Origin: an uncultured Acidobacteriia bacterium
Lineage (GTDB): Bacteria > Acidobacteriota > Terriglobia > Bryobacterales > Bryobacteraceae
Reading direction: 5' to 3'
Length of the DNA stretch: 64,000 nucleotides
NCBI GenBank assembly: GCA_903923395.1
Contig: CAIXXM010000052.1
Span: forward strand, 1-64,000
A model generated the notes under the pieces. It saw nothing but the letters and a program-made list of their open reading frames with translations, ran no database searches and was not told where the DNA came from. Below, one piece after another: positions 1 through 64,000 of this stretch; position 1 is the first letter of the stretch; the number at the start of each line of letters is the position of its first letter. Both the position numbers and the translations under genes were made by a program.

Positions 1-1
1 A

Positions 2-142
2 CCGGATCAGGTGTTGAATGCGGCGAAGAAGTATCTTTCGCCTGAAGATGACACGGTGGTGATTGTGGGTGATGCCGCGAAGATCGGCAAGAGCTTGTCA
101 GACAAGCTCGGCACGTTTGAGATTGTGAAGCCAAAGCAATGA
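2..142 (+). CDS. C-terminal end of a probable M16 (insulinase-like) zinc peptidase, partial
   Basis: Only the last 46 residues are in the window; the gene begins upstream. The frame reads PDQVLNAAKKYLSPEDDTVV, then an IVGD segment and a closing FEIVKPKQ. This matches the usual end of M16-family peptidases, where a short helix carrying the KKYL stretch precedes a beta strand ending in VGD. The catalytic HxxEH motif would lie upstream and cannot be checked. Its stop codon overlaps the start of the Nudix gene in an ATGA arrangement (139-142), so the two are probably translationally coupled. The family call rests on a short tail only. Confidence 0.6.
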   Translation, partial: PDQVLNAAKKYLSPEDDTVVIVGDAAKIGKSLSDKLGTFEIVKPKQ

Positions 143-654
143 AGATACTCACATCGAAGGAAGTCTACCGCTGCAAGATCTTCTCCGTGACAGAAGATGT
201 TGCCGCTGACAAGACGGGGTTTGAAATCCACCGCAGTGTGATTCATCATGCGGGGTCCGCTGTGATGATGGCGGTGGATGCGGAGAAGCGGATTCTGCTG
301 GTGCGCCAGTACCGGCTTCCAGCGGGGAAGAACTTATGGGAGCTGCCTGCCGGCAAGATCGATGCAGGCGAGACTGCGCTGCAGGCCGCGAAGCGTGAAC
401 TCATTGAAGAGACGGGTTACCGTGCGAAGAAGTGGAAGAAGCTCGCATCGTTCCTGCCGAGCCCGGGCTACATGGAAGAGAAGATGACCATCTATCTTGC
501 AAAGGATCTGGAGGCGGGCGAAGCGCAGCCCATGGATGATGAGCGTATTGAGAAGAAGTGGTTCACGAAGAAGGAAGTAGTGGAGATGCTGCGCAGCAAC
601 AAGATTGTGGATGCCAAGACGATGATCGGCTATCTGTACTGGGCAAAGCTGTAG
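139..654 (+). CDS. Nudix hydrolase, ADP-ribose pyrophosphatase-like
   Basis: A 171-residue protein with a complete Nudix box at residues 72-94: Gly72, five residues, Glu78, seven residues, RELIEE at 86-91, then TGY. This loop binds Mg2+ and drives hydrolysis of nucleoside diphosphates linked to another moiety. The N-terminal strand region with VRQYRLP (55-61) and WELPAGK (67-73) is typical of the ADP-ribose/ADP-sugar pyrophosphatase branch, which works as a cytosolic dimer. Length is normal for that branch. The ATG overlaps the stop of the upstream peptidase, which supports this start. Exact substrate cannot be read from sequence; ADP-ribose is the likeliest. Confidence 0.9.
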   Translation: MKILTSKEVYRCKIFSVTEDVAADKTGFEIHRSVIHHAGSAVMMAVDAEKRILLVRQYRLPAGKNLWELPAGKIDAGETALQAAKRELIEETGYRAKKWKKLASFLPSPGYMEEKMTIYLAKDLEAGEAQPMDDERIEKKWFTKKEVVEMLRSNKIVDAKTMIGYLYWAKL

Positions 655-659
655 GCAAT

Positions 660-689
660 AAAAAAGGGGCAGGCGCGGCGGCCTGCCCC
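660..689 (-). terminator. Rho-independent terminator of the histone-like gene
   Basis: A perfect 9-bp stem (GGGGCAGGC at 666-674 with GCCTGCCCC at 681-689) encloses a 6-base loop. On the minus strand it is followed at once by six T residues (660-665), the classic intrinsic terminator layout. It lies 22 bases past the stop of the minus-strand histone-like gene. The plus-strand Nudix gene also runs into it, but in that direction no T-tract follows. Confidence 0.85.
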
Positions 690-711
690 TGTGAGTTGGG
701 TGTGTGGAGAA

Positions 712-984
712 CTAAGCCGATTTCTTCGGAGCAGCCTTCTTGGGGGCAGCCTTCTTAGCGGCGGCCTTCTTGGGAGCTGCCTTCTTCACAGCGGCCTTCT
801 TCGGGGCGGCCTTCTTCACTGCGGGCGCAGCTTTCTTCACTGCGGGAGCAGCTTTGGTAACTGCGGGAGCAGGTGCTTTCACCACCGCCGGAGCGGCCTT
901 CTTCGCAGCGGCTTTCTTGGGAGCCGCCTTCTTGACTGCAGCCTTCTTGGGAGCTGCTTTCTTCACTGCCTTTTTGGTAGCCAT
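712..984 (-). CDS. Lys/Ala/Pro-rich histone H1-like nucleoid protein
   Basis: A 90-residue protein made almost only of Lys, Ala, Pro and Val, built from repeats such as KKAAPKKAA and PAVKKAAP. Two closely similar blocks, roughly residues 8-32 and 61-85, flank a less charged centre (APAVVKAPAPAVTKAAPAV). Such composition is known from bacterial histone H1-like proteins and H1-type tails that bind DNA without base specificity and compact the nucleoid. The start at 984 is preceded by AGGAG about ten bases upstream; an in-frame extension to 1077 lacks this composition and is unlikely to be translated. The gene stands alone and ends in a clear terminator. No globular domain is present, so a disordered DNA or RNA binder is the safest description. 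Confidence 0.8.
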   Translation of the reverse strand: MATKKAVKKAAPKKAAVKKAAPKKAAAKKAAPAVVKAPAPAVTKAAPAVKKAAPAVKKAAPKKAAVKKAAPKKAAAKKAAPKKAAPKKSA

Positions 985-1103
985 CGTTTGTGATTCTCCT
1001 GTTCCCTCATTATGAATCGAAACTTCAAAAGTTACACCAAAAAAGTTGAAAAATGTTTTAGAGTGTGTATGCCGCACAGGATCACACGGAGTCGCGGGGA
1101 GAG

Positions 1104-1547
1104 ATGAAAAAGGTTCAACTGATTACTGACGGCGCATGTTTGGGCAATCCAGGCAAGGGTGGCTGGGCCGCCATTCTCCGTTATGGGGCGCATACGAAAG
1201 AGATGTTTGGCCATGAGCTTCACACCACAAACAACCGCATGGAAATCACCGCGGCACTGGAAGGTCTGCGTGTTCTGCGTGAGGCCTGTGAAGTGGAGAT
1301 CGTGACCGACTCCGAGTATGTGAAGAACGGCATCACGCAATGGATACAAGGCTGGAAGAAGAAGGGCTGGATGACCGCTGCAAAGAAGCCCGTGGTGAAC
1401 CGTGATCTGTGGGAACAGCTGGATGCTGAAGTGAGCCGCCACAAGACACAATGGACCTGGACCAAGGGGCATGCTTCCCATGAAGACAACAACAGAGCTG
1501 ATGCTCTTGCCTCCATGGCTGCAAAGGAACAGCGCTCGTCAGAGTGA
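1104..1547 (+). CDS. rnhA: Ribonuclease HI
   Basis: A 147-residue enzyme that cuts the RNA strand of RNA-DNA hybrids, removing R-loops and primer RNA. Catalytic acids are all visible: Asp9 in TDGACLGNPG, Glu47 in NNRME, Asp69 in TDSEYV and Asp133 in RADALA, with His123 in KGHASH. The basic protrusion GITQWIQGWKKKGW (76-89) is typical of the Escherichia coli type. The start at 1104 was chosen because GGGGAGAG precedes it directly and because an upstream in-frame start would add 13 non-conserved residues. A cyclophilin and nadD follow on the same strand after short gaps. Confidence 0.97.
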   Translation: MKKVQLITDGACLGNPGKGGWAAILRYGAHTKEMFGHELHTTNNRMEITAALEGLRVLREACEVEIVTDSEYVKNGITQWIQGWKKKGWMTAAKKPVVNRDLWEQLDAEVSRHKTQWTWTKGHASHEDNNRADALASMAAKEQRSSE

Positions 1548-1577
1548 CCGTCTTCGTGATCACGCTACACTTTTCTC

Positions 1578-2066
1578 ATGGCGACTGAAACCTACGCTGT
1601 TTTCGATACCACTGAGGGCCTCTTCAAGGTCAAGCTCCTGACAGAGCAGGCTCCTCTCACCGTGCAGAACTTCACGGACCTTGCGGAAGGCAAAAAGACG
1701 GGCAAGCCTTTCTATGATGGATTGATCTTCCACCGTGTGATTCCTGACTTTATGATCCAGGGCGGATGTCCGGAAGGCAGTGGCCGCGGCGGTCCGGGTT
1801 ATAAGTTCGCCGATGAGTTTCATCCTTCGCTGCGGCACAGCAAGCCGGGTCTGCTCTCCATGGCCAATGCCGGTCCCAACACCAATGGCAGTCAGTTCTT
1901 CGTGACTGTCGCAGCCACGCCGTGGCTGGATAACCGCCACAGTATTTTCGGTGAAGTGGTGGAAGGCTATGCAGTCGTGGAGAAGATCTCCAAGCTGCCC
2001 CGCAATGCGATGGACCGTCCGAAGACGGATGTGAAGATCAACAGCGTGAAGATCGAAAGAGTGTAG
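1578..2066 (+). CDS. Cyclophilin-type peptidyl-prolyl cis-trans isomerase
   Basis: A 162-residue cytosolic single-domain cyclophilin. Family signatures are present: [13 protein letters not shown] (51-63) with the catalytic Arg, [10 protein letters not shown], the [18 protein letters not shown] core (93-110) and [15 protein letters not shown]. It speeds isomerisation of Xaa-Pro bonds during folding. There is no signal peptide, so it acts in the cytoplasm. It starts 30 bases after rnhA with no obvious Shine-Dalgarno sequence, and nadD follows after only 8 bases. Confidence 0.95.
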
Positions 2067-2074
2067 TTGCACGC

Positions 2075-2647
2075 ATGGGCCGTATTGCTCTCTTCGGAGG
2101 CACGTTCGATCCTGTACACAACGCGCACATAGCGGTGGCCCGCGAAGCTGCCGCGAAGTTTTCCCTTGGCTCCGTGATTCTTGTGCCGGCCTTCCAGCCG
2201 CCGCACAAGGCCGGAGCCAAGGCTTCTTATGAAGACCGTGTCCGTATGTGTGAACTGGCCTGTGAGGGCGGGCCAGGCTTCTTTGTATCGCGCGTGGAAG
2301 AGGGTACGGAACGAAGTTACTCGCTGTTGACCATTGAGAAGCTCCAAAAGGAATATGACTGCCGGCTGAGCTTTCTCATTGGTGCCGATGCCTTCGCGGA
2401 ACTGGGCACCTGGTATCGCTCGGCCGATGTAGTGCGACTGGTGGACTTCATTGTCGTGACCCGCCCCGGCGCCGTGTATGCCATACCGGAGGGTGCCTCC
2501 GTGGAAGAACTTCCTGGCGTGGATCTGGCAATCTCATCCTCAGAGATCCGCGGCAAAATCGCACAGGGTGACTTCGAGGTGCCACTGGCACCAAAAGTCA
2601 TTCAATATATCCGCACACATGGCTTGTACGGAACGCCTGCCCTCTGA
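2075..2647 (+). CDS. nadD: Nicotinate-nucleotide adenylyltransferase
   Basis: A 190-residue nucleotidyltransferase that joins nicotinate mononucleotide and ATP to deamido-NAD in NAD biosynthesis. The nucleotide-binding motif GGTFDPVHNAH sits at residues 8-18, with both catalytic His residues. The C-terminal motif SSSEIRGKI is also conserved. IGADAFAELGTW in the middle is the usual NadD core. It is packed 8 bases behind the cyclophilin gene, so the two are probably co-transcribed. Length fits the family. Confidence 0.95.
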   Translation: MGRIALFGGTFDPVHNAHIAVAREAAAKFSLGSVILVPAFQPPHKAGAKASYEDRVRMCELACEGGPGFFVSRVEEGTERSYSLLTIEKLQKEYDCRLSFLIGADAFAELGTWYRSADVVRLVDFIVVTRPGAVYAIPEGASVEELPGVDLAISSSEIRGKIAQGDFEVPLAPKVIQYIRTHGLYGTPAL

Positions 2648-2656
2648 ATGCGGCTG

Positions 2657-3475
2657 CTAATGCGTCATCGCGTAGATGATGTAGTTGACTCCGTACTTAT
2701 ACGCCAGGGTTGTCATTTCCGCTGGATACTCGGGGGCGTCTGCGTACTCCCATGCATCACCCACATCTGTATTGAAGTTGATGGCGACGATCATTCTGTT
2801 TTTGTCGTCATACATCGCGCGCCAGACAGGGTCACTGCCCGGCGGTTGTTGCACTACGGTGCGGCCGTTCGCGCCCATCCGCAAGTGTCTTGTGCCGGGA
2901 ATGAAGGTGCGGTCCTTATCTTCAATGTCGTAGAGAACGTGCATAACGGCATCCTTCGCCGCGATGTCGTAAATGGGCCGTTTGGGGAGCGCCCGGTTCA
3001 TGGTGGTTTCGAAGATCTCCCATTGTTCCGCACCCCAGAAATCATCGGTCACCAGGAAGCCGCCGCGGAGAAGGTATTCTCCCAGGCGTTTGACTTCCAT
3101 GTCGGAAAGACCCCACCAGCCCGCCTGCGTGACATAGATCCAGGGATGATCATAGATCGAATCATCCATCAGGCTCATGTGGTGCGGTTCTCCCGTGGCG
3201 ATGCGGGTTAGGCGCTGGATACCGGTGGTGAAGTGGTCATCGGCTTCCGGCCAATCCACCATCCACCAGCCTTGCCCGGTGGCTCCGCGCGAAGCGAAGC
3301 CAAAGCGGCGGTGGAACTGTGGCAGATCGTTGTATTCCAGCCGGACGAAGTGAAATTCGCCGGTCTTGGGGAACTCAGGCCGGGGGCCGCTGTCCTCGCG
3401 TGCTCCTCTGCCGAAGCGTTGCGCGGCGGCCAGAGAGGCCAGTACAAGCACTGCGATCAGAACTCTTCCACGCAT
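2657..3475 (-). CDS. Secreted DUF4159-family protein
   Basis: A 272-residue protein with an N-terminal signal peptide (MRGRVLIAVLVLASLAAAQ). The body matches DUF4159 in its usual form: FPKTGEFHFVRLEYND near the front, a central WWGLSDMEVKRLGEYLLRGGFLVTDDFWG and the ending GVNYIIYAMTH. Family members form a flavodoxin-like fold of unknown function and are common in Acidobacteriota. The start at 3475 has AGGAG upstream; a longer reading frame to 3517 would bury the signal peptide. It converges on nadD with a 9-base gap. No catalytic role can be assigned. Confidence 0.75.
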   Translation of the reverse strand: MRGRVLIAVLVLASLAAAQRFGRGAREDSGPRPEFPKTGEFHFVRLEYNDLPQFHRRFGFASRGATGQGWWMVDWPEADDHFTTGIQRLTRIATGEPHHMSLMDDSIYDHPWIYVTQAGWWGLSDMEVKRLGEYLLRGGFLVTDDFWGAEQWEIFETTMNRALPKRPIYDIAAKDAVMHVLYDIEDKDRTFIPGTRHLRMGANGRTVVQQPPGSDPVWRAMYDDKNRMIVAINFNTDVGDAWEYADAPEYPAEMTTLAYKYGVNYIIYAMTH

Positions 3476-3602
3476 TCGGATACACTCCTGTTGATTCCGG
3501 TATTGTAGCCCGGTCACACGTGTTGAAAAAAAACTCCAAGTGCCCGTATTTGTTTGGGTTCAGCGTGTTCAGGCCGTCTTATAGGACCTGGTTTTTCCGC
3601 CG

Positions 3603-3643
3603 GAGATGGTAAAGCTTGGCCAGTGAAGAACATTCACCATCTC
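3603..3643 (+). promoter_or_regulatory. Inverted repeat in the leader of the following secreted-protein gene
   Basis: GAGATGGT (3603-3610) is matched by its complement ACCATCTC (3636-3643), giving an 8-bp stem with a 25-base loop. It ends just before the GGAGG ribosome-binding site (3645-3649) of the gene starting at 3656. A leader hairpin that affects translation or stability is possible; no T-tract follows, so it is not a terminator. Confidence 0.35.
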
Positions 3644-3655
3644 ACGGAGGTCTCC

Positions 3656-4969
3656 ATGCGGATCGCCCGCATCGTATTTGCAATCGCAGCCTGTGTTCCG
3701 GCACTCGGACAGACGCTGACCACAATTCAAGACACACTTTTCAAAGCCGACGGCACGCGGTTCAGCGGATCATTGACGATCCACTGGACCACCTTCGACG
3801 CGGCGAACCTTGGCACGGTTGTTCAGCAGAGCCGGTCCGTTACCGTTGTGAACGGAAACCTGCAGGTGCAGCTTGCACCGAATGCGAACGCCACGGCACC
3901 GGCAAACGTCTACACGGTGTTCTATCAAAGTGACGGACGCAATCAGTTTGCGGAGACCTGGACCGTGCCTGTCAGCACGACAGCACTGAAAGTGGCAGCG
4001 GTCCGCACGGGAACACTGGCTTCGACCGGCGGGTCTGGCGGTGGCACGGGCTCCGGCGCGCAGACGCCCATTCTTGAGACCGATGTTACTGGACTGGTCA
4101 ATGATCTGGAGCAGCGTCCTGTGAAGGGCTCAGGTTATGGCACGGGCAGAGCCGCAGTGATCAACCAGAATGGCGAGGTCGAGACGGTGGTTGGTGACGT
4201 GTCGGATTGTGTCCACGTGGATGGCACTTCCGGCCCCTGTAACTCCACGCCGCAGTTCTTTGATGCCGAAACACCCGGTGGAACCGTGGATGGCTCCAAT
4301 GCCACGTTTACCCTGGCCAATGCGCCCAGCGGCAACAGCATGCTTCTGTTCCGCAACGGCCTGTACATGACCCCTTCGTTTGATTACACACTGACAGGAA
4401 ACACGCTGACCTTCGTGACCGCGGATATTCCGCAACCCGGTGACACGCTGACTGCCTCGTACCGGATCGATCCCGGTGCTCCGGCAAATGTGGCCGCACT
4501 CAATGCGGCAGGGAACAGGGTCGTGATCAGCGCGGCCCAGGTCTTGTGCAGTGCCACGGGAACCTCCGTGCTGACGAATACCTTTACCAGTCTGGGCAGT
4601 TGTACGATTCCCGTAAGTCAGATCCGTCCCGGCGACCGCATTGAGCTTCAATTCACGCTTTCCCACTCCGGCACAGCTTCGCAGTTTGATGTCAAGACGC
4701 TGTTCGGCACCACGGCTCTTATCCAGAGGCACGGCTCCACGCAGGATTCCGCCATCATTGGCCGGGTAAGTGCCGCCGTATCGTCTTCGGGAATCACAGC
4801 CTCTACGGAGAGCTATGGCACGGTCTTGACGCTCCAACCAACCATCCTGACGATTGCCTCTCCCACAGCCGCTGTAAAGCTGGACATTCAGGCACAACTC
4901 AGCAAGGCCGGCACCGCGGACCGGCTGACCCTGCAGAACTACACTGTGTTGCGCTATCCGGGTAACTAA
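3656..4969 (+). CDS. Secreted protein of unknown function
   Basis: A 437-residue protein that I do not recognise as a characterised enzyme. It has a signal peptide (MRIARIVFAIAACVPALGQ), then a beta-rich N-terminal domain of about 100 residues, a Gly/Thr-rich linker (STGGSGGGTGSGA), and a segment with FDAETPGGTVDGSNATFTLA and LLFRNGLYMTPSFDYTLTGN. That segment resembles the beta-sandwich repeats seen in surface fibre or phage-tail-like proteins. The C-terminal half is Ser/Thr-rich and also probably all-beta. The start at 3656 has CACGGAGG seven bases upstream. A role at the cell surface or in adhesion is a guess. Confidence 0.65.
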   Translation: MRIARIVFAIAACVPALGQTLTTIQDTLFKADGTRFSGSLTIHWTTFDAANLGTVVQQSRSVTVVNGNLQVQLAPNANATAPANVYTVFYQSDGRNQFAETWTVPVSTTALKVAAVRTGTLASTGGSGGGTGSGAQTPILETDVTGLVNDLEQRPVKGSGYGTGRAAVINQNGEVETVVGDVSDCVHVDGTSGPCNSTPQFFDAETPGGTVDGSNATFTLANAPSGNSMLLFRNGLYMTPSFDYTLTGNTLTFVTADIPQPGDTLTASYRIDPGAPANVAALNAAGNRVVISAAQVLCSATGTSVLTNTFTSLGSCTIPVSQIRPGDRIELQFTLSHSGTASQFDVKTLFGTTALIQRHGSTQDSAIIGRVSAAVSSSGITASTESYGTVLTLQPTILTIASPTAAVKLDIQAQLSKAGTADRLTLQNYTVLRYPGN

Positions 4970-4977
4970 GCAGGCCG

Positions 4978-5478
4978 TTACTTGACGTACTTGCCGATCT
5001 GCGCGGCGAGGTTCGCTTCCGAGAGATCATCACCGTCTTCAAAATCCGCGCGGATCATGCCTTGCTGGTCAATGATGAACAGGTGCGGAAAGTGGACGGA
5101 GGGGTTCGCGGGAGTGATCTTCAAATAAGACGCAATCACCTGGCCGGAATCGAAAAGAACCGGCCAGGGGATGGCGTGATCTTTAATGAACTGCCGGACG
5201 GTATTGACGTTATCCGCACTCATCGTAACGATGGACAGCACGGCCACCTTGTTGCCGTATTTGGCGGTTACCGTCTTCAGGTTATCGGCGAGCTTCTGGC
5301 AGTGCTCGCAGCCAGTGATCATGATGTCGATCAGCAGAACCTTGCCGCGGAAGTCCTGTGTATCGTACTGTGCGGCCGTCATGTCGGGAATCGAGAACCC
5401 CGGTGCGCGCCGGTTGGAGTACTTGCCTTCCGCGCTCAGCAGAAGCGCAAATCCCAGCATCAAAGTAATCAGTTTCAT
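4978..5478 (-). CDS. Exported thioredoxin-fold (TlpA/redoxin-like) protein
   Basis: A 166-residue protein with a short signal sequence ([18 protein letters not shown]), which would place it in the periplasm. The redoxin pattern is clear: [20 protein letters not shown], then [17 protein letters not shown] with a CEHC active-site pair, the strand VAVLSIV, and [20 protein letters not shown]. TlpA-like proteins usually reduce disulfides in exported proteins. Its ATG overlaps the TGA of mtnA (5475-5478), so it is the last gene of the uvrA - CPBP - mtnA operon. The redox partner is not identifiable. Confidence 0.85.
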
Positions 5479-6506
5479 TTCTTGACTCCCAGTTCCCGCA
5501 GCGATTCCGTATAAGGGGCCCGTGCCACACCCCGCTCCGTAATGATACCTGTCACATACCGGTTCGGCGTGACATCAAAGCCGGGGTTGCGCACCGCCGT
5601 GCCTTCCGGCGCCACTTGCACACCGAACACCCGGGTGACTTCGTTTGCACCGCGCTCTTCAATGGGAATCATGCTGCCATCGGCCAGGGTAAGATCCAGC
5701 GTGGAGACCGGTGCGGCCACATAGAAGGGCACGTTGTTTTCTTTGGCCAGTACGGCGACGGAGTAAGTGCCGATCTTGTTGGCGACATCTCCGTTGGCGG
5801 CGATGCGGTCCGCGCCGACGACCACACAGCCGATCTTCCCCGAGCGGAGATAGTGGCCGGCCATGTTGTCTGTGATCAACGTCACCGGGATGTTGTCATG
5901 CTGCAGTTCCCACACTGTGAGACGCGCGCCCTGCAGGAACGGGCGGGTTTCATCGGCATAGACATCGATATTCTTGCCGGCTTCCACCGCCGCGCGGATC
6001 ACGCCAAGTGCCGTGCCGTAACCTGCCGTCGCCAGAGCCCCGGCGTTGCAGTGCGTCAAGACAGTCTTGCCATCCGGTACCAGCGGCGCTCCGTGTTGAC
6101 CCATGGCGCGGTTGATAGCGATATCTTCGGCATGCACCAGCTGCGCTTCCGCAATGAGCCGCGCCGTGATTTCCGCATGCGGCAGTTCGCGAAGGGACAG
6201 ATAGAGCTTCTTCATCCGGTCAATGGCCCAGAACAGGTTCACGGCGGTGGGGCGCGTGGCAGCAAGCACGCTGCACATCTCCTCCACTTCCGCATCCAGG
6301 CTGGCCGTGTCTGCCTGCGAGACACCCAGGGCGATACCCATGGCGGCGGAAACACCAATTGCCGGTGCGCCGCGGATGATCATCGACCGGATCGCTTCGG
6401 CGACCTCACGGTAATCCCTGCAGGTGACGTAAGTCTCTTCGGCCGGAAGTTTCGTCTGGTCAATCATGACCACGCCGGCATCTGTCCATTCAATCGTACG
6501 AATCAT
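5475..6506 (-). CDS. mtnA: S-methyl-5-thioribose-1-phosphate isomerase
   Basis: A 343-residue enzyme of the methionine salvage pathway that isomerises 5-methylthioribose-1-phosphate to the ribulose form. Key motifs are [17 protein letters not shown] (45-61), [10 protein letters not shown] with the catalytic Cys153, and [17 protein letters not shown] with the catalytic Asp233; these match Cys160 and Asp240 of the Bacillus subtilis enzyme. Length is typical. It lies 14 bases after the CPBP protease gene and overlaps the next gene by four bases. Related aldose isomerases or eIF2B-like proteins are the only realistic alternatives, and the motif match favours MtnA. Confidence 0.94.
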
Positions 6507-6520
6507 TGGTTTGAGGTAAG

Positions 6521-7282
6521 TTACTTCTTGGCGGGATCGCCCGCCGCCAGCATCAACAGGAACAGCACTGAGTTATAAGCAATGTGGACCGCCGCGGATG
6601 CCCGTGTGGAACCGGTGAGATGCCGCACAATGCCAAGCACCAACCCCACAATCATAATGCCCAGGCCCGCCTGCCACTGTCCGCCGTATTGGCTGAGGTG
6701 CATGCCGCCGAAAACTGCTGCTGTGATCAGTATCCCAGGCAGCACGCCGGCCACCCGCATCATCACCGGCTGCAGGAATCCCCGAAAGAGCAATTCTTCC
6801 GCAATGGGCCCGAGCGTGACCCCGAAGAGGCACACCGCAATCCGTGTCGCCGGATCACTCAGCAGCTTTTGAAATGGAGTGTCCTGGTTGGGGGTCCGCA
6901 GAATCAGGGCGGTGAAGATCATCACGAAGACCGCCAGCCCCAGCCCCGCGACTGCCAGATTCGAGACCGCAAAGCCATGCTTCGTCCAGCCCAGGGACTG
7001 CAGCAAGGGCTTTTCGTGATTCACCGCGAAGATCACAAACAGTGCGCCGAACAAGAGCAAATAGCCTGCGATCTCACCGAGCACGGAAAGCACGCCCTGC
7101 GGCAGCCGCAGATGCAAGGCGGCCGTCGCTGCCGTCACTCCGGAGACGCCGACCCAGATGGCCGGGAAGAAGAGTGCCACTCCCGCGAAGATCTCCGCGA
7201 AGCCCCATTCGGGGTAATCCGGTTCGGCCAGAATGAGCGGTTCGCGGCTATTGGCCGCAGTTTGGGGTTCACGGATCATCAA
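6521..7282 (-). CDS. CPBP-family intramembrane metalloprotease
   Basis: A 253-residue polytopic membrane protein with about seven hydrophobic segments. The CPBP/Abi signature is intact: [11 protein letters not shown] with Glu162, Glu163 and Arg167, and a second-motif His195 in [10 protein letters not shown]. These residues bind the metal in Rce1-type intramembrane proteases. Substrates of bacterial members are rarely known. The gene begins 6 bases after uvrA without a clear Shine-Dalgarno, suggesting coupled translation in the uvrA operon. The N-terminus is Pro/Glu-rich and probably cytosolic. Confidence 0.88.
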
Positions 7283-7288
7283 AGCCGT

Positions 7289-10063
7289 TTATGCCGCCTT
7301 GCCGGGCTGCAGCAGCTTGCGCAGCGCCTCCGCTGTAAAGCTCTTGCGGGATTTCATGACCTGTTCCGGCGTGCCTGAGGCAACGATCCGTCCGCCGTTT
7401 TCGCCGCCGTCAGGACCAAGGTCCAAAATCCAGTCCGCGCTCTTGATGACGTCGAGGTTGTGTTCAATCACTAATACAGTATTGCCGAGGTCCACCAGCC
7501 GCTGCAGAACCTCCAGAAGTTTGCGCACATCTTCGAAGTGCAGCCCGGTGGTTGGTTCATCCAGAACATAGAACGTTTTCCCGGTTTGGCGGCGGCTCAA
7601 CTCTTTCGCGAGTTTGATGCGTTGCGCTTCTCCGCCCGAAAGTGTCGTCGCGGACTGGCCCAAATGCACGTAGCCCAAACCCACATCGAGCAGCGTTTGC
7701 AGCTTGGGCCGGATCTGCGGATTTGTCTCCATCAGCGGCAGCGCTTCTTCCACCGTCAGCGCGAGCAGATCCGCGATGGAGTGGCCCTTGAACTTCACCT
7801 GCAGCGTTTCATGGTTGTAACGCTTGCCGCGGCAAACATCGCAGGTCACGTACACATCGGGCAGGAAGTTCATTTCGATGCGCTTCAGTCCGTCGCCCTG
7901 ACAGGCTTCACACCTGCCGCCTTTGACATTGAAGCTGAAGCGCCCGGGCTTGTAGCCCCGCTCGCGGGATTCAGGCAACATGGCATAGAAATCGCGGATG
8001 GGGGAAAAGAGGCCCGTGTAGGTGGCGGGGTTCGAGCGCGGGGTTCTGCCGATAGCCTGCTGGTCAATGCGGATCACCTTATCCACATTTGCGATTCCCG
8101 CGATGGAGGCATGCGCGCCCGGGGAATCATGCGATCCATAGATCTCTTTGGCGAGAGCCCGGTAGAGGATATCGTTGATCAGCGTGGATTTGCCGCTGCC
8201 GGAGACGCCCGTCACAACGATGAGCTTGCCCAGGGGAAACTCCGCATCCACATTCTTCAGGTTGTGTTCCGCCGCACCTTTGACGGTGATGAATTGGCCG
8301 GTCCCGGGACGCCTGGTTTTCGGCACCGGGACCTCTATCCCGCCGGAGAGATACTTGCCGGTGAGTGATGCCGGGCAGTTCCGGATCTCTTCCGGTGTGC
8401 CTTGGGCAACGAGTTCTCCTCCCAAGCGGCCGGCACCGGGGCCGAGATCGATCACATAGTCCGCCCGTTCGATGGTTTCCGCATCATGTTCCACCACCAG
8501 CACGGTGTTGCCCATGTCGCGCAGGGACGCCAGCGTTTGCAGCAGACGCTCGTTATCCCTGGGGTGCAGGCCGATTGAAGGTTCATCGAGAACGTAGAGC
8601 ACGCCGCGCAACTTGGAGCCGATCTGTGTCGCCAGGCGGATGCGCTGTGCTTCTCCGCCGGAAAGAGTGGCGGCAGACCGTTCGAGGCTCAGGTAATGCA
8701 GGCCGACGGCATCGAGAAACTCCAGCCGGCGGCGGATTTCATCCAGCACGCGACCGGCAATCTGCTCTTCCCGCGGGTTCAGCTCAAAGGATCGGGCGGT
8801 GAGCAGGGCACCGGACAGCGGCAATCCGGTAAATTCCGCAATGGAGACATTCTTCACCCGGACAGCAAGGCTGGCGGGGCGCAGTCGTTTGCCCCGGCAT
8901 GCCGTGCAGGTCACCGGCGACATGAAATCCATGAGATAGTCCCGGTAATCTGACGAGGCATCTTTGAACATGCCTTGTAACATGTCCAATAGTGCCGTCA
9001 ACAGGATCTCTTTTTGCGCACGCGGAAGCTTCTCCCACGGGGTCTTTAGCTTGATCTTTCCGGCCTTCGCCGTTTCTTGCATGCGGTGTGCCACCAGAGC
9101 TGAACTTGCTCCGGGGCCGAGCGCACCTTCAAGCAGCGGTTTGGTGGGGTCTGTAATGACTTTATCCGCATCAAACGCCCACGTGTTGCCAATTCCCGAG
9201 CACTCTTCGCAAGCGCCGTAAGGACTGTTGAATGAGAACGAACGCGGCTCCAGTTCGGGAACACTCGTCCCGCATTCCGTACACGCCAGTTTTTGAGAAT
9301 AGAGCCGCTCCTCTCCGTCCACAACCGAGATAAGAACCGTTCCTGCTGCTAATTTCACCGCAGCTTCGATTGCTGCCTCCAGGCGGTTCTCAATTCCAGG
9401 CTTGACCAGAAGCCGGTCCACGATAACTTCGATCGTGTGGTTCTTCCGCTTGTCGAGTTCGATATCTTCGTCGAGCGAGCGGATCACGCCGTCAATCCGG
9501 GCTTTGGAAAGCCCCTGCCGCACGACCTTCTCCAGTTCCTTCTTAAATTCGCCTTTTCTGCCCCGCACCAGAGGCGCCATGACCAGGATTCTGTCATCGG
9601 GCTTGAGCGACAGCACATGCTTGAGAATCTGCTCCGTGCTTTGCCTGGAGATCTCCTTATCGCAGACCGGGCAGTGCGGAATACCGATGGAGGAATACAG
9701 CAGGCGAAGGTAGTCGTAAATTTCAGTGATCGTGCCAACGGTGCTCCTGGGGCTGCGGCCGGTTGTCTTCTGATCAATCGAGATAGCAGGACTTAGACCA
9801 TCCACGGAATCCACGTCTGGACGTTCCATCTGATCAAGAAACTGGCGTGCGTAAGTGGAAAGAGTTTCCACGTAGCGCCTCTGCCCCTCTGCATAAATTG
9901 TGTCGAAAGCAAGTGAGGATTTCCCGGAGCCGCTCAGCCCGGTGATGACTGTCAAGCTATTCCTCGGTATTTTGACACTGATATTTTTCAAGTTGTGCTG
10001 TCTAGCACCAACTACAGTTATATTGTTTAAAGCTTGTAACTTTCCGGTCCGTTTCAAAATCAT
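7289..10063 (-). CDS. uvrA: Excinuclease ABC subunit A
   Basis: A 924-residue damage-recognition ATPase of nucleotide excision repair. Both ABC modules are complete: Walker A sequences GLSGSGKSS near residue 44 and GVSGSGKST in the second half, and two LSGGEAQRI signatures. Zinc-binding pairs are visible as CPVC, CTEC with CEEC, CTAC, and CEAC with CDVC. It loads UvrB at lesions in the cytosol. It is the first gene of a four-gene operon (CPBP protease, mtnA and a redoxin follow). The start at 10063 has no clear ribosome-binding site; the conserved region begins about 15 residues in ([12 protein letters not shown]), so a slightly shorter form is possible. Confidence 0.96.
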
Positions 10064-10104
10064 AAAGGTGTACTATCCTTGTAGCGCCCAGTGGCGGAAT
10101 AACC

Positions 10105-10494
10105 ATGTTCAGTTGTCAAAAGTGCGGGTCACTTGTCAAACGCCGGCGTCGCGCCGGTATGGAAAAGATTACTTGCAAGGCCTGCTTTGTCTGTACCGTG
10201 TGTAAGGCTGACGTTCGTAAGTTCAATACTATCTTTCAGTTCCTTCAACACCATGCGGAATGTCCCCGTTGCGGCACGGCTGATATTGGCAAAACCAAAG
10301 GCATTGACAAGATCGACAAGATGACCCGTAATCCTCTGCGGCACCTGCTTCGGATGTTCGGCGCTCCTCTCTATCATTGTCACTATTGCCGCTATCAGTT
10401 CTACGACTACAGGCCCAGGCATCCGAAGCCCGTTCGCCCTGCCGCCGTCAGCGCCACGGCCAGAAAATCCGGTGAGTCCGATCAGGACGAATAA
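10105..10494 (+). CDS. Small Cys-rich zinc-ribbon protein of unknown function
   Basis: A 129-residue basic protein without signal peptide. Several CxxC pairs appear: CQKC near the start, CKACFVCTVC at about 24-33, CPRC at about 53-56 and CHYC at about 92-95, enough for two or more zinc ribbons. Between them is a charged helical region (IDKIDKMTRNPLRHLLRMFG), and the tail is Pro/Arg/Lys-rich and probably disordered. This suggests nucleic-acid or protein binding, but I do not recognise a named family. It is divergent from uvrA, and its end overlaps the convergent SDR gene by 13 bases. Confidence 0.6.
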   Translation: MFSCQKCGSLVKRRRRAGMEKITCKACFVCTVCKADVRKFNTIFQFLQHHAECPRCGTADIGKTKGIDKIDKMTRNPLRHLLRMFGAPLYHCHYCRYQFYDYRPRHPKPVRPAAVSATARKSGESDQDE

Positions 10495-11255
10495 GGCCAG
10501 GCAGGTTTCGCGAACAAGCCCCCGTCCACCCAAATGGTCTGGCCGGTCACGAAGGCAGACTCATCCCCCGCGAGAAAACAAACCGCCGCAGCCACATCAC
10601 TTGGATTCCCCACGCGTCCGATTGGTGTCAGATTTGCCCAGGTCTTTCCATAATCCGCTGCTTCCAGTTTGGTGCGCTCGATTTCCACGGCACCTGGTGC
10701 CACGCAATTGACTGTGATGCCGTATTGCCCCAACTCCGCTGCCGCCACCTTGGTCAGCATCTCAATGCCGCCCTTGCTTGCCGTGTAGCTGGCCAGATTG
10801 GGGAAGGCCAGCTTGTTGGAGCCGGATCCGATGTTCACAATGCGGCCGGATACTCCCTGTTCGATCATCCACTTTGCCGCAACCTGCGTGCCGAGAAAGC
10901 AGCCTTTCAAGTTGGTGCGCAGGACACGATCCCAGTCTTCATCCTCCAAATCCAGCAGCGGTTTCCAGGTTTGGACTCCGGCATTGTTGACCAGAATGTC
11001 GAGTTTGCCGCGGAAACGGCGCGCCTCGCTGCACATGCGCTCCACCTCACTGCGGTAACCCACATCGGCCTGTACCACAAAAGCATCACGACCCAACGCA
11101 CGGATTTCCGCCGCGGTGGCCTCCACACCGGCGGCATCGGAATTGTAGTTGAGGATCAGATCGCAGCCTTGTTTTGCGAGGCCCAGAGCGACACCTTTCC
11201 CAACACCTTTACTCGCACCGGTGACGAGCGCTGTTTTTCCCTGCAATGAAAACAT
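10482..11255 (-). CDS. Short-chain dehydrogenase/reductase
   Basis: A 257-residue classical SDR. It has the cofactor motif TGASKGVGKG (12-21), NNAG at 90-93, the catalytic Ser144, Tyr157 and Lys161 (YTASK), and the C-terminal WVDGG typical of the family. Arrangement of the glycine motif with no acidic residue at the end of the second strand (ILNYNSD) hints at NADP(H). The substrate cannot be told; close families act on 3-oxoacyl chains or glucose. Overlap with the convergent zinc-ribbon gene is 13 bases. Confidence 0.88.
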   Translation of the reverse strand: MFSLQGKTALVTGASKGVGKGVALGLAKQGCDLILNYNSDAAGVEATAAEIRALGRDAFVVQADVGYRSEVERMCSEARRFRGKLDILVNNAGVQTWKPLLDLEDEDWDRVLRTNLKGCFLGTQVAAKWMIEQGVSGRIVNIGSGSNKLAFPNLASYTASKGGIEMLTKVAAAELGQYGITVNCVAPGAVEIERTKLEAADYGKTWANLTPIGRVGNPSDVAAAVCFLAGDESAFVTGQTIWVDGGLFAKPAWPYSS

Positions 11256-11297
11256 TCAGCGCCGATTCTACCGCGATCCGTCACAATTGAATACAGG

Positions 11298-12185
11298 ATG
11301 CAATTGACGGCGGGAACAGCGGATAAAGGCAAGCGGCTGGATGCAATGTTGCACGAACGCATGCCGGAGTTCAGCCGGTCACGCCTGCAGACCTGGATCA
11401 AAGCCGCGCGTGTGCTGGTGGATGGCAAGCCAGGTAAGGCTTCTTATCAACTGCGGGGTTCGGAGTCCATTGTGGTGGATGCGCTGCCGCTGCCGCCATT
11501 GAAAGCGGCTGCTGAAGACATTCCGCTGCAAGTTCTTTACGAAGATGCCTGTTGTGTGGTGATCGAAAAGCCTGCGGGCATGGTGGTGCATGCCGGCGCG
11601 GGGGTGCACAACGGCACTCTGGTGAATGCGCTGCTGCATCACTTCAAGAGTCTTTCCGCCGTGGGTGGCGATCTCCGGCCCGGCATCGTACACCGCCTGG
11701 ACCGCTTCACCAGTGGCGCGCTCGTCGTGGCCAAGGAAGATGCCTCACACCTGGCTCTCGCGAAACAGTTCGCGGGCCGCACGGTAGAGAAGATTTACCT
11801 CACGCTGGTGGAAGGTCGCATGGAAGGCAAGGGCCGGATCACCAAGCCCATCACGCGTGACCCGCGCAACCGGGCCCGCATGACAGCCCGGCTCGAGACG
11901 GGACGCACAGCACTGACTGACTGGGAAGCCGTGGAGCACTTTCGGGCGCACACTTTTCTGAAAATCAAAATCGGCACGGGCAGAACGCATCAGATCCGCG
12001 CCCACATGGCAGCTCTTTCGCATCCTGTGGCCGGGGACAAGTTGTACGGGGCGAAGGTCTCGCCCTGGAACCGCTACTTCCTGCACGCGCACCGGCTTTC
12101 CTTTGACAGTCCGGCGACCGGCGCGCGGGTAGTGGTGGAATCGCCGCTCACCCCTGACCTCATGGAGTGGAAATCATCGCTTTAG
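11298..12185 (+). CDS. RluA-family 23S rRNA/tRNA pseudouridine synthase
   Basis: A 295-residue enzyme that turns specific uridines into pseudouridine. An N-terminal S4 RNA-binding domain (about 13-60, with RLDAMLHERMPEFSRSRLQTWI) precedes the catalytic domain. The family motif VHRLDRFTSGALVVAK (131-146) contains the catalytic Asp135, and KIGTGRTHQIRAHMA further on is also conserved. The presence of the S4 domain suits RluC or RluD rather than RluA or TruC. ACAGG stands directly before the ATG. It diverges from the SDR gene over a 42-base gap. Confidence 0.92.
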   Translation: MQLTAGTADKGKRLDAMLHERMPEFSRSRLQTWIKAARVLVDGKPGKASYQLRGSESIVVDALPLPPLKAAAEDIPLQVLYEDACCVVIEKPAGMVVHAGAGVHNGTLVNALLHHFKSLSAVGGDLRPGIVHRLDRFTSGALVVAKEDASHLALAKQFAGRTVEKIYLTLVEGRMEGKGRITKPITRDPRNRARMTARLETGRTALTDWEAVEHFRAHTFLKIKIGTGRTHQIRAHMAALSHPVAGDKLYGAKVSPWNRYFLHAHRLSFDSPATGARVVVESPLTPDLMEWKSSL

Positions 12186-12259
12186 TGAAACCGGGCACAA
12201 CAGACTACCGCCTGGCGTCAGCGGCAACTTGTGCGCTGAATGGTTAGAATGAGGGAGAT

Positions 12260-13186
12260 ATGAAAGCCAAGCTGCTGCTCTGCGGAATTGTTGGATTGTT
12301 TTTTGCCGTCATCATGACCGGCCAGCAACAGCCGAAACCCGAGAATTCCGATTCCCGCATCGTGCTCGACGTGACCCGCGTTAACGTTCTCTTCGCCGTC
12401 ACGGACAAAAAGGGCCGCTTTGTCACAGACCTGGTGAAGGACGATTTTCAGGTCTTCGAAGGCAAGAAGCAGCAGGTGATTCAACAGTTCACCGCGGAGT
12501 CTGACCTGCCTCTGCGCGTTGCGATTCTGGTGGATACCTCCAACTCCATCCGCCAGCAGATGAACTTTGAGCAGCAGGCCGCTATCCGCTTCGTGCAAAG
12601 TGTGCTGCGGAATAAAGACGACAGGGTCATGCTGGTGAGCTTCGACGCTGTGGCGCAACTGGTGACGGACCTTTCGAACGACATGCCCAAGTTGGAAGCC
12701 GGCATCAAAGGCCTTCGCTCCGGCGGCGGCACCGCACTCTATGACGCCGTCTATTTCGCCTGCAAAGAGAAGCTGATGAAAGATCAGCCCCGCGACAAGT
12801 TCCGCCGCGCGATGGTAATCGTTTCCGATGGCGAAGACACGGCCAGTAAGTACAGCCGCGATCAGGCTCTGGAACTGGCGCAGAAGTCAGATACCGTTGT
12901 GTACGCGATTTCCACCAACACCACACGGGATGACAAAGATGGCGACAAGATCCTGCGCTACTTCGCCGAAGAAACAGGCGGGCAGGCCTTCTTCCCGTTC
13001 AAGATTGAAGATCTGGACCAGTCCTTTGAAAACATCGCCAATGAACTTCGTCACCAGTACAACATCTTCTACCGCCCGGAACCGTTGAAGGCGGACGGCT
13101 TGTACCATCCGGTGCGTGTCAGCCTGAAGAACCGTTCCGGTCTACAGGTTCGCGCCCGCAAGGGATACTACGCGCCGAAATTCTAA
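12260..13186 (+). CDS. Secreted VWFA-domain protein, acidobacterial type
   Basis: A 308-residue protein with a signal peptide or membrane anchor (residues 1-22), followed by a domain that starts IVLDVTRVNVLFAVTDKKGRFV and leads into a von Willebrand A domain. The metal-ion site is intact: Asp92, Ser94 and Ser96 in DTSNS, a GGGTALYDAV loop and SDGEDTAS. The C-terminus ends YHPVRVSLKNRSGLQVRARKGYYAPK. This is the typical layout of the VWFA-related domain family abundant in Acidobacteriota, thought to mediate protein contacts at the cell surface. GGGAG lies upstream of the ATG. The ligand is unknown. Confidence 0.85.
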   Translation: MKAKLLLCGIVGLFFAVIMTGQQQPKPENSDSRIVLDVTRVNVLFAVTDKKGRFVTDLVKDDFQVFEGKKQQVIQQFTAESDLPLRVAILVDTSNSIRQQMNFEQQAAIRFVQSVLRNKDDRVMLVSFDAVAQLVTDLSNDMPKLEAGIKGLRSGGGTALYDAVYFACKEKLMKDQPRDKFRRAMVIVSDGEDTASKYSRDQALELAQKSDTVVYAISTNTTRDDKDGDKILRYFAEETGGQAFFPFKIEDLDQSFENIANELRHQYNIFYRPEPLKADGLYHPVRVSLKNRSGLQVRARKGYYAPKF

Positions 13187-13190
13187 GTTC

Positions 13191-13210
13191 GTGCGCCATT
13201 CTGGCGCGCG
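13191..13210. repeat. Copy 1 of a dispersed palindromic repeat
   Basis: GTGCGCCA, the loop TTC, then TGGCGCGC form an 8-bp stem with one G-T pair. The same core, CGCCATTCTGGCG, appears twice more at 58446-58466 and 58486-58506. It lies between two convergent genes, 4 bases past a stop codon. It may act as a small REP-like element or a transcript-end stabiliser. Confidence 0.6.
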
Positions 13211-13316
13211 TTCCACACCTACAGGGGAAACCCCGCACAACGGGCGCCTTCCGGTCGCCAAATCCGCTCCGTTTGTACTCCGGATTTTTCTGCGGCCCTC
13301 GCGCCTGTGCGGCTAA

Positions 13317-14360
13317 CTACGCGCAACTCAGCATTTCCGGGGCCACCGCGACTGCTTCCGCGGCATGATCCTCCCCGAAGAAACGCTCCACCGCTTCCAT
13401 GATTTCCGCCGGATGCTTCGTCTGGTAGATCTGGACCCGCAGCTTTGCACCGCCGCGGACGCCATGCGTGAAGTAGGTTGCGAACTGCTTCATCTTGCCG
13501 ATGCAATCGTCTTCGCCGTGTTCGAGCAGCATCGCGTAGTACGTCCGCATCATTTCGTAGCGGTCATGCTGGGAAGGCTGTGTGTAGGTTCCGGTTTCCA
13601 GATACTCCTGAATTTGGCGGAAGATCCACGGGTTTGAGGAAGCCGCGCGCCCGATCATGACAGCATCGCAGCCTGTCTGCTGCACCATGCGGACCGCATC
13701 CTCCGGCGTGACGATGTCGCCGTTGCCAATGACGGGGATCTTGACGGCCTGCTTCACCATGGCGATACGCGTCCAATCCGCCTTGCCGCTGTAGCCCTGC
13801 TCGCGCGTCCGGGGGTGCAGCGCGACCGCCTGCAAGCCACAGTCTTCCGCGATGTGTGCCATCTCCACCATCACGAGTTCCTCATCGCTCCAGCCGGCGC
13901 GGAACTTGCAGGTGAACGGAATGGTGATCGCCTTCCGCACGGTTTGCAGGATCTCCGTCACCAGCGGCAGGTCGCGCAGCAATCCCGACCCTCCGTTGCA
14001 CTTCACCACTTTGTTTACCGGGCAGCCGAAGTTGATGTCGAGAATATCGAAGCCCAGATCCTGGCAAACGCGTGCGGCGTCGGCCATCACCTGCGGGTCA
14101 GCACCGAATAACTGTGCGGAAATGGGACGTTCCTCCGGCTCGAAAGCCAGATAGCGGGCGACAGTGCGGGTGGGCTTCTTCGCGCGGATGGACGCACGGA
14201 TGCCATGGGAACTGGTGAACTCCGTCATGAGAAGGCCAGTGCCACCGAGATTTCGGATAAACTGCCGGAAGATGGTGTCCGTGACACCTGCCATCGGCGC
14301 GAGCACGGTCGCGGGCGCAATCGTGACGTTTCCGATTTGAAAGTTTTGCGGGAAACTCAC
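13317..14360 (-). CDS. dusB: tRNA-dihydrouridine synthase
   Basis: A 347-residue flavoprotein that reduces uridines in the tRNA D-loop. It has the FMN-barrel opening VLAPMAGVTDTIFR, MTEFTSSHGI, the INFGCPVNKVVK segment followed by the catalytic Cys in CNGGSGLL, and HPRTREQGYSGKADW. These patterns and the length match the DusB group. The reading frame opens with GTG at 14358-14360, with no strong ribosome-binding site. It is divergent from the glycine-zipper protein gene. Confidence 0.93.
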   Translation of the reverse strand: MSFPQNFQIGNVTIAPATVLAPMAGVTDTIFRQFIRNLGGTGLLMTEFTSSHGIRASIRAKKPTRTVARYLAFEPEERPISAQLFGADPQVMADAARVCQDLGFDILDINFGCPVNKVVKCNGGSGLLRDLPLVTEILQTVRKAITIPFTCKFRAGWSDEELVMVEMAHIAEDCGLQAVALHPRTREQGYSGKADWTRIAMVKQAVKIPVIGNGDIVTPEDAVRMVQQTGCDAVMIGRAASSNPWIFRQIQEYLETGTYTQPSQHDRYEMMRTYYAMLLEHGEDDCIGKMKQFATYFTHGVRGGAKLRVQIYQTKHPAEIMEAVERFFGEDHAAEAVAVAPEMLSCA

Positions 14361-14404
14361 TATTTCAGTTTAGCGTCGAACTCCTTGAAGAAGGGATTTT
14401 CGCG

Positions 14405-15364
14405 ATGAAGCCATTGCATGTTGGACTCCTGCTCGCCGGTGCCGCCATTGCCGGGGGCCTCGCCGTGAAGCTGACGCAGCCAGTGCCCGTGCCCGCACCT
14501 GTGCAGGTGGCGGAAGCACCCAGGGAAGCCCCGAAGGTTGAGCCGGTCACTGCGCCGGCAACCCCTCCCGTGACGGAAACAGCCCCTGAGACGGCTCCGC
14601 TAGCCCAGGTGGCAGTCACTGCACCCCCTGCGGCCTACAAGAGCCCTAAGCCGTCTCCTTTGCGTAGCAGCGGCACTCTTACACCTTCTCCTGCTCCGGT
14701 TTCACCGCCTGCGGCTACTGCGACCCAAGTTGCCACCGCCACGCCGCCGCCTTACCCTGGTCCCGAGCCGCCTGCGCCGGGCACACACCCGGTGGAAGAT
14801 CCCGGCCCCGCTGTGCCCCAGCCTGCTCCGGTGCTTGATCCCCGAAGGGTCGTGCTGCGCTCCGGCATGGAAATCCCGGCCCGTCTGATGGAAACTCTTT
14901 CGAGCGACAAGGTGAAGGCTGGTGACCGCTTCGAGGCAACGCTGGCCGAACCGCTTGCCGCGGATGGTTTGGTGATCGCCGAGCGTGGCGCAAGGGTTTG
15001 GGGGCGCGTGATCGCCGGTACTATAGCGGGGAAATTTCAGGGCGTTTCGCGGCTGGAACTGGCGGTGGAGAGCTTTGAATCCTCTGACGGCCAGCGCGTC
15101 GCCGTTTCCACCACACCCTGGGTGAAGCAGGCAGAAAGTCCGCGCAACGGGGAAGCGGCGAAGGTCGGCGGCGGTGCGGTGCTTGGAGCGATTATCGGGG
15201 CGATTGCAGGCGGAGGCAAGGGCGCAGCCATCGGCGCTGGCGCTGGTGGCGCCGCGGGAGCGGGGGCTGTTGCCATTGGGCAGGCGAAACCTGTCACGCT
15301 GCCAGTGGAAACGGTGGTCCGCTTCCGTCTGGCAGCGCCGGTAACAATTACTGAAAAGCTTTAA
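14405..15364 (+). CDS. Pro-rich, glycine-zipper membrane-associated protein of unknown function
   Basis: A 319-residue protein. It starts with a signal anchor (MKPLHVGLLLAGAAIAGGLA), then has about 125 residues rich in Pro, Ala, Val and Thr that are probably extended through the periplasm. A folded domain follows (about 150-235, beginning VLRSGMEIPARLMETLSSDK and AGDRFEATLAEPL). The end carries a glycine-zipper stretch, GAIIGAIAGGGKGAAIGAGAGGAAGAG, like those of outer-membrane-associated lipoproteins. The domain order recalls envelope scaffold proteins common in Acidobacteriota. Function unknown. It converges on kgd with a 4-base overlap. Confidence 0.7.
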   Translation: MKPLHVGLLLAGAAIAGGLAVKLTQPVPVPAPVQVAEAPREAPKVEPVTAPATPPVTETAPETAPLAQVAVTAPPAAYKSPKPSPLRSSGTLTPSPAPVSPPAATATQVATATPPPYPGPEPPAPGTHPVEDPGPAVPQPAPVLDPRRVVLRSGMEIPARLMETLSSDKVKAGDRFEATLAEPLAADGLVIAERGARVWGRVIAGTIAGKFQGVSRLELAVESFESSDGQRVAVSTTPWVKQAESPRNGEAAKVGGGAVLGAIIGAIAGGGKGAAIGAGAGGAAGAGAVAIGQAKPVTLPVETVVRFRLAAPVTITEKL

Positions 15365-18300
15365 ACCGCCAAAGCTTCGGCGACCAGCTTGTTCTGTTCT
15401 TCCGCATGCCGCTTGGCGGAACCTGCCGCCGGGCTGGCATTGCTGGGGCGGCCGACGTAATCCAGCTTCACGCTGATCTCACGGAAGCGGCCGGAGACAA
15501 AGCGCCAGGCACCCATATTGCGGGGTTCTTCCTGACACCAGGCCACCTTCACACCTGGTGAGTAGCGGGCCAGAACATCAGCCACCTGCTGGCTCGGGAA
15601 CGGATAGAACTGTTCCACGCGTACCAGCGCCACATCTTCCACATGTTTCGCATCGCGGGCTGCAAGAAGGTCGTAATACACCTTGCCGGTGCAGAACACC
15701 ACCTTTCGAACCTGTGACGGGCTGAGGTTATCCCCAATCACTTCGCGGAATGCTCCGTTGGTGATCTCCTGGAACGAGGAGACAGCCTTCACGTTGCGCA
15801 GCAGGCTCTTCGGCGTGAAGAGCACCAGCGGCTTGCGCTCCGTGACCACCTGCCGGCGCAGGATATGGAAGTACTGCGCGGGAGTGGTGCAGTTCGCGAG
15901 CCGGATATTGTTTTCCGCGCAAAGCGTGGTGAAGCGTTCAATACGCGCCGAGGAGTGTTCCGGTCCCTGGCCTTCATAGCCGTGGGGAAGCAACATCACG
16001 AGGCCGCTTTCCTGGCCCCATTTCTGCTCGGCGGTGGTAATGAACTGGTCAATGATGATCTGCGCGCCGTTGGAGAAGTCGCCGAACTGCGCTTCCCACA
16101 ACGTCAGCGTGTGGGGGTCCGCCACACTGTAGCCGTATTCAAAGCCCAGCACGCCGAACTCGCTCAGTGAGCTGTTGTAGACGTCGAATTTCGCCTGATC
16201 GGGCGACATGTGTTGCAGCGGGATGTAGGGCTTGTCGTTCTCATGGTCAATGAAGACCAGATGGCGCTGGCTGAAGGTGCCGCGGCCGCAATCCTGACCG
16301 CTCAGACGCACTGGATTCCCTTCGAGCACGAGGCTGCCGAAGGCCAGAGCTTCGCCGTAGGCCCAGTCGATGGGGCCGTTCGAAGCCAAAATGTCCCGGC
16401 GCTTCTTCACGAAGCCTTCGAGCTTGGGATGAATGTTGAAGTTGGAGGGGATGAACGTGATGCCATCCACGACTTTGTGCAGCGTGGCAGTGTCGATGGC
16501 GGTCGAATGCACATCCACAATCTGGCGGGCGCGCGGTTGCAGCACCCAGGGGCCGCTGGCCTTCACATGATCGAAGGAAGAATTGAGTGCGTCAGAGACC
16601 TTCTTGCGAAGGGCTGCGGCATCGGCCGCCGCGAGGGTCTTCTCAGCCACCAGCTTGTTGGTGTACTGCGTGGCAACCGTCGGCTGCGCTTCGATCTTGC
16701 GGTACATCACCGGCTGTGTGTAGCCCGGGTCATCCCCTTCATTGTGACCATGCCGGCGGTAGCAGATCATATCGATCACAACGTCTTTGTGGAACGCCTG
16801 CCGGTACTGATAAGCCAACTCGAGAACGCGGACCGAAGCCTCCGGATCATCGCCGTTCACATGGAAGATCGGCGCTTGAATCATCCGCGCGATGTCCGTT
16901 GCATAGGGCGTGGAGCGCGAATCGGTGGGCAGCGTGGTGAAGCCGATCTGGTTGTTGATCACCAGATGGATGGTGCCGCCGGTCGAATAGCCGGGCAGCA
17001 GTGAAAGGTTCAGTGTTTCCGCCACTACACCCTGGCCGATAAACGCCGCATCGCCGTGAATGACAACGGGGATCACGCGGGAGCGGTCCTTGTCATTCAG
17101 ACGTTCCTGCTTGGCCCGGACCATGCCTTCCACCACGGGATTGACTGCTTCCAGGTGGCTGGGGTTGGAGGCCAGCGAAACCACAATCTCTTTGCCCGAC
17201 GCCGAGTGGCGCACGCCGCTGGCACCGAGGTGATACTTCACGTCGCCGGAACCCTGAATCGAGCCAGCGTCAATGTTGCCTTCAAATTCCGAGAAGATCT
17301 GGCCGGTCGGCTTGCCAACAATGTTCGCCAGAATGTTCAGGCGACCGCGGTGAGCCATGCCGATGACGATTTCATGCGCGCCGGTTTCCGCCGCCACATT
17401 CGTCAATTCCTTCAAGATCGGAATTGCCGTCTCCGCGCCTTCCAGAGAAAAGCGCTTTTGGCCGACGAAACGCTTGTGGAGGAACTGTTCAAACTCTTCG
17501 CCTTCATACAAGCTCGAAAGCACGCGAACCTTCTGCTCCTTCGGCAGCGGCCACGCAAAGGCGCGCGGTTCGATCTGCTGCTGGAGCCAGTTCACTTCCT
17601 TCGGGTCCTGGATGTACATGTACTCCGAACCGATCTTGCCGCAGTAAGTGGCGCGGAGGGCGTCAATGATGTCACGCAGCGGGGCGGAACGGCGTCCACC
17701 GAGGGCCGGTGCCAGATTGCCCGTGTAGAAGGGGCGGTCCATGTCCCAGATGTTCAGGCCATAGGTCAGGGGATCGAGGTCGGGGTTATAGGCCGGTTCG
17801 CCGCCCAGCGGATCGAGATCGGCCATCAGATGCCCGCGCACACGGTAGCTGTGGATGAGACGGATGACCGCCGCTTCCTTGACGATTTCGGGGGAAGGTT
17901 CGGGGTCTGCGACAACTGTGGCACCTGCAATCGCAGGCCGTGCTTTATCTTCCACCCAAACGATCGGGTTGTAGGGAACCTTCAGGGCCTCGAAGATCTC
18001 GTCGTAGAAACCGTCGGCACCGTCCAGCAGCGACTGGATCTTGCCCAGGAACATACCGGATTCCGCACCCTGAATAATGCGGTGATCGTACGTGCAGGTG
18101 ATCGACATCACCTTGCTGATGCCCAGCGCGGCAATCTTGTCGGCGGAAACACCGCGGTACTCGGCGGGATAATCCATCGCGCCAACGGCAACAATTGCAC
18201 CCTGCCCGACCATCAAACGGGGCATGGACGCCATGGTGCCAACCGTGCCGGGGTTGGTCAAAGAGATGGAAGTGCCCTGGAAATCCGGAAGGCCCAGTTT

Positions 18301-18957
18301 GCCAGTGCGCGACTTCGCCACCAGGGAATCGAACGCGGCCATGTATTCCGAGAAGGTCATGGCATCGGCCTTCTTGATGTTCGGAACCACCAAATTGCGC
18401 GCGCCGTTCTTGCCCGCCACATCCACGGCGAGACCGAAATTGATGTCCTTCTTGACGATGCGGAAGAGTTCGCCGGCGGCGTTTTGCGTGAAGGCGTGGT
18501 TGATGGCAGGGTTGGCCTTGGCGGATTGAATAATTGCCCAGCCGATGATGTGCGTGAAGGACACCTTGCTCTTGCCGAGCAAGCCGCGGTGGTGGTTGAT
18601 CAGGCGGCGGTTTTCATCCACAACCTTCACCGGGATAATGCGCTGCGATGTGGCCAGCGGAATCGAGATGCTGGTCGCCATATTCTCAGCGATCTTGCTG
18701 GCGGCACCGCGCAATGGCATCAATTCTTCGGAGCCGGAAATGGCGACTTCGGGAACCTGCATCACGGGAGCGGGTGCAGCCACCATCGCTGCGGTCGGTG
18801 CCGGGGCTGGAGCCGGAGTGCTGCTGACCGGTGCCGCCTGTGGCGCGGGGGAGCCGTTCTGATCGAAAACTTGCTTCCAGCTTGAGTCGACCGACGTGCG
18901 GTCATGCGAGTAATCCTGGCGAAGTTCTTCTTCAAACCAGCTGTTTATCGAATCCAT
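15361..18957 (-). CDS. kgd: Fused 2-oxoglutarate decarboxylase/dehydrogenase E1 with E2 succinyltransferase domain
   Basis: A 1198-residue enzyme of the TCA cycle. A short E1-type N-terminal segment (MDSINSWFEEELRQDY) and an Ala/Pro-rich linker precede an E2 acyltransferase domain (about 75-315) with its active-site motif DHRIIQGAES. The thiamine-diphosphate E1 part follows, with IGMAHRGRLNILANI, HGDAAFIGQGVVAETLNLS and VINNQIGFTT for cofactor binding. No lipoyl domain is visible. This is the architecture of the mycobacterial KGD/SucA protein, which decarboxylates 2-oxoglutarate and can work with separate E2/E3 components. A 6-bp inverted repeat (18961-18978) sits just before the ATG. galE lies 48 bases upstream on the same strand. 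Confidence 0.92.
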   Translation of the reverse strand: MDSINSWFEEELRQDYSHDRTSVDSSWKQVFDQNGSPAPQAAPVSSTPAPAPAPTAAMVAAPAPVMQVPEVAISGSEELMPLRGAASKIAENMATSISIPLATSQRIIPVKVVDENRRLINHHRGLLGKSKVSFTHIIGWAIIQSAKANPAINHAFTQNAAGELFRIVKKDINFGLAVDVAGKNGARNLVVPNIKKADAMTFSEYMAAFDSLVAKSRTGKLGLPDFQGTSISLTNPGTVGTMASMPRLMVGQGAIVAVGAMDYPAEYRGVSADKIAALGISKVMSITCTYDHRIIQGAESGMFLGKIQSLLDGADGFYDEIFEALKVPYNPIVWVEDKARPAIAGATVVADPEPSPEIVKEAAVIRLIHSYRVRGHLMADLDPLGGEPAYNPDLDPLTYGLNIWDMDRPFYTGNLAPALGGRRSAPLRDIIDALRATYCGKIGSEYMYIQDPKEVNWLQQQIEPRAFAWPLPKEQKVRVLSSLYEGEEFEQFLHKRFVGQKRFSLEGAETAIPILKELTNVAAETGAHEIVIGMAHRGRLNILANIVGKPTGQIFSEFEGNIDAGSIQGSGDVKYHLGASGVRHSASGKEIVVSLASNPSHLEAVNPVVEGMVRAKQERLNDKDRSRVIPVVIHGDAAFIGQGVVAETLNLSLLPGYSTGGTIHLVINNQIGFTTLPTDSRSTPYATDIARMIQAPIFHVNGDDPEASVRVLELAYQYRQAFHKDVVIDMICYRRHGHNEGDDPGYTQPVMYRKIEAQPTVATQYTNKLVAEKTLAAADAAALRKKVSDALNSSFDHVKASGPWVLQPRARQIVDVHSTAIDTATLHKVVDGITFIPSNFNIHPKLEGFVKKRRDILASNGPIDWAYGEALAFGSLVLEGNPVRLSGQDCGRGTFSQRHLVFIDHENDKPYIPLQHMSPDQAKFDVYNSSLSEFGVLGFEYGYSVADPHTLTLWEAQFGDFSNGAQIIIDQFITTAEQKWGQESGLVMLLPHGYEGQGPEHSSARIERFTTLCAENNIRLANCTTPAQYFHILRRQVVTERKPLVLFTPKSLLRNVKAVSSFQEITNGAFREVIGDNLSPSQVRKVVFCTGKVYYDLLAARDAKHVEDVALVRVEQFYPFPSQQVADVLARYSPGVKVAWCQEEPRNMGAWRFVSGRFREISVKLDYVGRPSNASPAAGSAKRHAEEQNKLVAEALAV

Positions 18958-19005
18958 ACGAGCGGAGGTTCTTCCGCTTTCATGATACAGGAACCATCGT
19001 CCCCG

Positions 19006-19977
19006 CTACTTCGGACGGTTCGCCCAGGCCCAGGCGGTCTCCACAATCTGATCGATGCCGGAATACACCGGCGACCAGCCCTGTTCGTTTCGAAGCCGTG
19101 ACGAATCGGCTACAAGTTCCGCCGGATCGCCCTCGCGCCGCGGCCCCATGGTGTGCGGAACCTTCTTGCCGGTCACCCGTTCCACGGCGTCCAGAACTTC
19201 CTTCACAGAGAAGCCGGAGCCTGTGCCGACGTTGTACTTCTTTGATTCGCCGCCCGCCGAGAGGTGCTTGACCGCTGCGATGTGCGCACGTGCCAGATCC
19301 GTGACGTGAATGTAATCGCGGATGCAGGTGCCGTCCGGCGTGGGGTAGTCATCGCCGAAAAGGGTCATCGGCGTGCCGGTCTGGATGGCGCGGAGCATTA
19401 GCGGGATCAGATGCGTCTCGGGGTCATGATCTTCGCCTGCGCGGCCTTGCGGATCCGCACCTGCCGCATTGAAATACCGCAGGCAGACGCTCTTCATACC
19501 GTGAATTTCATCGAACCAGCGCAGCAGTTGTTCCACCATCACCTTCGATTCACCGTATGCATTGATCGGCGCGTAGGGGAGATCTTCCGGAATGGGAACC
19601 TTCGAGGGCATGCCATAAACAGCGGCCGTGGAGGAGAAAACAATCTTCTTTACATTGGCCTTCACCATGGCTGTGAGCAGGGAAAGCGAACCCGCGGTGT
19701 TGTTTTTGAAGTAGAGTTCGGGCTGCTTCATGGATTCGCCTACCGCAATGTAGGCGGCGAAGTGGATGACCGCTTCAATGGGCTGTTCTGCCATCACGCG
19801 CAGCAGTCCTTCGGTGTCATTCAGGTCCACCTGGCGGAGCCGTTCCGGCAGAACCTTTTCCCGGTGGCCCCGCGAGAGGTTATCCGCCACGATCACGTCA
19901 TATCCTGCATCCAGCAGTTGCAAGGTTGTATTCGAACCAATGTATCCGGCGCCGCCGGTAACGAGGATTGTGCTCAC
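19006..19977 (-). CDS. galE: UDP-glucose 4-epimerase
   Basis: A 323-residue extended SDR that interconverts UDP-glucose and UDP-galactose. The NAD motif GGAGYIGSN is at residues 8-16; FAAYIAVGESM and the catalytic NAYGESKVMVE (Tyr-x-x-x-Lys is YGESK) follow, with RYFNAAGADPQGRAGE and GDDYPTPDGTCIRDYIHV later, all typical of GalE. I chose the GTG at 19977 because it places VSTILVTGG at the N-terminus, as in relatives. An ATG at 20025 would add 16 poor residues and overlap the divergent gene. It precedes kgd on the same strand. Confidence 0.92.
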   Translation of the reverse strand: MSTILVTGGAGYIGSNTTLQLLDAGYDVIVADNLSRGHREKVLPERLRQVDLNDTEGLLRVMAEQPIEAVIHFAAYIAVGESMKQPELYFKNNTAGSLSLLTAMVKANVKKIVFSSTAAVYGMPSKVPIPEDLPYAPINAYGESKVMVEQLLRWFDEIHGMKSVCLRYFNAAGADPQGRAGEDHDPETHLIPLMLRAIQTGTPMTLFGDDYPTPDGTCIRDYIHVTDLARAHIAAVKHLSAGGESKKYNVGTGSGFSVKEVLDAVERVTGKKVPHTMGPRREGDPAELVADSSRLRNEQGWSPVYSGIDQIVETAWAWANRPK

Positions 19978-20017
19978 AAAGGCATTGTATGCGGCGCATA
20001 TAGTAAGATCGGCACGC

Positions 20018-21670
20018 ATGCCCACCGGTGCTCAGTTATTCGTCCGCGCAATGCGCGATCTTGGCCTCGACACGATGTTTACTCTGGTGGGGGATCACCT
20101 CAATGATGTGCTGCGCGAGGCGGCACTGGCGGAGATCAGAATCATCGATATGCGGCATGAATCCGGGGTGACGCATGCCGCGGATGCTCATGCGCGTATC
20201 ACCCGGAAGCCTGCGCTGTCGCTGGTCACGGGCGGTCCGGGGCACACCAATTCGCTCACCGGTATTGCGACGGCGTTCCTCAACGCTTCGCCGGTGATCG
20301 CCGTCTCCGGTTCGCGCGCCACCAGCGTGGCGGACCGCGGTGCCTTCCAGGACATACGGCAGGTCGAGATGGCGGCACCGGTGGTGAAATGGGCTGCGGA
20401 GACACCATCTGCAGGGCAGATTCCTTTCTATCTCGCAAAGGCGTACCGGGAAGCCAGTGCGGGCCGGCAGGGCCCCGTGCACCTCACCATTCCCACGGAT
20501 CTCTTCAGTGGCAACGCTGCCGCAGCGGAAGATGCCCGGCTGCCCGCGGCGTCGGTTCCCGGCCCGGATGCCGGGGCCGTTGCCAACGCGGTCGCACTCC
20601 TGCGGGAAGCCAAGCACCCGGTGGTGATTGCCGGTTCAGGCATTTGGTGGGCGCATGCGGAGACGGAACTGCTGCGCTTTCTGGAACATACGGGTCTGCC
20701 CGTTTACACGGCCACGCTTGCCAAGGGCGCGGTGCCGGATGCCCACCCACAGTGTTTCGGCTACCCCGACCCGGCCCTGAATCAGGCGGCGCGGCGCGCG
20801 TTTGCGGAGGCCGATGTCTTCCTGATCCTCGGCAAGCGCATCGATTACCGTCTCGCCCTGGGCAGTTCGAAACTCATTCCCGCGGATGCCAAGGTGATCC
20901 AGATCGATATTGAACCGCGCGAACTGGGCTTGAACCGCAAGCTGGAAGTGGGTATCTGCGCCGATTTGCGTTCCACCCTGCAACACATGCTGCGGGCGGC
21001 GGGCGTTGCGGCCTGGACGCCGTTGCCATGGCTTGCAACGCTGCGGCAGTACCGTGCGGAGTGGGAGGAAGAACTCCTGCGCCGTTCCCAACTCCCCACC
21101 GCAGGGCTCATCCATCCGGCAGCTTTCTTCTTTGCACTGCGGAAGCACCTGAATCCGGCCTCTGCGATCTCCTGGGACGGCGGTGATTTCGTGCAGTGGG
21201 GCCGCGCAGTCATGCCTGCCAGTGGACCGAAGCAATGGTTGCGGCTCGGACCGCTGGGGACGATTGGCGCGGGGCTTCCGAATGCCATCGGCATGGCAGT
21301 CGCGAATCCGGGCGTGCGCCACGTCATGATTACCGGTGACGGCTCGCTGGGTTTTTATATCGCAGAGCTTGATTCCCTGGTGCGGCACAAGATCCCGCTG
21401 ATCATCATCGTCGGCAATGATGCGGGCTGGGGTCTGGAGCGCGAATTACAGGGCGTGACGGATACCGTGGCCTGTGAACTGCTGCCCACCAGATACGACA
21501 GGATCATGGAAGGCTTCGGCGGGGCGGGGGAGACCGTAACTTCAGTGGACCAGTTGGAGAGTGCAATGGCCCGCGCCTATCAATCCGATGTGCCGTATCT
21601 GTTGAACGTGCGCATTGCAGGCAGACCTTCGCCGTTCACGGAGTGGCAACTGGCGGGAAAGAAAAAGTAG
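20018..21670 (+). CDS. Thiamine diphosphate-dependent enzyme, acetolactate synthase-like
   Basis: A 550-residue protein with the three domains of the acetolactate synthase / oxalyl-CoA decarboxylase / benzoylformate decarboxylase family. The N-terminal Pyr domain has the activating Glu in MRHESGVTHAADAHAR and a GGPGHTNSLTGIATAF loop. The middle domain is NAD/FAD-like. The C-terminal PP domain has GDGSLGFYIAELDSLV followed by IIIVGNDAGWG, where family members usually carry NNxxWG. The ATG at 20018 is the first that aligns with the family; the frame is open further upstream but only as a shadow of galE. The substrate cannot be told. Confidence 0.85.
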   Translation: MPTGAQLFVRAMRDLGLDTMFTLVGDHLNDVLREAALAEIRIIDMRHESGVTHAADAHARITRKPALSLVTGGPGHTNSLTGIATAFLNASPVIAVSGSRATSVADRGAFQDIRQVEMAAPVVKWAAETPSAGQIPFYLAKAYREASAGRQGPVHLTIPTDLFSGNAAAAEDARLPAASVPGPDAGAVANAVALLREAKHPVVIAGSGIWWAHAETELLRFLEHTGLPVYTATLAKGAVPDAHPQCFGYPDPALNQAARRAFAEADVFLILGKRIDYRLALGSSKLIPADAKVIQIDIEPRELGLNRKLEVGICADLRSTLQHMLRAAGVAAWTPLPWLATLRQYRAEWEEELLRRSQLPTAGLIHPAAFFFALRKHLNPASAISWDGGDFVQWGRAVMPASGPKQWLRLGPLGTIGAGLPNAIGMAVANPGVRHVMITGDGSLGFYIAELDSLVRHKIPLIIIVGNDAGWGLERELQGVTDTVACELLPTRYDRIMEGFGGAGETVTSVDQLESAMARAYQSDVPYLLNVRIAGRPSPFTEWQLAGKKK

Positions 21671-21712
21671 CGGCCCGGGATGAATTCTTCTGCGGCGTGA
21701 CTTATAGAGGGT

Positions 21713-22234
21713 ATGAAGCAAATTGCACTTTCTCTTTTTGCCCTCGCTGCATTGACCGCCGCACCTGCTCTCCGGGCCGCGGAACTGCCAGCCGAAGGCG
21801 CCAAAGCCGCTGACTTCTCCCTCAAGAGCCAGGAAGGCAAGACCGTCAACCTGAAGGATTTCAAAGGCCAGTGGGTCGTTCTCTACTTCTACCCGAAGGA
21901 CATGACTTCCGGCTGCACCATTGAGGCACATAACTTTGAACGCGATCTCGCGCAGTACACGGCGAAGAAGGCCGTCATCCTGGGCGTGAGTGCGGATACG
22001 GCGGAATCCCACCAGCAGTTCTGCACCAAAGAAAGCCTCACATTCAAACTGCTCGCCGACCCCGATAAGAAGACCATCGGCGACTACGGTTCGCTCTCCG
22101 CCAACGGTGCCGTTGCCGCGCGCAACACCTTCCTGATTGACCCCAAGGGTGTGATCCGCAAGGTCTACACGAAGGTCAACCCGAACCCGCACAGCGCTGA
22201 AGTGCTGGCTGCTTTGGCTGAACTCCAGAAGTAG
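21713..22234 (+). CDS. bcp: Exported peroxiredoxin of the BCP/PrxQ group
   Basis: A 173-residue thiol peroxidase with a signal peptide (MKQIALSLFALAALTAAPAL). The peroxidatic Cys68 lies in YFYPKDMTSGCTIEAHNFER. The resolving Cys found five residues later in many PrxQ proteins is missing (His73 stands there). A second Cys104 (HQQFCTKES) is 36 residues downstream, the spacing of the group with a resolving Cys in the next helix. It should reduce H2O2 and lipid peroxides in the periplasm. GAGGG precedes the ATG. Confidence 0.9.
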   Translation: MKQIALSLFALAALTAAPALRAAELPAEGAKAADFSLKSQEGKTVNLKDFKGQWVVLYFYPKDMTSGCTIEAHNFERDLAQYTAKKAVILGVSADTAESHQQFCTKESLTFKLLADPDKKTIGDYGSLSANGAVAARNTFLIDPKGVIRKVYTKVNPNPHSAEVLAALAELQK

Positions 22235-22264
22235 CTGTCCGCCGTTATACTGGCTGCGGATGCC

Positions 22265-22765
22265 GTGTTGAATTTCCTTCGAACTGCTTCGCAGCCGGAA
22301 TTCGAGTTACTCGCGCTGCCGCATACTCCTTCGCTGCTTCGTTTCGCGAAGCGGCTCACAGGGGATGTGGCAGCCGCGGAGGACCTTGTGCAGGATACTC
22401 TGCTGCTGGCCTGGCGTGGATTTCACAACTATCAGCGCGAGACCAATATCCGGGCCTGGCTATTCCGGATTCTGGTGAACACCTTTCACCGGCAAGGCAA
22501 ACGCAAGGTAGCTTTGGAGCCAGTTCCCGGTGCGCATCCGGCACAGGCAACGGTTCAGGAAAGCCTGGAAATCCTGCAAGCCTTGAGCCGTCTCCCGGAA
22601 GACCAGCAAGCGGTTCTGTTGCTTTGCATCGTGGAGGGTTTCACCGCCCGTGAAGCAGCAGAGATTTTGGCGATTCCCATGGGCACTGTCATGTCCCGTC
22701 TCAGCCGTGGGCGCGATGCACTGCGCACCGCCTTGACCGTTGAACCTGCTCAGGAGAAAAGATGA
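22265..22765 (+). CDS. ECF-type RNA polymerase sigma factor
   Basis: A 166-residue sigma-70-family factor with only regions 2 and 4, as in extracytoplasmic-function types. Region 2 is LLRFAKRLTGDVAAAEDLVQDTLLLAWRGF with ETNIRAWLFRILVNTF. Region 4 is LPEDQQAVLLLCIVEGFTAREAAEIL with IPMGTVMSRLSRGRDALR. The first possible start is GTG at 22265, with no clear ribosome-binding site. Its last bases overlap the next gene as ATGA (22762-22765), which suggests a sigma/anti-sigma pair. The signal and target promoters are unknown. Confidence 0.92.
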   Translation: MLNFLRTASQPEFELLALPHTPSLLRFAKRLTGDVAAAEDLVQDTLLLAWRGFHNYQRETNIRAWLFRILVNTFHRQGKRKVALEPVPGAHPAQATVQESLEILQALSRLPEDQQAVLLLCIVEGFTAREAAEILAIPMGTVMSRLSRGRDALRTALTVEPAQEKR

Positions 22766-23331
22766 CCGACGACGAACTGATCGCCGCCATGCAAGCGGAG
22801 TTGCCAGACACATCCGCGATTGAGCTGCGTGTGCGCCGGCGAATCGCCAGGGAAGCGATGTGGCGGCAAGCTGCAGCTGGATTGGCCATTGTGCTGGTCT
22901 TCAGCTTCTCCATGTGGCGCATGCTCCGCCCGGACCCTGTCTTCGCCGCCGCTGCGAGGGACCATCAGCGCGAAGTCGTGGAGCAGCAGCCCCGCCGCTG
23001 GAAGACAGGCAGCGAAATGCCATTGCAGGCCTTTGGACTCACACCGGAAATCGCGAACCGCTTCGCCGCAGCGGGCTATCAACTGGAGCACGCCAAAACC
23101 TGCGGCCTGGACGGCCAGCGAAGCTTGCATCTGGTTTATAGCAATGGGCGCAGCCGGTTCTCTTTGTATCTCCGCCCGGGAAGTGGTTCCCCGGCGACAC
23201 ATGCGGCACGGGTCGGGCAGGAACAGGTCGCCGGATTTGCGGCACGGGGCTCGCAGGCCCTGCTGGTGACAACGGCCGACAGCAAGGAATGCGAAAGTTT
23301 GGCACGCACTGCGGCGGCTTACCTGAACTAA
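22762..23331 (+). CDS. Single-pass membrane protein, probable anti-sigma factor
   Basis: A 189-residue protein with a short cytosolic N-terminus, one transmembrane helix (about 34-52, AAAGLAIVLVFSFSMWRML) and an outer domain of roughly 130 residues. It is coupled to the ECF sigma gene by a four-base overlap and has AGGAG before its ATG. Position and topology suggest an anti-sigma factor. The HxxxCxxC zinc motif common in such proteins is absent, and the cytosolic part is only about 33 residues. The outer domain has no recognised fold. The assignment rests on context. Confidence 0.65.
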   Translation: MTDDELIAAMQAELPDTSAIELRVRRRIAREAMWRQAAAGLAIVLVFSFSMWRMLRPDPVFAAAARDHQREVVEQQPRRWKTGSEMPLQAFGLTPEIANRFAAAGYQLEHAKTCGLDGQRSLHLVYSNGRSRFSLYLRPGSGSPATHAARVGQEQVAGFAARGSQALLVTTADSKECESLARTAAAYLN

Positions 23332-23338
23332 GTGCCGT

Positions 23339-24958
23339 TTAGCCCTTGACGATGCCTGCTTTTACAGCCTGTTGATACTCGGCGTAAGTGCCCTGGAAAT
23401 CCTCAATCCGGCCATCTTTGAAGTGCCAGATCCGGGTGGCTACGGAGTCGATCAGGTCTTCGTCATGGGTCACGAGGAAGAGTGTGCCGTCGAACTTCTG
23501 CAGCGCGGCGTTCAGAGCGTTGATGGCTTCGAGGTCCAGGTGGTTCGTCGGTTCGTCGAAGACGAGAATGTTGGGCTTCTGCATCATCAAACGGCAGAAG
23601 AGCAGGCGCGCGGCTTCGCCACCGGAGAGTGCGTCGGTGGGTTTGAAGCCTTCGTCGCGTGCAAACAGCATCTGGCCCAGCAGTCCCCGCAGTTCTTCGT
23701 TGGTGATTTGCGGGTCGAAGGCCTGCAGCCAGTCGAATACGGTAACGCCCTTGGCGATGGAGTTCTTGTGGTCCTGCGCGAAGTAACCCACATTCGCTTC
23801 ATGACCCCATTCGACCGTGCCCGCATCGAACTCAAATGGATCATCCACGGCACCCGGTGCATTCAGCATCAGCGACCGGATCATGCTCGTCTTGCCCGCA
23901 CCGTTGCGGCCCATCAGGGCTATCTTTTCGCCGCGGGTAATGCTGGCGGTGAAGTTCGTGATCACGCGCGGGCCGCCATCATAACTCTTGGTCAGCCCCT
24001 TGATTTCCAGCGGATGCCGTCCGGAAGGCCGCTTCTGTTCGAAGCGGATGAAGGGACGCTGGATGTTGCTCTTCGCCAGATCACTGGTCTGCAGCCGTTC
24101 CACTTCTTTCTTACGGGAATTCACCTGGCTCGAACGCGTACCTGCTGCGAAGCGCGCGATGAAGTCATTCAACTGCGCGATCTTCTTTTCGCGCTGGGCA
24201 TTTTCCGCTTCCAGGCGCGAACGGATCTGCGTCTTCGCCATCACCATGTCGTCATAACCGCCGGTGTAGGTGATGATCGTCTGGTAATCGATATCCGCGA
24301 TGTGGGTGGTGACGCTGTTGAGGAAGTGACGGTCGTGCGAGATCACGATCACGGTGCCGTTGTAGCGGTTGAGGAAATCCTGCAGCCAGTGGATGGATTC
24401 CAAATCGAGATAGTTGGTCGGTTCGTCCAGCAGTAGTGCATCGGGGTTGCCGAACAAGGCTTGTGCCAGCAGGACGCGAACCTTTTCACCGCCCTGCAGT
24501 TCGCTCATGTGGCGTTCGTGCAGGGATTCCGGGATATCCAGACCGTCCAGCAGGATTGCGGCGTCGCTTTCGGCGGTATAGCCGTCATTTTCGGCCACCA
24601 CGCCTTCGAGTTCCGCCAGACGCATGCCGTCTTCGTCGGTCATGTCCGGTTTGGCCCACAGGATTTCCCGTTCCTCCATGGCTTCCCAGAGGAATTTGTT
24701 GCCCATGATGACGGTGTCGATGACGCGGTATTTGTCGAAAGCGTACTGGTCCTGCCGCAGGATGCCCATGCGGCGGGGCCGGGTCACGGAGCCCTTTTGG
24801 GCCTCCAGTTCACCTGTCAAAATCTTCATGAACGTCGACTTGCCGGCGCCGTTCGGTCCGGTTAAACCATAGCGGCGGCCAGGGATAAACTGGACGGCCA
24901 CTTCATCGAACAGAATCTTCGCGCCGTAGCGCATGCTTACGTTATTGACTGAAATCAC
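23339..24958 (-). CDS. ybiT: ABC-F family ATPase, YbiT-like
   Basis: A 539-residue soluble protein with two ABC domains and no membrane segments. Walker A motifs are GPNGAGKST (about 34-42) and GRNGAGKTS; signature motifs are MSELQGGEKVR and LSGGEAARL; the typical inter-domain arm carries QREKKIAQLNDFIARFAAG. It aligns through its length with Escherichia coli YbiT, including LRQDQYAFDKYRVIDTVIMG. ABC-F proteins bind the ribosomal E site and modulate translation or antibiotic action. The start is GTG at 24958. It converges with the anti-sigma gene over a gap of 7 bases. Confidence 0.9.
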   Translation of the reverse strand: MISVNNVSMRYGAKILFDEVAVQFIPGRRYGLTGPNGAGKSTFMKILTGELEAQKGSVTRPRRMGILRQDQYAFDKYRVIDTVIMGNKFLWEAMEEREILWAKPDMTDEDGMRLAELEGVVAENDGYTAESDAAILLDGLDIPESLHERHMSELQGGEKVRVLLAQALFGNPDALLLDEPTNYLDLESIHWLQDFLNRYNGTVIVISHDRHFLNSVTTHIADIDYQTIITYTGGYDDMVMAKTQIRSRLEAENAQREKKIAQLNDFIARFAAGTRSSQVNSRKKEVERLQTSDLAKSNIQRPFIRFEQKRPSGRHPLEIKGLTKSYDGGPRVITNFTASITRGEKIALMGRNGAGKTSMIRSLMLNAPGAVDDPFEFDAGTVEWGHEANVGYFAQDHKNSIAKGVTVFDWLQAFDPQITNEELRGLLGQMLFARDEGFKPTDALSGGEAARLLFCRLMMQKPNILVFDEPTNHLDLEAINALNAALQKFDGTLFLVTHDEDLIDSVATRIWHFKDGRIEDFQGTYAEYQQAVKAGIVKG

Positions 24959-25010
24959 GGCTGGAATGTCTTTTTGGGGGGCTCACTTCAGCGTAGCAGG
25001 TAAGGGCGGT

Positions 25011-25038
25011 TTCGCGGCAGTTTCGCGGGAATTCGCGG
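25011..25038. repeat. Three phased direct repeats of TTCGCGG
   Basis: TTCGCGG occurs at 25011, 25022 and 25032, so the copies are 11 and 10 bases apart, about one helical turn. They are in the 167-base gap between the divergent ABC-F and rhaM genes. Same-face repeats like this can be a protein-binding array, but no regulator is apparent nearby. The rest of the gap holds no other clear structure. Confidence 0.35.
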
Positions 25039-25125
25039 TTCTGGAGGAATGGCGTAACTGCCCGTGGCCCGGGCTCCGCGTACTCGTGGCGCTATTACCA
25101 GCAGGCGCACTGTAGATTAAAACTT

Positions 25126-25428
25126 ATGCAGCGACGGGTAGTGCTCACCGAACTGCGGCCGGAGTGCCGCAATGCCTATATTGAAGCTCACAAAGCTGTC
25201 TGGCCGGAGTTGCTTGACCGCTACCGCGAAGCCGGCTTCCATAAGATCACCTGCCACTTGCTCGGTACCACGCTGGTGGTCATCACGGAAGCAGAAGATA
25301 TCGAAGCCGTTTCGAAAGTGATGGCTGGTGACCCCGTGGATATCCGCTGGCAGTCCTGGATGGCCACGCTGCGTCTGGAAGGTGCGGACTTTGTACGCGC
25401 CGAAAACGTCTACGAAGTAACGCTTTAG
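25126..25428 (+). CDS. rhaM: L-rhamnose mutarotase family protein
   Basis: A 100-residue protein matching the RhaM/YiiL family in full length. It starts with RRVVLTELRPECRNAYIEAHKAVWPEL, containing the catalytic His22, and has DIRWQSWMATLR (72-83) with the paired Trp residues that line the sugar pocket. The family interconverts anomers of L-rhamnose; some members act on other 6-deoxy sugars. No other rhamnose genes adjoin it, but a large sugar-catabolism cluster starts 2 kb downstream. The end overlaps the convergent O-antigen ligase-like gene by 4 bases. Confidence 0.85.
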   Translation: MQRRVVLTELRPECRNAYIEAHKAVWPELLDRYREAGFHKITCHLLGTTLVVITEAEDIEAVSKVMAGDPVDIRWQSWMATLRLEGADFVRAENVYEVTL

Positions 25429-27224
25429 TGCCGCAATCGTTCGCCGGCCGCGCGCTCCGCCCTTGCTTCCTGCGTCCGGCCCATCACTTCCAGCACACTG
25501 GCAAGAAAGAGATGGGGTTGATACCAGTTGGGTGCCAGTTGAATGGACTCCCGTGCTTTCTCTTCAGCGCGGGTAAGATCACCGAACGTGACAGCCACCA
25601 CTCCGGACTGTAACGCGGCGGCGAAGGGCTCTTCGCTCTCGATTTCCGCGCGTGCGGCGAATTCTGCTGAGGTCCGCCAGGCCACCTGCGCCTTGGGCGT
25701 GTTGCCCAGACTTCTGCCAAGGATCGCCAATTGCCTCGAGAAGAACAACTGATATCCAGGCAGTCCGAAGCCGTTCGAGCGCGCGAGATCACACGCCCGG
25801 TAGGCTGCTGCCTGATCTTTCCTGGCGACGGCCCGCAGCAGGCGCTGGCCTTCGATATCGGGAACGGTCAATAAATAAGCCGAGGCGGCAATCACGAAGC
25901 CGGCGATGCCAGCGATCGTCGCCGCCCACTGCGGCAACTGGATTCTTCCCCCGCTGCCGGGGCGGGCCAGACCAGCCAAAGTCCAAAGCAACAGCCACTC
26001 CATCAGGGTGAAGGAAGCGAACAGCGAACTCACCCAGATGCCGGTGAGCGCGGCTTGCAAGCCGGAGTGCCCGGTTCTTGCCGTGATCCAAAGCAGGCCC
26101 GCCAGCACCAGGATGCCGGGAACACCCTGCGCCACGGCGGCATCGAGAAAAACATTGTGTGGCGTTTCGTGGTAGAAATCCGGATAAGCCCGCGACATTT
26201 CCGCGGATTCGATCTTCCGGAACTCAATGGCAAATGTCTCCGGCCCCGTGCCTGCCAGCGGGTGAGCCAAAAACAACTGCGGCGTCTGCTTCCAAAGCAT
26301 GGCCCGCGGACCACCTGGATCCTGTTTCCACTGATAGAGCCGGTTGCTGAAACGCTTGCCCGGCGGTGTCAGCGCGAAACCGGCAGCGAAGAGCAGGAAT
26401 GCCGGCATCGCCCAAATCAGCGCTTTTCGAAGACGGCGCTCCCGCAGCAGGAATAACAGGACACCCGCAGCCAGTGCCAGCACAGCGCCGCGCGTTCCCG
26501 AGAGCAGGACCGCGATAGTGCCGAGCAGCGCAGCAAGGGTGTGTACTCTGCGCCATAGCGATACTTCCCCCGCCGCCGACCAACCCGCGAGCAGCGTGAC
26601 CGGTACCAGTCACGACGCGAAGTAGATCGCATGCCCCATGGTGGCCGGCGGGCGCACGATGCCGCCGAAGTAGGGGATCGCGTAGAGTGTCTGGTCCAGA
26701 AAGGGGTCGAAGCCGAAATACTGAGCGATGCCGTAGCTGGCACCGACAGCGCCGGTGACGGACATGGCACGGAATAGGACAAGTTTCCAGCGGTCCGAGG
26801 CAAACCCGGCTGCAGCCATTGCGATCACGAGGACAGCCGTCTGTTCCACAACTCCGAAACGCCGCCATACGGTTCCGGCGAAGGAGAGGCCCGGGCGCGT
26901 GGAGAAGGCCGCGGATAACAACAGCGAGGCAACTTCGAGCGCCATCAGCCCGTAGAAAAGCCGTTCCGGCCGGTGCACCCAGCGGGGCAGTGTCAGCAGT
27001 AACAACGCTGCGGTCCAAGAGAGCAGGATCACCTTGGGCATCACGTCATGGCTCAACAGCAAGCCCGGCCACAACAGCAGTGGTGTGCCCGCGATGGCGA
27101 CAATCACAAGAATCCTGAGAAGCGCCCAACCCGCCTCTGGCGACGCCGGTTCGGTGAAGTAACCCGCGATGCCCAAAACCGGAGGCGAGTCTGTTGTGCG
27201 CGGGTCCCTCAAGAGTCGCTCCAT
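25425..27224 (-). pseudogene. O-antigen ligase-like membrane protein, interrupted by one in-frame TGA
   Basis: The frame encodes 599 residues apart from a TGA at 26612-26610. Before the stop are several hydrophobic helices and the family segment YFGGIVRPPATMGHAIYFAS. After it the same frame continues LVPVTLLAGWSA and LLGTIAVLLSGTRGAVLALA, then HPLAGTGPETFAIEF and HETPHNVFLDAAVAQG, both hallmarks of Wzy/WaaL-type O-antigen ligases. A C-terminal helical (TPR-like) part ends near ERLRH. No frame change is needed, only reversal of one codon. The start at 27224 is the first ATG. It may be a true nonsense mutation, a sequencing error, or two separately made parts (an internal start lies near 26483). 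Confidence 0.75.
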
Positions 27225-27274
27225 TGGCAAAGATCCATTGTCATCCAAAGAGTGATACGATCTTCTCGACGCCT

Positions 27275-28219
27275 ATGCAAATGACCCGCCGCGACCTCGG
27301 AAAAATCGCTCTTGCCGCTCTGCCCGCCGCCCACCTTTTCGCCAAGCCGAATTCGAAGTTCGGCGGGGTACAGATTGGGATCAATGCCCCGTATAGTTTC
27401 CGCGGCATGCCCGGCACGGCGGATGACATCCTCACCTACATGGACAAGCTGGGTGTCAACGGACTCGAACTCCGCTTGCAACCGGTGGAAGGCTGGCTCA
27501 AAGCTCCCGTGGTTCCCCCCACACCGCGCGGCAAAGTCACCCTTACCGATGAGCAAAAAGCACAGCAGAAGGCCGCCGCGGAGGAACTCAAGAAGTGGCG
27601 CCTGTCGCTTTCCATGGACCGCATGAAGGAATTCCGCAAGAAGTATGAAGATGCGGGCATGCTGATCCAGATTGTGAAGTTCGACGGCATCAATGACATG
27701 GACGATGACGTGGTGGATTACTGCTTCAACACGGCCAAAGCTCTGGGCGCGAAGGCGATCTCCTGTGAGATCCCGCTGAGCCGCACCAAGCGTCTGGGCG
27801 AGTTTGCCACCAGGCACAAGATGATGGTGGGCTATCACGGCCACGCCAAAATTCATGATGCGGAAGCCTTTGCCAAACCCGAAAGCTGGGAAACGGCGAT
27901 GAGCTATTCCAAGTACAATGGCATCAATCTCGATATCGGTCACTTCATGGCCGGCAACAGCACCTCGCCGATTCCGTTCCTGAAGAAGTATCATGACCGC
28001 GTCACCCATATCCATCTGAAAGACCGCAAGAAGGATGACGGGCCAAACCAGGTTTGGGGCCAGGGCGACACTCCCATCAAGGAAGTTCTCCAGTTGATGA
28101 AGAAGGAGAAGTACACTTTCCAGGCCACCATCGAGTTTGAGTATCCGACTCCGGCAGGGTCTGACGTGTTGACCGAAATCGGCAAGTGCGTGGATTACTG
28201 CAAGGCCGCTCTGGCGTAA
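27275..28219 (+). CDS. Tat-exported sugar phosphate isomerase/epimerase family protein
   Basis: A 314-residue protein with a twin-arginine leader (MTRRDLGKIALAALPAAHLFA; the Met at 27281 is an alternative start). The mature part is an AP-endonuclease-2/xylose-isomerase-like TIM barrel: DDILTYMDKLGVNGLELR, AKALGAKAISCEIPL, MVGYHGHAKI, GINLDIGHFMAG and THIHLKDRKKDDGPNQVWGQG. These carry the metal-binding His, Glu and Asp residues. Such exported barrels often go with oxidised or anhydro-sugar catabolism. The gene opens the accessory carbohydrate cluster and is divergent from the broken O-antigen gene (50-base gap). Confidence 0.83.
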   Translation: MQMTRRDLGKIALAALPAAHLFAKPNSKFGGVQIGINAPYSFRGMPGTADDILTYMDKLGVNGLELRLQPVEGWLKAPVVPPTPRGKVTLTDEQKAQQKAAAEELKKWRLSLSMDRMKEFRKKYEDAGMLIQIVKFDGINDMDDDVVDYCFNTAKALGAKAISCEIPLSRTKRLGEFATRHKMMVGYHGHAKIHDAEAFAKPESWETAMSYSKYNGINLDIGHFMAGNSTSPIPFLKKYHDRVTHIHLKDRKKDDGPNQVWGQGDTPIKEVLQLMKKEKYTFQATIEFEYPTPAGSDVLTEIGKCVDYCKAALA

Positions 28220-28252
28220 GGTTCCGCTGGTTTCGGCGGGGCGTGAAAAATA

Positions 28253-28264
28253 TCTGAAATTTTA
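28253..28264 (-). promoter_or_regulatory. Shared operator-like motif, site 1
   Basis: On the minus strand this reads TAAAATTTCAGA, identical over 12 bases to site 2 (33598-33609) and over the last ten to site 3 (41217-41226). It lies 39 bases before the ATG of the FAD-oxidoreductase operon. A common regulator, perhaps the GntR protein encoded at 37276, may bind here. Confidence 0.5.
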
Positions 28265-28302
28265 CATTGCAGTGCGATACACTGGCAGCCGGAGATCGCG
28301 TT

Positions 28303-30270
28303 ATGAACCGGCGCAAGTTTTTCGCAGGCCTGGGTGCCACCGGGTACTCACTTACTGTTTTGGCTGATCTGTTGCCACGGGCGGAAGCGCAGCAGGCGCC
28401 GGGCTTTGTCCGGCCGGATTTCAGCACAGTCACACCACCGAACCCCGCCTGGGCGACCGCACTCGCGGAACCCCACATGCGCCTGGTCGATCTGGAAACA
28501 GACGTGATGGTTGCCGGTGGCGGGCTGGCTGGTGTCTGCGCTGCCATTGCCGCGGCACGACAGGGGGCGCGCGTCATTCTGGTGCAGGACCGTTCCCGTC
28601 TCGGCGGTAATTCCTCCAGCGAAGTGAAGATGCACGTGGTCGGGGCGAATGCCCATACGGGCCGGCCTGGCTGGCGTGAGGGTGGCATCCTGGAAGAACT
28701 CCGCCTCGCGGATGCCGTGAACAATCCGCAGCGCTGCTGGGAACTCTGGGATCTGCTGCTCTACGACAAGGTGGTCAGCGAGAAGAACATCACGGTGATG
28801 CTGGAAACCGTGCTCTACTCCGCTGTCATGAAAGACGGCAAGATTCACCAGGTGCTTGCGCGTTGCGATAAGAGTGAGCACCTGTACCGCATCTCGGCAA
28901 AGATGTTTCTGGATTGCACCGGCGATTCGCGGCTTGGACTCGAAGCCGGCGCGGAGATGCGCAGCGGGCGCGAAACCCGGAATGAATACGGGGAGTCTCT
29001 GGCACCCCTCGTTGCCGACAATGAGACGCTCGGTTCCAGCATTCTGTTTACCTCCAAGCTCTACCGCAAGCCGATGCCTTTCACGCCTCCGGTCTGGGCG
29101 CGCAAGGTGACCAAGGAGATGCTGAATCACCGCTCTGTCAACAGCTGGGAGTATGGTTACTGGTGGATTGAGTGGGGTGGCAACAAAGACGTCGTCCATA
29201 ACAATGAGCTCATCCGCTTTGAGTTACTCAGCATCGTGATGGGTGTTTGGGATTACATCAAGAACAGCGGTGCTTACCCGGACAGCGCCAACTGGGCGAT
29301 GGACTGGGTGGGGATGATGCCCGGCAAGCGCGGCGGCCGCCGGATTACCGGCGACTATATCCTCAAACAGCAGGATCTGATCTCGGGTAAGTTCGCCGAT
29401 TCCATAGCGATTGGTGGATGGCCAATGGATGATCACCCGCCGGGAGGCTTTGACCGCTCTGACCTGCCGCCGAACACGTCCATCAAACCGCCGGAGGTCT
29501 ATGAGATTCCGCTGCGTTCTGTGTACAGCAAGAATATTCCGAATTTGCTGATGGCCGGACGTAACATCAGTGCTTCCCACGTGGCCTTTACTTCGGCCCG
29601 TGTGATGGCCACCTGTGCCGTGATTGGCCAGGCTGCGGGAACAGCGGCAGCACAGTGCGCCATGGCCGGTATCACGCCGCGCCAGCTTGCAAGTGATCCC
29701 AGGAAAGTGATGCATCTGCAACAGACGCTGCTGCGGGATGACCAGACCATCAAAGGTCTGAAAAATGAAGATCCGAAAGACTTCGCGCGGGAAGCGGCAA
29801 TTACTGCTTCGGCGGAAGAGGGCGGAGCCAGGGCAGCGCTTGTGATTGACGGCATCACCCGCGATATTCCAGATAAGCGCGGCGACCCCGCCGAGATTCA
29901 TCACTGGGCCGCGCCATTAGTGGAAGGCAAGTCTGCGTGGATCGAATTAAGCTGGAACACGCCCAAACGTCTCCGCCAGATTCAACTCACCTTTGACACG
30001 GGTTTCAAGCGCCAACTGACACTTAGCTCGCAGGATGCCGTGAATAACAGCTGTCTGCGCGCGGCACAAACCGAAACGGTGAAGGATTACACCGTCACTG
30101 CGGTCACTGCAAGCGGCGCGTCGAAGACCATTGCCTCCGTGAAAGGAAATTTCCAGAGAATCAACCGGCTCGCCGCTGACCTTTCGGACGTGAAGCGTTT
30201 GCGTGTGGAAGTTACCGCCACGAATGGTCTGGAACAAGCCCGAATCTTTGAGATTCGCTGTTACAGTTAG
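28303..30270 (+). CDS. Tat-exported FAD-dependent oxidoreductase with C-terminal beta-domain
   Basis: A 655-residue protein with a twin-arginine-like leader (MNRRKFFAGLGATGYSLTVL). The FAD-binding GxGxxG motif is in DVMVAGGGLAGVCAAIAAAR, followed by RSRLGGNSSSEVKMHVVGAN. The rest of the FAD core ends near MATCAVIGQAAGTAAAQCA (about 440-460). The last 130 residues look like a discoidin-type sandwich (SAWIELSWNTPKRLRQIQL). These proteins are frequent in polysaccharide loci of Planctomycetes and Acidobacteriota, where they probably oxidise sugars. GGAG lies eight bases before the ATG. It heads an operon with the GH16 gene, 8 bases downstream. Confidence 0.83.
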   Translation: MNRRKFFAGLGATGYSLTVLADLLPRAEAQQAPGFVRPDFSTVTPPNPAWATALAEPHMRLVDLETDVMVAGGGLAGVCAAIAAARQGARVILVQDRSRLGGNSSSEVKMHVVGANAHTGRPGWREGGILEELRLADAVNNPQRCWELWDLLLYDKVVSEKNITVMLETVLYSAVMKDGKIHQVLARCDKSEHLYRISAKMFLDCTGDSRLGLEAGAEMRSGRETRNEYGESLAPLVADNETLGSSILFTSKLYRKPMPFTPPVWARKVTKEMLNHRSVNSWEYGYWWIEWGGNKDVVHNNELIRFELLSIVMGVWDYIKNSGAYPDSANWAMDWVGMMPGKRGGRRITGDYILKQQDLISGKFADSIAIGGWPMDDHPPGGFDRSDLPPNTSIKPPEVYEIPLRSVYSKNIPNLLMAGRNISASHVAFTSARVMATCAVIGQAAGTAAAQCAMAGITPRQLASDPRKVMHLQQTLLRDDQTIKGLKNEDPKDFAREAAITASAEEGGARAALVIDGITRDIPDKRGDPAEIHHWAAPLVEGKSAWIELSWNTPKRLRQIQLTFDTGFKRQLTLSSQDAVNNSCLRAAQTETVKDYTVTAVTASGASKTIASVKGNFQRINRLAADLSDVKRLRVEVTATNGLEQARIFEIRCYS

Positions 30271-30278
30271 GGCTCCGC

Positions 30279-32528
30279 ATGCGGTGCTTTGTATCAGTAC
30301 TCGTCCTTGCGCTGGCGCTTGGCAGCAACGCACTGAATCAGCCGGACCAGAAACCGCGTGTGCTGATTCTGGGCGATGAAACGGCACAACCCTACGCGGC
30401 GGGAGTCCGTGCGGAACTCCGCGGTGAAGCTGTTGTCGAATGGCGGGGCGGTGCACATGCTTCCGTAGCGACAGCGTTGGGGGAACTCGATACCTTGCTC
30501 GGAAAAGAGAGCTGGGCAGTAATTCACTTCAGCATCGGGGCAGAGGACCTTACTGCGCCGCCAACTGTGTTTGAAGAGAACTTGCGCCAGCTTGTGACCC
30601 GCCTGCAGAAGACAAAGGCAGCACTGCTGTTTGCAAACACGGTGCCAGGCTCTCCCAACGGTTCGGCTTACTCTCGTGCCGCCGAAGCGGTGATGCGGCA
30701 GGCTGGCGTGGAGCTTGATGATATAGCCAGTTTCCAGCAAGCCACCGGCAGCGGCGGCGCGGCACTGGCCGTGCCCGCCGCCATGAGCATCCGCAGAGTC
30801 TTGCGCGGCTACAAGCTTCTGTTTGAAGAGAATTTCTCCGGCAAGACTCTGAATGAGGAGAACTGGAAATACCGGGAAGGCAGACGCTCCGGCCCGGGCA
30901 TTGACGGAGAGAACTTACCGGCGAACGTAACTGTATCTGATGGCGCGCTGCACATCGCCGTGCGGCAGGAGTTACAGAACGGGAAACTGCAAAACACCGG
31001 AGGCGGCATCATCAGCCGCAGCCAATTCGGCTATGGCTACTATGAGTCCCTCTCCAGACCCTTTATGAGTGGGCACGGTGTACATTCCGCATTCTGGCAG
31101 GCCGGTGGTGCCGTGGCGAATAACGATGTCTTTGAAATCGATTCCTACGAGATCGATTCAAAGAGCCCTCTGGGATGTAACAACTTATATCTGCACCTTT
31201 CACCCAAAGGTATGTCTGTGCCCTGGCCGAGCCGCGCCAATGTTCCCATCCAGTTTCTGCCCGGCGGCTGGTTTCTGGATAGCTACGAATATACGCCGGA
31301 GGGTGTCATCTTCTACGACAATGGCAAAGAGGTGTCCCGCGCGGATTGGCACGAACTGACCGCGCAGCAGGCCGTCTGGTTGACCGCTCTGAACGGGGTC
31401 GGCAAAGTGGATGCGGATCAACTGCCGGGCGAGACCACTTTCCGGTATTTCCGTTACTATGCGAAGGATTATCCGGGCGTCAACCTGTTGCCAAACGGAA
31501 ACTTTGAATACAATGGAGACCGGATTGACCCCGGGTCACCTGTTGCCTGGCAGCAATCCGGCACAACGGGGGCCGCAAGGATCCTGCGCGGTGACGCAGC
31601 CCGTGACCACTATCTGCTTCGCCACGGCCTGCCCGATATCTACAGCGAGGCGGTCACCAGCCAGCAGCTTGAATTTCTTCCTTCGGGAACTTATGAACTG
31701 ACCGCGAAGGTCAGAAGTTCGGGCGGGCAGAGTCAGGCGGAATTGAGTGTAACTGGTTCTTCCGGGCAGGGTGCCTGGGGCTATGTCAAGTCGGTTCCCG
31801 CTTCGCGGAACTGGACAGAGATTCGTATTCCTGAAATCCACGTTCCGGGGCATAGTGCGACCATCGCGATTCAATCCAAGTCTCTTGCCGGGCAGTGGCT
31901 TGAGGTGGATGATATCGAGTTCCGCAAACCGGGACCAGAACGCAGAAAGCTGCCTTTCCAGATGATTGGGGACCCTGTATGGACACAGGCTCTTTCGGGT
32001 CCCATTCACTTCGCCGGAGACGGAAAGTTTTATTTCTTCGACCGCAGTGTCGGCCTGGGAGACGCTATTACTGTGGCGCTCGATATGAATGCCGATGTGC
32101 CAGCGGATACTTCTCCCCTCGCGCGTATGCCCAAGACCGGCCATTCCGGCTGGGCGGTGCAACTTACAAAAACTGGCGGAGTCATCTTGCAGATCGGGAG
32201 CATTGCAGACCACCGCAATGTGATTGCGGAACATATCTATGTGCCCGGCAAAACACTGCGTCTGGTGTGCACACTCGAGAAGGGCACGGCTAGTATCTAC
32301 GCCGGCGGCAAGCTGGTTTCGAAACAGACCAACATCACCCAGGACGCACTCGACACCACTGCGCCTGGCCGCATGGGTGCAGTGGATGATGCTTATCTCG
32401 CCATAGGCGACGTGATCGCACGCAATGAGGGTGCGAAGCAGCGGGCCGTCCGCTTCCGTGGTTCGCTTGCGAATGTGCGCATCCACAACCGGGCTCTGCC
32501 AGCCGCTGAGATCGCGGAGATTCCATGA
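30279..32528 (+). CDS. Secreted multidomain glycoside hydrolase, GH16-like
   Basis: A 749-residue secreted protein. After the signal peptide comes a region of about 150 residues that resembles an SGNH-hydrolase fold (RVLILGDETAQPYAAG). The GH16-like domain follows (about 180-410), with the catalytic motif EIDSYE at 286-291: Glu286 nucleophile, Asp288 helper, Glu291 acid/base. GYGYYESLSRPFMSGHGVHSAFW matches the strand before it. Two further beta domains follow: one CBM-like (about 415-550), one LamG/concanavalin-like to the end. GH16 enzymes cut beta-glucans or galactans such as agar and carrageenan. It overlaps the next gene as ATGA. Confidence 0.82.
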   Translation: MRCFVSVLVLALALGSNALNQPDQKPRVLILGDETAQPYAAGVRAELRGEAVVEWRGGAHASVATALGELDTLLGKESWAVIHFSIGAEDLTAPPTVFEENLRQLVTRLQKTKAALLFANTVPGSPNGSAYSRAAEAVMRQAGVELDDIASFQQATGSGGAALAVPAAMSIRRVLRGYKLLFEENFSGKTLNEENWKYREGRRSGPGIDGENLPANVTVSDGALHIAVRQELQNGKLQNTGGGIISRSQFGYGYYESLSRPFMSGHGVHSAFWQAGGAVANNDVFEIDSYEIDSKSPLGCNNLYLHLSPKGMSVPWPSRANVPIQFLPGGWFLDSYEYTPEGVIFYDNGKEVSRADWHELTAQQAVWLTALNGVGKVDADQLPGETTFRYFRYYAKDYPGVNLLPNGNFEYNGDRIDPGSPVAWQQSGTTGAARILRGDAARDHYLLRHGLPDIYSEAVTSQQLEFLPSGTYELTAKVRSSGGQSQAELSVTGSSGQGAWGYVKSVPASRNWTEIRIPEIHVPGHSATIAIQSKSLAGQWLEVDDIEFRKPGPERRKLPFQMIGDPVWTQALSGPIHFAGDGKFYFFDRSVGLGDAITVALDMNADVPADTSPLARMPKTGHSGWAVQLTKTGGVILQIGSIADHRNVIAEHIYVPGKTLRLVCTLEKGTASIYAGGKLVSKQTNITQDALDTTAPGRMGAVDDAYLAIGDVIARNEGAKQRAVRFRGSLANVRIHNRALPAAEIAEIP

Positions 32529-33595
32529 GACGAAGAACCTTTCTCCAGACACTGTCAGCAATGCCCGCATTCGCCGCGGTGGATAGCGAACTCGACTTTT
32601 CGAAGCTCATCCAGCCCGTGCCTTTGCGGGCTAAATTCATCGATGAGCGCTATTACATTTGGTGCGGTGCGCCGGTCCGTTCTGACGATGGCGGCTATCA
32701 CCTTTACTATTCGCGCTGGCCCAGGGAATATGGGCACTATGCTTGGGTTACGAAGTCGGAAATTGCTCATGCCGTTGCGGAGCACCCGCTGGGTCCTTAT
32801 CATCAACGGGATGTCGTAATGCCAGCGCGCGGAGCCACTTACTGGGACGGACTCTGCACCCACAACCCGAATATCGTACGCATCGGCAGGCAGTATTGTT
32901 TGTTCTATATGGGGAATACGGGCGATGGCCGAATTATTCCGGATCTCAATTACTCCCACCGCAACAATCAGCGCATTGGTGTGGCTCTGGCAGACCATCC
33001 AAACGGGCCGTGGAAGCGCTTCGATCATCCCGTGCTGGACGCCAATCCGGAGCCGGGGTCATTTGATTCGCTGATGGTGAGCAACCCCGCGGCCGCGGCC
33101 ATGCCCGGAGGTGGCGTGCTGCTGGTTTACAAGGGCGTGATCAATGATGGGACGCCGCATGGTCGACGCGTGCGCCATGGTGTTGCCACAGCCACATCGC
33201 CGGCCGGACCCTACAAGAGGCATCCCGGTTACATCTTCGAAGCCAACGATGGCAGCCGCGAATGGATGGTGGCCGAAGACCCCTATCTCTGGCACGGCGG
33301 TGACCGCTACTGGGCCATCACCCGCGATGTGGTGGGGAAATTCAGTGGGTCCCCCGGCGGGCTGGCGCTCTTTGAATCGGCGGATGGCTTCGATTGGAAG
33401 TGGGCCAAACACCCCAAGGTTCTGGATAACTGGTTCCAGTGGGCCGACGGGACTAGAACGAACACCCGTATCGAAAGACCCGCGTTATTGTTCGACGGGG
33501 GCAAGCCAGTGGCGCTGTTCGGCGCGGTGGATGTTTCTTCGAAAGACAAGCCACGGAACCATGCTTTCAATATTCATATTCCGCTTGCCGTTTGA
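32525..33595 (+). CDS. Five-bladed beta-propeller glycosidase, GH43-like
   Basis: A 356-residue protein with an export leader (MRRRTFLQTLSAMPAFA). The body has the repeated blade pattern of clan GH-F/J-like propellers: KFIDERYYIWCGAPVRSDDGGYHLYYSRW, WDGLCTHNPNIVRIGRQYCLFYMGNTG, RIGVALADHPNGPWKR, and DPYLWHGGDRYWAITRDVVG. The last provides an Asp/Glu-lined pocket. It probably trims side chains or short oligosaccharides made by the GH16 enzyme. Its ATG overlaps the GH16 stop. The exact GH family cannot be fixed by eye. Confidence 0.72.
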   Translation: MRRRTFLQTLSAMPAFAAVDSELDFSKLIQPVPLRAKFIDERYYIWCGAPVRSDDGGYHLYYSRWPREYGHYAWVTKSEIAHAVAEHPLGPYHQRDVVMPARGATYWDGLCTHNPNIVRIGRQYCLFYMGNTGDGRIIPDLNYSHRNNQRIGVALADHPNGPWKRFDHPVLDANPEPGSFDSLMVSNPAAAAMPGGGVLLVYKGVINDGTPHGRRVRHGVATATSPAGPYKRHPGYIFEANDGSREWMVAEDPYLWHGGDRYWAITRDVVGKFSGSPGGLALFESADGFDWKWAKHPKVLDNWFQWADGTRTNTRIERPALLFDGGKPVALFGAVDVSSKDKPRNHAFNIHIPLAV

Positions 33596-33597
33596 TC

Positions 33598-33609
33598 TAA
33601 AATTTCAGA
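33598..33609 (+). promoter_or_regulatory. Shared operator-like motif, site 2
   Basis: TAAAATTTCAGA begins 3 bases after the GH43-like stop codon and 115 bases before the TonB-receptor ATG. It is a 12-base exact match to site 1 on the opposite strand. It may control the receptor, the gene that links the import and degradation parts of the cluster. No terminator is seen between the two genes. Confidence 0.5.
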
Positions 33610-33712
33610 CTTTACATGGCGCTCAAAATGTGACAAATTAGACGCAATGTGATTCCCGCGCGCCGGACTGGCGCAAGGGTATGTCCGCAAAAGAAGTTTC
33701 AGGGAGCCTGCC

Positions 33713-36700
33713 ATGTCAGCAAAGCAGTTCGTTGTTCTCTCCGCCGCCCTGGTGCTCAGCACGCTGAGCGCCTATGCACAACAAGGCCGGGGCACCATTC
33801 TGGGTACCGTGACCGATGCCAGTGGAGCCTTGGTTGCCGGAGCCGCCGTCACCGTCACCAATATCGACACCAACAATACGTTGCGTTCCACCACCAACGG
33901 CGAAGGTTTCTACACCACGCCCGCGGTGACGGTGGGCAATTACAGCGTGGTCGTGGAGAAGAGCGGTTTCAAGAAGGCCGTCCGCAGAGGGATTACGATC
34001 CAGGTGGACGATCACGCGGAAGTGAATATCCAACTGGAAGTCGGCGCAGCCACGGAGTCAGTGCAGGTCACGGGCGACGTGCCGCCGGTGAATACGGAGA
34101 ATGCCTCCATCGGGCAGGTGATCGGAAGCAAGAGCGTGCAGGATCTTCCTCTGAACGGGCGCAATGCGTTCGCCCTCGTGCTGCTGGCTCCGGATGTTCA
34201 CTCCAACGCCGGACCCGCGCAGAGCGGCTTCGCGGACCGCGGCACCAGCTTGAGTGACTGGAGTATCAATGGTGGTCCGAATGCCGCCAACAACCTGCTG
34301 GTGGATGGCATGGTGGCCTCCAATAGTTATTATCCTGATCTCAATGCGAACCTTGCCGTGGATGCGGTGCAGGAGTTCAAGGTGCAGTCGGGGTCGATGT
34401 CCGCTGAATTCGGGTTCACGCTCGGAGGCGTGATCAACGTGGCGACGAAGGGTGGCACCAACAGCTATCACGGCTCGCTGTATGAGTTTGTGAGAAATGA
34501 TATCTTCGACGCGCGCAATGCTTTCGCTGCCGCGCTGCTGCCTTTCCGCTACAACCAGTACGGACTCGCGCTCGGCGGACCCGTCCAGCTTCCCAAGCTT
34601 TACAATGGGCGCAATAAGACCTTCTTCTTTGGCAACTGGGAACAGTTCAACTACATCAACAACAGCCAAACCATTACTTCCACACCAATTGCGGCCCAGA
34701 GGAACGGCGATTTCTCAACGCTCTTTGACGCCACGGGCAAGCTGATTCCCATCTATGACACGGCGACCACGCGGGTCAACCCCAGCGGCAGTGGCTATGT
34801 GAGAGATCCGTTTGCGGGCAACATCATTCCGCCCAGCCGTCTGGATGCAGTCGCGAAGAATATCAATCAGTTCTATCCGCTGCCAAATCTGACGCCAAGC
34901 AACGCCTTCACCAACGCCAATAACTATCTTTCCAGTTCTGCCCTGCGGACGAACATGCAGCAATACACCATTCGCGGTGACCACCGGTTCAGCGATAATG
35001 ATTCGTTCTTCGCCCGCTACACTTACTTTGTCAACCATACAGACAACGGAGCTGGCACCTGGCCGGACCCGGCGGTACGCGCCCGTTACGATAACTTCGA
35101 AACGCGGAATTCCACGCTCTCTGAGACGCATACCTTCTCGCCCAGCATTGTGAATGAATTCAAGGTCGGAACGGCCCGGCAGTACTTCCCCTTCCAGGCC
35201 GCGAGCTTCAATCAGAACTGGCCCCAAAAGCTTGGATTCCCCGCCAATGTTCCCAACACGGTTATCCCCTCCATCAGCAACGGCTACGCAGGGTTCAATA
35301 CCGGCACGGTTGGTATCCGGGGAGCGCTTACGTGGGATGTTACGGACACCGTGACCATCGTCCGCGGGGCGCACTCCATCAAGATCGGCGCCGAGTACCG
35401 CTTGATGTTCGGCAATAACTACCAGACTTCGAACCCCTCCGGCACGTTTAACTTTGCAGCTTCACTCACAGGCAATCCGCAGGCACAGAGCGGCACCGGC
35501 AGCACTTACGCTGACTTTATGCTCGGTGCAGTTTCCAGCGCCAGTGTCGGAACCTTCATTGGTGAATCCGAAAAGGGCTATTCGATGAGCACCTTCGTGC
35601 AGGATGACTGGCGTGTTTCCCGCCGCCTGACTGTGAACCTGGGTTTGCGCTATGACTATCAGCAGCCGCCCTACGAGAGGAATTGCGGGACTTCCAACTT
35701 TGATCCCTATAAGACCGATTCCGTCTCCGGTCTCCTGGGCCGCCTGGAGTTCGCCTGCAAGGATTACGACAAGAGCTTCCTCAATCCGGACAAGACCAAC
35801 TTTGGACCCCGCGTTGGCTTTGCTTATGATCTCTCCGGGAATGGCAAGACCGCAATCCGCGGTGGTTATGCGATCTTCTATCCCTCGATCTTCAACATCA
35901 GTTACTTCGGAAACACGTCCGGATTCGCCTCCACCAGCACGTCTTATAACCCGGCGGGCGGTAACTCAAACCTGCCGGCTCTGCAATTGAGCCAGGGCTT
36001 CCCCACACCGCCCATTCAGCCGCTTGGTGCAGCGCTTGGTTCCAGTGCCTTCCTGGGCCAGAGTGCGAGCTATGACCAGTCGGCGCAGAAGACGCCTATG
36101 TCGCAGCAGTGGAATCTCTCCATCCAAAAGCAAGTGCTGGGAGGCTGGGTCGTGGATGTGGCATACACTGGCAATCACGGCACGCATCTGGTTGCCGGCA
36201 GCTATAACTTGAACCAGTTGGACCCCAAGTATCTCAGCCTCGGCACAGCACTGCAGAATCCGGTACCGAATCCCTACGCTGGAAAGGTAACCGGTTCCCT
36301 GGGCAGCGCCACTATTACCCAGCAACAGGCTTTGCTGCCGTATCCCTATTACTCGTCGATCACTGTGCGGAACCCCCATCTGGGCGATTCCATCTATCAT
36401 GCGGGTTTGCTGACCGTGCAGAAGCGTTTCAGTTCGGGTCTGAGTGTTCTGGCTTCCTATACCAAGGCGAAACTGATCAGCGACAGCGTGGCCGCACCCA
36501 TCAACTTCGGTTCCATTGAGCAGGTGACGAACAACGGCTATCAGAACGGCCTCTACGGGCGTAATCTGGAGCGTTCCGTGGATCCGACGGACGTGCCCCA
36601 GCGCTTCGCACTCAGCACTGTCTATGAACTTCCCATCGGCAAGGGCAAGGCGATCAACATTGAGAACAAAATCCTGAACGCCATCATCGGCGGCTGGCAG

Positions 36701-37141
36701 ACGCAGTCCATCATGACACTGCAAAAGGGATTGCCGGTATTGATCAGCGGTGCCTCCAACAACCTCGCCAGCCGGCCGAATTCGACTGGTGTTTCTGCCA
36801 AGCTCGATAACCCGACCCAGTACGCATGGTTCAATACCGCAGTGTTCGTCAACCCGCCGCTTTACACTTATGGCAACGTGGGCAGGGCACTGCCTGACGT
36901 TAGAACCCCGGGCTTCTTCAACCTGGATTTCTCCATGATCAAGAACACCAGGATTCGGGAGCGCTTCAATCTGCAAACCCGCGCGGAGGCGTTCAACCTC
37001 GATAATCACGTCAATCTCGGCTATCCGAATACCGGCTTCTCCCCTGGCGCGAATGGTACGAATACAAGCAGCACGTTCGGCACGATTACCTCTGCCCGTG
37101 CGGCCCGCTCCATCCAAATCGCCATGAAGCTGATCTTTTAG
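33713..37141 (+). CDS. Oar-like TonB-dependent outer-membrane receptor (first of three)
   Basis: A 1142-residue protein. The signal peptide (MSAKQFVVLSAALVLSTLSAYAQ) is followed by a carboxypeptidase-regulatory-like beta domain (about 26-100: GTILGTVTDASGALVAGAAV through GFKKAVRRGI). Next are a plug-like part with LPLNGRNAFALVLLAPDV and GGVINVATKGGTNSYHGS, and a long barrel that ends in the aromatic KLIF. This is the Oar architecture that replaces SusC in Acidobacteriota. The classical N-terminal TonB box is not obvious. It should take up large oligosaccharides. AGGGAG precedes the ATG. GntR and dehydratase genes follow. Confidence 0.88.
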   Translation: MSAKQFVVLSAALVLSTLSAYAQQGRGTILGTVTDASGALVAGAAVTVTNIDTNNTLRSTTNGEGFYTTPAVTVGNYSVVVEKSGFKKAVRRGITIQVDDHAEVNIQLEVGAATESVQVTGDVPPVNTENASIGQVIGSKSVQDLPLNGRNAFALVLLAPDVHSNAGPAQSGFADRGTSLSDWSINGGPNAANNLLVDGMVASNSYYPDLNANLAVDAVQEFKVQSGSMSAEFGFTLGGVINVATKGGTNSYHGSLYEFVRNDIFDARNAFAAALLPFRYNQYGLALGGPVQLPKLYNGRNKTFFFGNWEQFNYINNSQTITSTPIAAQRNGDFSTLFDATGKLIPIYDTATTRVNPSGSGYVRDPFAGNIIPPSRLDAVAKNINQFYPLPNLTPSNAFTNANNYLSSSALRTNMQQYTIRGDHRFSDNDSFFARYTYFVNHTDNGAGTWPDPAVRARYDNFETRNSTLSETHTFSPSIVNEFKVGTARQYFPFQAASFNQNWPQKLGFPANVPNTVIPSISNGYAGFNTGTVGIRGALTWDVTDTVTIVRGAHSIKIGAEYRLMFGNNYQTSNPSGTFNFAASLTGNPQAQSGTGSTYADFMLGAVSSASVGTFIGESEKGYSMSTFVQDDWRVSRRLTVNLGLRYDYQQPPYERNCGTSNFDPYKTDSVSGLLGRLEFACKDYDKSFLNPDKTNFGPRVGFAYDLSGNGKTAIRGGYAIFYPSIFNISYFGNTSGFASTSTSYNPAGGNSNLPALQLSQGFPTPPIQPLGAALGSSAFLGQSASYDQSAQKTPMSQQWNLSIQKQVLGGWVVDVAYTGNHGTHLVAGSYNLNQLDPKYLSLGTALQNPVPNPYAGKVTGSLGSATITQQQALLPYPYYSSITVRNPHLGDSIYHAGLLTVQKRFSSGLSVLASYTKAKLISDSVAAPINFGSIEQVTNNGYQNGLYGRNLERSVDPTDVPQRFALSTVYELPIGKGKAINIENKILNAIIGGWQTQSIMTLQKGLPVLISGASNNLASRPNSTGVSAKLDNPTQYAWFNTAVFVNPPLYTYGNVGRALPDVRTPGFFNLDFSMIKNTRIRERFNLQTRAEAFNLDNHVNLGYPNTGFSPGANGTNTSSTFGTITSARAARSIQIAMKLIF

Positions 37142-37197
37142 GGAACACGCGCAAAACGGAGTGCGGCTTTGCACTTCTAAGAACCTCTACTCTCCGC

Positions 37198-37231
37198 GGC
37201 ACGGAGCCCTTTGATTGCACTGCTCCGTGCC
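37198..37231 (+). terminator. Possible terminator after the first Oar-like receptor
   Basis: GGCACGGAG (37198-37206) pairs perfectly with CTCCGTGCC (37223-37231) across a 16-base loop. Only a short T-run follows a few bases later (ATGCATTTT), so efficiency is doubtful. The hairpin lies 56 bases after the receptor stop and 45 bases before the GntR gene. It could instead be a leader structure for that gene. Confidence 0.4.
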
Positions 37232-37275
37232 ATGCATTTTGGACTCATCAGGGTATCGTCTTCTAAAGTGGTTCT

Positions 37276-37974
37276 ATGGCTACCGAAGCGGGAAATGCGC
37301 TGGGAAAAATCGAGCGGCGGCGGGCGGTGGATGATGTCCACCAAGCGATCCGGGAGGCAATTCTGGATCGCCGTTTCGCACCCGGGTCACGTTTGAATGT
37401 GGAAGATCTGGCTGCACAACTGGGCGTGAGTCTAACTCCCGTGCGCGCGGCAATCCAGTTACTGGCTGCGGAAGGCCTGGTCGATGTGCACTCGCGCAGC
37501 GGGACGTTTGTCGCAACCCTGACCCGCCGCGATCTGGAGGAGACCTTCGATATCCGCTGTGCGCTGGAATGCCTGGCAGGCGAGAAGGCCGCGGAGTTGA
37601 TTACGGATGCGCAACTGGAGCGCGTTTCGCGTCTTGTCGCCGCACTGGCCAAGCCCGTGAAAACTGACTCGCAGCGGAAGAGTCATGAGGTGGCCAACTC
37701 CGAGTTTCACGAAATTATCATGCAGGCCGCGGGCAACCAGCGTTTGATGGACATGTATCAAAGCCTGCAGGCCCACATCACTCTCTGCCGCATCCACCGC
37801 CTGGACGGTGCGTGGCAGACCCGGCTGGATCTCGAACAGAAAGAGCATGAGGAGATCGCCGCCGCACTGGCTGAACGCAATGCCAAAGCCGTGGTGAAGG
37901 CCTTGCGCAATCACATTTTGCGCGCCAAGGAAAATCTGCTGGCGACTATTGATGCCACGGCCGCACAGGGATGA
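37276..37974 (+). CDS. GntR-family transcriptional regulator, FadR/FCD type
   Basis: A 232-residue cytosolic regulator. The winged helix-turn-helix is at about 20-85: VHQAIREAILDRRFAPGSRLNVEDLAAQLGVSLTPVRAAIQLLAAEGLV and the wing VHSRSGTFVA. An all-helical FCD ligand domain follows, with the metal-binding pattern LEETFDIRCALE, NSEFHEIIMQAAGN, and EHEEIAAALAERNAKAV containing His residues. Such proteins commonly sense sugar acids. It overlaps the dehydratase gene as ATGA (37971-37974), so its ligand is probably the substrate or product of that enzyme. It is a candidate reader of the AAATTTCAGA motif. Confidence 0.92.
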   Translation: MATEAGNALGKIERRRAVDDVHQAIREAILDRRFAPGSRLNVEDLAAQLGVSLTPVRAAIQLLAAEGLVDVHSRSGTFVATLTRRDLEETFDIRCALECLAGEKAAELITDAQLERVSRLVAALAKPVKTDSQRKSHEVANSEFHEIIMQAAGNQRLMDMYQSLQAHITLCRIHRLDGAWQTRLDLEQKEHEEIAAALAERNAKAVVKALRNHILRAKENLLATIDATAAQG

Positions 37975-39098
37975 AGATCGTCCGCATTGAGGCTCTCCCC
38001 TTCCGCGCGCCAAGGGAACACAGTCATGCGGGCACGGCCGGTGCGCCTGCGCCATTGCAACAAGCCGATTCACCCTATCTCTGGGCAGCCACTTACCCGG
38101 TGATTTACTCGAAGTACTTTGAGACGGCACTCGTCCGGGTGGAACTCGATAACGGCATGACCGGCTGGGGCGAGGCACAGGCCCCCGTTGCGCCAGAGGT
38201 TGCCTGTGCGGTCATCAACCATATCCTTTCCCCGGTCTTCACCGGGTCGCCCTTTGATGGAACAGTGGCCGAAATCGAAACGCTGTGGCAGCGCATGTAT
38301 TCCACAATGCGGGTTCGCGGCCAGACTGGCGGTTTCATGCTGGATGGCATTGCCGGCGTGGACCTTGCACTCTGGGATCTTGCGGGACAAATCGCCGGGC
38401 TTCCCGTTGCCAGCCTGATTGGCGCGGCGGGCACGAGTGTCCCGGCCTATCTCAGCGGCCTGGAAGGCGGGAATCCTGCAGCGGCCAAGCCCTGGGTGGA
38501 ACAAGGCTTTTCGGCAGTCAAGATCTTCCATGAGAGCAGTGTGGACCAGTTACTCAGGAACTTCGAAACCCTGCGCACGTTTGTTCCCTCAGTCGCGGTG
38601 GATGCCCTCTGGCGCTTCACCCCTGCCACGGCCCGCAAGATAGCACGCAGTCTTCCCGGAGCGCTTTGGCTGGAAGCTCCTCTGCAGCCGGAAAGTGCGC
38701 TGGATCATGGGCGTCTCGCGAAGGCGGCCGGCATACCGCTGGCGCTCGGGGAGAGTTACCGCACCACTTATGAGCTTGCCCCTTTCTTCGCTGCAAAGGC
38801 GATGCAGATCGTCCAGCCGGACCTCGGTCGGACCGGTATCACGGAAGGGCTGCGCATTGCTGCTGCCGCCGCAGAACGCGGACTCGCTGTGGTGCCACAC
38901 GTGAGTATCGCGATGGGTCCACAACTTGCCGCTGCAATTCACTTTGCGGCTGCCGTTCCCAATTGCAATCTCCTGGAGTTCAATCCGAACGTATTGCGAG
39001 TGGCGAATCGCTATCTTGCGGAGGCCTTGACTGTAGATGGTCCGGCGTATCAGGTGCCGCAGAAGCCCGGCTTGGGAATTACTCTGCGGGCTCTTTGA
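37971..39098 (+). CDS. Enolase-superfamily sugar-acid dehydratase (mandelate racemase/MLE type)
   Basis: A 375-residue enzyme with the capping domain followed by the barrel. Likely metal ligands are Asp211 (DALWRF), Glu235 (WLEAPL) and Glu261 (GESYR). The base dyad Asp284 and His310 (VVPHVS) is present. The usual KxK pair is degenerate: Lys184 is followed by Ile-Phe (VKIFHE). These enzymes dehydrate aldonic or aldaric acids to 2-keto-3-deoxy acids. The coupled GntR gene and the nearby DapA-like aldolase fit that role. The exact acid is unknown. It ends inside the convergent MFS gene by 20 bases. Confidence 0.85.
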   Translation: MKIVRIEALPFRAPREHSHAGTAGAPAPLQQADSPYLWAATYPVIYSKYFETALVRVELDNGMTGWGEAQAPVAPEVACAVINHILSPVFTGSPFDGTVAEIETLWQRMYSTMRVRGQTGGFMLDGIAGVDLALWDLAGQIAGLPVASLIGAAGTSVPAYLSGLEGGNPAAAKPWVEQGFSAVKIFHESSVDQLLRNFETLRTFVPSVAVDALWRFTPATARKIARSLPGALWLEAPLQPESALDHGRLAKAAGIPLALGESYRTTYELAPFFAAKAMQIVQPDLGRTGITEGLRIAAAAAERGLAVVPHVSIAMGPQLAAAIHFAAAVPNCNLLEFNPNVLRVANRYLAEALTVDGPAYQVPQKPGLGITLRAL

Positions 39099-40314
39099 CC
39101 AGTAACTTCACCAGCACATAAGACAAGGGGTGCAGGAAGCCCATGATAAAGAAGACCAGGCTGTAAGAGTAATGCTGCACCAACTGTCCAGTGAGGTTCG
39201 TGAAAAGTGTTCCTCCCAGGCCGGTGCCGAACGCAATAATCCCTGAGATGGAACCCACCACCCCGGGCGGATAGATATCGTTGGTAATAGTGGCGAGATT
39301 GGTTTTCCACGCCATGTGGGCGAACGTCACCAGCGAAATGATCAGCATGGCAACCGTGGAGGAACTGCCCGGCACCAGCAGGCTGAGCGGCATCACCAAA
39401 GCGCACGGAATCATCATCATCTGCCGCGCCCGCACAGGTTTCCAGCCCCGCCGTATCAACGCACCGGAGGCGAGTCCGCCGCCAATGGACCCGATGTCTG
39501 CCGTCAGATAGGGCAGCCAGGCGAGCAAGCCCATCTCCATCAGCGTGAAATGGCGTTGCTCCACCAGATACTTCGGCAGCCAGAAGAGATAGAACCACCA
39601 GACCGGCTCAGAGAAGAAGCGGGAGAGTAACAGGCCCCAAGTCCGTTTCTGCCGCAGCAGTTCAAGGCGCGACACTTTGGCGGCTGCTGTTCCTACAAGG
39701 GCATTGGTTTGTACAAGCTGCAGTTCCTGCGGGGTAATCCATGGATGTTCGGCGGGCTTGCGGTAGAGCAGCAGCCAGAAGATCAGCCAGAGGAAACCGA
39801 GTGCGCCTGTAAGTACGAAGGCCATCCGCCAGTGAAAGAGCTGTGTCAGGTAGACAATAAGCGGCGCTGCGATGATGGCGCCAACCGCCGCGCCACCGTT
39901 GAGGAGTCCGTTGACCGTGCCTCTTTCTTTGGGCGGATACCATTCGGAGATCGCCTTGAAGCCGGCCATGAAGTTACCCGGCTCGCCGAGTCCCAGCAGC
40001 GCACGGAAGATGCCCAGTTGGAAGGTGGTCCGGGCAAAGGCATGCAGCATGTTGCTTACGGACCAGAAGGTCATGAAGACTGCCAGTGAGACACGCGCGC
40101 CCCAGCGGTCCACCAGGAAGCCGGAGCCAACGTACATCAGCGTGTAGGACACCAGAAATGCCTGTAGAACATTGGAGTATTCCACGGGCGTCATGTGCAG
40201 TTCTTTCGTCAGCGCGGGTGCGACGACGGAGAGGGTCTGCCGGTCAATGTAATTGATGACAGAAGAAAGGAACAGCAAAGCTGCGATATACCAGCGGATG
40301 CCGCGGAGCTTCAT
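39079..40314 (-). CDS. MFS transporter, anion:cation symporter (hexuronate/aldarate) type
   Basis: A 411-residue inner-membrane carrier with twelve predicted helices. The start RWYIAALLFLSSVINYIDRQTLSVVAPAL, the MFS motif GFLVDRWGARVSLAV between helices 2 and 3, and GLGEPGNFMAGFKAISEWYPPKERG in helix 4 are typical of the ACS group (ExuT, GudP, LgoT). This group imports sugar acids with protons. It overlaps the DapA-like gene by four bases (ATGA), so import and aldol cleavage are coupled. It converges with the dehydratase gene. Confidence 0.9.
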   Translation of the reverse strand: MKLRGIRWYIAALLFLSSVINYIDRQTLSVVAPALTKELHMTPVEYSNVLQAFLVSYTLMYVGSGFLVDRWGARVSLAVFMTFWSVSNMLHAFARTTFQLGIFRALLGLGEPGNFMAGFKAISEWYPPKERGTVNGLLNGGAAVGAIIAAPLIVYLTQLFHWRMAFVLTGALGFLWLIFWLLLYRKPAEHPWITPQELQLVQTNALVGTAAAKVSRLELLRQKRTWGLLLSRFFSEPVWWFYLFWLPKYLVEQRHFTLMEMGLLAWLPYLTADIGSIGGGLASGALIRRGWKPVRARQMMMIPCALVMPLSLLVPGSSSTVAMLIISLVTFAHMAWKTNLATITNDIYPPGVVGSISGIIAFGTGLGGTLFTNLTGQLVQHYSYSLVFFIMGFLHPLSYVLVKLLVKEPAE

Positions 40315-41210
40315 AACTCCGCGCTGGTGAGGGAGCGCAGGTGGGCAAGCTCCCGCACGGCCCCGGCATCAATCATTCCCGTGGGATGCCGCACCGCGCT
40401 GGATTGGATCACCCCCGCAGCCTTCAAGTTATGCTTCATCGCACTAACTCCCAGCCCGGGCTGCAACTCGAAACGGATCAGCGGCAAGATGCGTGTGAAG
40501 ATCTTCCATGCCAGAGCAGTGTCGCCGGCTTCCAGGGCATTCCAGATCTTCACGAAGTCACCGATCATGTCACTGCCCGGCATGATGCCTTGCGAGCCGC
40601 GCTGGAACTCTTCAATCAGGAAGTTGCCATTGAGGCCGCCGAAAGGAATGATGCTGCCTGCTTTGGCCACGGCCTCCACTTTGGGGCTGGTGGGCGGCGC
40701 TTCCACCTTGGCGTAGGCAACGTGTTCGATCTCCCGCCCCATGCGCGCCAGCAGGGCTGCCGGCATCACCACGGTGGTCATCAGCGGCGCGTCCTGCACC
40801 ATGACGGGAATGTTGACGGCCTTCGAGATTGCCTCAAAGTAAAACATCAGCCCGTCGGCATCTGTTTTCATGAAGGAAGGTGGCAGCACCATGAGTGCAT
40901 TTGCGCCTTCCGCTTCCGCCCTGCGGCTCAATTCCACGGCAAGCGCCGTGCCGGAGTGACCCGTGCTCGCGATGAGAGGCACATCCGGCCCCGCCACGTC
41001 ACGAACCAGGCGCAGCAATTGCATGCGCTCCTGGTCTGAAAGCGCGTAGCCTTCGCTGGCGTTGCCGAAAAGTCCCAGGCCATGCGCACCCTGGTCAAGC
41101 AGGTGCCGGACCAGCGAGGCCTGACTGTCGGGATCTAAAGAGCCATCGTCATGGAAGGTTGTGTTGAGGATGGGGAAGACGCCACGGAGCGGTTGGTGCA
41201 TCGCTCCCAT
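40311..41210 (-). CDS. Dihydrodipicolinate synthase-family aldolase or dehydratase
   Basis: A 299-residue TIM-barrel lyase. The substrate loop LFGNASEGYALSDQER (48-62) stands where GTTGE is in DapA, and the Schiff-base Lys168 is in YAKVE. The Tyr that DapA uses from YNxP is replaced by QDAP (139-142), so it is not a lysine-biosynthesis enzyme. Cleavage or dehydration of 2-keto-3-deoxy sugar acids is likelier, given the MFS and dehydratase neighbours. The start at 41210 is the first ATG; 41201 is an alternative. A shared regulatory motif lies 7 bases upstream. Confidence 0.85.
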   Translation of the reverse strand: MGAMHQPLRGVFPILNTTFHDDGSLDPDSQASLVRHLLDQGAHGLGLFGNASEGYALSDQERMQLLRLVRDVAGPDVPLIASTGHSGTALAVELSRRAEAEGANALMVLPPSFMKTDADGLMFYFEAISKAVNIPVMVQDAPLMTTVVMPAALLARMGREIEHVAYAKVEAPPTSPKVEAVAKAGSIIPFGGLNGNFLIEEFQRGSQGIMPGSDMIGDFVKIWNALEAGDTALAWKIFTRILPLIRFELQPGLGVSAMKHNLKAAGVIQSSAVRHPTGMIDAGAVRELAHLRSLTSAEL

Positions 41211-41216
41211 GTTACG

Positions 41217-41226
41217 AAATTTCAGA
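41217..41226 (+). promoter_or_regulatory. Shared operator-like motif, site 3
   Basis: AAATTTCAGA followed by TTT forms an imperfect palindrome (AAATTTCAGATTT). It begins 7 bases upstream of the minus-strand DapA-like start, a position that would let a bound repressor block transcription or early translation. Same core as sites 1 and 2. Confidence 0.5.
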
Positions 41227-41245
41227 TTTGAGAGGAGAAGAATCT

Positions 41246-41256
41246 TCAAATTTTGA
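41246..41256. promoter_or_regulatory. Palindrome overlapping the tRNA promoter
   Basis: TCAAATTTTGA is a perfect palindrome around one central T. It overlaps the first four bases of the tRNA -35 box and lies between divergent transcripts. It resembles the nearby CAGATTTGA in sequence, so both may belong to one operator. Confidence 0.35.
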
Positions 41257-41281
41257 GCCAGCGAAGGCGGGACGGTATGAT
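41253..41281 (+). promoter_or_regulatory. Sigma-70-type promoter of tRNA-Leu
   Basis: TTGAGC (41253-41258) and TATGAT (41276-41281) are 17 bases apart, matching four and five bases of the standard -35 and -10 boxes. The expected start of transcription is about ten bases before the mature tRNA. Confidence 0.65.
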
Positions 41282-41297
41282 GACAGAAGTGTTCCCC

Positions 41298-41386
41298 GGC
41301 GGAATGGCGGAACTGGCAGACGCACCAGACTCAAAATCTGGCGTAGTTCACTCTACGTGTGGGTTCGACCCCCACTTCCGCCACCA
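41298..41386 (+). tRNA. tRNA-Leu (anticodon CAA)
   Basis: Acceptor arms GGCGGAA and TTCCGCC pair fully, followed by discriminator A and an encoded CCA (41384-41386). The anticodon stem is CCAGA/TCTGG with loop CTCAAAA, giving anticodon CAA, which reads UUG. The long variable arm contains a CGTAG/CTACG stem, and GGTTCGACC is the T-loop; both fit a class II tRNA-Leu. Its 3' end is 12 bases from the end of the convergent sulfatase gene. Confidence 0.96.
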
Positions 41387-41397
41387 ACATAATTCTT

Positions 41398-42924
41398 TCA
41401 CCCAAGCGGCCTGGATCGCACGGTACGCGCTGCGGGATTTCCATTCTTCTCCAGCCACTGCACCAGCCGATCCCGCAATTCCCCGGCCCGCCCCTGGTTC
41501 TTCGCCCGCAACGCCGGCGCGCCGATCAAATTCGTCACTTCCCCGGGATCATTCTTCAGATCGAACAATGCATCCTGACTGCGATTTGCAGCGCCAGCAC
41601 CCAGAATCAGCTTCCAGTCCTTCGTCCGCACCATGAAATTCGGCACTTGCGCACCAAACCACTCGGAGACCCGGAAATCCGCCAGACTTGCACCACTGCC
41701 TTCCAGCAGAGGCCGCAAACTGGCTGATTCCGTCCGTGGTGCCTTGACCTCCAGGTAATCGAGAATCGTCGCAAAGAGATCCATGGTGGAAACCGGCGCC
41801 GCAATCCGGGTGCCTGCTTTGATACGCCCCGGCAACCTCATCAACAGAGGCACATGCACGGACTCTTCATAGAACGTCATCTTGGAGCCCATGCCGTGGG
41901 ACCCCATCATCTCGCCGTGATCTGAAGTGAAGATCACCAGCGTGTTGTCCCGCAAACCAAGAGCGTCCAACCGGGCAAGCAAACGCCCGATGTTATCATC
42001 TGCCTCACGCACCATGCCGTAGTAAATCGACAATCCTTCGCGGATGGCTTCCGGGGACTGGTATTTCTTCATCTGCGCCTGCCGGTTGCGGTAGGGCGAC
42101 CACGTCATATCATGTTGAAAATTCTCTGGCAGGGGCATATCTTTTGCGGGATACATCCCCCAATAGGGAGCCACGTTCAAAAAGGGAGGGTGTGGGGGGC
42201 CAATGGAACAGGTGAGGCTGAACGGACCGGCGGCCATGCGGTCGAGGGCATCAATCGTCTCATCCACCGTAAAAGCAGCATGCGCATGTTCCTTCGGAAT
42301 CTGCAGCCAGCCGTAAACCTCCCCTTGGCCGGGTTCTTCGCCCGGATCGGTGATGTGCCCGTCCAGCAGTGCCGGGATATAGGGTCGTTGAAAATCCTTA
42401 CTTAACACCTCACCCGGTCTTAAAGGACGCTTGGGAACATGTTGGTCCAGATAGTCGAGATACTGCCGGTGTTCGGAAGGTGCGCCTTCCACCTTCGCGC
42501 CTGCATAAGGGACTTTATTCTTGTAAGTCGAAGCCAGTTTGTAGGGCGAATGATACTTGCCGTGGTATTCGGTGTTATACCCCGCCGCCGCGAGTACGTT
42601 ATCGAAGGACGGCCCGCAGTCTAGAACCGTGTCTGTTGCTGCGGCATTGCCCGTGACGCCCGTGCCCTGCATACTCTTCCCGGTGAGAATGCTGGTTCGT
42701 GCAGGCACACAGACCGGACAGGGAGTAATTGCATTCTCGAATATTGCACCTTCGCTCGCCAGGCGGTCCAGGTTTGGTGTCTTCAAGATCGAATTGCCGG
42801 CGCAGGAAAGTGCAGAAAAGCGCTGCTGGTCCGTCATGATAACCAGCAGGTTGACGGGCTTTGTGGTGCCGCGTACCAGTGCGGGGGCTCCAAGGGCGGC
42901 GGAGAGAAGTGTTCGTCGGGTCAT
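41398..42924 (-). CDS. Formylglycine-dependent sulfatase (first of four)
   Basis: A 508-residue type I sulfatase with a Tat-like leader (MTRRTLLSAALGAPALVRG). The active-site motif CVPAR starts at Cys72, the residue that is converted to formylglycine. Metal-site motifs are VNLLVIMTDQQR (24-35) and VIFTSDHGEMMGSHGMGSK, and CSIGPPHPPFL supplies a further binding residue. It removes sulfate esters from glycans outside the cytoplasm. The start at 42924 is 10 bases after the second Oar-like receptor gene, so the two form an operon. No formylglycine-generating enzyme is encoded in the window. Confidence 0.92.
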   Translation of the reverse strand: MTRRTLLSAALGAPALVRGTTKPVNLLVIMTDQQRFSALSCAGNSILKTPNLDRLASEGAIFENAITPCPVCVPARTSILTGKSMQGTGVTGNAAATDTVLDCGPSFDNVLAAAGYNTEYHGKYHSPYKLASTYKNKVPYAGAKVEGAPSEHRQYLDYLDQHVPKRPLRPGEVLSKDFQRPYIPALLDGHITDPGEEPGQGEVYGWLQIPKEHAHAAFTVDETIDALDRMAAGPFSLTCSIGPPHPPFLNVAPYWGMYPAKDMPLPENFQHDMTWSPYRNRQAQMKKYQSPEAIREGLSIYYGMVREADDNIGRLLARLDALGLRDNTLVIFTSDHGEMMGSHGMGSKMTFYEESVHVPLLMRLPGRIKAGTRIAAPVSTMDLFATILDYLEVKAPRTESASLRPLLEGSGASLADFRVSEWFGAQVPNFMVRTKDWKLILGAGAANRSQDALFDLKNDPGEVTNLIGAPALRAKNQGRAGELRDRLVQWLEKNGNPAARTVRSRPLG

Positions 42925-42934
42925 TAATGTCCAA

Positions 42935-45900
42935 TCAAAAATCAAAGCGGAAAGCAAACTGCACTTCCCTCATATCTTTGCTGAGTGCCGTAATAACTCC
43001 GGCGGTTGCGTTCGTTACATTAGCATCCGGCAGATCGTAATTCGGATGGTTGAAGGCATTAAAGACCTCCAGGCGGAAGCTCAAGCGTTTCGTCTCCCGA
43101 AAACTGATAGTCTTCGCGAGACTGAGGTCCGCAATTTGGACACCTGGGCCTATTAGGATGTTGCGCCCCGCATTTCCAATACAGGGGGAAGTCCCTTGCG
43201 GCCCGCAAGTCATGGGCGGCTCCGTAAAGGCAGCAGGGTTAAACCAGAGTGAGGGTGAGCGCTGGCTTGCCGGTAAATTGGCCTGGACGCCATAAACAAC
43301 ATTGGGCCGTGTGGCTGCCAGACCCGTGTTGTTGATGATGGGGGTGAAGCGGCGCCCTGTGTATCCGGTCCAAATGCCGGAAAGCCGCCAGTCGCCCACA
43401 ATAGAATTTACCCACCGCGGCCCGGACGCCAGCCAGAGTTGCCCCCGTCCAAATGGCAGCTGGTACGAGGCATTGGCGTGGACCGTATGCCGGCGGACAT
43501 AGTCGCTGTCGGCGCGGTCACGGCCCAGATTCTGTACATCGAGTGCGCTGATGCTGAGCGCTGTTCCGACGTCATCCAGACCCTTGGCCCACGTCCAGTT
43601 CAACTCCATCTGCAACCCCCGTGCCAGCCTTCGTCTGACGATAGTTTGCATCGAATGATAAGTGGAGTCGGCATTGCTCGTCCGTTCTGAGATGGCAGCG
43701 GTCCCGTAAGTGCTTTGCAGCGGATAGTATGTCGCACCAGTCGTGCTGCTGACCTGCTGCTGATTCGCGTTATAAGCGCGGAACAGATGCGTGCCCTTGT
43801 TGCCCACATAACCCAGACTGACAACAAAGCCCAGCCCGACTTCCCGCTCCAGAGCAAGATTCCATTGCTGGTTATTTGCCAGGCGGAAATTCGATTGGAT
43901 GCCGGAGGGCGAAAGACTGGCTCCCGCACTGCCCGCGAAGGGATTGGCCAGCGTAATTGCCGGTACACCATTCTTAATCGCGTTCGAGTAAGTGAGGGTG
44001 CCGCTGAAAGGTGGATTCGTTCCCAGTACCTGCAGCAGATTCTGTATCGGATAAGGGCTGTAAAACATGCCGTATCCGCCACGCAGCACAAAGGCATGCT
44101 GCCCCGGCAGCGTATAGGCGAAGCCGAAGCGCGGGCCCAGGTTGACATTCTGTGCCTGGAGCAGTGTTCCAGGTGCAAAGCCTGCCTGCTTGTCGCTAAG
44201 AATAGGGAACGGCAACTGGCCGGACGCGTTCGCCAGCTTGCTGATCAAGAGTGGCGAGTACTGCGACACAGGCAACACGCCGTTGTCGGAGGCAATGACC
44301 ATGGCGGAAGTTACGGGATCAAAAAGCGCGATGCGATTCTTCAACTCCGCCGGGTAAGGGGACATTTCATTCCGCAGTCCGATGCTGACCGTCAGGTTGC
44401 GGCTCACTCGCCAGTCATCCTGTAAGTAACTGGCAAAGCTGCGGCGCTGCAGTACGAATGAGGGTGCCGAGATGTTTTGCACGGCACTCGCGGGCAGGCC
44501 CAGCAGAAAACTCGCAAAGCTGTAGCCTGTGGAAGTCGCTGTTGTGTTGCCCGTGAAAGTAATGCTGCCTGCCGATGCAGGCTGCAGAATCGCCGGCAGA
44601 ATCTCGCGCCGGTAGTCAAAACCAAGCTTGATGCTATGACTTCCCCGCACCAAGGTGAGCGCATCGGAAAAGTCCATTAACTCGCTGCCCTGATTCACTG
44701 TGGAGTAGGCATTGCTGTTGTTGTAATTCAACCGTGTGAGCGCATCGTTTCCTGTGAAGATAATCGCGGGCAACGGCATGCGGATATCAACAGCAGGTTC
44801 CAGGCCCTGTATACCCGCCTGCTGGCCTGTGGGAAGTCCATTCGGCAGATAGGTGTTCACCACATGGTACCCGGTATAGCCGACCCGCAATTCATTCACG
44901 ATGGAAGGGGAAAGCACCGCGGTATAGCCGAGGCTCGCGTTATCGCTGTAACTTAGCGTGTCGATCTGGCTGGGATTGGCCAGTAAGTTTGGTCCCACTG
45001 TGCCGCTGTTGGCCTGTGTGAAGCGCAGAGAAAGAATCTGTCCGCGTGGCAGAGTTTGGTCCATGCGGATGGTGAACTGATCCCCGTTCGTCAGCGTCGC
45101 CTGGTTGGAGACGAAGTTATTATTGAAGCCCGGGCTTGTGGGGGAGGCCCAGTAGGGCCGGAGCGCAATCGCCACAGGGCTGAAGCGCGACGGCGGAATC
45201 AAATTATTCGGGAAGGTGGCGGCGCTGAGCGGGTCCTTGATGGTGATTTTCCTCGCAAGCAGCGATGAAAAGTCGCCGTTCCAAAATGCATCGAGCGGCA
45301 TGCTTGCGATAACGGGCGCCCCTTGGGTTTGGCGGTTACCCTCATAGTTTCCAAAGAAAAAGGTCTTGTTGTGTCTGACTGGTCCGCCGATGGACCCGCC
45401 AAACTGGTTCCGGTCGAACGGCAGGATGACGCCAGGATTGAACGGGTTGGTCGCCTGCAGCGCATTGCCGCGGTGATATTCAAAGGCGCTGCCGTGGAAC
45501 GTATTTTCACCGCTGCGGGTAACAATAGTGACGTGCGTTCCCGCTTCTCCATACTCCGCAGGAGCCGCGCCAGAGGTGACCTTAAACTCACGGATCACAT
45601 CGACGGAGACCGCTGAAGCGGAGGTGCCGGTGAAGGGGTTCTGGTTGGATACACCGTCCAACTGATAGCCATTCCCGTAGGCCCTGTTGCCATTCAATGC
45701 CGCCGCTCCGAAATCCAACCCGGTGCCTGCGTTGTCCACTGCCCCGGCAGACAGCAGCACCAGTTGGTTGAAGTCGCGCGAATTCAATGGCAGCGCCTCA
45801 ATCTGCGACCGCGAGATAGTGGCTTCCACTGAGGGCGAATCCGACACAATTGCCGCGCTCGATGCGGAGACCACCACGATTTCTTTCTTCTGGCTGGCTA

Positions 45901-46231
45901 CCTCCAGTTTGATATCCAGGGTCTGCATCGAAGCCACTTCAACGGAGATCTTTTCGATGCGTTCACTTCGGAACCCTGCCGCCTCCGCTGTCACGCTGTA
46001 AGTCCCAGGCGGAAGCGGATAAAGTACATATCCTCCCGATGAACCCGTTCGCCCCGTCATCACAGCACCGGTTTCCACATTCGTCGCAATGATGGAACCA
46101 TCTGGTATCAACGCGCCACTGCTGTCAAGAAGAGACCCCGTAATGCGCCCCGCCGAGGTCTGCGATAGCGCTGGTGGCGGACCGAACACACTTAGTGTGG
46201 CAGCGGTGATGAGGATAAGGTGGAAGCGCAT
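42935..46231 (-). CDS. Oar-like TonB-dependent outer-membrane receptor (second of three)
   Basis: A 1098-residue protein with signal peptide (MRFHLILITAATLSVFGPPPALS) and a carboxypeptidase-regulatory-like domain (AGRITGSLLDSSGALIPDGS through GFRSERIEKI). Then come the plug motifs LPLNSRDFNQLVLLSAGAVDNAG and ENTFHGSAFEYHRGN, and a large barrel ending FRFDF. It probably imports the glycan or oligosaccharide that the downstream sulfatase acts on. The gap before the gene contains the dyad CTATCGCT/GGGATAG (on the minus strand), but no clear ribosome-binding site. Confidence 0.88.
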   Translation of the reverse strand: MRFHLILITAATLSVFGPPPALSQTSAGRITGSLLDSSGALIPDGSIIATNVETGAVMTGRTGSSGGYVLYPLPPGTYSVTAEAAGFRSERIEKISVEVASMQTLDIKLEVASQKKEIVVVSASSAAIVSDSPSVEATISRSQIEALPLNSRDFNQLVLLSAGAVDNAGTGLDFGAAALNGNRAYGNGYQLDGVSNQNPFTGTSASAVSVDVIREFKVTSGAAPAEYGEAGTHVTIVTRSGENTFHGSAFEYHRGNALQATNPFNPGVILPFDRNQFGGSIGGPVRHNKTFFFGNYEGNRQTQGAPVIASMPLDAFWNGDFSSLLARKITIKDPLSAATFPNNLIPPSRFSPVAIALRPYWASPTSPGFNNNFVSNQATLTNGDQFTIRMDQTLPRGQILSLRFTQANSGTVGPNLLANPSQIDTLSYSDNASLGYTAVLSPSIVNELRVGYTGYHVVNTYLPNGLPTGQQAGIQGLEPAVDIRMPLPAIIFTGNDALTRLNYNNSNAYSTVNQGSELMDFSDALTLVRGSHSIKLGFDYRREILPAILQPASAGSITFTGNTTATSTGYSFASFLLGLPASAVQNISAPSFVLQRRSFASYLQDDWRVSRNLTVSIGLRNEMSPYPAELKNRIALFDPVTSAMVIASDNGVLPVSQYSPLLISKLANASGQLPFPILSDKQAGFAPGTLLQAQNVNLGPRFGFAYTLPGQHAFVLRGGYGMFYSPYPIQNLLQVLGTNPPFSGTLTYSNAIKNGVPAITLANPFAGSAGASLSPSGIQSNFRLANNQQWNLALEREVGLGFVVSLGYVGNKGTHLFRAYNANQQQVSSTTGATYYPLQSTYGTAAISERTSNADSTYHSMQTIVRRRLARGLQMELNWTWAKGLDDVGTALSISALDVQNLGRDRADSDYVRRHTVHANASYQLPFGRGQLWLASGPRWVNSIVGDWRLSGIWTGYTGRRFTPIINNTGLAATRPNVVYGVQANLPASQRSPSLWFNPAAFTEPPMTCGPQGTSPCIGNAGRNILIGPGVQIADLSLAKTISFRETKRLSFRLEVFNAFNHPNYDLPDANVTNATAGVITALSKDMREVQFAFRFDF

Positions 46232-46279
46232 CGGGTTCCTATGCTATCCCATTAGCGATAGCGAAAACTAGCGGCACTC

Positions 46280-47155
46280 TCAGGGAACAACCTGGCGGAC
46301 TTTTACCTCGGTCGCCGTCGGAAAATCCGGCGGGACCGGCAGCGTCACCTTGCCCGTTGCTGCCCACTCGGCACCGCGCTGCAGAGTCACGATGAATCCC
46401 ACATCCTGCATGGCCGCGACATCATGTCCCAGGGTTGTATGGAACACTCTCCCCTTGCCATATTGGATCGACATCAGCATGGGTTCCTGCTCTCCAGTGC
46501 CGCGGTTTTCCGGGTCTGAGAAAGCCGTTCCGAGGATCGTCAGATTCTGCGCTGGACCACATAGATGGTTATATAGTTCATCCGCGGCATGCATCCATAC
46601 CGGCGGCAGACCCTTGGCCACCGGATGTTCCGGATCACGCATGGTTACCGCGAAGGGCTTACGGGCACCGTGGCGTCCGCACGGACCCTCATCCGTATCC
46701 ATCACCTGCCGGCCATCACGCCAGCGCGCCATCGGTGTTCCGGGACCAGACTGCCGGCCACCCCAGCCTCCCACGGCCAGCATCTCCTGATAACCAGTCC
46801 ACTTACGAAATGCGTTGTCCGCAGCGTGGACGGCCACCAACCCGCCGCCCTGTTTCACCCACTTCTCAAACGCGGCGTTCACTTCCGCAGGCCACGCTTC
46901 GCCATTGTAATTCGAAACCACCAGCGAGTAAGTGGAAAAGTCCGGGTGGAAGGTGCTCATGTCACCGCCCTTCGCTGGACTGGTGGCAACGTCGACTTTA
47001 AACTTCCCGCTATCTTCCAGAATCTTCTTAAGCACCGGTGTGGTCTGCTGCCACGCATGATTGTTCTGGCCGTCGATGATCAATGCTTTGGTCTGCGCCC
47101 CGCACGTGGTCGCGACAGCGAGCAGGAGCAGAGCCGTTCCTCTTAGATATCCCAT
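46280..47155 (-). CDS. Exported ThuA-domain protein
   Basis: A 291-residue protein with a signal peptide (MGYLRGTALLLLAVATTCGA). The ThuA fold, a class I glutamine-amidotransferase-like domain, covers the rest: ALIIDGQNNHAWQQTTPVLKKIL, YSLVVSNYNGEAWP, and WVKQGGGLVAVHAADNAF near the nucleophile-elbow position, with GKGRVFHTTLGHD near the end. ThuA members are linked to trehalose, 3-keto-sugar and other glycoside pathways in many soil bacteria. It is the last gene of a five-gene run; its start lies 13 bases inside the upstream sulfatase gene. GGAG stands ten bases before the ATG. Confidence 0.83.
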   Translation of the reverse strand: MGYLRGTALLLLAVATTCGAQTKALIIDGQNNHAWQQTTPVLKKILEDSGKFKVDVATSPAKGGDMSTFHPDFSTYSLVVSNYNGEAWPAEVNAAFEKWVKQGGGLVAVHAADNAFRKWTGYQEMLAVGGWGGRQSGPGTPMARWRDGRQVMDTDEGPCGRHGARKPFAVTMRDPEHPVAKGLPPVWMHAADELYNHLCGPAQNLTILGTAFSDPENRGTGEQEPMLMSIQYGKGRVFHTTLGHDVAAMQDVGFIVTLQRGAEWAATGKVTLPVPPDFPTATEVKVRQVVP

Positions 47156-48540
47156 ATTAGTGATTCTCCATTGAAGGTGGCCTTATGTTTGCGCGGCTTA
47201 AAGATCGGCGGGATCATGTTGGAGTTCCATTCGCTCCATGCCCCCCTTATTTCTTTCAGTACATCGGGCTGCTGTGCGGACAAGTCCTTCGTCTCCCCGG
47301 GGTCGGCGGAGAGATCGTATAACTTGACATGATCCGGACCGCATTCCACCAGCTTCCAGCGGCCCATTACTGCCGCGTGTCCCGTCCCCGCGCGCCAGAA
47401 GAGTACATCGTGGGGCAGGTGAGCATTCTTGCCATTCAGGAACGGTACTAAATCCACACCATCGAACTTGACTCCAGCCGGGAGTGGAATGCCAACTGCT
47501 GCCATGACGGTGGGCAGAATGTCCCGGGAAACGACGGGGTGCGTGTAGACCTTGCCCGCCGGTATCTTCCCCGGCCATCTAACCGCAAAAGGCACTCGGA
47601 CTCCACCTTCATAGTAAGTGAACTTGGAGCCGTTCAAGACGCCATTACTCCCCGCACCTTGCGAAAGCGGCGAGCCATTGTCACTGAGGAAGAAGACCAG
47701 AGTATCCTCCTCCAGTTTGTAAGTACGAAGGCGCTCAAGCACAGCTCCCACTGCGTCATCCATTGCAGATGCCATTGCCGCGAGCATCCGCCGCCGTGGA
47801 TTCTTCACATTCGGGAACCGTTCCCAGTAGCGTTCCACCGTCTGCAGCGGACCGTGTACGGAATTCACCGCCATATACAGAAAGAACGGTTGATTCCGGT
47901 TCTTGTCAATGAACGCACACGCTTCCTCGCGGAAGGCATCGGTAAGGTGACGCGTCTCCTGTATCTCCTCTTTCCCGCGATACATCGGATGATGGCGTTC
48001 CGGCACACCATCCCCATCCAGGACGCGGGCATCCTTCGTGCCGGGGAGCACGTACTCGTCAGCGCCTTCCAGAAAGCCGAAGTACTCATCAAAGCCATGG
48101 TCCTGCGGCATATATCCATCCACTGAACCCAGGTGCCACTTACCCACCATACCGGTGCGATACCCCGCCGGCCTAAGATATTCCGCCAGTGTTGTTTCAG
48201 TCTTCGGCAGCCCGAATACAGCTCCTGTTACCCCGCCCTGGGAGGAGTTGAACTCATGCCCGAAGCGTTGTTGATAGCGGCCAGTGAGGAGCGCTGCCCG
48301 CGAAGGGCTGCAAACCGCGCACGAAACATAGCCCTCCGTGCACTTGGTCCCGCCCGCTACGAAGGAATCGATGTGCGGCGTTGCCACATCTTTACCCCCG
48401 AAACAACCCAGATCGCCAATCCCCAGATCATCCGCCAGAATCACGATGATGTTAGGTTTTCGCGCCGCCGGCCGCCGCTGCTGGCCCGCGAGCGAACCAG
48501 CGGCCAGCACTTGGAGAGCACTGCGCCTTGTGATCCTCAC
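47143..48540 (-). CDS. Formylglycine-dependent sulfatase (second of four)
   Basis: A 465-residue sulfatase with a twin-arginine leader (MRITRRSALQVLAAGSLAG). Cys77 in CSPSRAALLTG is the formylglycine site. Metal and sulfate-binding motifs are PNIIVILADDLGIGDLG, GMVGKWHLG, VFFLSDNGSP and LYMAVNSVHGP. I chose the GTG at 48540 because it overlaps the TGA of the upstream MocA gene as GTGA, and it puts the Arg pair at the N-terminus. A TTG at 48555 would add five residues. It overlaps ThuA downstream. Confidence 0.92.
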   Translation of the reverse strand: MRITRRSALQVLAAGSLAGQQRRPAARKPNIIVILADDLGIGDLGCFGGKDVATPHIDSFVAGGTKCTEGYVSCAVCSPSRAALLTGRYQQRFGHEFNSSQGGVTGAVFGLPKTETTLAEYLRPAGYRTGMVGKWHLGSVDGYMPQDHGFDEYFGFLEGADEYVLPGTKDARVLDGDGVPERHHPMYRGKEEIQETRHLTDAFREEACAFIDKNRNQPFFLYMAVNSVHGPLQTVERYWERFPNVKNPRRRMLAAMASAMDDAVGAVLERLRTYKLEEDTLVFFLSDNGSPLSQGAGSNGVLNGSKFTYYEGGVRVPFAVRWPGKIPAGKVYTHPVVSRDILPTVMAAVGIPLPAGVKFDGVDLVPFLNGKNAHLPHDVLFWRAGTGHAAVMGRWKLVECGPDHVKLYDLSADPGETKDLSAQQPDVLKEIRGAWSEWNSNMIPPIFKPRKHKATFNGESLIWDI

Positions 48541-50024
48541 AGCTTCAGTTCCCAACCCTTCCTGATATTCGGACGCAGATACTTATTGGCCTCCGTATTG
48601 TTGGTGAACTGCATCTTCTTAGCGTCCCACAGGAGTTTAGTATTAGGCACACGCAACGCCACCGCACCCAGAATGAGCCACTCAATGTAGGGAACCGAAA
48701 TGTCGAAATTCGAACAACCCGGCGCACCGCCCTTGACCGCCCGCACCCAATCCTGCTGGTGATTCACGCTGCGCGGCAGTATCTGCGGTGGCAGAACATA
48801 CTCAGCCCAGCGCGCCGCCGGCAGCAGCCAAACGCCTTCGCCTCTTGTTACCGTTGCCATCGCACCCTTGTTACCGACAAAGAGGCTGCCGTTTCCGGGA
48901 CGCTTGGTCCGGTCCACCGGCTGCCCCACCTTGTCGGGACGTTTCGGTGCCGCAGGTGCTGCAAGACGTTCGCCGCGAACACCAGGGTCCGGTGGAGCGT
49001 AGCGGCCGCGCTCCGCAAGATTATTGGGGACAGGGAACAGCGGTTCTTCTGGAGCCATGCCAGCCGGATAAGGTACATCGCCGCGCAGATTCATGTAGAC
49101 ATTGATGGTGACCGGCGGCATGCCCCCGCGCTCTGGAAACTCATACTTCAACTGCGCGCTTTCAGGCCATACGTAGTCGTTCTTGCCGGTAAGTTGTATA
49201 CATTCCACGCTGGTCGGCGGAGCGAGGTGTAGTTGCAGCGCCAGATTGGCGGGTCCAAGGCAATGCACAATCCAGTCGCCCAGTGAACCGCCGCCGCTGA
49301 AATCCTGCCAAGCTCTCCACTTGCTGAACATATTCTCGTTGTATTGCCGCGAGGCCGCCGTCGTCAGCCAAAGATCCCAGTCGAGCGCGCCAGGAATCGG
49401 ATCAACAGGCGGCGCGCCTTCCACCAGAAAGTGGCCACCATAGATACCGCCAGTCCACGCATGGACTTCCCTAACTTCACCGATCGCGCCGGACCACAGG
49501 ATCTCCGCGCAGGTCCGCGTTCCTTCATGTGAGTAACCCTGGTTACCCATCTGGGTGGCCACGTTGTACTTATGTGCCGCATCGCGCAGCAGCCGCGCTT
49601 CCCATACCGTACGCGTTAGCGGCTTCTCGCAATAAACATGCTTGCCTGCCTGCATGGCGGCCAGCGCGATGGGCGTGTGCGAATGGTCGGGCGTGCCGAT
49701 CACGACGCCATCGATATTCTTTTCCTTCTCCAGCAAGACGCGGAAATCCTTGTATTTCGTTGCCTTCGGATACTTCGCAAAGGTCTTCGCCGCGTAGTCC
49801 TGGTGCACATCACACAGGGCCACAATGTTCTCGCTCACCGCCATCGGCGTAAGATCCGCGGCACCGCGGTTCCCGACGCCAATTCCGGCAATGTTCAATT
49901 TGTTCAAGACACTTTTGTAACCAAGCGCCTTCAGGGACTGTGCGCTCCCGAAGCCTCCTGTGGGAACCACTCCGGCAAGAATACTTCCGAAGAAAAAATA
50001 CCGTCTGGAAATGCCGTTGTTCAT
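48537..50024 (-). CDS. Exported Gfo/Idh/MocA-family oxidoreductase
   Basis: A 495-residue NAD(P)-dependent dehydrogenase with a Tat-type leader (ISRRYFFFGSILAGVVPTG). The Rossmann motif is GVGNRG (49-54), the family motif EKP is at 133-135 in YCEKPLTRTVWEA, and TPDHSHTPIA follows the fourth strand. Typical members oxidise or reduce sugar hydroxyls, sometimes as partners of 3-keto-glycoside pathways. AGGAGG lies 7 bases before the ATG. It sits between two sulfatases in a tight operon. The substrate cannot be deduced. Confidence 0.87.
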   Translation of the reverse strand: MNNGISRRYFFFGSILAGVVPTGGFGSAQSLKALGYKSVLNKLNIAGIGVGNRGAADLTPMAVSENIVALCDVHQDYAAKTFAKYPKATKYKDFRVLLEKEKNIDGVVIGTPDHSHTPIALAAMQAGKHVYCEKPLTRTVWEARLLRDAAHKYNVATQMGNQGYSHEGTRTCAEILWSGAIGEVREVHAWTGGIYGGHFLVEGAPPVDPIPGALDWDLWLTTAASRQYNENMFSKWRAWQDFSGGGSLGDWIVHCLGPANLALQLHLAPPTSVECIQLTGKNDYVWPESAQLKYEFPERGGMPPVTINVYMNLRGDVPYPAGMAPEEPLFPVPNNLAERGRYAPPDPGVRGERLAAPAAPKRPDKVGQPVDRTKRPGNGSLFVGNKGAMATVTRGEGVWLLPAARWAEYVLPPQILPRSVNHQQDWVRAVKGGAPGCSNFDISVPYIEWLILGAVALRVPNTKLLWDAKKMQFTNNTEANKYLRPNIRKGWELKL

Positions 50025-50039
50025 CTCGTTGCCTCCTGC

Positions 50040-51500
50040 TTATTTCTTTGTCGAGTAGCCCTGAGCCCGCTGTGTGCTCAGCAGATCCTGCATTTTAGCC
50101 GCGATGTCCCGGTGCTCGTCGATTACGTTCTTCTGTTCCTTGGGATCGTCTTTCACGTTATAGAGCTGCTGCGTCATTTCGCCAGCCCGCGCCTTCGGTA
50201 CTTTGTCAACTGGCTTGGCGGGTTTTCCCTCCACATACTTCCAGTCCCCCTGCCGCATGGCGAAGATACCATCCGCGCTGTGGCTGACCATTGAATCCCG
50301 CACCGGTTGTGGAAGCTTCTTGCCGAGGAAAGTGTGCAGAACGTTCAGACTATCTTCGCCGGACCCTTCCTTCGATACGAATGGCTTCTCCACAACCGCT
50401 GAAATAGTTGCGAGCATGTCCGCCAGGTTGATGGTTTCGTCGCAGGTCGTCCCCGCCGGAGCCTTGCCCGGCCACCGAACCATGAACGGCACGCGGAAGC
50501 CGCCTTGATAGACGCCATGCTTGCCGCCACGCCAATCACCGTTCACATGCAGTCCTGCCCGATAGGCCACGGCTTCCGCCCGGTCTCCCGCGGTCATGAA
50601 CACACCGCCGTTGTCGCTGGTGACGATCAACAGGGTATCCTGCGCCAGTTTCTTGTCATCCAGCGCTTTCAGTACACGGCCCACCGAGTAATCCAAATCA
50701 TGAATCCAGTCGCCATAAGGTCCGGCGGCGCTGCTGCCCTTCGTCCGCTTCGAAGGAGTTACCGGCTCATGCACGGCAACCGGCGTGAAGTACAGGAAGA
50801 AAGGAGTCTGTGGCGATTGTTTCCCGAGCCATTCCACGGCATGGTCCGTAAGAACGTCCATTACTTCATCATCCACACGCTGTGGCGCATCAATTCCCAG
50901 GAAGGGGCGTCCGTAGGGGTTATTACCAACCGGCTTGATCTCCTTCGACCGCAAGCCCGCGACTTGATGGTTCTCCACATAGACGCCGGATGCGTCGCCG
51001 TGATTTTGCGGCACGCCAAAGTGATAGTCAAAGCCTAACTCCAGGGGACCGGGCTTCAATTCCTGCGTGAAGTCCGTCTTGCCGCCCCCGTAACCCAGAT
51101 GCCACTTCCCGATCGCTGCTGTGTTATATCCTTCGCCTTTGAGTACCGAGGAAATCGTGGTTCTCGTCATCTCAATATGAAGCGGCGCATTCGTCGGGAG
51201 GACTTCGAATTTCAGAGAAGTCCGCCAGCAGTAACGGCCGGTCATCAAGGCGTAACGCGAGGGGCTGCATACAGACGATGGCGTATTGGCATCTGTAAAG
51301 CGAATCCCTTCCTTCGCGATCCTGTCCAGATTGGGTGTTCGGATGAGCTTCGGATCCGCCCCATTGCAGTTCAAGCTTCCGTAACCGAAATCATCGGCCA
51401 GGATGATGACGATATTCGGCTTCTTTGTGGCTGCCTGTAGGTTGAGCGCGGGTATCGCGGCTGAAGCGGCAGTCGTGCGGAGAAATTCTCGTCTATTCAT
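50040..51500 (-). CDS. Formylglycine-dependent sulfatase (third of four)
   Basis: A 486-residue sulfatase with an export leader (MNRREFLRTTAASAAIPALN). Cys78 in CSPSRYALMTG is the predicted formylglycine. KPNIVIILADDFGYGSLNCNG, AIGKWHLGYGG and LIVTSDNGGVF provide the metal and sulfate ligands, and FFLYFTPVAVHEPVTP another. The set resembles exo-acting arylsulfatase A-like enzymes. The start is only 4 bases after the stop of the third Oar-like receptor, with no strong ribosome-binding site, which suggests reinitiation. A MocA gene follows after 15 bases. Confidence 0.92.
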   Translation of the reverse strand: MNRREFLRTTAASAAIPALNLQAATKKPNIVIILADDFGYGSLNCNGADPKLIRTPNLDRIAKEGIRFTDANTPSSVCSPSRYALMTGRYCWRTSLKFEVLPTNAPLHIEMTRTTISSVLKGEGYNTAAIGKWHLGYGGGKTDFTQELKPGPLELGFDYHFGVPQNHGDASGVYVENHQVAGLRSKEIKPVGNNPYGRPFLGIDAPQRVDDEVMDVLTDHAVEWLGKQSPQTPFFLYFTPVAVHEPVTPSKRTKGSSAAGPYGDWIHDLDYSVGRVLKALDDKKLAQDTLLIVTSDNGGVFMTAGDRAEAVAYRAGLHVNGDWRGGKHGVYQGGFRVPFMVRWPGKAPAGTTCDETINLADMLATISAVVEKPFVSKEGSGEDSLNVLHTFLGKKLPQPVRDSMVSHSADGIFAMRQGDWKYVEGKPAKPVDKVPKARAGEMTQQLYNVKDDPKEQKNVIDEHRDIAAKMQDLLSTQRAQGYSTKK

Positions 51501-51504
51501 AATC

Positions 51505-54500
51505 TTAAAAGGAAAGCCTTGCTCCCAGTTGAATGATGCGCCCGGGGGACGCTGTGGTAAGTGTAGTCACCTGTCCGAAATTGACTGACGTCAAACTCCC
51601 GTTCGGCGGGCCGTAAGGTGGAGAATTCAAGGTGTTGAAGAAATCGCCCCGTATTTGGATGCGCAGCCGTTCCCGGAGGGGAAAGATCCGTGAGAGACTC
51701 GCATTCAAATTACTCAGCCCGGGTGCGGTCAGATTCGGCTCACTGCGCGAACCATTCCCCAGCGTGTAGAGCGCCGCGGGCGCGAAGGCTGCGGTATTGA
51801 ACCAGTGATCGAGCGTTTGCTGGCCCGCGGGAAGATTTGGATTTTGCAGCCGCTGCACTGAGCCTGTTACCCCGGGCAGTCTGGTGTTGGAGGGTCCTGT
51901 AATTACCACCGGAATGCCTGTGCCCAGCGTCAATACCCCGCTCAACTGCCAGCCTCCTGTGATCTTGCCGGCGATTCCACGACTGAGGAATCGCTGTCCG
52001 CCACCAAAAGGAAGTGCCCAAACCCAGCTGGACGAAAGGGTCTGCGTGCGGTTCCAATCCGTCAGGGAACGTGATGCCTTCAAGTTATATGGATTGACAA
52101 GGCCGCTCTGCGGGGCGAAGTTCTGCGGACCATCATCAATCCCCTTGCTGAACGTATACGCGAAGTTCACCGTGACGCCCTGGTAAGAACGCTGCAGCCG
52201 CAAAGAGCCTGCATGGTAAATCGAATCTCCTATCGAAGCGCCGGAGTTGGTGATATCCAGATACTGCGGGAACGGCCGCAACAATTGCGCCGCCGTCACC
52301 GTCTTCGCACTCAGCGTGCCTGTGGACACCTGGCCATAGTAGGGATTTGTCACTAATGCATCGAGCCCCGTTCCTAAAGATAAGTTCGAAGGGTTTACCG
52401 CGTTCGCATTAATCGCCATCCAAAAGTGTTCCGCGCGGTTGCCGGCATAAGCCAGTTCCAGCAGCAGATTCACTGGCAGCCGCCGCTGTATGCTGAAGTT
52501 CCATTGGATGTTCAGCGGGGCGACCGTATTGTGGAACCTCGTGGTGAGCGCGCTGCCTACTTCATAAGCAGGAGGTGTCACCAGTCCGGTGACGAATGGC
52601 GTGGACAGGGAAGCCCCCGCAGGGGGAGTGTTCGGCGCTGCCGGCGCTGTCCCTAAATACACCGGATCGCTCACATAATAGCCATCTCCGAGTGCTGTTG
52701 GCGCCGCGCTGATCGCCCCATTGCCGGGGAAGTAAAAGATCCCGCCGCCTCCACGGATCACCGTCGTCGCATTCGGGCTCCATGCGAAGCCCAGCCGTGG
52801 CGCGAAGTGCCCCCCAACGCTCGCCTGCTGCGATGAATACGGCGCACCCGCATTCAGGAACTGTAACTTACCCGGCAGATGGGTGACGGGGTCCGTCGCT
52901 GCGGGGTCAAAATATGCCAGGCGCGAATACCGCTCTTTCCATGGCGTCGAATCATCCCAGCGCAAGCCTACATTCAACGTTAGATTGCGCCGGATCTTCC
53001 AATCATCCTGCACATACCAGGCGACCGATTTCTGGATGATGGACAAAGTCGGGTCAAACGTGAAGCTCCCGCCCGTTGGTGCACCTAACAGGAAAGTCGC
53101 GAAGCCATCACCGCCAGTCACACTTGCCGTGGCCGGGTTGGGACCCTGCGTGTAGGCCCGGCTGAAGTTATAACTACCGGACGGATATTGGTATTTGAAG
53201 TAATTCAGATATCCGATCGACAGATCGAAGCCAGTCTTCACAATGTGGCTGCCGCGAATCCAGGTGACGTGCGCCAGCGCGCCCTCGTTTTGCTGTGTAT
53301 TATTCGCGTAGGTTGTATTGGCCACACCCAGCGTGCTCTCATCCGTGATGTTGAAATACGGAAACAGGAAAGCGCCTGCCTGTGCCTGCAGAGACTGCGG
53401 AAACCCCAGCGAACTCATCTCAAACCCCTTGCTGGCCGGAGTTCCCGGAATTAACACACGAACGAACGTGGCCCGGAATTCGCCGACGAGAGCCGGACTG
53501 AAAATGACCGTATCGCTAAGGCTGGTCGAATGGTCATTCTGCCCCTGGTTCGCTGCCGCATTGCCTTTCTCAGAAGGAAAGGCGATGTTCACTCCGGGCG
53601 AAAGCGTTTTGGAGTTCTCCCTCCCGTGAGTAACAAACAAGCGGTTCTTGCTGTTCAACTGGTGGTCGATCCGATAGAGCATCCGCACCGTGCCGAGCTG
53701 CACCGTTTCGCTCTGGGCAAAATCGCTGCCCACAGCGGTGCGGTTGGGCAGCGGGTAATAGGTCATCACATTCTGCGCGATCGAATTGATCCGCGACATA
53801 GGAATGACGTTGCCCGCAAACAAGCTGCGGATATACGTCCCCGCCAACTGCGGATTCGCCACCGTCGTTGCCGGATCATAGATCTGCAGTAACTGCCCAC
53901 CCGCATTACGCGTTTGCGAGAAATCTCCACCGCGTTCGAGCGTGGTCGGCACCTCACCACTGATGCTGTTGGGCGTGCGCTGCTGCACCCCTTCCACAGT
54001 GGCGAAGAAGAACGTCTTGTCACGGCCATGGTAGACCTTGGGCAGATACACAGGACCTCCCGCCGAGCCGCCGAATTCGTTATGCCGGAACTCAGTCTTG
54101 CCCAGGCCGTTCCGGTTCGCCAGCCAGCCGTTTGCGTTCAACTTGTCATTCTCAAAGTATTCGTAAAGGCTGCCGTGATACACATTGGTGCCGGCCCGCG
54201 TGGTCGAAGTCAGAACGCCGCCTCCAGTTCGCCCATACTCAGCGGAGAAGTTATTGGTGATCACCTTGACTTCCCCCACTGCTTCCAGCGGCGGCGTGAA
54301 AGCGGCACCACTGCCAATCGCATTCCGGACCTCCGCCCCATCCATCAACAGTTCCATCGAAGACGTCCGTCCGCCATTCACGGTAGCGGTAATCGGATTG
54401 GCCGCATTGTTTCCCTGCACAACGCCCGGAGCCAGCAGCACCAGAGTAAATGGATTGCGCCCAAGCACAGGCAACTCCACCATCTGTTTGCCGGAAATCA

Positions 54501-54918
54501 CAGATCCAAGGGTTGAACTCTGCTGCTCCAGTTCCACGGAACTGGCGGTCACGGTCACCTGCTGTGTCTGTGCGCCGGGAGACAACGTCGAGTTGAAAGT
54601 CGCTGTGATGCCAACCATGACTTCGATTCCATTCACCACCTCCGTGGCGAAGCCGGGTTTCGCCACCGTGAGCCGGTACTGGCCCGGCGACAGATAAGAG
54701 AAGTTGTAAGATCCGGTGTTCGTCGTGGTGGTGTTGCGATGCAAGTCGGTGGAGAGCTCTATTAACGTCACCTGGGCACCCGGAACTACTGCGCCAGTGG
54801 AATCCAATATGGTTCCGGTTATTCCCCCCTGGTCGACCTGACCCAATAGCGGCAATGCCGCCCAGAACAACCCTTGCAGAACGGCAGCGAACATGGCTTT
54901 GGATGGACAATGCTTCAT
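51505..54918 (-). CDS. Oar-like TonB-dependent outer-membrane receptor (third of three)
   Basis: A 1137-residue protein with a signal peptide (MKHCPSKAMFAAVLQGLFWA and on to LLGQ). The regulatory-like domain runs from GGITGTILDSTGAVVPGAQV to GFATEVVNGIEV. The plug has LPVLGRNPFTLVLLAPGVV and TTRAGTNVYHGSLYEYFEN, and the barrel ends ARLSF. An ATG at 54948 could also serve, with GGGAAGG almost touching it; the open frame goes on to 55254 but that stretch is an overlap with the upstream sulfatase and not signal-like. It heads an operon of sulfatase, MocA, sulfatase and ThuA, and has a striking palindrome upstream. Confidence 0.88.
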   Translation of the reverse strand: MKHCPSKAMFAAVLQGLFWAALPLLGQVDQGGITGTILDSTGAVVPGAQVTLIELSTDLHRNTTTTNTGSYNFSYLSPGQYRLTVAKPGFATEVVNGIEVMVGITATFNSTLSPGAQTQQVTVTASSVELEQQSSTLGSVISGKQMVELPVLGRNPFTLVLLAPGVVQGNNAANPITATVNGGRTSSMELLMDGAEVRNAIGSGAAFTPPLEAVGEVKVITNNFSAEYGRTGGGVLTSTTRAGTNVYHGSLYEYFENDKLNANGWLANRNGLGKTEFRHNEFGGSAGGPVYLPKVYHGRDKTFFFATVEGVQQRTPNSISGEVPTTLERGGDFSQTRNAGGQLLQIYDPATTVANPQLAGTYIRSLFAGNVIPMSRINSIAQNVMTYYPLPNRTAVGSDFAQSETVQLGTVRMLYRIDHQLNSKNRLFVTHGRENSKTLSPGVNIAFPSEKGNAAANQGQNDHSTSLSDTVIFSPALVGEFRATFVRVLIPGTPASKGFEMSSLGFPQSLQAQAGAFLFPYFNITDESTLGVANTTYANNTQQNEGALAHVTWIRGSHIVKTGFDLSIGYLNYFKYQYPSGSYNFSRAYTQGPNPATASVTGGDGFATFLLGAPTGGSFTFDPTLSIIQKSVAWYVQDDWKIRRNLTLNVGLRWDDSTPWKERYSRLAYFDPAATDPVTHLPGKLQFLNAGAPYSSQQASVGGHFAPRLGFAWSPNATTVIRGGGGIFYFPGNGAISAAPTALGDGYYVSDPVYLGTAPAAPNTPPAGASLSTPFVTGLVTPPAYEVGSALTTRFHNTVAPLNIQWNFSIQRRLPVNLLLELAYAGNRAEHFWMAINANAVNPSNLSLGTGLDALVTNPYYGQVSTGTLSAKTVTAAQLLRPFPQYLDITNSGASIGDSIYHAGSLRLQRSYQGVTVNFAYTFSKGIDDGPQNFAPQSGLVNPYNLKASRSLTDWNRTQTLSSSWVWALPFGGGQRFLSRGIAGKITGGWQLSGVLTLGTGIPVVITGPSNTRLPGVTGSVQRLQNPNLPAGQQTLDHWFNTAAFAPAALYTLGNGSRSEPNLTAPGLSNLNASLSRIFPLRERLRIQIRGDFFNTLNSPPYGPPNGSLTSVNFGQVTTLTTASPGRIIQLGARLSF

Positions 54919-54965
54919 ACGTGGCACCGGGTTCCAAGCTATCGGCATTCCTTCCCGCCGGACAA

Positions 54966-54986
54966 GGGAATTCACAGTGAACTCCC
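54966..54986. promoter_or_regulatory. Palindromic operator-like element before the third receptor
   Basis: The half-sites GGGAATTCAC and GTGAACTCCC flank a central A; nine of ten arm positions match. The core TTCACAGTGAA is a perfect palindrome. It lies in the 82 bases between the sulfatase stop (55001) and the receptor ATG (54918). The wider sequence (54962-54995) is repeated with changes upstream of the sulfatase at 56699-56733. Confidence 0.55.
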
Positions 54987-55000
54987 GGTAAGTGCGGCTG

Positions 55001-56662
55001 TTACAGCGTCCTGACTTCCACGAATTTCGGTCCAACAGCGGACTTTCCGGCGGTGATTGTCCCCCGCAATTGCCCGGGGCCAACGCGCAGTTCGACAGCT
55101 TCAAACCGGCACTCCTGCGCACCCTGGGGAACCGCCTTGCTCTTGTCTGCCTCCCCGAGTTGGAAACGAACTTCAGAGTCGGCGGGAAGGGGATCAAACT
55201 GCAAGGTGATTTCATATTTCCCGGCCTTCTTGACATCCACTTCCCACCAGCCATTGGTGTTCCGCCCCTGCGCCGCCACCCGCCAGTTCTGCCGCGTCAG
55301 AACCACCGGATTTTCATGCTCCGTTCCAAGGTAGATCCGGGGTGGAATGAAGTGTCTGTCCGCAGAAACCGACGCGAACCAATCCAAATAGGCCTTCCGC
55401 AGATCCGCAACGACCTCCGGATGCGAGTCGGCGATGTCGTGACTCTCCGCCGGGTCTTTTTCCATGTCGTAGAGCTCTTTGCCGTTGATCAACTTGTAGC
55501 GCTGTGTCCGCACGGCGGAATCCCGGAACGCCTCTGGTTGATCGCCTCGATGCCATTGCGTGAAGATCGTCCGGTCCGGCCAATTCTTCGCGGTCCCATC
55601 CGCCAGACTCCACAGACTCTTGCCGTCAATCTTGAGCCCTTCCGGTTTCTTGACTCCGCAGACGTCCAGAATGGTCGGCATGATGTCGATCTGCGCGGCG
55701 ATCCGGTCCGTCGTCCGCGGCTTGAGGCGTCCGGGCCATCGCACGAAGAAGGGAACACGAATCCCTCCCTGGTAGGGTGTTCCTTTGATCGCCCGCATCC
55801 CGGCGTTGTACCGCACCGTCGGACCCACCGGGCCGTTGTCCGTCATAAAGATGAACATCGTGTCCCGCTCCACGCCCAGATCCCGCAGCTTCGTGGTCAA
55901 CTTGCCCAGGTTCCAGTCAATGTTCGCGATCATGCCGTAAACCTTGGCGACGTCATCAGCCAGCCCCATTTCGGCGAAAGGCCGGGACCACTTTTCGTCC
56001 ACCATCAAGGGAGAATGTGGCGCGTTGGTCGCGATGTAGGCAAAGAACGGCTTGCTGCCGCCCCGTTCGATCCACTCCATCGCCGCCCCGAAGAAAACAT
56101 CGGTGCAATATCCCGTGTACTTCTTCTGGACCCCGTTGTGTTGCAGAATCGGATCGAAGTAGCTGCTGCCGGGAGGGTCGGAAGGCTGCCCGAGACCTCC
56201 ACCCTTGATCACCAGCGATTCCTGGAAGCCCTGGTCGCACGACCGCATCGGGTAGTTGTCGCCCAGGTGCCACTTGCCGAAAATGCTAGTCCGGTAGCCG
56301 TTGCTCCCCAGAATCTCCGCTACCGTTACCTCATCCGGATACATCATTGAGCGGCCCAGGAACGTATCCACAATTCCCGTGCGGTAGTTGTACCGGCCTG
56401 TCAGCAAGCTGGACCGAGTCGGTGAGCAGACTGGACAGACCTGGAACTGCGTGAATTGGACGCCTTCTTTCCCCACCGAATCCATATTGGGCGTCTTCAG
56501 GTGAGGGTTGCCGTGCAGGGACAAATCGCCGTAGCCCTGGTCGTCAGTCAAAACGAGAACGACGTTCGGGCGCTTGCCCCCCTGCCCACCCTGAGGGCGT
56601 TGGGCGTAAGAAAACCCTGCGGTTGCTCCGGCAAGAATTGCGGTAAATTGGCGGCGGTTCAT
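55001..56662 (-). CDS. Formylglycine-dependent sulfatase with C-terminal beta-domain (fourth of four)
   Basis: A 553-residue sulfatase with export leader (MNRRQFTAILAGATAGFSYA). Cys79 in CSPTRSSLLTG is the formylglycine site; RPNVVLVLTDDQGYGDLSLHG, SIFGKWHLGDN and FIFMTDNGPVG hold the other ligands. The last 110 residues (about 440-553), with WWEVDVKKAGKYEITLQFDP, look like a carbohydrate-binding beta sandwich, which the other three sulfatases lack. The start at 56662 gives a proper leader; the frame is open further upstream but only as a shadow of the divergent gene. It is transcribed away from the regulator at 56819 and towards the third receptor. Confidence 0.92.
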   Translation of the reverse strand: MNRRQFTAILAGATAGFSYAQRPQGGQGGKRPNVVLVLTDDQGYGDLSLHGNPHLKTPNMDSVGKEGVQFTQFQVCPVCSPTRSSLLTGRYNYRTGIVDTFLGRSMMYPDEVTVAEILGSNGYRTSIFGKWHLGDNYPMRSCDQGFQESLVIKGGGLGQPSDPPGSSYFDPILQHNGVQKKYTGYCTDVFFGAAMEWIERGGSKPFFAYIATNAPHSPLMVDEKWSRPFAEMGLADDVAKVYGMIANIDWNLGKLTTKLRDLGVERDTMFIFMTDNGPVGPTVRYNAGMRAIKGTPYQGGIRVPFFVRWPGRLKPRTTDRIAAQIDIMPTILDVCGVKKPEGLKIDGKSLWSLADGTAKNWPDRTIFTQWHRGDQPEAFRDSAVRTQRYKLINGKELYDMEKDPAESHDIADSHPEVVADLRKAYLDWFASVSADRHFIPPRIYLGTEHENPVVLTRQNWRVAAQGRNTNGWWEVDVKKAGKYEITLQFDPLPADSEVRFQLGEADKSKAVPQGAQECRFEAVELRVGPGQLRGTITAGKSAVGPKFVEVRTL

Positions 56663-56698
56663 ATGGAACCTACAAGCTATCGATTCAGGCGCTCCAGA

Positions 56699-56733
56699 AC
56701 AAGGGAGTTCACCGTAAGTTTCCGGTAAGTTGC
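56699..56733. promoter_or_regulatory. Second copy of the receptor/sulfatase upstream element
   Basis: ACAAGGGAGTTCACCGT (56699-56715) and CCGGTAAGTTGC (56722-56733) match the element at 54962-54995 at about 27 of 34 positions, including both ends. The copy is less palindromic. It is in the 156-base divergent gap between the sulfatase and the membrane regulator, 37 bases from the sulfatase ATG. Confidence 0.5.
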
Positions 56734-56818
56734 TGCCCGCGGAGTGCTTTGCCGCCCACTCCGCAGGAGTGATAGAGTTGCGATTGGCGCAATATGCAGG
56801 GCGCAAAGGAGTCCGATA

Positions 56819-58120
56819 GTGCAGGCGGGAGTTGTCTCTGGAGCAAGCATTTCGCTGGAAGAGAAGCGTGAAGCTGTCGCGCACGTCCTCCGCAGCCGCG
56901 CGTTGCAACGCGCACCGAAGCTGCGCGAATTCCTGCGGCTGATCTGCGAACGCGCCCTGTCCGACGGAGATGCCGAACCGCTCCGCGAGCAGGAGATCGG
57001 CACGCTGGTCTACCAAAGGTCCGCCGGTTACAACCCTTCGGAAGACAACATCGTCCGCGTGGAAGCCCGCAACCTGCGCAAGAAACTCGCCGATTTCTTT
57101 GCGGATGAGGGCAAGGAACTTCCCCTTGTCATCACAATTCCCAGAGGTGGTTACGTTCCCCTGTTCGAATACCGTGTGGAGCTTGAACCGGATCTGGAGC
57201 CAGCAGCCCCGGCGGTCGAACTCGAGCCCGTGCCCGTTGCCCGGCCCCGGTTCCGCTTCGCCACCCCCACCGTCATTGCGTTGCTGACCCTGCTTTGCCT
57301 CTGGCTCTGGTGGCAGAATTCCCGCCTGCGGGCTGGCACTCCTTCTGTTGCTTCGGCCCCTGCCATCTGGTCCGCACTGTTTGACGAACACCACAACACG
57401 TATCTCGTGCTGGCGGACTCCGGTTTCGTGGTGGCGCAGGATGTTTTACAGAAGCGGTTCACGCTGGATAACTACCTGAAGCGCAATCATGGTGCGATTT
57501 TTCAGGCTACTGATCCGGCGAATGAGCGGGAACGTGCCGCAGAGATTGTTGGCCTGCCGCAGTTTACGAGCGTGACCGGTGCGCGCTTCGCCGGGAATAT
57601 CTTCGCGCTGCCCGGTGTTCCGAAAAGCCGTCTGAGCATCCGTTACGCGCGCGAGATCGAACCCCGTGACCTGAAGAGTAACCACGTCATTCTGCTGGGC
57701 AATGCCAGATCGAACCCCTGGGTGGAATTGTTCTTTCAGAAGCTGAATTTCCGGCACGAATTTGATTTCAAGGAATCCCGCGCACGGATCCGGAATCAAT
57801 CTCCGCTTCCCGGTGAATCTGCTGTCTACCTTGCTGGCGCACCGGGTGACGATTCCAATGATCTCTACTCCACCATCGCGTTTCTGCCCAACCTGGATGG
57901 CACCGGCAACGTTCTGATTGTTTCGGGCACTGGCTCCGTGGGTACGGAGGCCGCCGGTGATCTCCTATTCAATCCGAACCTTGCCAGCCAGATGGTCCGC
58001 CAACTCCATCTGCAGAAGGACGGCCACTTGCGGTACTTCGAAGTGCTGGTTCGCTCGTCACGCTTGGGCTCCACCTCACAGGGCTTGCAGGTCGTAGCGC
58101 ACCGCATGATCGGGGAGTGA
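56819..58120 (+). CDS. Membrane-anchored putative transcriptional regulator
   Basis: A 433-residue protein. I chose the GTG at 56819 because AAAGGAG stands seven bases before it. The N-terminal domain (about 13-118) has RAPKLREFLRLICERAL, EIGTLVYQRSAGYNPSEDNIVRVEARNLRKKL and ITIPRGGYVPLF, as in a family of membrane-linked proteins of Rhizobia and Acidobacteriota usually described as CadC-like or adenylate-cyclase-like regulators. A Pro/Glu linker, one transmembrane helix (148-166) and an outer domain of about 265 residues follow. That topology fits a one-component sensor. DNA binding is inferred, not shown. It is divergent from the fourth sulfatase. Confidence 0.65.
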   Translation: MQAGVVSGASISLEEKREAVAHVLRSRALQRAPKLREFLRLICERALSDGDAEPLREQEIGTLVYQRSAGYNPSEDNIVRVEARNLRKKLADFFADEGKELPLVITIPRGGYVPLFEYRVELEPDLEPAAPAVELEPVPVARPRFRFATPTVIALLTLLCLWLWWQNSRLRAGTPSVASAPAIWSALFDEHHNTYLVLADSGFVVAQDVLQKRFTLDNYLKRNHGAIFQATDPANERERAAEIVGLPQFTSVTGARFAGNIFALPGVPKSRLSIRYAREIEPRDLKSNHVILLGNARSNPWVELFFQKLNFRHEFDFKESRARIRNQSPLPGESAVYLAGAPGDDSNDLYSTIAFLPNLDGTGNVLIVSGTGSVGTEAAGDLLFNPNLASQMVRQLHLQKDGHLRYFEVLVRSSRLGSTSQGLQVVAHRMIGE

Positions 58121-58168
58121 TCGCGTCCCGTACGGCTCAGTTGGGCTTGTTCGCACGAAGATCGGCCG

Positions 58169-58441
58169 CCCGGGTTCGGGTCAGAAGACGCAGGAACGAT
58201 CAAGTACTGTCGTCCACCAGCTTCATACATGGCGGGGCTTCCTTCGGAACCGGCCGGCAGCGCAGTCTCCCAGAGAACCTGTCCAGTTTCTTCATCAAGC
58301 GCGCGCAGAATACCGTCGCTCGCGGCAACAAAGATCAAGCCTGTCGCAGTCACAACCATCCCGTGATGTTCGGCCATGAACGCACCCGTATCACGCGCAC
58401 CCTCAGCGGCAGCGGGCTTTCCCGCTGGCTCCAGCCCGGCT
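58169..58441 (-). pseudogene. Remnant duplicate of the PQQ-dehydrogenase 3' part
   Basis: Bases 58169-58415 match 58607-58853 inside the intact gene with 4 differences in 247 (about 98% identity). The following 58413-58441 resembles 59127-59150 instead, so the duplicate is joined across a deletion of about 270 bases. In the minus frame it reads GLEPAGKP joined to AAAEGARDTGAFMAEHHGM, and its downstream end leaves the gene at DPNPGG and continues into unrelated sequence. It has no start or full domain and cannot make a working enzyme. This covers most of the 395-base gap 58121-58515; the rest is palindromic repeats. Confidence 0.85.
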
Positions 58442-58445
58442 TGTT

Positions 58446-58466
58446 CGCACGCCATTCTGGCGTGCG
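58446..58466. repeat. Copy 2 of the dispersed palindromic repeat
   Basis: CGCACGCCA, loop TTC, TGGCGTGCG: a perfect 9-bp stem. It is the first of two tandem copies, 40 bases apart start to start, between the dehydrogenase remnant and the intact gene. Confidence 0.75.
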
Positions 58467-58485
58467 TGTTCTTGTACCCGGAAAA

Positions 58486-58506
58486 CGCACGCCATTCTGG
58501 CGCACG
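58486..58506. repeat. Copy 3 of the dispersed palindromic repeat
   Basis: CGCACGCCA, loop TTC, TGGCGCACG: the same element with two changes in the right arm, which weaken the outer pairs. It ends 10 bases from the stop codon of the intact PQQ-dehydrogenase gene, so it may also help to end that transcript. Confidence 0.7.
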
Positions 58507-58515
58507 CAGATCGGC

Positions 58516-60756
58516 TTAATTCCGCGGCAACGCGTAGACCACATACCCTTTCGGCAGGTCGGGCCGGATTGGTTCCCGCGGCTTGGTGCGCAGCGGGTGG
58601 CCGCCACCCGGGTTCGGGTCAGAAGACGCAGGAACGATCAAGTACTGTCGTCCACCAGCTTCATACATGGCGGGGCTTCCTTCGGAACCGGCCGGCAGCA
58701 CGGTCTCCCAGAGAACCTGTCCGGTTTCTTCATCAAGCGCGCGCAGAATACCGTCACTCGCGGCAACAAAGATCAAGCCTGTCGCAGTCACAACCATCCC
58801 GTGATGTTCGGCCATGAACGCACCCGTATCACGCGCACCCTCAGCGGCAGCGGCGGCATCCTGACCCAGCGGTACCTTCCACTTGATCGTCCCGCTGTTC
58901 AGGTCAAAGGCCACCACCTGAGACCATGGCGGACCAATCACATAGGGCTGATCCGGATACAAACCCCAATTGGTGTAATAACGGTCGCGTGGCGCTTTCA
59001 CTCCCGCCGGATACGGAGGTCCGCCGAGCGGCGTGTATTGGTTGCCACTGCCAGAGGGAATATTGCGTCCGCCGGGCGCTCCGCCGGTGGCCACCACGGG
59101 TCCGCCCTTCGCAGTTAGCACCACGGGTTTCCCCGCTGGCTCCAGCCCGCTGAGATAGTCATACATGCTCTTCACCGCCGCATCATCCAGGCTGGGGAAG
59201 GCGGGCATCTCACTCTTCCCGCTGCGTACGGTGGCGCGAAACGAATCGAGTGTCACCATTCGTCCCACGCCAGCGAGCGGCGGCGGTCCGGCGCCGAACC
59301 GCATCCCGTTTTCGCCATGACATACCGCGCAACGTGCCGCGTAAACCGAAGCTCCCGAAGTACCTTCGGCGGCAGGCCGCCCCAGCGGATCTTCCAGGCT
59401 CAACTTATAAACCGTAGGCCAATCCTGCGTGGTCAGATAGACCAGACCGCGACCTGGATTCGCCGCACCTGTTCCCCAATTCGACCCTCCCCGCGCACCG
59501 GGTAAGGCAATGGTTTCCTTGACATCCGGAGGCGTGAAGATGCCTTCATTCCGCATCGCCGAGATACGTGCCTTCCAAGCCGACCGCTCCTCCGGTGTAA
59601 GTATCCAGGGGTTTACATCCTCCGCCGTGATCTTCTGGCGCGCAAACGGCGGTGGTGCCGTGGGAAATGGTTGTGTTGGCCAGGCCTGCTCGCCGGGCAT
59701 CAGACTTGCCGGCACCGGACGTTCCTCAATCGGCCAGAGTGGCTTGCCGGTAACACGGTCGAACACATACAGAAAGCCCTGCTTCGAAGATTGAGATACA
59801 GCGTCCACCAACTTGCCTTCATGGCGCACCGTAACCAACTGCGGTGCAGCAGCCGCATCATAGTCCCACAGATCGTGATGCACCATCTGGAAATGCCACA
59901 AGCGCTTCCCTGTCCGTGCGTCCAGGGCCAGCAGGCAATTCGCGAAGAGATTCGAACCAATCCGGTCGGCGCCGTAGTAATCATAAGTGGGCGAACCTGT
60001 CGGAAAATAAGCGATTCCCCGCTTCTCATCCACAGTGATCTCGCCCCAGGTGTTTGTGCCACCGGAATATTTCCAGGCATCCTTCGGCCAAGTTTCATAG
60101 CCGGGTTCGCCGGGGTGTGGAATCGTGTGGAAACTCCAAACCAGCTTGCCCGTAATCACATCGAAAGCACGTATGTCTCCCGGCGCGGAAAGATATGCTT
60201 CCCCCGGCGTGGACCCCAGCAGGATCAAATTCTCAAAGATACGCCCGGGCGTGTCGGTTTGGATGCGGATCATCGTCTTCGGGTCACGCCCCAGACCCTC
60301 CCGCAGATTCACTGCGCCACGCTTGCCGAACGTAAGAATCGACTTCCCTGTGCGCGCGTCAATCTCTTCCAGATAACTGTTGATGGTAAAGATCAACCGG
60401 CGGTCTTTGCGGTCTTTACTCTCCCAATAGGCGATGCCGCGCGTGCTAATCCCGGAGAGATTTTCATGAATCCAGATCTCCTTGCCCGTCTCCGCTTGCA
60501 GCGCCACCAGGGAACTGTTTCTCGCCAGTAAGTAGACCACCCGATCCACAATGATGGGATTGAACAAGTAAGTGTGACCATCACCCGCGGGATAGTTCCA
60601 CGCCACCTGCAACTGCTTCACATTGGACTTGTTGATCTGATTCAGCGCGACAAAGTGCGACGAATCCGCACCGCCACCGTAGTTCGACCAAGCCTTGTGG
60701 TCCTGCTGCGCCGCGGCCAGTGACGCCACCAGAAAGAGACACGCAGCCCGCATCAT
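58516..60756 (-). CDS. PQQ-dependent dehydrogenase with inserted cytochrome c domain
   Basis: A 746-residue secreted quinoprotein. The signal peptide (MMRAACLFLVASLAAAQ) is followed by the eight-bladed propeller, whose Trp-containing repeats are visible as LVALQAETGKEIWIHE, IRAFDVITGKLVWSFH and LLALDARTGKRLWHFQ. A class I cytochrome c is inserted at about 465-540: CAVCH (476-480) binds haem and Met517 (EMPAFPS) is the likely sixth ligand. The last blades follow it. The closest types are membrane glucose dehydrogenase-like and sorbose or alcohol-type enzymes. It should oxidise a sugar or alcohol in the periplasm and pass electrons on. Its ATG overlaps the stop of the beta-helix gene (60753-60756). 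Confidence 0.9.
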   Translation of the reverse strand: MMRAACLFLVASLAAAQQDHKAWSNYGGGADSSHFVALNQINKSNVKQLQVAWNYPAGDGHTYLFNPIIVDRVVYLLARNSSLVALQAETGKEIWIHENLSGISTRGIAYWESKDRKDRRLIFTINSYLEEIDARTGKSILTFGKRGAVNLREGLGRDPKTMIRIQTDTPGRIFENLILLGSTPGEAYLSAPGDIRAFDVITGKLVWSFHTIPHPGEPGYETWPKDAWKYSGGTNTWGEITVDEKRGIAYFPTGSPTYDYYGADRIGSNLFANCLLALDARTGKRLWHFQMVHHDLWDYDAAAAPQLVTVRHEGKLVDAVSQSSKQGFLYVFDRVTGKPLWPIEERPVPASLMPGEQAWPTQPFPTAPPPFARQKITAEDVNPWILTPEERSAWKARISAMRNEGIFTPPDVKETIALPGARGGSNWGTGAANPGRGLVYLTTQDWPTVYKLSLEDPLGRPAAEGTSGASVYAARCAVCHGENGMRFGAGPPPLAGVGRMVTLDSFRATVRSGKSEMPAFPSLDDAAVKSMYDYLSGLEPAGKPVVLTAKGGPVVATGGAPGGRNIPSGSGNQYTPLGGPPYPAGVKAPRDRYYTNWGLYPDQPYVIGPPWSQVVAFDLNSGTIKWKVPLGQDAAAAAEGARDTGAFMAEHHGMVVTATGLIFVAASDGILRALDEETGQVLWETVLPAGSEGSPAMYEAGGRQYLIVPASSDPNPGGGHPLRTKPREPIRPDLPKGYVVYALPRN

Positions 60757-62882
60757 CTCGTCGAAAAGCTCCAGCTATCTCCAGTAATGACTGTTCCGTC
60801 CGGCATCAAGGCATCCACACGCCAATAATACTCCCGTCCCGCGGCCAGTTGGGGAAGAGCGAACACGTTGTCTTCTCCCCGGAATGTCTTGGCGTTTGCA
60901 GGCTTGGCCAGGCCCGGCTTCGATGCCGAAAAATAAACGGTATGCCCCACCGCGCCATAAGCGGGCTTCCACATCAGCGCATCCCGCTGTACGGGCACAT
61001 TGCGGGCGTGGTCCGGCACAATCGGTGCGCTGGCTTTCGATTTCCTCTGCCCGGGAATCCAATACACTGAATCACCGCGCTCATAAGCACCAGCATCCGG
61101 CGCTTTTCCCGCCACGCGATCCGTAATACCCTCCACTGCCACGCCCGCCCCCAGAATCCTGCTGGCTCCCGCCGCCGGACGGAGATCCAGCCACTCTGGA
61201 TTGGTAAGATCCCGCGCCGCATCAAACTGCTGCACGTTATTACTGAACTGCTTCAACTTACCCATCGGCGCGGCAAACCACCAGCCGAAAATCGTGTCGG
61301 AAAGGTTATTGACCACCGTGCTGTGGATATTCTGTTTGGCCGCGGTGGATTGAATCAGAATCCCTCCCTTCACGTCGTTGTAAACGCTGTGATGGAACAC
61401 CGTATTGTTGACGCAAAGGTTCGCCTGCTCAGGTGTCGGTTCATCCACGCTCTTGATCATGATGCCGGGCGCACCCAGATCCCAGACTACGTTGTGGTCC
61501 ACCGTGAGTCCAGCGGTCTTGTCGTCACCCCGAATCCCCATACCGCCGCCCCAGGGCAGTGGAGGCGTCCCGGAATAGGCACCATGTACCCAGTTATGAT
61601 GCAGCCGCGTGCCAGCACAGAAAGTGTTCTGCGTGTAAAGTGCGGAAGTATCTTTGTTCCCCCCGTAGCACGCCTGGAAGGAATCCACCAGGTCATTCAT
61701 GTAGACCTGGTTGTCCTGCTGCGCCACCTGCATTTGTATCCCGCCGGAACGTTGCAGGGTGTTATATCGCACGATCGCACGCCCTGCCTTCCCCACCATC
61801 GCGAGAGTCGCGCGGCTGACCTGCAAAGGCGGATAGGTCAAGGAAGAACTGTAATCGAAGTCATGGAACAGATTATTCTCAATCAAGTTATCGAAGCCAT
61901 TGATATAGAGGCCGCTGAAGGATCCAAAAGCAAAGATAGTATTCACGACCTGTGAGTGATCCGCCTCGATTGTCGGAAAGCTGAGCTCCACCTTGGAATC
62001 AGCCGGAAGTCCCACCGCGTCTGACCAGGAGCTGTAAATTACCTCGCTGTTCTTCAGAACGATATACGAACTCTTATGGTTCGGATCTTTCCCAAAGCGG
62101 AAGGCCGTGGCAAAGAAAGTAAGTCCGTCCAAGGTAAGATGCGTTGATGCCGCGTCCGCAGAAAATCCCCAATTGCGCGTTTTGGTCTCTACAACGCCAG
62201 CCGCTGGATTGCCGCCGCCGGGCGCATAGAAGAACAACTTCCTGGCTTCCTTGTCATAGAAATACTCTCCCGGTGCATCCAGGAACTGCCGCATCCCGAA
62301 AAGATAGTAGCGATCATCATTGAACAGAGGATTGCTGCCCCCTTCATCATGTTTGGCGAGGCTCGGCCCCAGGTCCTTCTCATAGTGAAAGACCGCCGAC
62401 CCCTTCGCATGCTCCTTCACCGGACGCGTGAACGTAAAGAACTGCGGACCCACATTCAACACTGCCTGCGCGCCGCTCACATCCCAGCCCGTTGCGGCGA
62501 GATGCTTGTCTGAAATAGTGCCATAACTATTCCCCGCGGAATCTACCGTGGACCATACATCTGGCGAGAAGAAATTCCAATCCCCGTTCGCGTCTTTGGG
62601 CAGATTGGGCCAGCGTGCCTCCACCATGGGCTTGCCGTTAAAGAACAGCTGCGAAACCCTGGACACATTGAGCACCGCCACGTAAACATTCTTCTGCGGG
62701 GAAGCGCGCCATTCCAACTGCAGAACGTCCAGGCCGGACAGCACAGGCTTTTCTCCGCGGTACGCACTCAACGTCACACCTGACTTGTTCTTCAACTCCA
62801 CCGCTTCCCGGTATGTCCCCGCACGGAGGATGATGTGATCACCCTCGTGCGCTAGTTCTCTGACCGCCTGAAAAGATTCCAA
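60753..62882 (-). CDS. Right-handed beta-helix protein (polysaccharide lyase-like), apparently 5'-truncated
   Basis: 709 residues remain. The frame opens with TTG at 62882 and reads MESFQAVRELAHEGDHIILR; an in-frame TAG stands five codons upstream, and there is no signal peptide, which relatives have. The first part is like chondroitinase B/alginate lyase-type helices (RAGTYREAVELKNKSGVTLSAY). Repeated turns follow, such as NTIFAFGSFSGLYINGFDNLIENNLFHDF and GLTVDHNVVWDLGAPGIMIKS. The C-terminus is a fibronectin-like strand set (REYYWRVDALMPDGTVITGDSW). An IS630-type element begins right at the 5' end. Export and activity may be lost. It is coupled to the PQQ gene downstream. Confidence 0.75.
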   Translation of the reverse strand: MESFQAVRELAHEGDHIILRAGTYREAVELKNKSGVTLSAYRGEKPVLSGLDVLQLEWRASPQKNVYVAVLNVSRVSQLFFNGKPMVEARWPNLPKDANGDWNFFSPDVWSTVDSAGNSYGTISDKHLAATGWDVSGAQAVLNVGPQFFTFTRPVKEHAKGSAVFHYEKDLGPSLAKHDEGGSNPLFNDDRYYLFGMRQFLDAPGEYFYDKEARKLFFYAPGGGNPAAGVVETKTRNWGFSADAASTHLTLDGLTFFATAFRFGKDPNHKSSYIVLKNSEVIYSSWSDAVGLPADSKVELSFPTIEADHSQVVNTIFAFGSFSGLYINGFDNLIENNLFHDFDYSSSLTYPPLQVSRATLAMVGKAGRAIVRYNTLQRSGGIQMQVAQQDNQVYMNDLVDSFQACYGGNKDTSALYTQNTFCAGTRLHHNWVHGAYSGTPPLPWGGGMGIRGDDKTAGLTVDHNVVWDLGAPGIMIKSVDEPTPEQANLCVNNTVFHHSVYNDVKGGILIQSTAAKQNIHSTVVNNLSDTIFGWWFAAPMGKLKQFSNNVQQFDAARDLTNPEWLDLRPAAGASRILGAGVAVEGITDRVAGKAPDAGAYERGDSVYWIPGQRKSKASAPIVPDHARNVPVQRDALMWKPAYGAVGHTVYFSASKPGLAKPANAKTFRGEDNVFALPQLAAGREYYWRVDALMPDGTVITGDSWSFSTR

Positions 62883-62925
62883 TAAAACAATTCCACTCTA
62901 AGATGTTTTAGCGCATACTGAGGGT

Positions 62926-63402
62926 ATGAGCCGCCCCGCGCTGCGCATTCCGGTTTCAAAGAGGGATCAGAAGGCACTGGAAGAGTTCCTGAGCGGCGGA
63001 GTTCAGCCGGTTCGCGCTGTGCTCCGTGCTCTGGCTCTCTTACAACTGGCCAAAGGTATCAGCGCCCCTCGCCTCGCCGAGTTCGTCTCTCTGACTCCAC
63101 AGGCAATCCGCAAGGTGGGGCATCGGTATGTCGAAGGTGGGCTGGAGCGCGCCCTGTATGAGAAAGAACGGCCGGGAGCCGCCGCGTTGTTGGAGGACAG
63201 CCAGAAGCAGCGGATCATAGCAATGGTCTGCGCCGGCGCGCCCGAAGGGCACGCTCGATGGACAGTGCGCCTGGTGGCGGAACAGGCCGTAAAAAGGCGG
63301 CTGGTACCTAGAGTCGGACGTGAGACTATTCGGGTTCTGCTTCTCAGCCACGACCTCAAACCGTGGCGGGAAAAAAATGTGGTGCATCCCGGAACTCACT
63401 GA
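62926..63402 (+). CDS. IS630-family transposase, N-terminal reading frame
   Basis: 158 residues forming the DNA-binding half. The helix-turn-helix region has RAVLRALALLQLAKGISAPRLAEFVSLTPQAIRKVGHRYVEGG (about 30-72), and a second helical set ends with RETIRVLLLSHDLKPWREK. The frame leaves the conserved sequence after a run of seven A (63371-63377) and stops at 63402. Six A would join it to the second frame and give KPWREKMWCIPEL as expected. Either a programmed slip or a mutation separates the two parts. Confidence 0.9.
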   Translation: MSRPALRIPVSKRDQKALEEFLSGGVQPVRAVLRALALLQLAKGISAPRLAEFVSLTPQAIRKVGHRYVEGGLERALYEKERPGAAALLEDSQKQRIIAMVCAGAPEGHARWTVRLVAEQAVKRRLVPRVGRETIRVLLLSHDLKPWREKNVVHPGTH

Positions 63403-64000
63403 AGAGTACATCTCGAAGATGGAGGATGTCCTCGAAGTGTATGAAAAACCTTACGATCCCAACGAACCGGTAGTCTGCCTCGACGAGAAGCCGGTTACCC
63501 TGCATGCCGAAGTTCGGCCTCCGTCTCCCGCCGTACCGGGCCGGGAAGCGCGGCGCGACAGCGAATACCAGCGGCGCGGAACCGCCAATGTTTTCTGCGC
63601 GGTAGAGCCGAAAGCCGGTCGCCACTTCACCTTCGCGACGCCGGATCGTTCGGCGGTTGAGTTTGCAAGAGTCATTTTCAAGCTGGCGATCGAGTATCCG
63701 GAAGCAACCACCATCCATCTCGTGCTCGACAATCTGAACATCCACAGACGCAAATCGCTCACGGATCTACTCGGTGAAGACGTCGGCGGCGAAGTCTGGG
63801 ACCGGTTCACCGTACACCATACGCCGACTCACGGAAGCTGGCTGAATCAGGCGGAAATCGAAATCGGATTGCTCTCGCGGCAGTGCTTCGGAAGCCGCCG
63901 CATCCCGGACCTGAAGACTCTGCGCCGAGAGGTCCGCGCCTGGAACCGGGGCACGAACCGCCGCCAAATCAAAATCAACTGGAAGTTTGACCGCAAGGAG
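63377..64000 (+). CDS. IS630-family transposase, catalytic reading frame, partial
   Basis: 208 residues to the end of the window, without a stop. The DDE catalytic acids are visible: Asp in VVCLDEKPVTLHAE, Asp in IHLVLDNLNIH, and Glu in HGSWLNQAEIEIGLLSRQC. These cut and join the transposon ends. The frame is shifted by one base from the N-terminal part and starts with ATG within the A-run. On its own it lacks the DNA-binding half, so it works only if the two frames are joined. Confidence 0.88.
   Translation, partial: MWCIPELTEEYISKMEDVLEVYEKPYDPNEPVVCLDEKPVTLHAEVRPPSPAVPGREARRDSEYQRRGTANVFCAVEPKAGRHFTFATPDRSAVEFARVIFKLAIEYPEATTIHLVLDNLNIHRRKSLTDLLGEDVGGEVWDRFTVHHTPTHGSWLNQAEIEIGLLSRQCFGSRRIPDLKTLRREVRAWNRGTNRRQIKINWKFDRKE

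Follow-up and report, generated by a model that had tools for sequence, protein, structure and literature searches.

Tandem 11-bp units beside a predicted membrane regulator as putative operators of receptor and sulfatase genes in an uncultured Acidobacteriia bacterium

The window, a stretch of 64,000 nucleotides from an uncultured Acidobacteriia bacterium (contig CAIXXM010000052.1), contains a series of minus-strand genes for sulfatases, TonB-dependent receptors, a Gfo/Idh oxidoreductase and a ThuA-like protein, and a divergently oriented gene for a regulator, here called P0001. Two copies of a repeat, E1 and E2, are found between these genes. E1 is placed between the stop of a sulfatase gene and the start of the gene for an Oar-like TonB-dependent receptor, E2 between the start of this sulfatase gene and the regulator. 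Coordinates of all features are listed in Table 1. On the far side of the regulator, a nearly identical duplication of about 247 bp (58169-58415 and 58607-58853, 438 bp apart) is located at the 3' end of a PQQ dehydrogenase-like gene (58516-60756, minus strand), and a plus-strand ORF of 333 residues (58117-59118) is probably a by-product. A helix-turn-helix ORF at 62926-63745 (PF13565, PF13551) represents, together with what follows it, a putative insertion-sequence transposase.

Table 1. Repeat copies, promoter-like hexamers and genes of the locus, in window coordinates
Feature	Position	Strand	Remarks
E1	54967-54999	-	three 11-bp units: 54989-54999 (degenerate), 54978-54988, 54967-54977
E2	56704-56736	-	three 11-bp units: 56726-56736, 56715-56725, 56704-56714
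-35-like TTGTCC, receptor promoter	54960-54965	-	directly after E1; read from sequence
-10-like TAGCTT	54936-54941	-	18 bp from E1 -35-like hexamer
-35-like TTGTTC, sulfatase promoter	56697-56702	-	directly after E2
-10-like TAGCTT	56674-56679	-	17 bp from E2 -35-like hexamer
Divergent regulator P0001	56819-58120	+	winged helix ~13-118, hydrophobic helix 149-171, periplasmic domain 181-433
Sulfatase gene	55001-56662	-	PF00884, E 3.9e-56; predicted E2 target
Oar-like TonB-dependent receptor gene	51505-54918	-	PF25183, E 2.1e-199; PF13620, E 2.6e-19; predicted E1 target
Same-strand genes after receptor	41398-51500	-	Pfam matches; may share a transcript
Sulfatase	50040-51500	-	Pfam
Gfo/Idh oxidoreductase	48537-50024	-	Pfam
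Sulfatase	47143-48555	-	Pfam
ThuA-like	46280-47155	-	Pfam
Second receptor	42935-46231	-	Pfam
Sulfatase	41398-42957	-	Pfam

The two stretches had originally been predicted to agree at about 27 of 34 positions. Direct comparison of 54962-54995 with 56699-56732 gives 26 of 34, and 27 matches are found in the best 34-nt window of the two 120-nt upstream regions. This number was reached by none of 3000 dinucleotide-shuffled pairs, the largest value among them being 23. The pair is also the first direct repeat in the output of a repeat finder (81% over 32 nt), and the predicted distances to minus-strand starts hold as well: 44 nt for E1 (start at 54918) and 37 nt for E2 (start at 56662). Read on the minus strand, both copies consist of tandem 11-bp units with CTTG, a -35-like sequence, at their end. 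E1 reads AGCCGCACTTA-CCGGGAGTTCA-CTGTGAATTCC-CTTGTCC, and E2 reads GCAGCAACTTA-CCGGAAACTTA-CGGTGAACTCC-CTTGTTC; downstream, CGATAGCTTG is common to both. The repeat itself is real and very probably serves as a regulatory site. Its core is not mainly a palindrome: 11-bp units follow one another in tandem and connect to the -35-like CTTG.

Between E2 and the start of the regulator, a perfect 8-bp inverted repeat, GCGGAGTG-N10-CACTCCGC, is found at 56739-56764. Another motif of the locus, AAATTTCAGA, had been taken as a hint that two regulons may exist here. With at most one mismatch it has 7 matches in the window versus 2.84 +/- 1.64 in shuffled sequence, a count reached in 3 of 100 shuffles; the idea of two regulons gains a little from this.

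Relatives of P0001 (E up to 1e-20) occur in 99 of 150 genomes of the window's family. Redundancy and length reduction of their upstream regions left 38 of 39 training, 48 of 60 held-out and 9 of 15 named regions. Motif discovery was performed on the 280-nt upstream regions of the 38 non-redundant training genes, including nine own-genome paralogs and P0001 itself, by expectation-maximisation from 150 random windows per motif width. The procedure converges on the motif of E1 and E2. The five best restarts agree completely with each other at both width 20 and width 26, the latter giving CCGtGAAtTCACcGTGAATTCACTTG. E1, which was never part of the training of this position weight matrix (PWM), has the best PWM score in the window (31.4 bits), and E2, a member of the training set, has the second (27.6 bits). 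The next score, 15.2 bits, belongs to 30142-30167, inside an ORF (28267-30270) and about 112 nt before an ORF at 30279.

Among the held-out regions, 21 of 48 exceed the 99% threshold of their own shuffles and 24 of 48 the 95% threshold, while the same 99% threshold is exceeded by none of 171 control windows placed 700-1980 nt upstream. The 27 of 48 held-out relatives with no site over threshold speak against the motif as operator of this family. Over 11.8 bits, the 86 genes have 48 sites, of which 27 belong to the 38 training and 21 to the 48 held-out genes. These sites are distributed over 28 of 33 genera, and 43 of the 48 point to the divergent gene rather than to the regulator. Between genera, the 26-mers share a mean identity of 0.597 versus 0.26-0.28 for their flanks, the 26-mers being chosen by score and the flanks not. 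Conservation in related genomes, on which the original prediction had made itself depend, is thus observed: the motif recurs across genera. Of nine relatives outside Bryobacteraceae, two exceed their own low threshold (6.9 bits) and none exceeds 10.4 bits, and separate expectation-maximisation on these nine yields no such tandem. As for the divergent neighbours of family regulators, 55 of 77 match CarboxypepD_reg, 54 of 77 a receptor barrel and 4 of 77 a sulfatase domain. These 77 were taken from 90 divergent ORFs of at least 100 residues, the others lying at loci L014, L016, L059 and L134 and at nine named loci, and some of the neighbours are wrong because they were chosen by a longest-ORF rule.

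The product of P0001 comprises 433 residues. It matches no Pfam family at E 0.001 and no NCBIfam model near its cut-off. In a set of P0001 and 21 relatives, 16 of the 22 proteins have a match to PF00486 (OmpR/PhoB winged helix) with E no higher than 1, the best being 4.1e-6; P0001 itself stays below the Pfam cut-off (15.9 versus 26.2 bits), which counts against the assignment. In a full-length AlphaFold2 model (pLDDT 81, pTM 0.57) a helical winged domain comes first, then a helix spanning 149-171 and finally the C-terminal domain; the first domain modelled alone reaches pLDDT 88 and pTM 0.81. The best 15 structural rows for the winged-domain model are OmpR/PhoB-type effector domains with moderate Z scores (6.0-7.5), PhoB on its pho box among them; ScpB is next with 5.9. 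Foldseek gave no match under E 0.001 for either model, another point against. Two features by which CadC/ToxR-like proteins are recognised are present: an N-terminal winged-helix domain of OmpR/PhoB type, and an apparent single membrane helix between the DNA-binding and periplasmic domains, the latter read from a hydrophobic stretch in the sequence and from helix 149-171 in the model. For the periplasmic domain (residues 181-433, 57359-58117) the best structural row is BcsB 533-724 (Z 11.9, rmsd 3.2, 166 aligned), further rows being an archaeal S-layer domain (Z 9.0) and, at Z 6.8-8.7, domains from enzymes of families GH67, GH84 and GH115. Neither CadC nor ToxR appears among the structural rows for this domain, an absence that excludes nothing. 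Our guess from the model is that the domain may sense carbohydrate; a shared fold shows no function.

P0001 is most likely a CadC/ToxR-like one-protein membrane activator of the local receptor-sulfatase cluster. It had already been proposed as the binder by virtue of its place beside E2, and co-occurrence of the motif with its family across genomes suggests that it is indeed the best candidate. In our interpretation, E1 and E2 are probably operators of P0001, which as an inner-membrane one-component factor would activate the promoters of the receptor and sulfatase genes.

Each copy is followed by a predicted sigma-70-type -35/-10 pair with a spacing within 16-18 bp, TTG being part of the motif; the consensus match of the hexamers is poor. 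Coordinates of the -35-like hexamer behind E1 were counted by hand from the unit 54967-54977, because the automatic locator matched another copy of TTGTCC at 54905. Of 43 family sites, 10 have TANNNT at a distance of exactly 17 bp from the TTGNNN hexamer, versus 0-2 at other offsets (2 at 18 bp). Averaged over sites, TATAAT is matched best one step off, at offset 18 instead of 20, which counts against this arrangement. From this family footprint, the element looks like an operator joined to the promoter of the divergent gene.

With the putative operator directly adjoining the -35-like element, polymerase could also be kept off by a protein bound there. P0001 might thus act as a repressor that occupies the -35 region until a signal releases it, and the location of the units between two divergent promoters would agree with such a role. 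However, the units stop just upstream of TTG and leave the -10 element uncovered. Units that end upstream of the -35 without covering the -10 are the layout of PhoB-type activators, and a poor hexamer match is presumably common for activator-dependent promoters. We infer activation rather than repression, the latter being unlikely.

Genomes were scanned with a sequence-only profile, R1, built from 27 sites of other genomes and from no own-genome site. These sites were picked from 49 candidates with the training motif, in which E2 and other own-genome regulators were included, so the rank of E2 is not entirely independent; E1 itself never served for training, though it resembles E2. Over the own 6.15-Mb genome, E1 ranks first (E 2.7e-5) and E2 second, and the genome-wide E of only 0.12 for E2 alone counts against it. 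Two further results weigh against operators of this family: a site over 11.8 bits is present at 3 of 10 own-genome family regulators (P0001 and those at C60 and C104), all of them training members, and the sites at C104 and C60 are both missed by R1 at E up to 10. Of the 30 best-scoring own-genome receptor genes, 2 have a site over 11.8 bits in the stretch of at most 640 nt around the start, one of them being E1; the site is therefore not a general receptor promoter.

Several other places in the own genome may be mentioned. The operator-like site at C104:33711-33736 (L010, L033) lies beside a third family regulator. A second family regulator (C52:69620-70855, L031) is found just beyond the window. 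A sulfatase gene comes after it, and between the two is a weak candidate for an operator-like site at C52:69524 (E 1.97). At C51:62156-62189 (L018), an 11-bp direct repeat, AGTTCAC-TGTG-AGTTCAC, occurs together with a TTGACC hexamer. This site precedes a 3-keto-disaccharide hydrolase gene by 55 nt, possibly a further target, though a weak candidate (E 0.96). R1 matches at C24, C89:122051, C124, C148, C30 and C57 are inside ORFs and were set aside as chance.

Twelve other genomes, chosen by us among those with relatives, were scanned for matches at E up to 0.025. The 16 rows obtained fall on 15 places, and 12 of the 15 are just upstream of a family regulator; seven of these 12 are training sites and three more are near-duplicates dropped earlier. 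Two of the other three places precede receptor genes 4-5 kb from a regulator, one being the second site of the orthologous locus described below and the other a site about 45 nt before a receptor gene roughly 5 kb from a regulator. The third is unexplained. Over the 15 named loci, R1 matches only L078 (twice) and L079, whose counterparts L041 and L043 are training sites. Matches in genome G104 were rejected, as they are placed in repeated coding sequence. A near-perfect palindrome, CAAGTGAATTCTCGGAGAATTCACTTG, was seen in an intergenic region at L173 2244-2270 (G102:C416); no family regulator is among the matches listed for this contig.

The closest relative of P0001 (57-59% identity) is found at the orthologous locus, L078, in an uncultured Acidobacteriia MAG; locus L172 appears to belong to the same contig. 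The order at L078 is regulator, first site, Gfo/Idh gene, sulfatase, ThuA-like gene, second site, receptor and sulfatase, with 45 nt from the CTTG of the second site to the receptor start. The same kinds of genes are present in the window, differently ordered; one site is located at the regulator, and the CTTG of the other stands 44 nt before the receptor start. Judged from these sequences, two sites kept through rearrangement would be hard to explain without function.

The sites might also be bound by a different transcription factor, perhaps a global nutrient regulator, to which the membrane regulator is a mere neighbour. Such a factor would account for the absence of a site at 27 of 48 held-out and 7 of 10 own-genome family regulators. 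It also agrees with the weak coupling of recognition helix and site, which correlate (r 0.19, p 0.006) not clearly above the control flank (r 0.09, p 0.013); since this control correlates too, the co-variation, not clearly better than ancestry would give, is not used as support for P0001. Nevertheless, strong profile matches in the 13 scanned genomes concentrate at the P0001 regulator family, and among the 29 other receptor genes tested just one has a candidate site. Binding by another factor is, in our view, distinctly unlikely.

The original prediction saw the core of the element in a 21-nt palindrome. In E1 this stands (18 of 21 positions, 9 of 10 pairs), whereas E2 keeps it weakly (12 of 21). 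An operator of this kind would suit a head-to-head dimer, either of a soluble regulator or of the membrane regulator itself, as proposed for CadC. In 36 family sites, dyad symmetry is raised at positions 12, 17.5 and 23 of the 33-nt frame (0.42, 0.47 and 0.61), the last being the centre originally proposed. There it amounts to 0.605 of pairs, on average as strong as the identity at lag 11, which counts against the tandem. The symmetry is raised because the unit GNGAATTCNC is itself nearly palindromic, and for the same reason sequence alone cannot fix how the protein sits on DNA. Among the 36 sites, which were selected for their motif score, identity reaches 0.527 at lag 11 versus 0.18-0.29 at lags 5-10 and 12-17, and an 11-bp repeat pitch is that of OmpR/PhoB-type operators.

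Co-variation was compared in 41 sites, and relatedness of sites could feed both tests. Direct units co-vary within sites (0.616 versus 0.581 between sites; 28 of 5000 permutations as high) but inverted halves do not (0.620 versus 0.607; 965 of 5000 as high). This co-variation favours direct repeats over inverted ones. A dyad that is kept in both copies and co-varies within sites, as expected of a palindromic operator, was not found in E1, E2 and the family sites. The palindrome was set aside as core, and we regard a palindromic operator as very improbable.

A degenerate palindrome pattern run over the genome gives 22 rows, its reversed-pattern control 2. Without those of E1 and E2, 18 rows are left, which fall on 15 places; 14 of these places are inside a predicted ORF and C51:62174 is the sole one outside. 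A second pattern, for the tandem, gives 10 rows (control 3), including C104:33711 beside another family regulator. Finally, a duplicated promoter segment without operator role, suggested by the CGATAGCTTG that E1 and E2 also have in common downstream, is hardly credible, as the motif recurs between genera with 0.597 identity against 0.26-0.28 in the flanks, even if its sites are score-selected.

Activation by P0001 through E1 and E2 could proceed as follows. The cytoplasmic OmpR/PhoB-type winged helix would bind head-to-tail on the 11-bp units, each one helical turn, beside the -35-like element, and bound P0001 would bring in or stabilise RNA polymerase at a promoter whose spacer measures 17-18 bp. 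Expression of the sulfatase gene would be driven from E2, which could act on the promoter of the regulator as well, and E1 would provide a second, co-controlled promoter for the downstream receptor gene. The periplasmic domain may sense a product of the substrate as inducer, and genes for uptake and breakdown of a sulfated food molecule would be switched on through both sites. A wider generalisation is offered tentatively. Bryobacteraceae and near relatives may possess a large family of one-protein membrane regulators, and many of these would have a TonB-dependent receptor cluster of their own as partner. Their periplasmic domain, similar in fold to carbohydrate enzymes, would sense glycan products, and the receptor promoter would be switched directly via an 11-bp tandem operator. 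This would be a Sus-like system for nutrient sensing made from different parts.

Acidobacteria abound in soil, and dozens of such receptors can be present in them; the own genome has at least 65 OMP_b-brl_4 matches. With a predicted operator and a candidate binding domain, uncharacterised regulators become testable regulator-target pairs, and the locus offers a case of how a factor tethered to the membrane may reach promoters that are encoded next to it. Among the top-ranked entries of a literature search, which included few subscription papers, none dealt with the P0001 family, its operator or the regulation of Oar-like receptors in Acidobacteria. A paper on Solibacter paralogs mentions, in its available text, winged-helix response regulators and does not touch the P0001 system there (PMC3174227).

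Three known systems invite comparison. In Bacteroidota Sus/PUL loci, SusR-type membrane regulators likewise stand beside genes for outer-membrane receptors and glycan-active enzymes. The DNA-binding and sensor domains of SusR differ from those of P0001, however, and the receptor in the window is of the Oar-like OMP_b-brl_4 type. With response regulators of the OmpR/PhoB family, the P0001 system shares the winged helix and direct repeats of 11-bp pitch. In available excerpts, M. tuberculosis PhoP is described as a tandem dimer on 7-bp direct repeats with a 4-bp spacer, with tighter binding when three or four repeats are present (PMC4832192). Unlike these proteins, P0001 has no receiver domain that we could find, and its DNA-binding domain is N-terminal and apparently membrane-tethered.

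In domain order, P0001 resembles CadC/ToxR-like transmembrane regulators (TTRs): a winged helix of OmpR/PhoB type at the N-terminus is followed by one apparent membrane helix and, at the C-terminus, a periplasmic domain. In work from 2013, Goss and colleagues are said to have found that ToxR recognises a direct repeat. The domain order given for CadC and ToxR in the accessible parts of two papers (PMC5430869, PMC10269533) is that of P0001, and according to the latter, Acidobacteriae average more TTRs per genome than other prokaryotes. For CadC, the accessible part of the former describes a proposed motif, 5'-TTAxxxxT-3', arranged head-to-head at -153 to -113 of its promoter (PMC5430869). P0001 differs from these regulators in two respects: its periplasmic model best resembles other folds, and its candidate operator consists of GNGAATTCNC-like units in tandem next to the -35.
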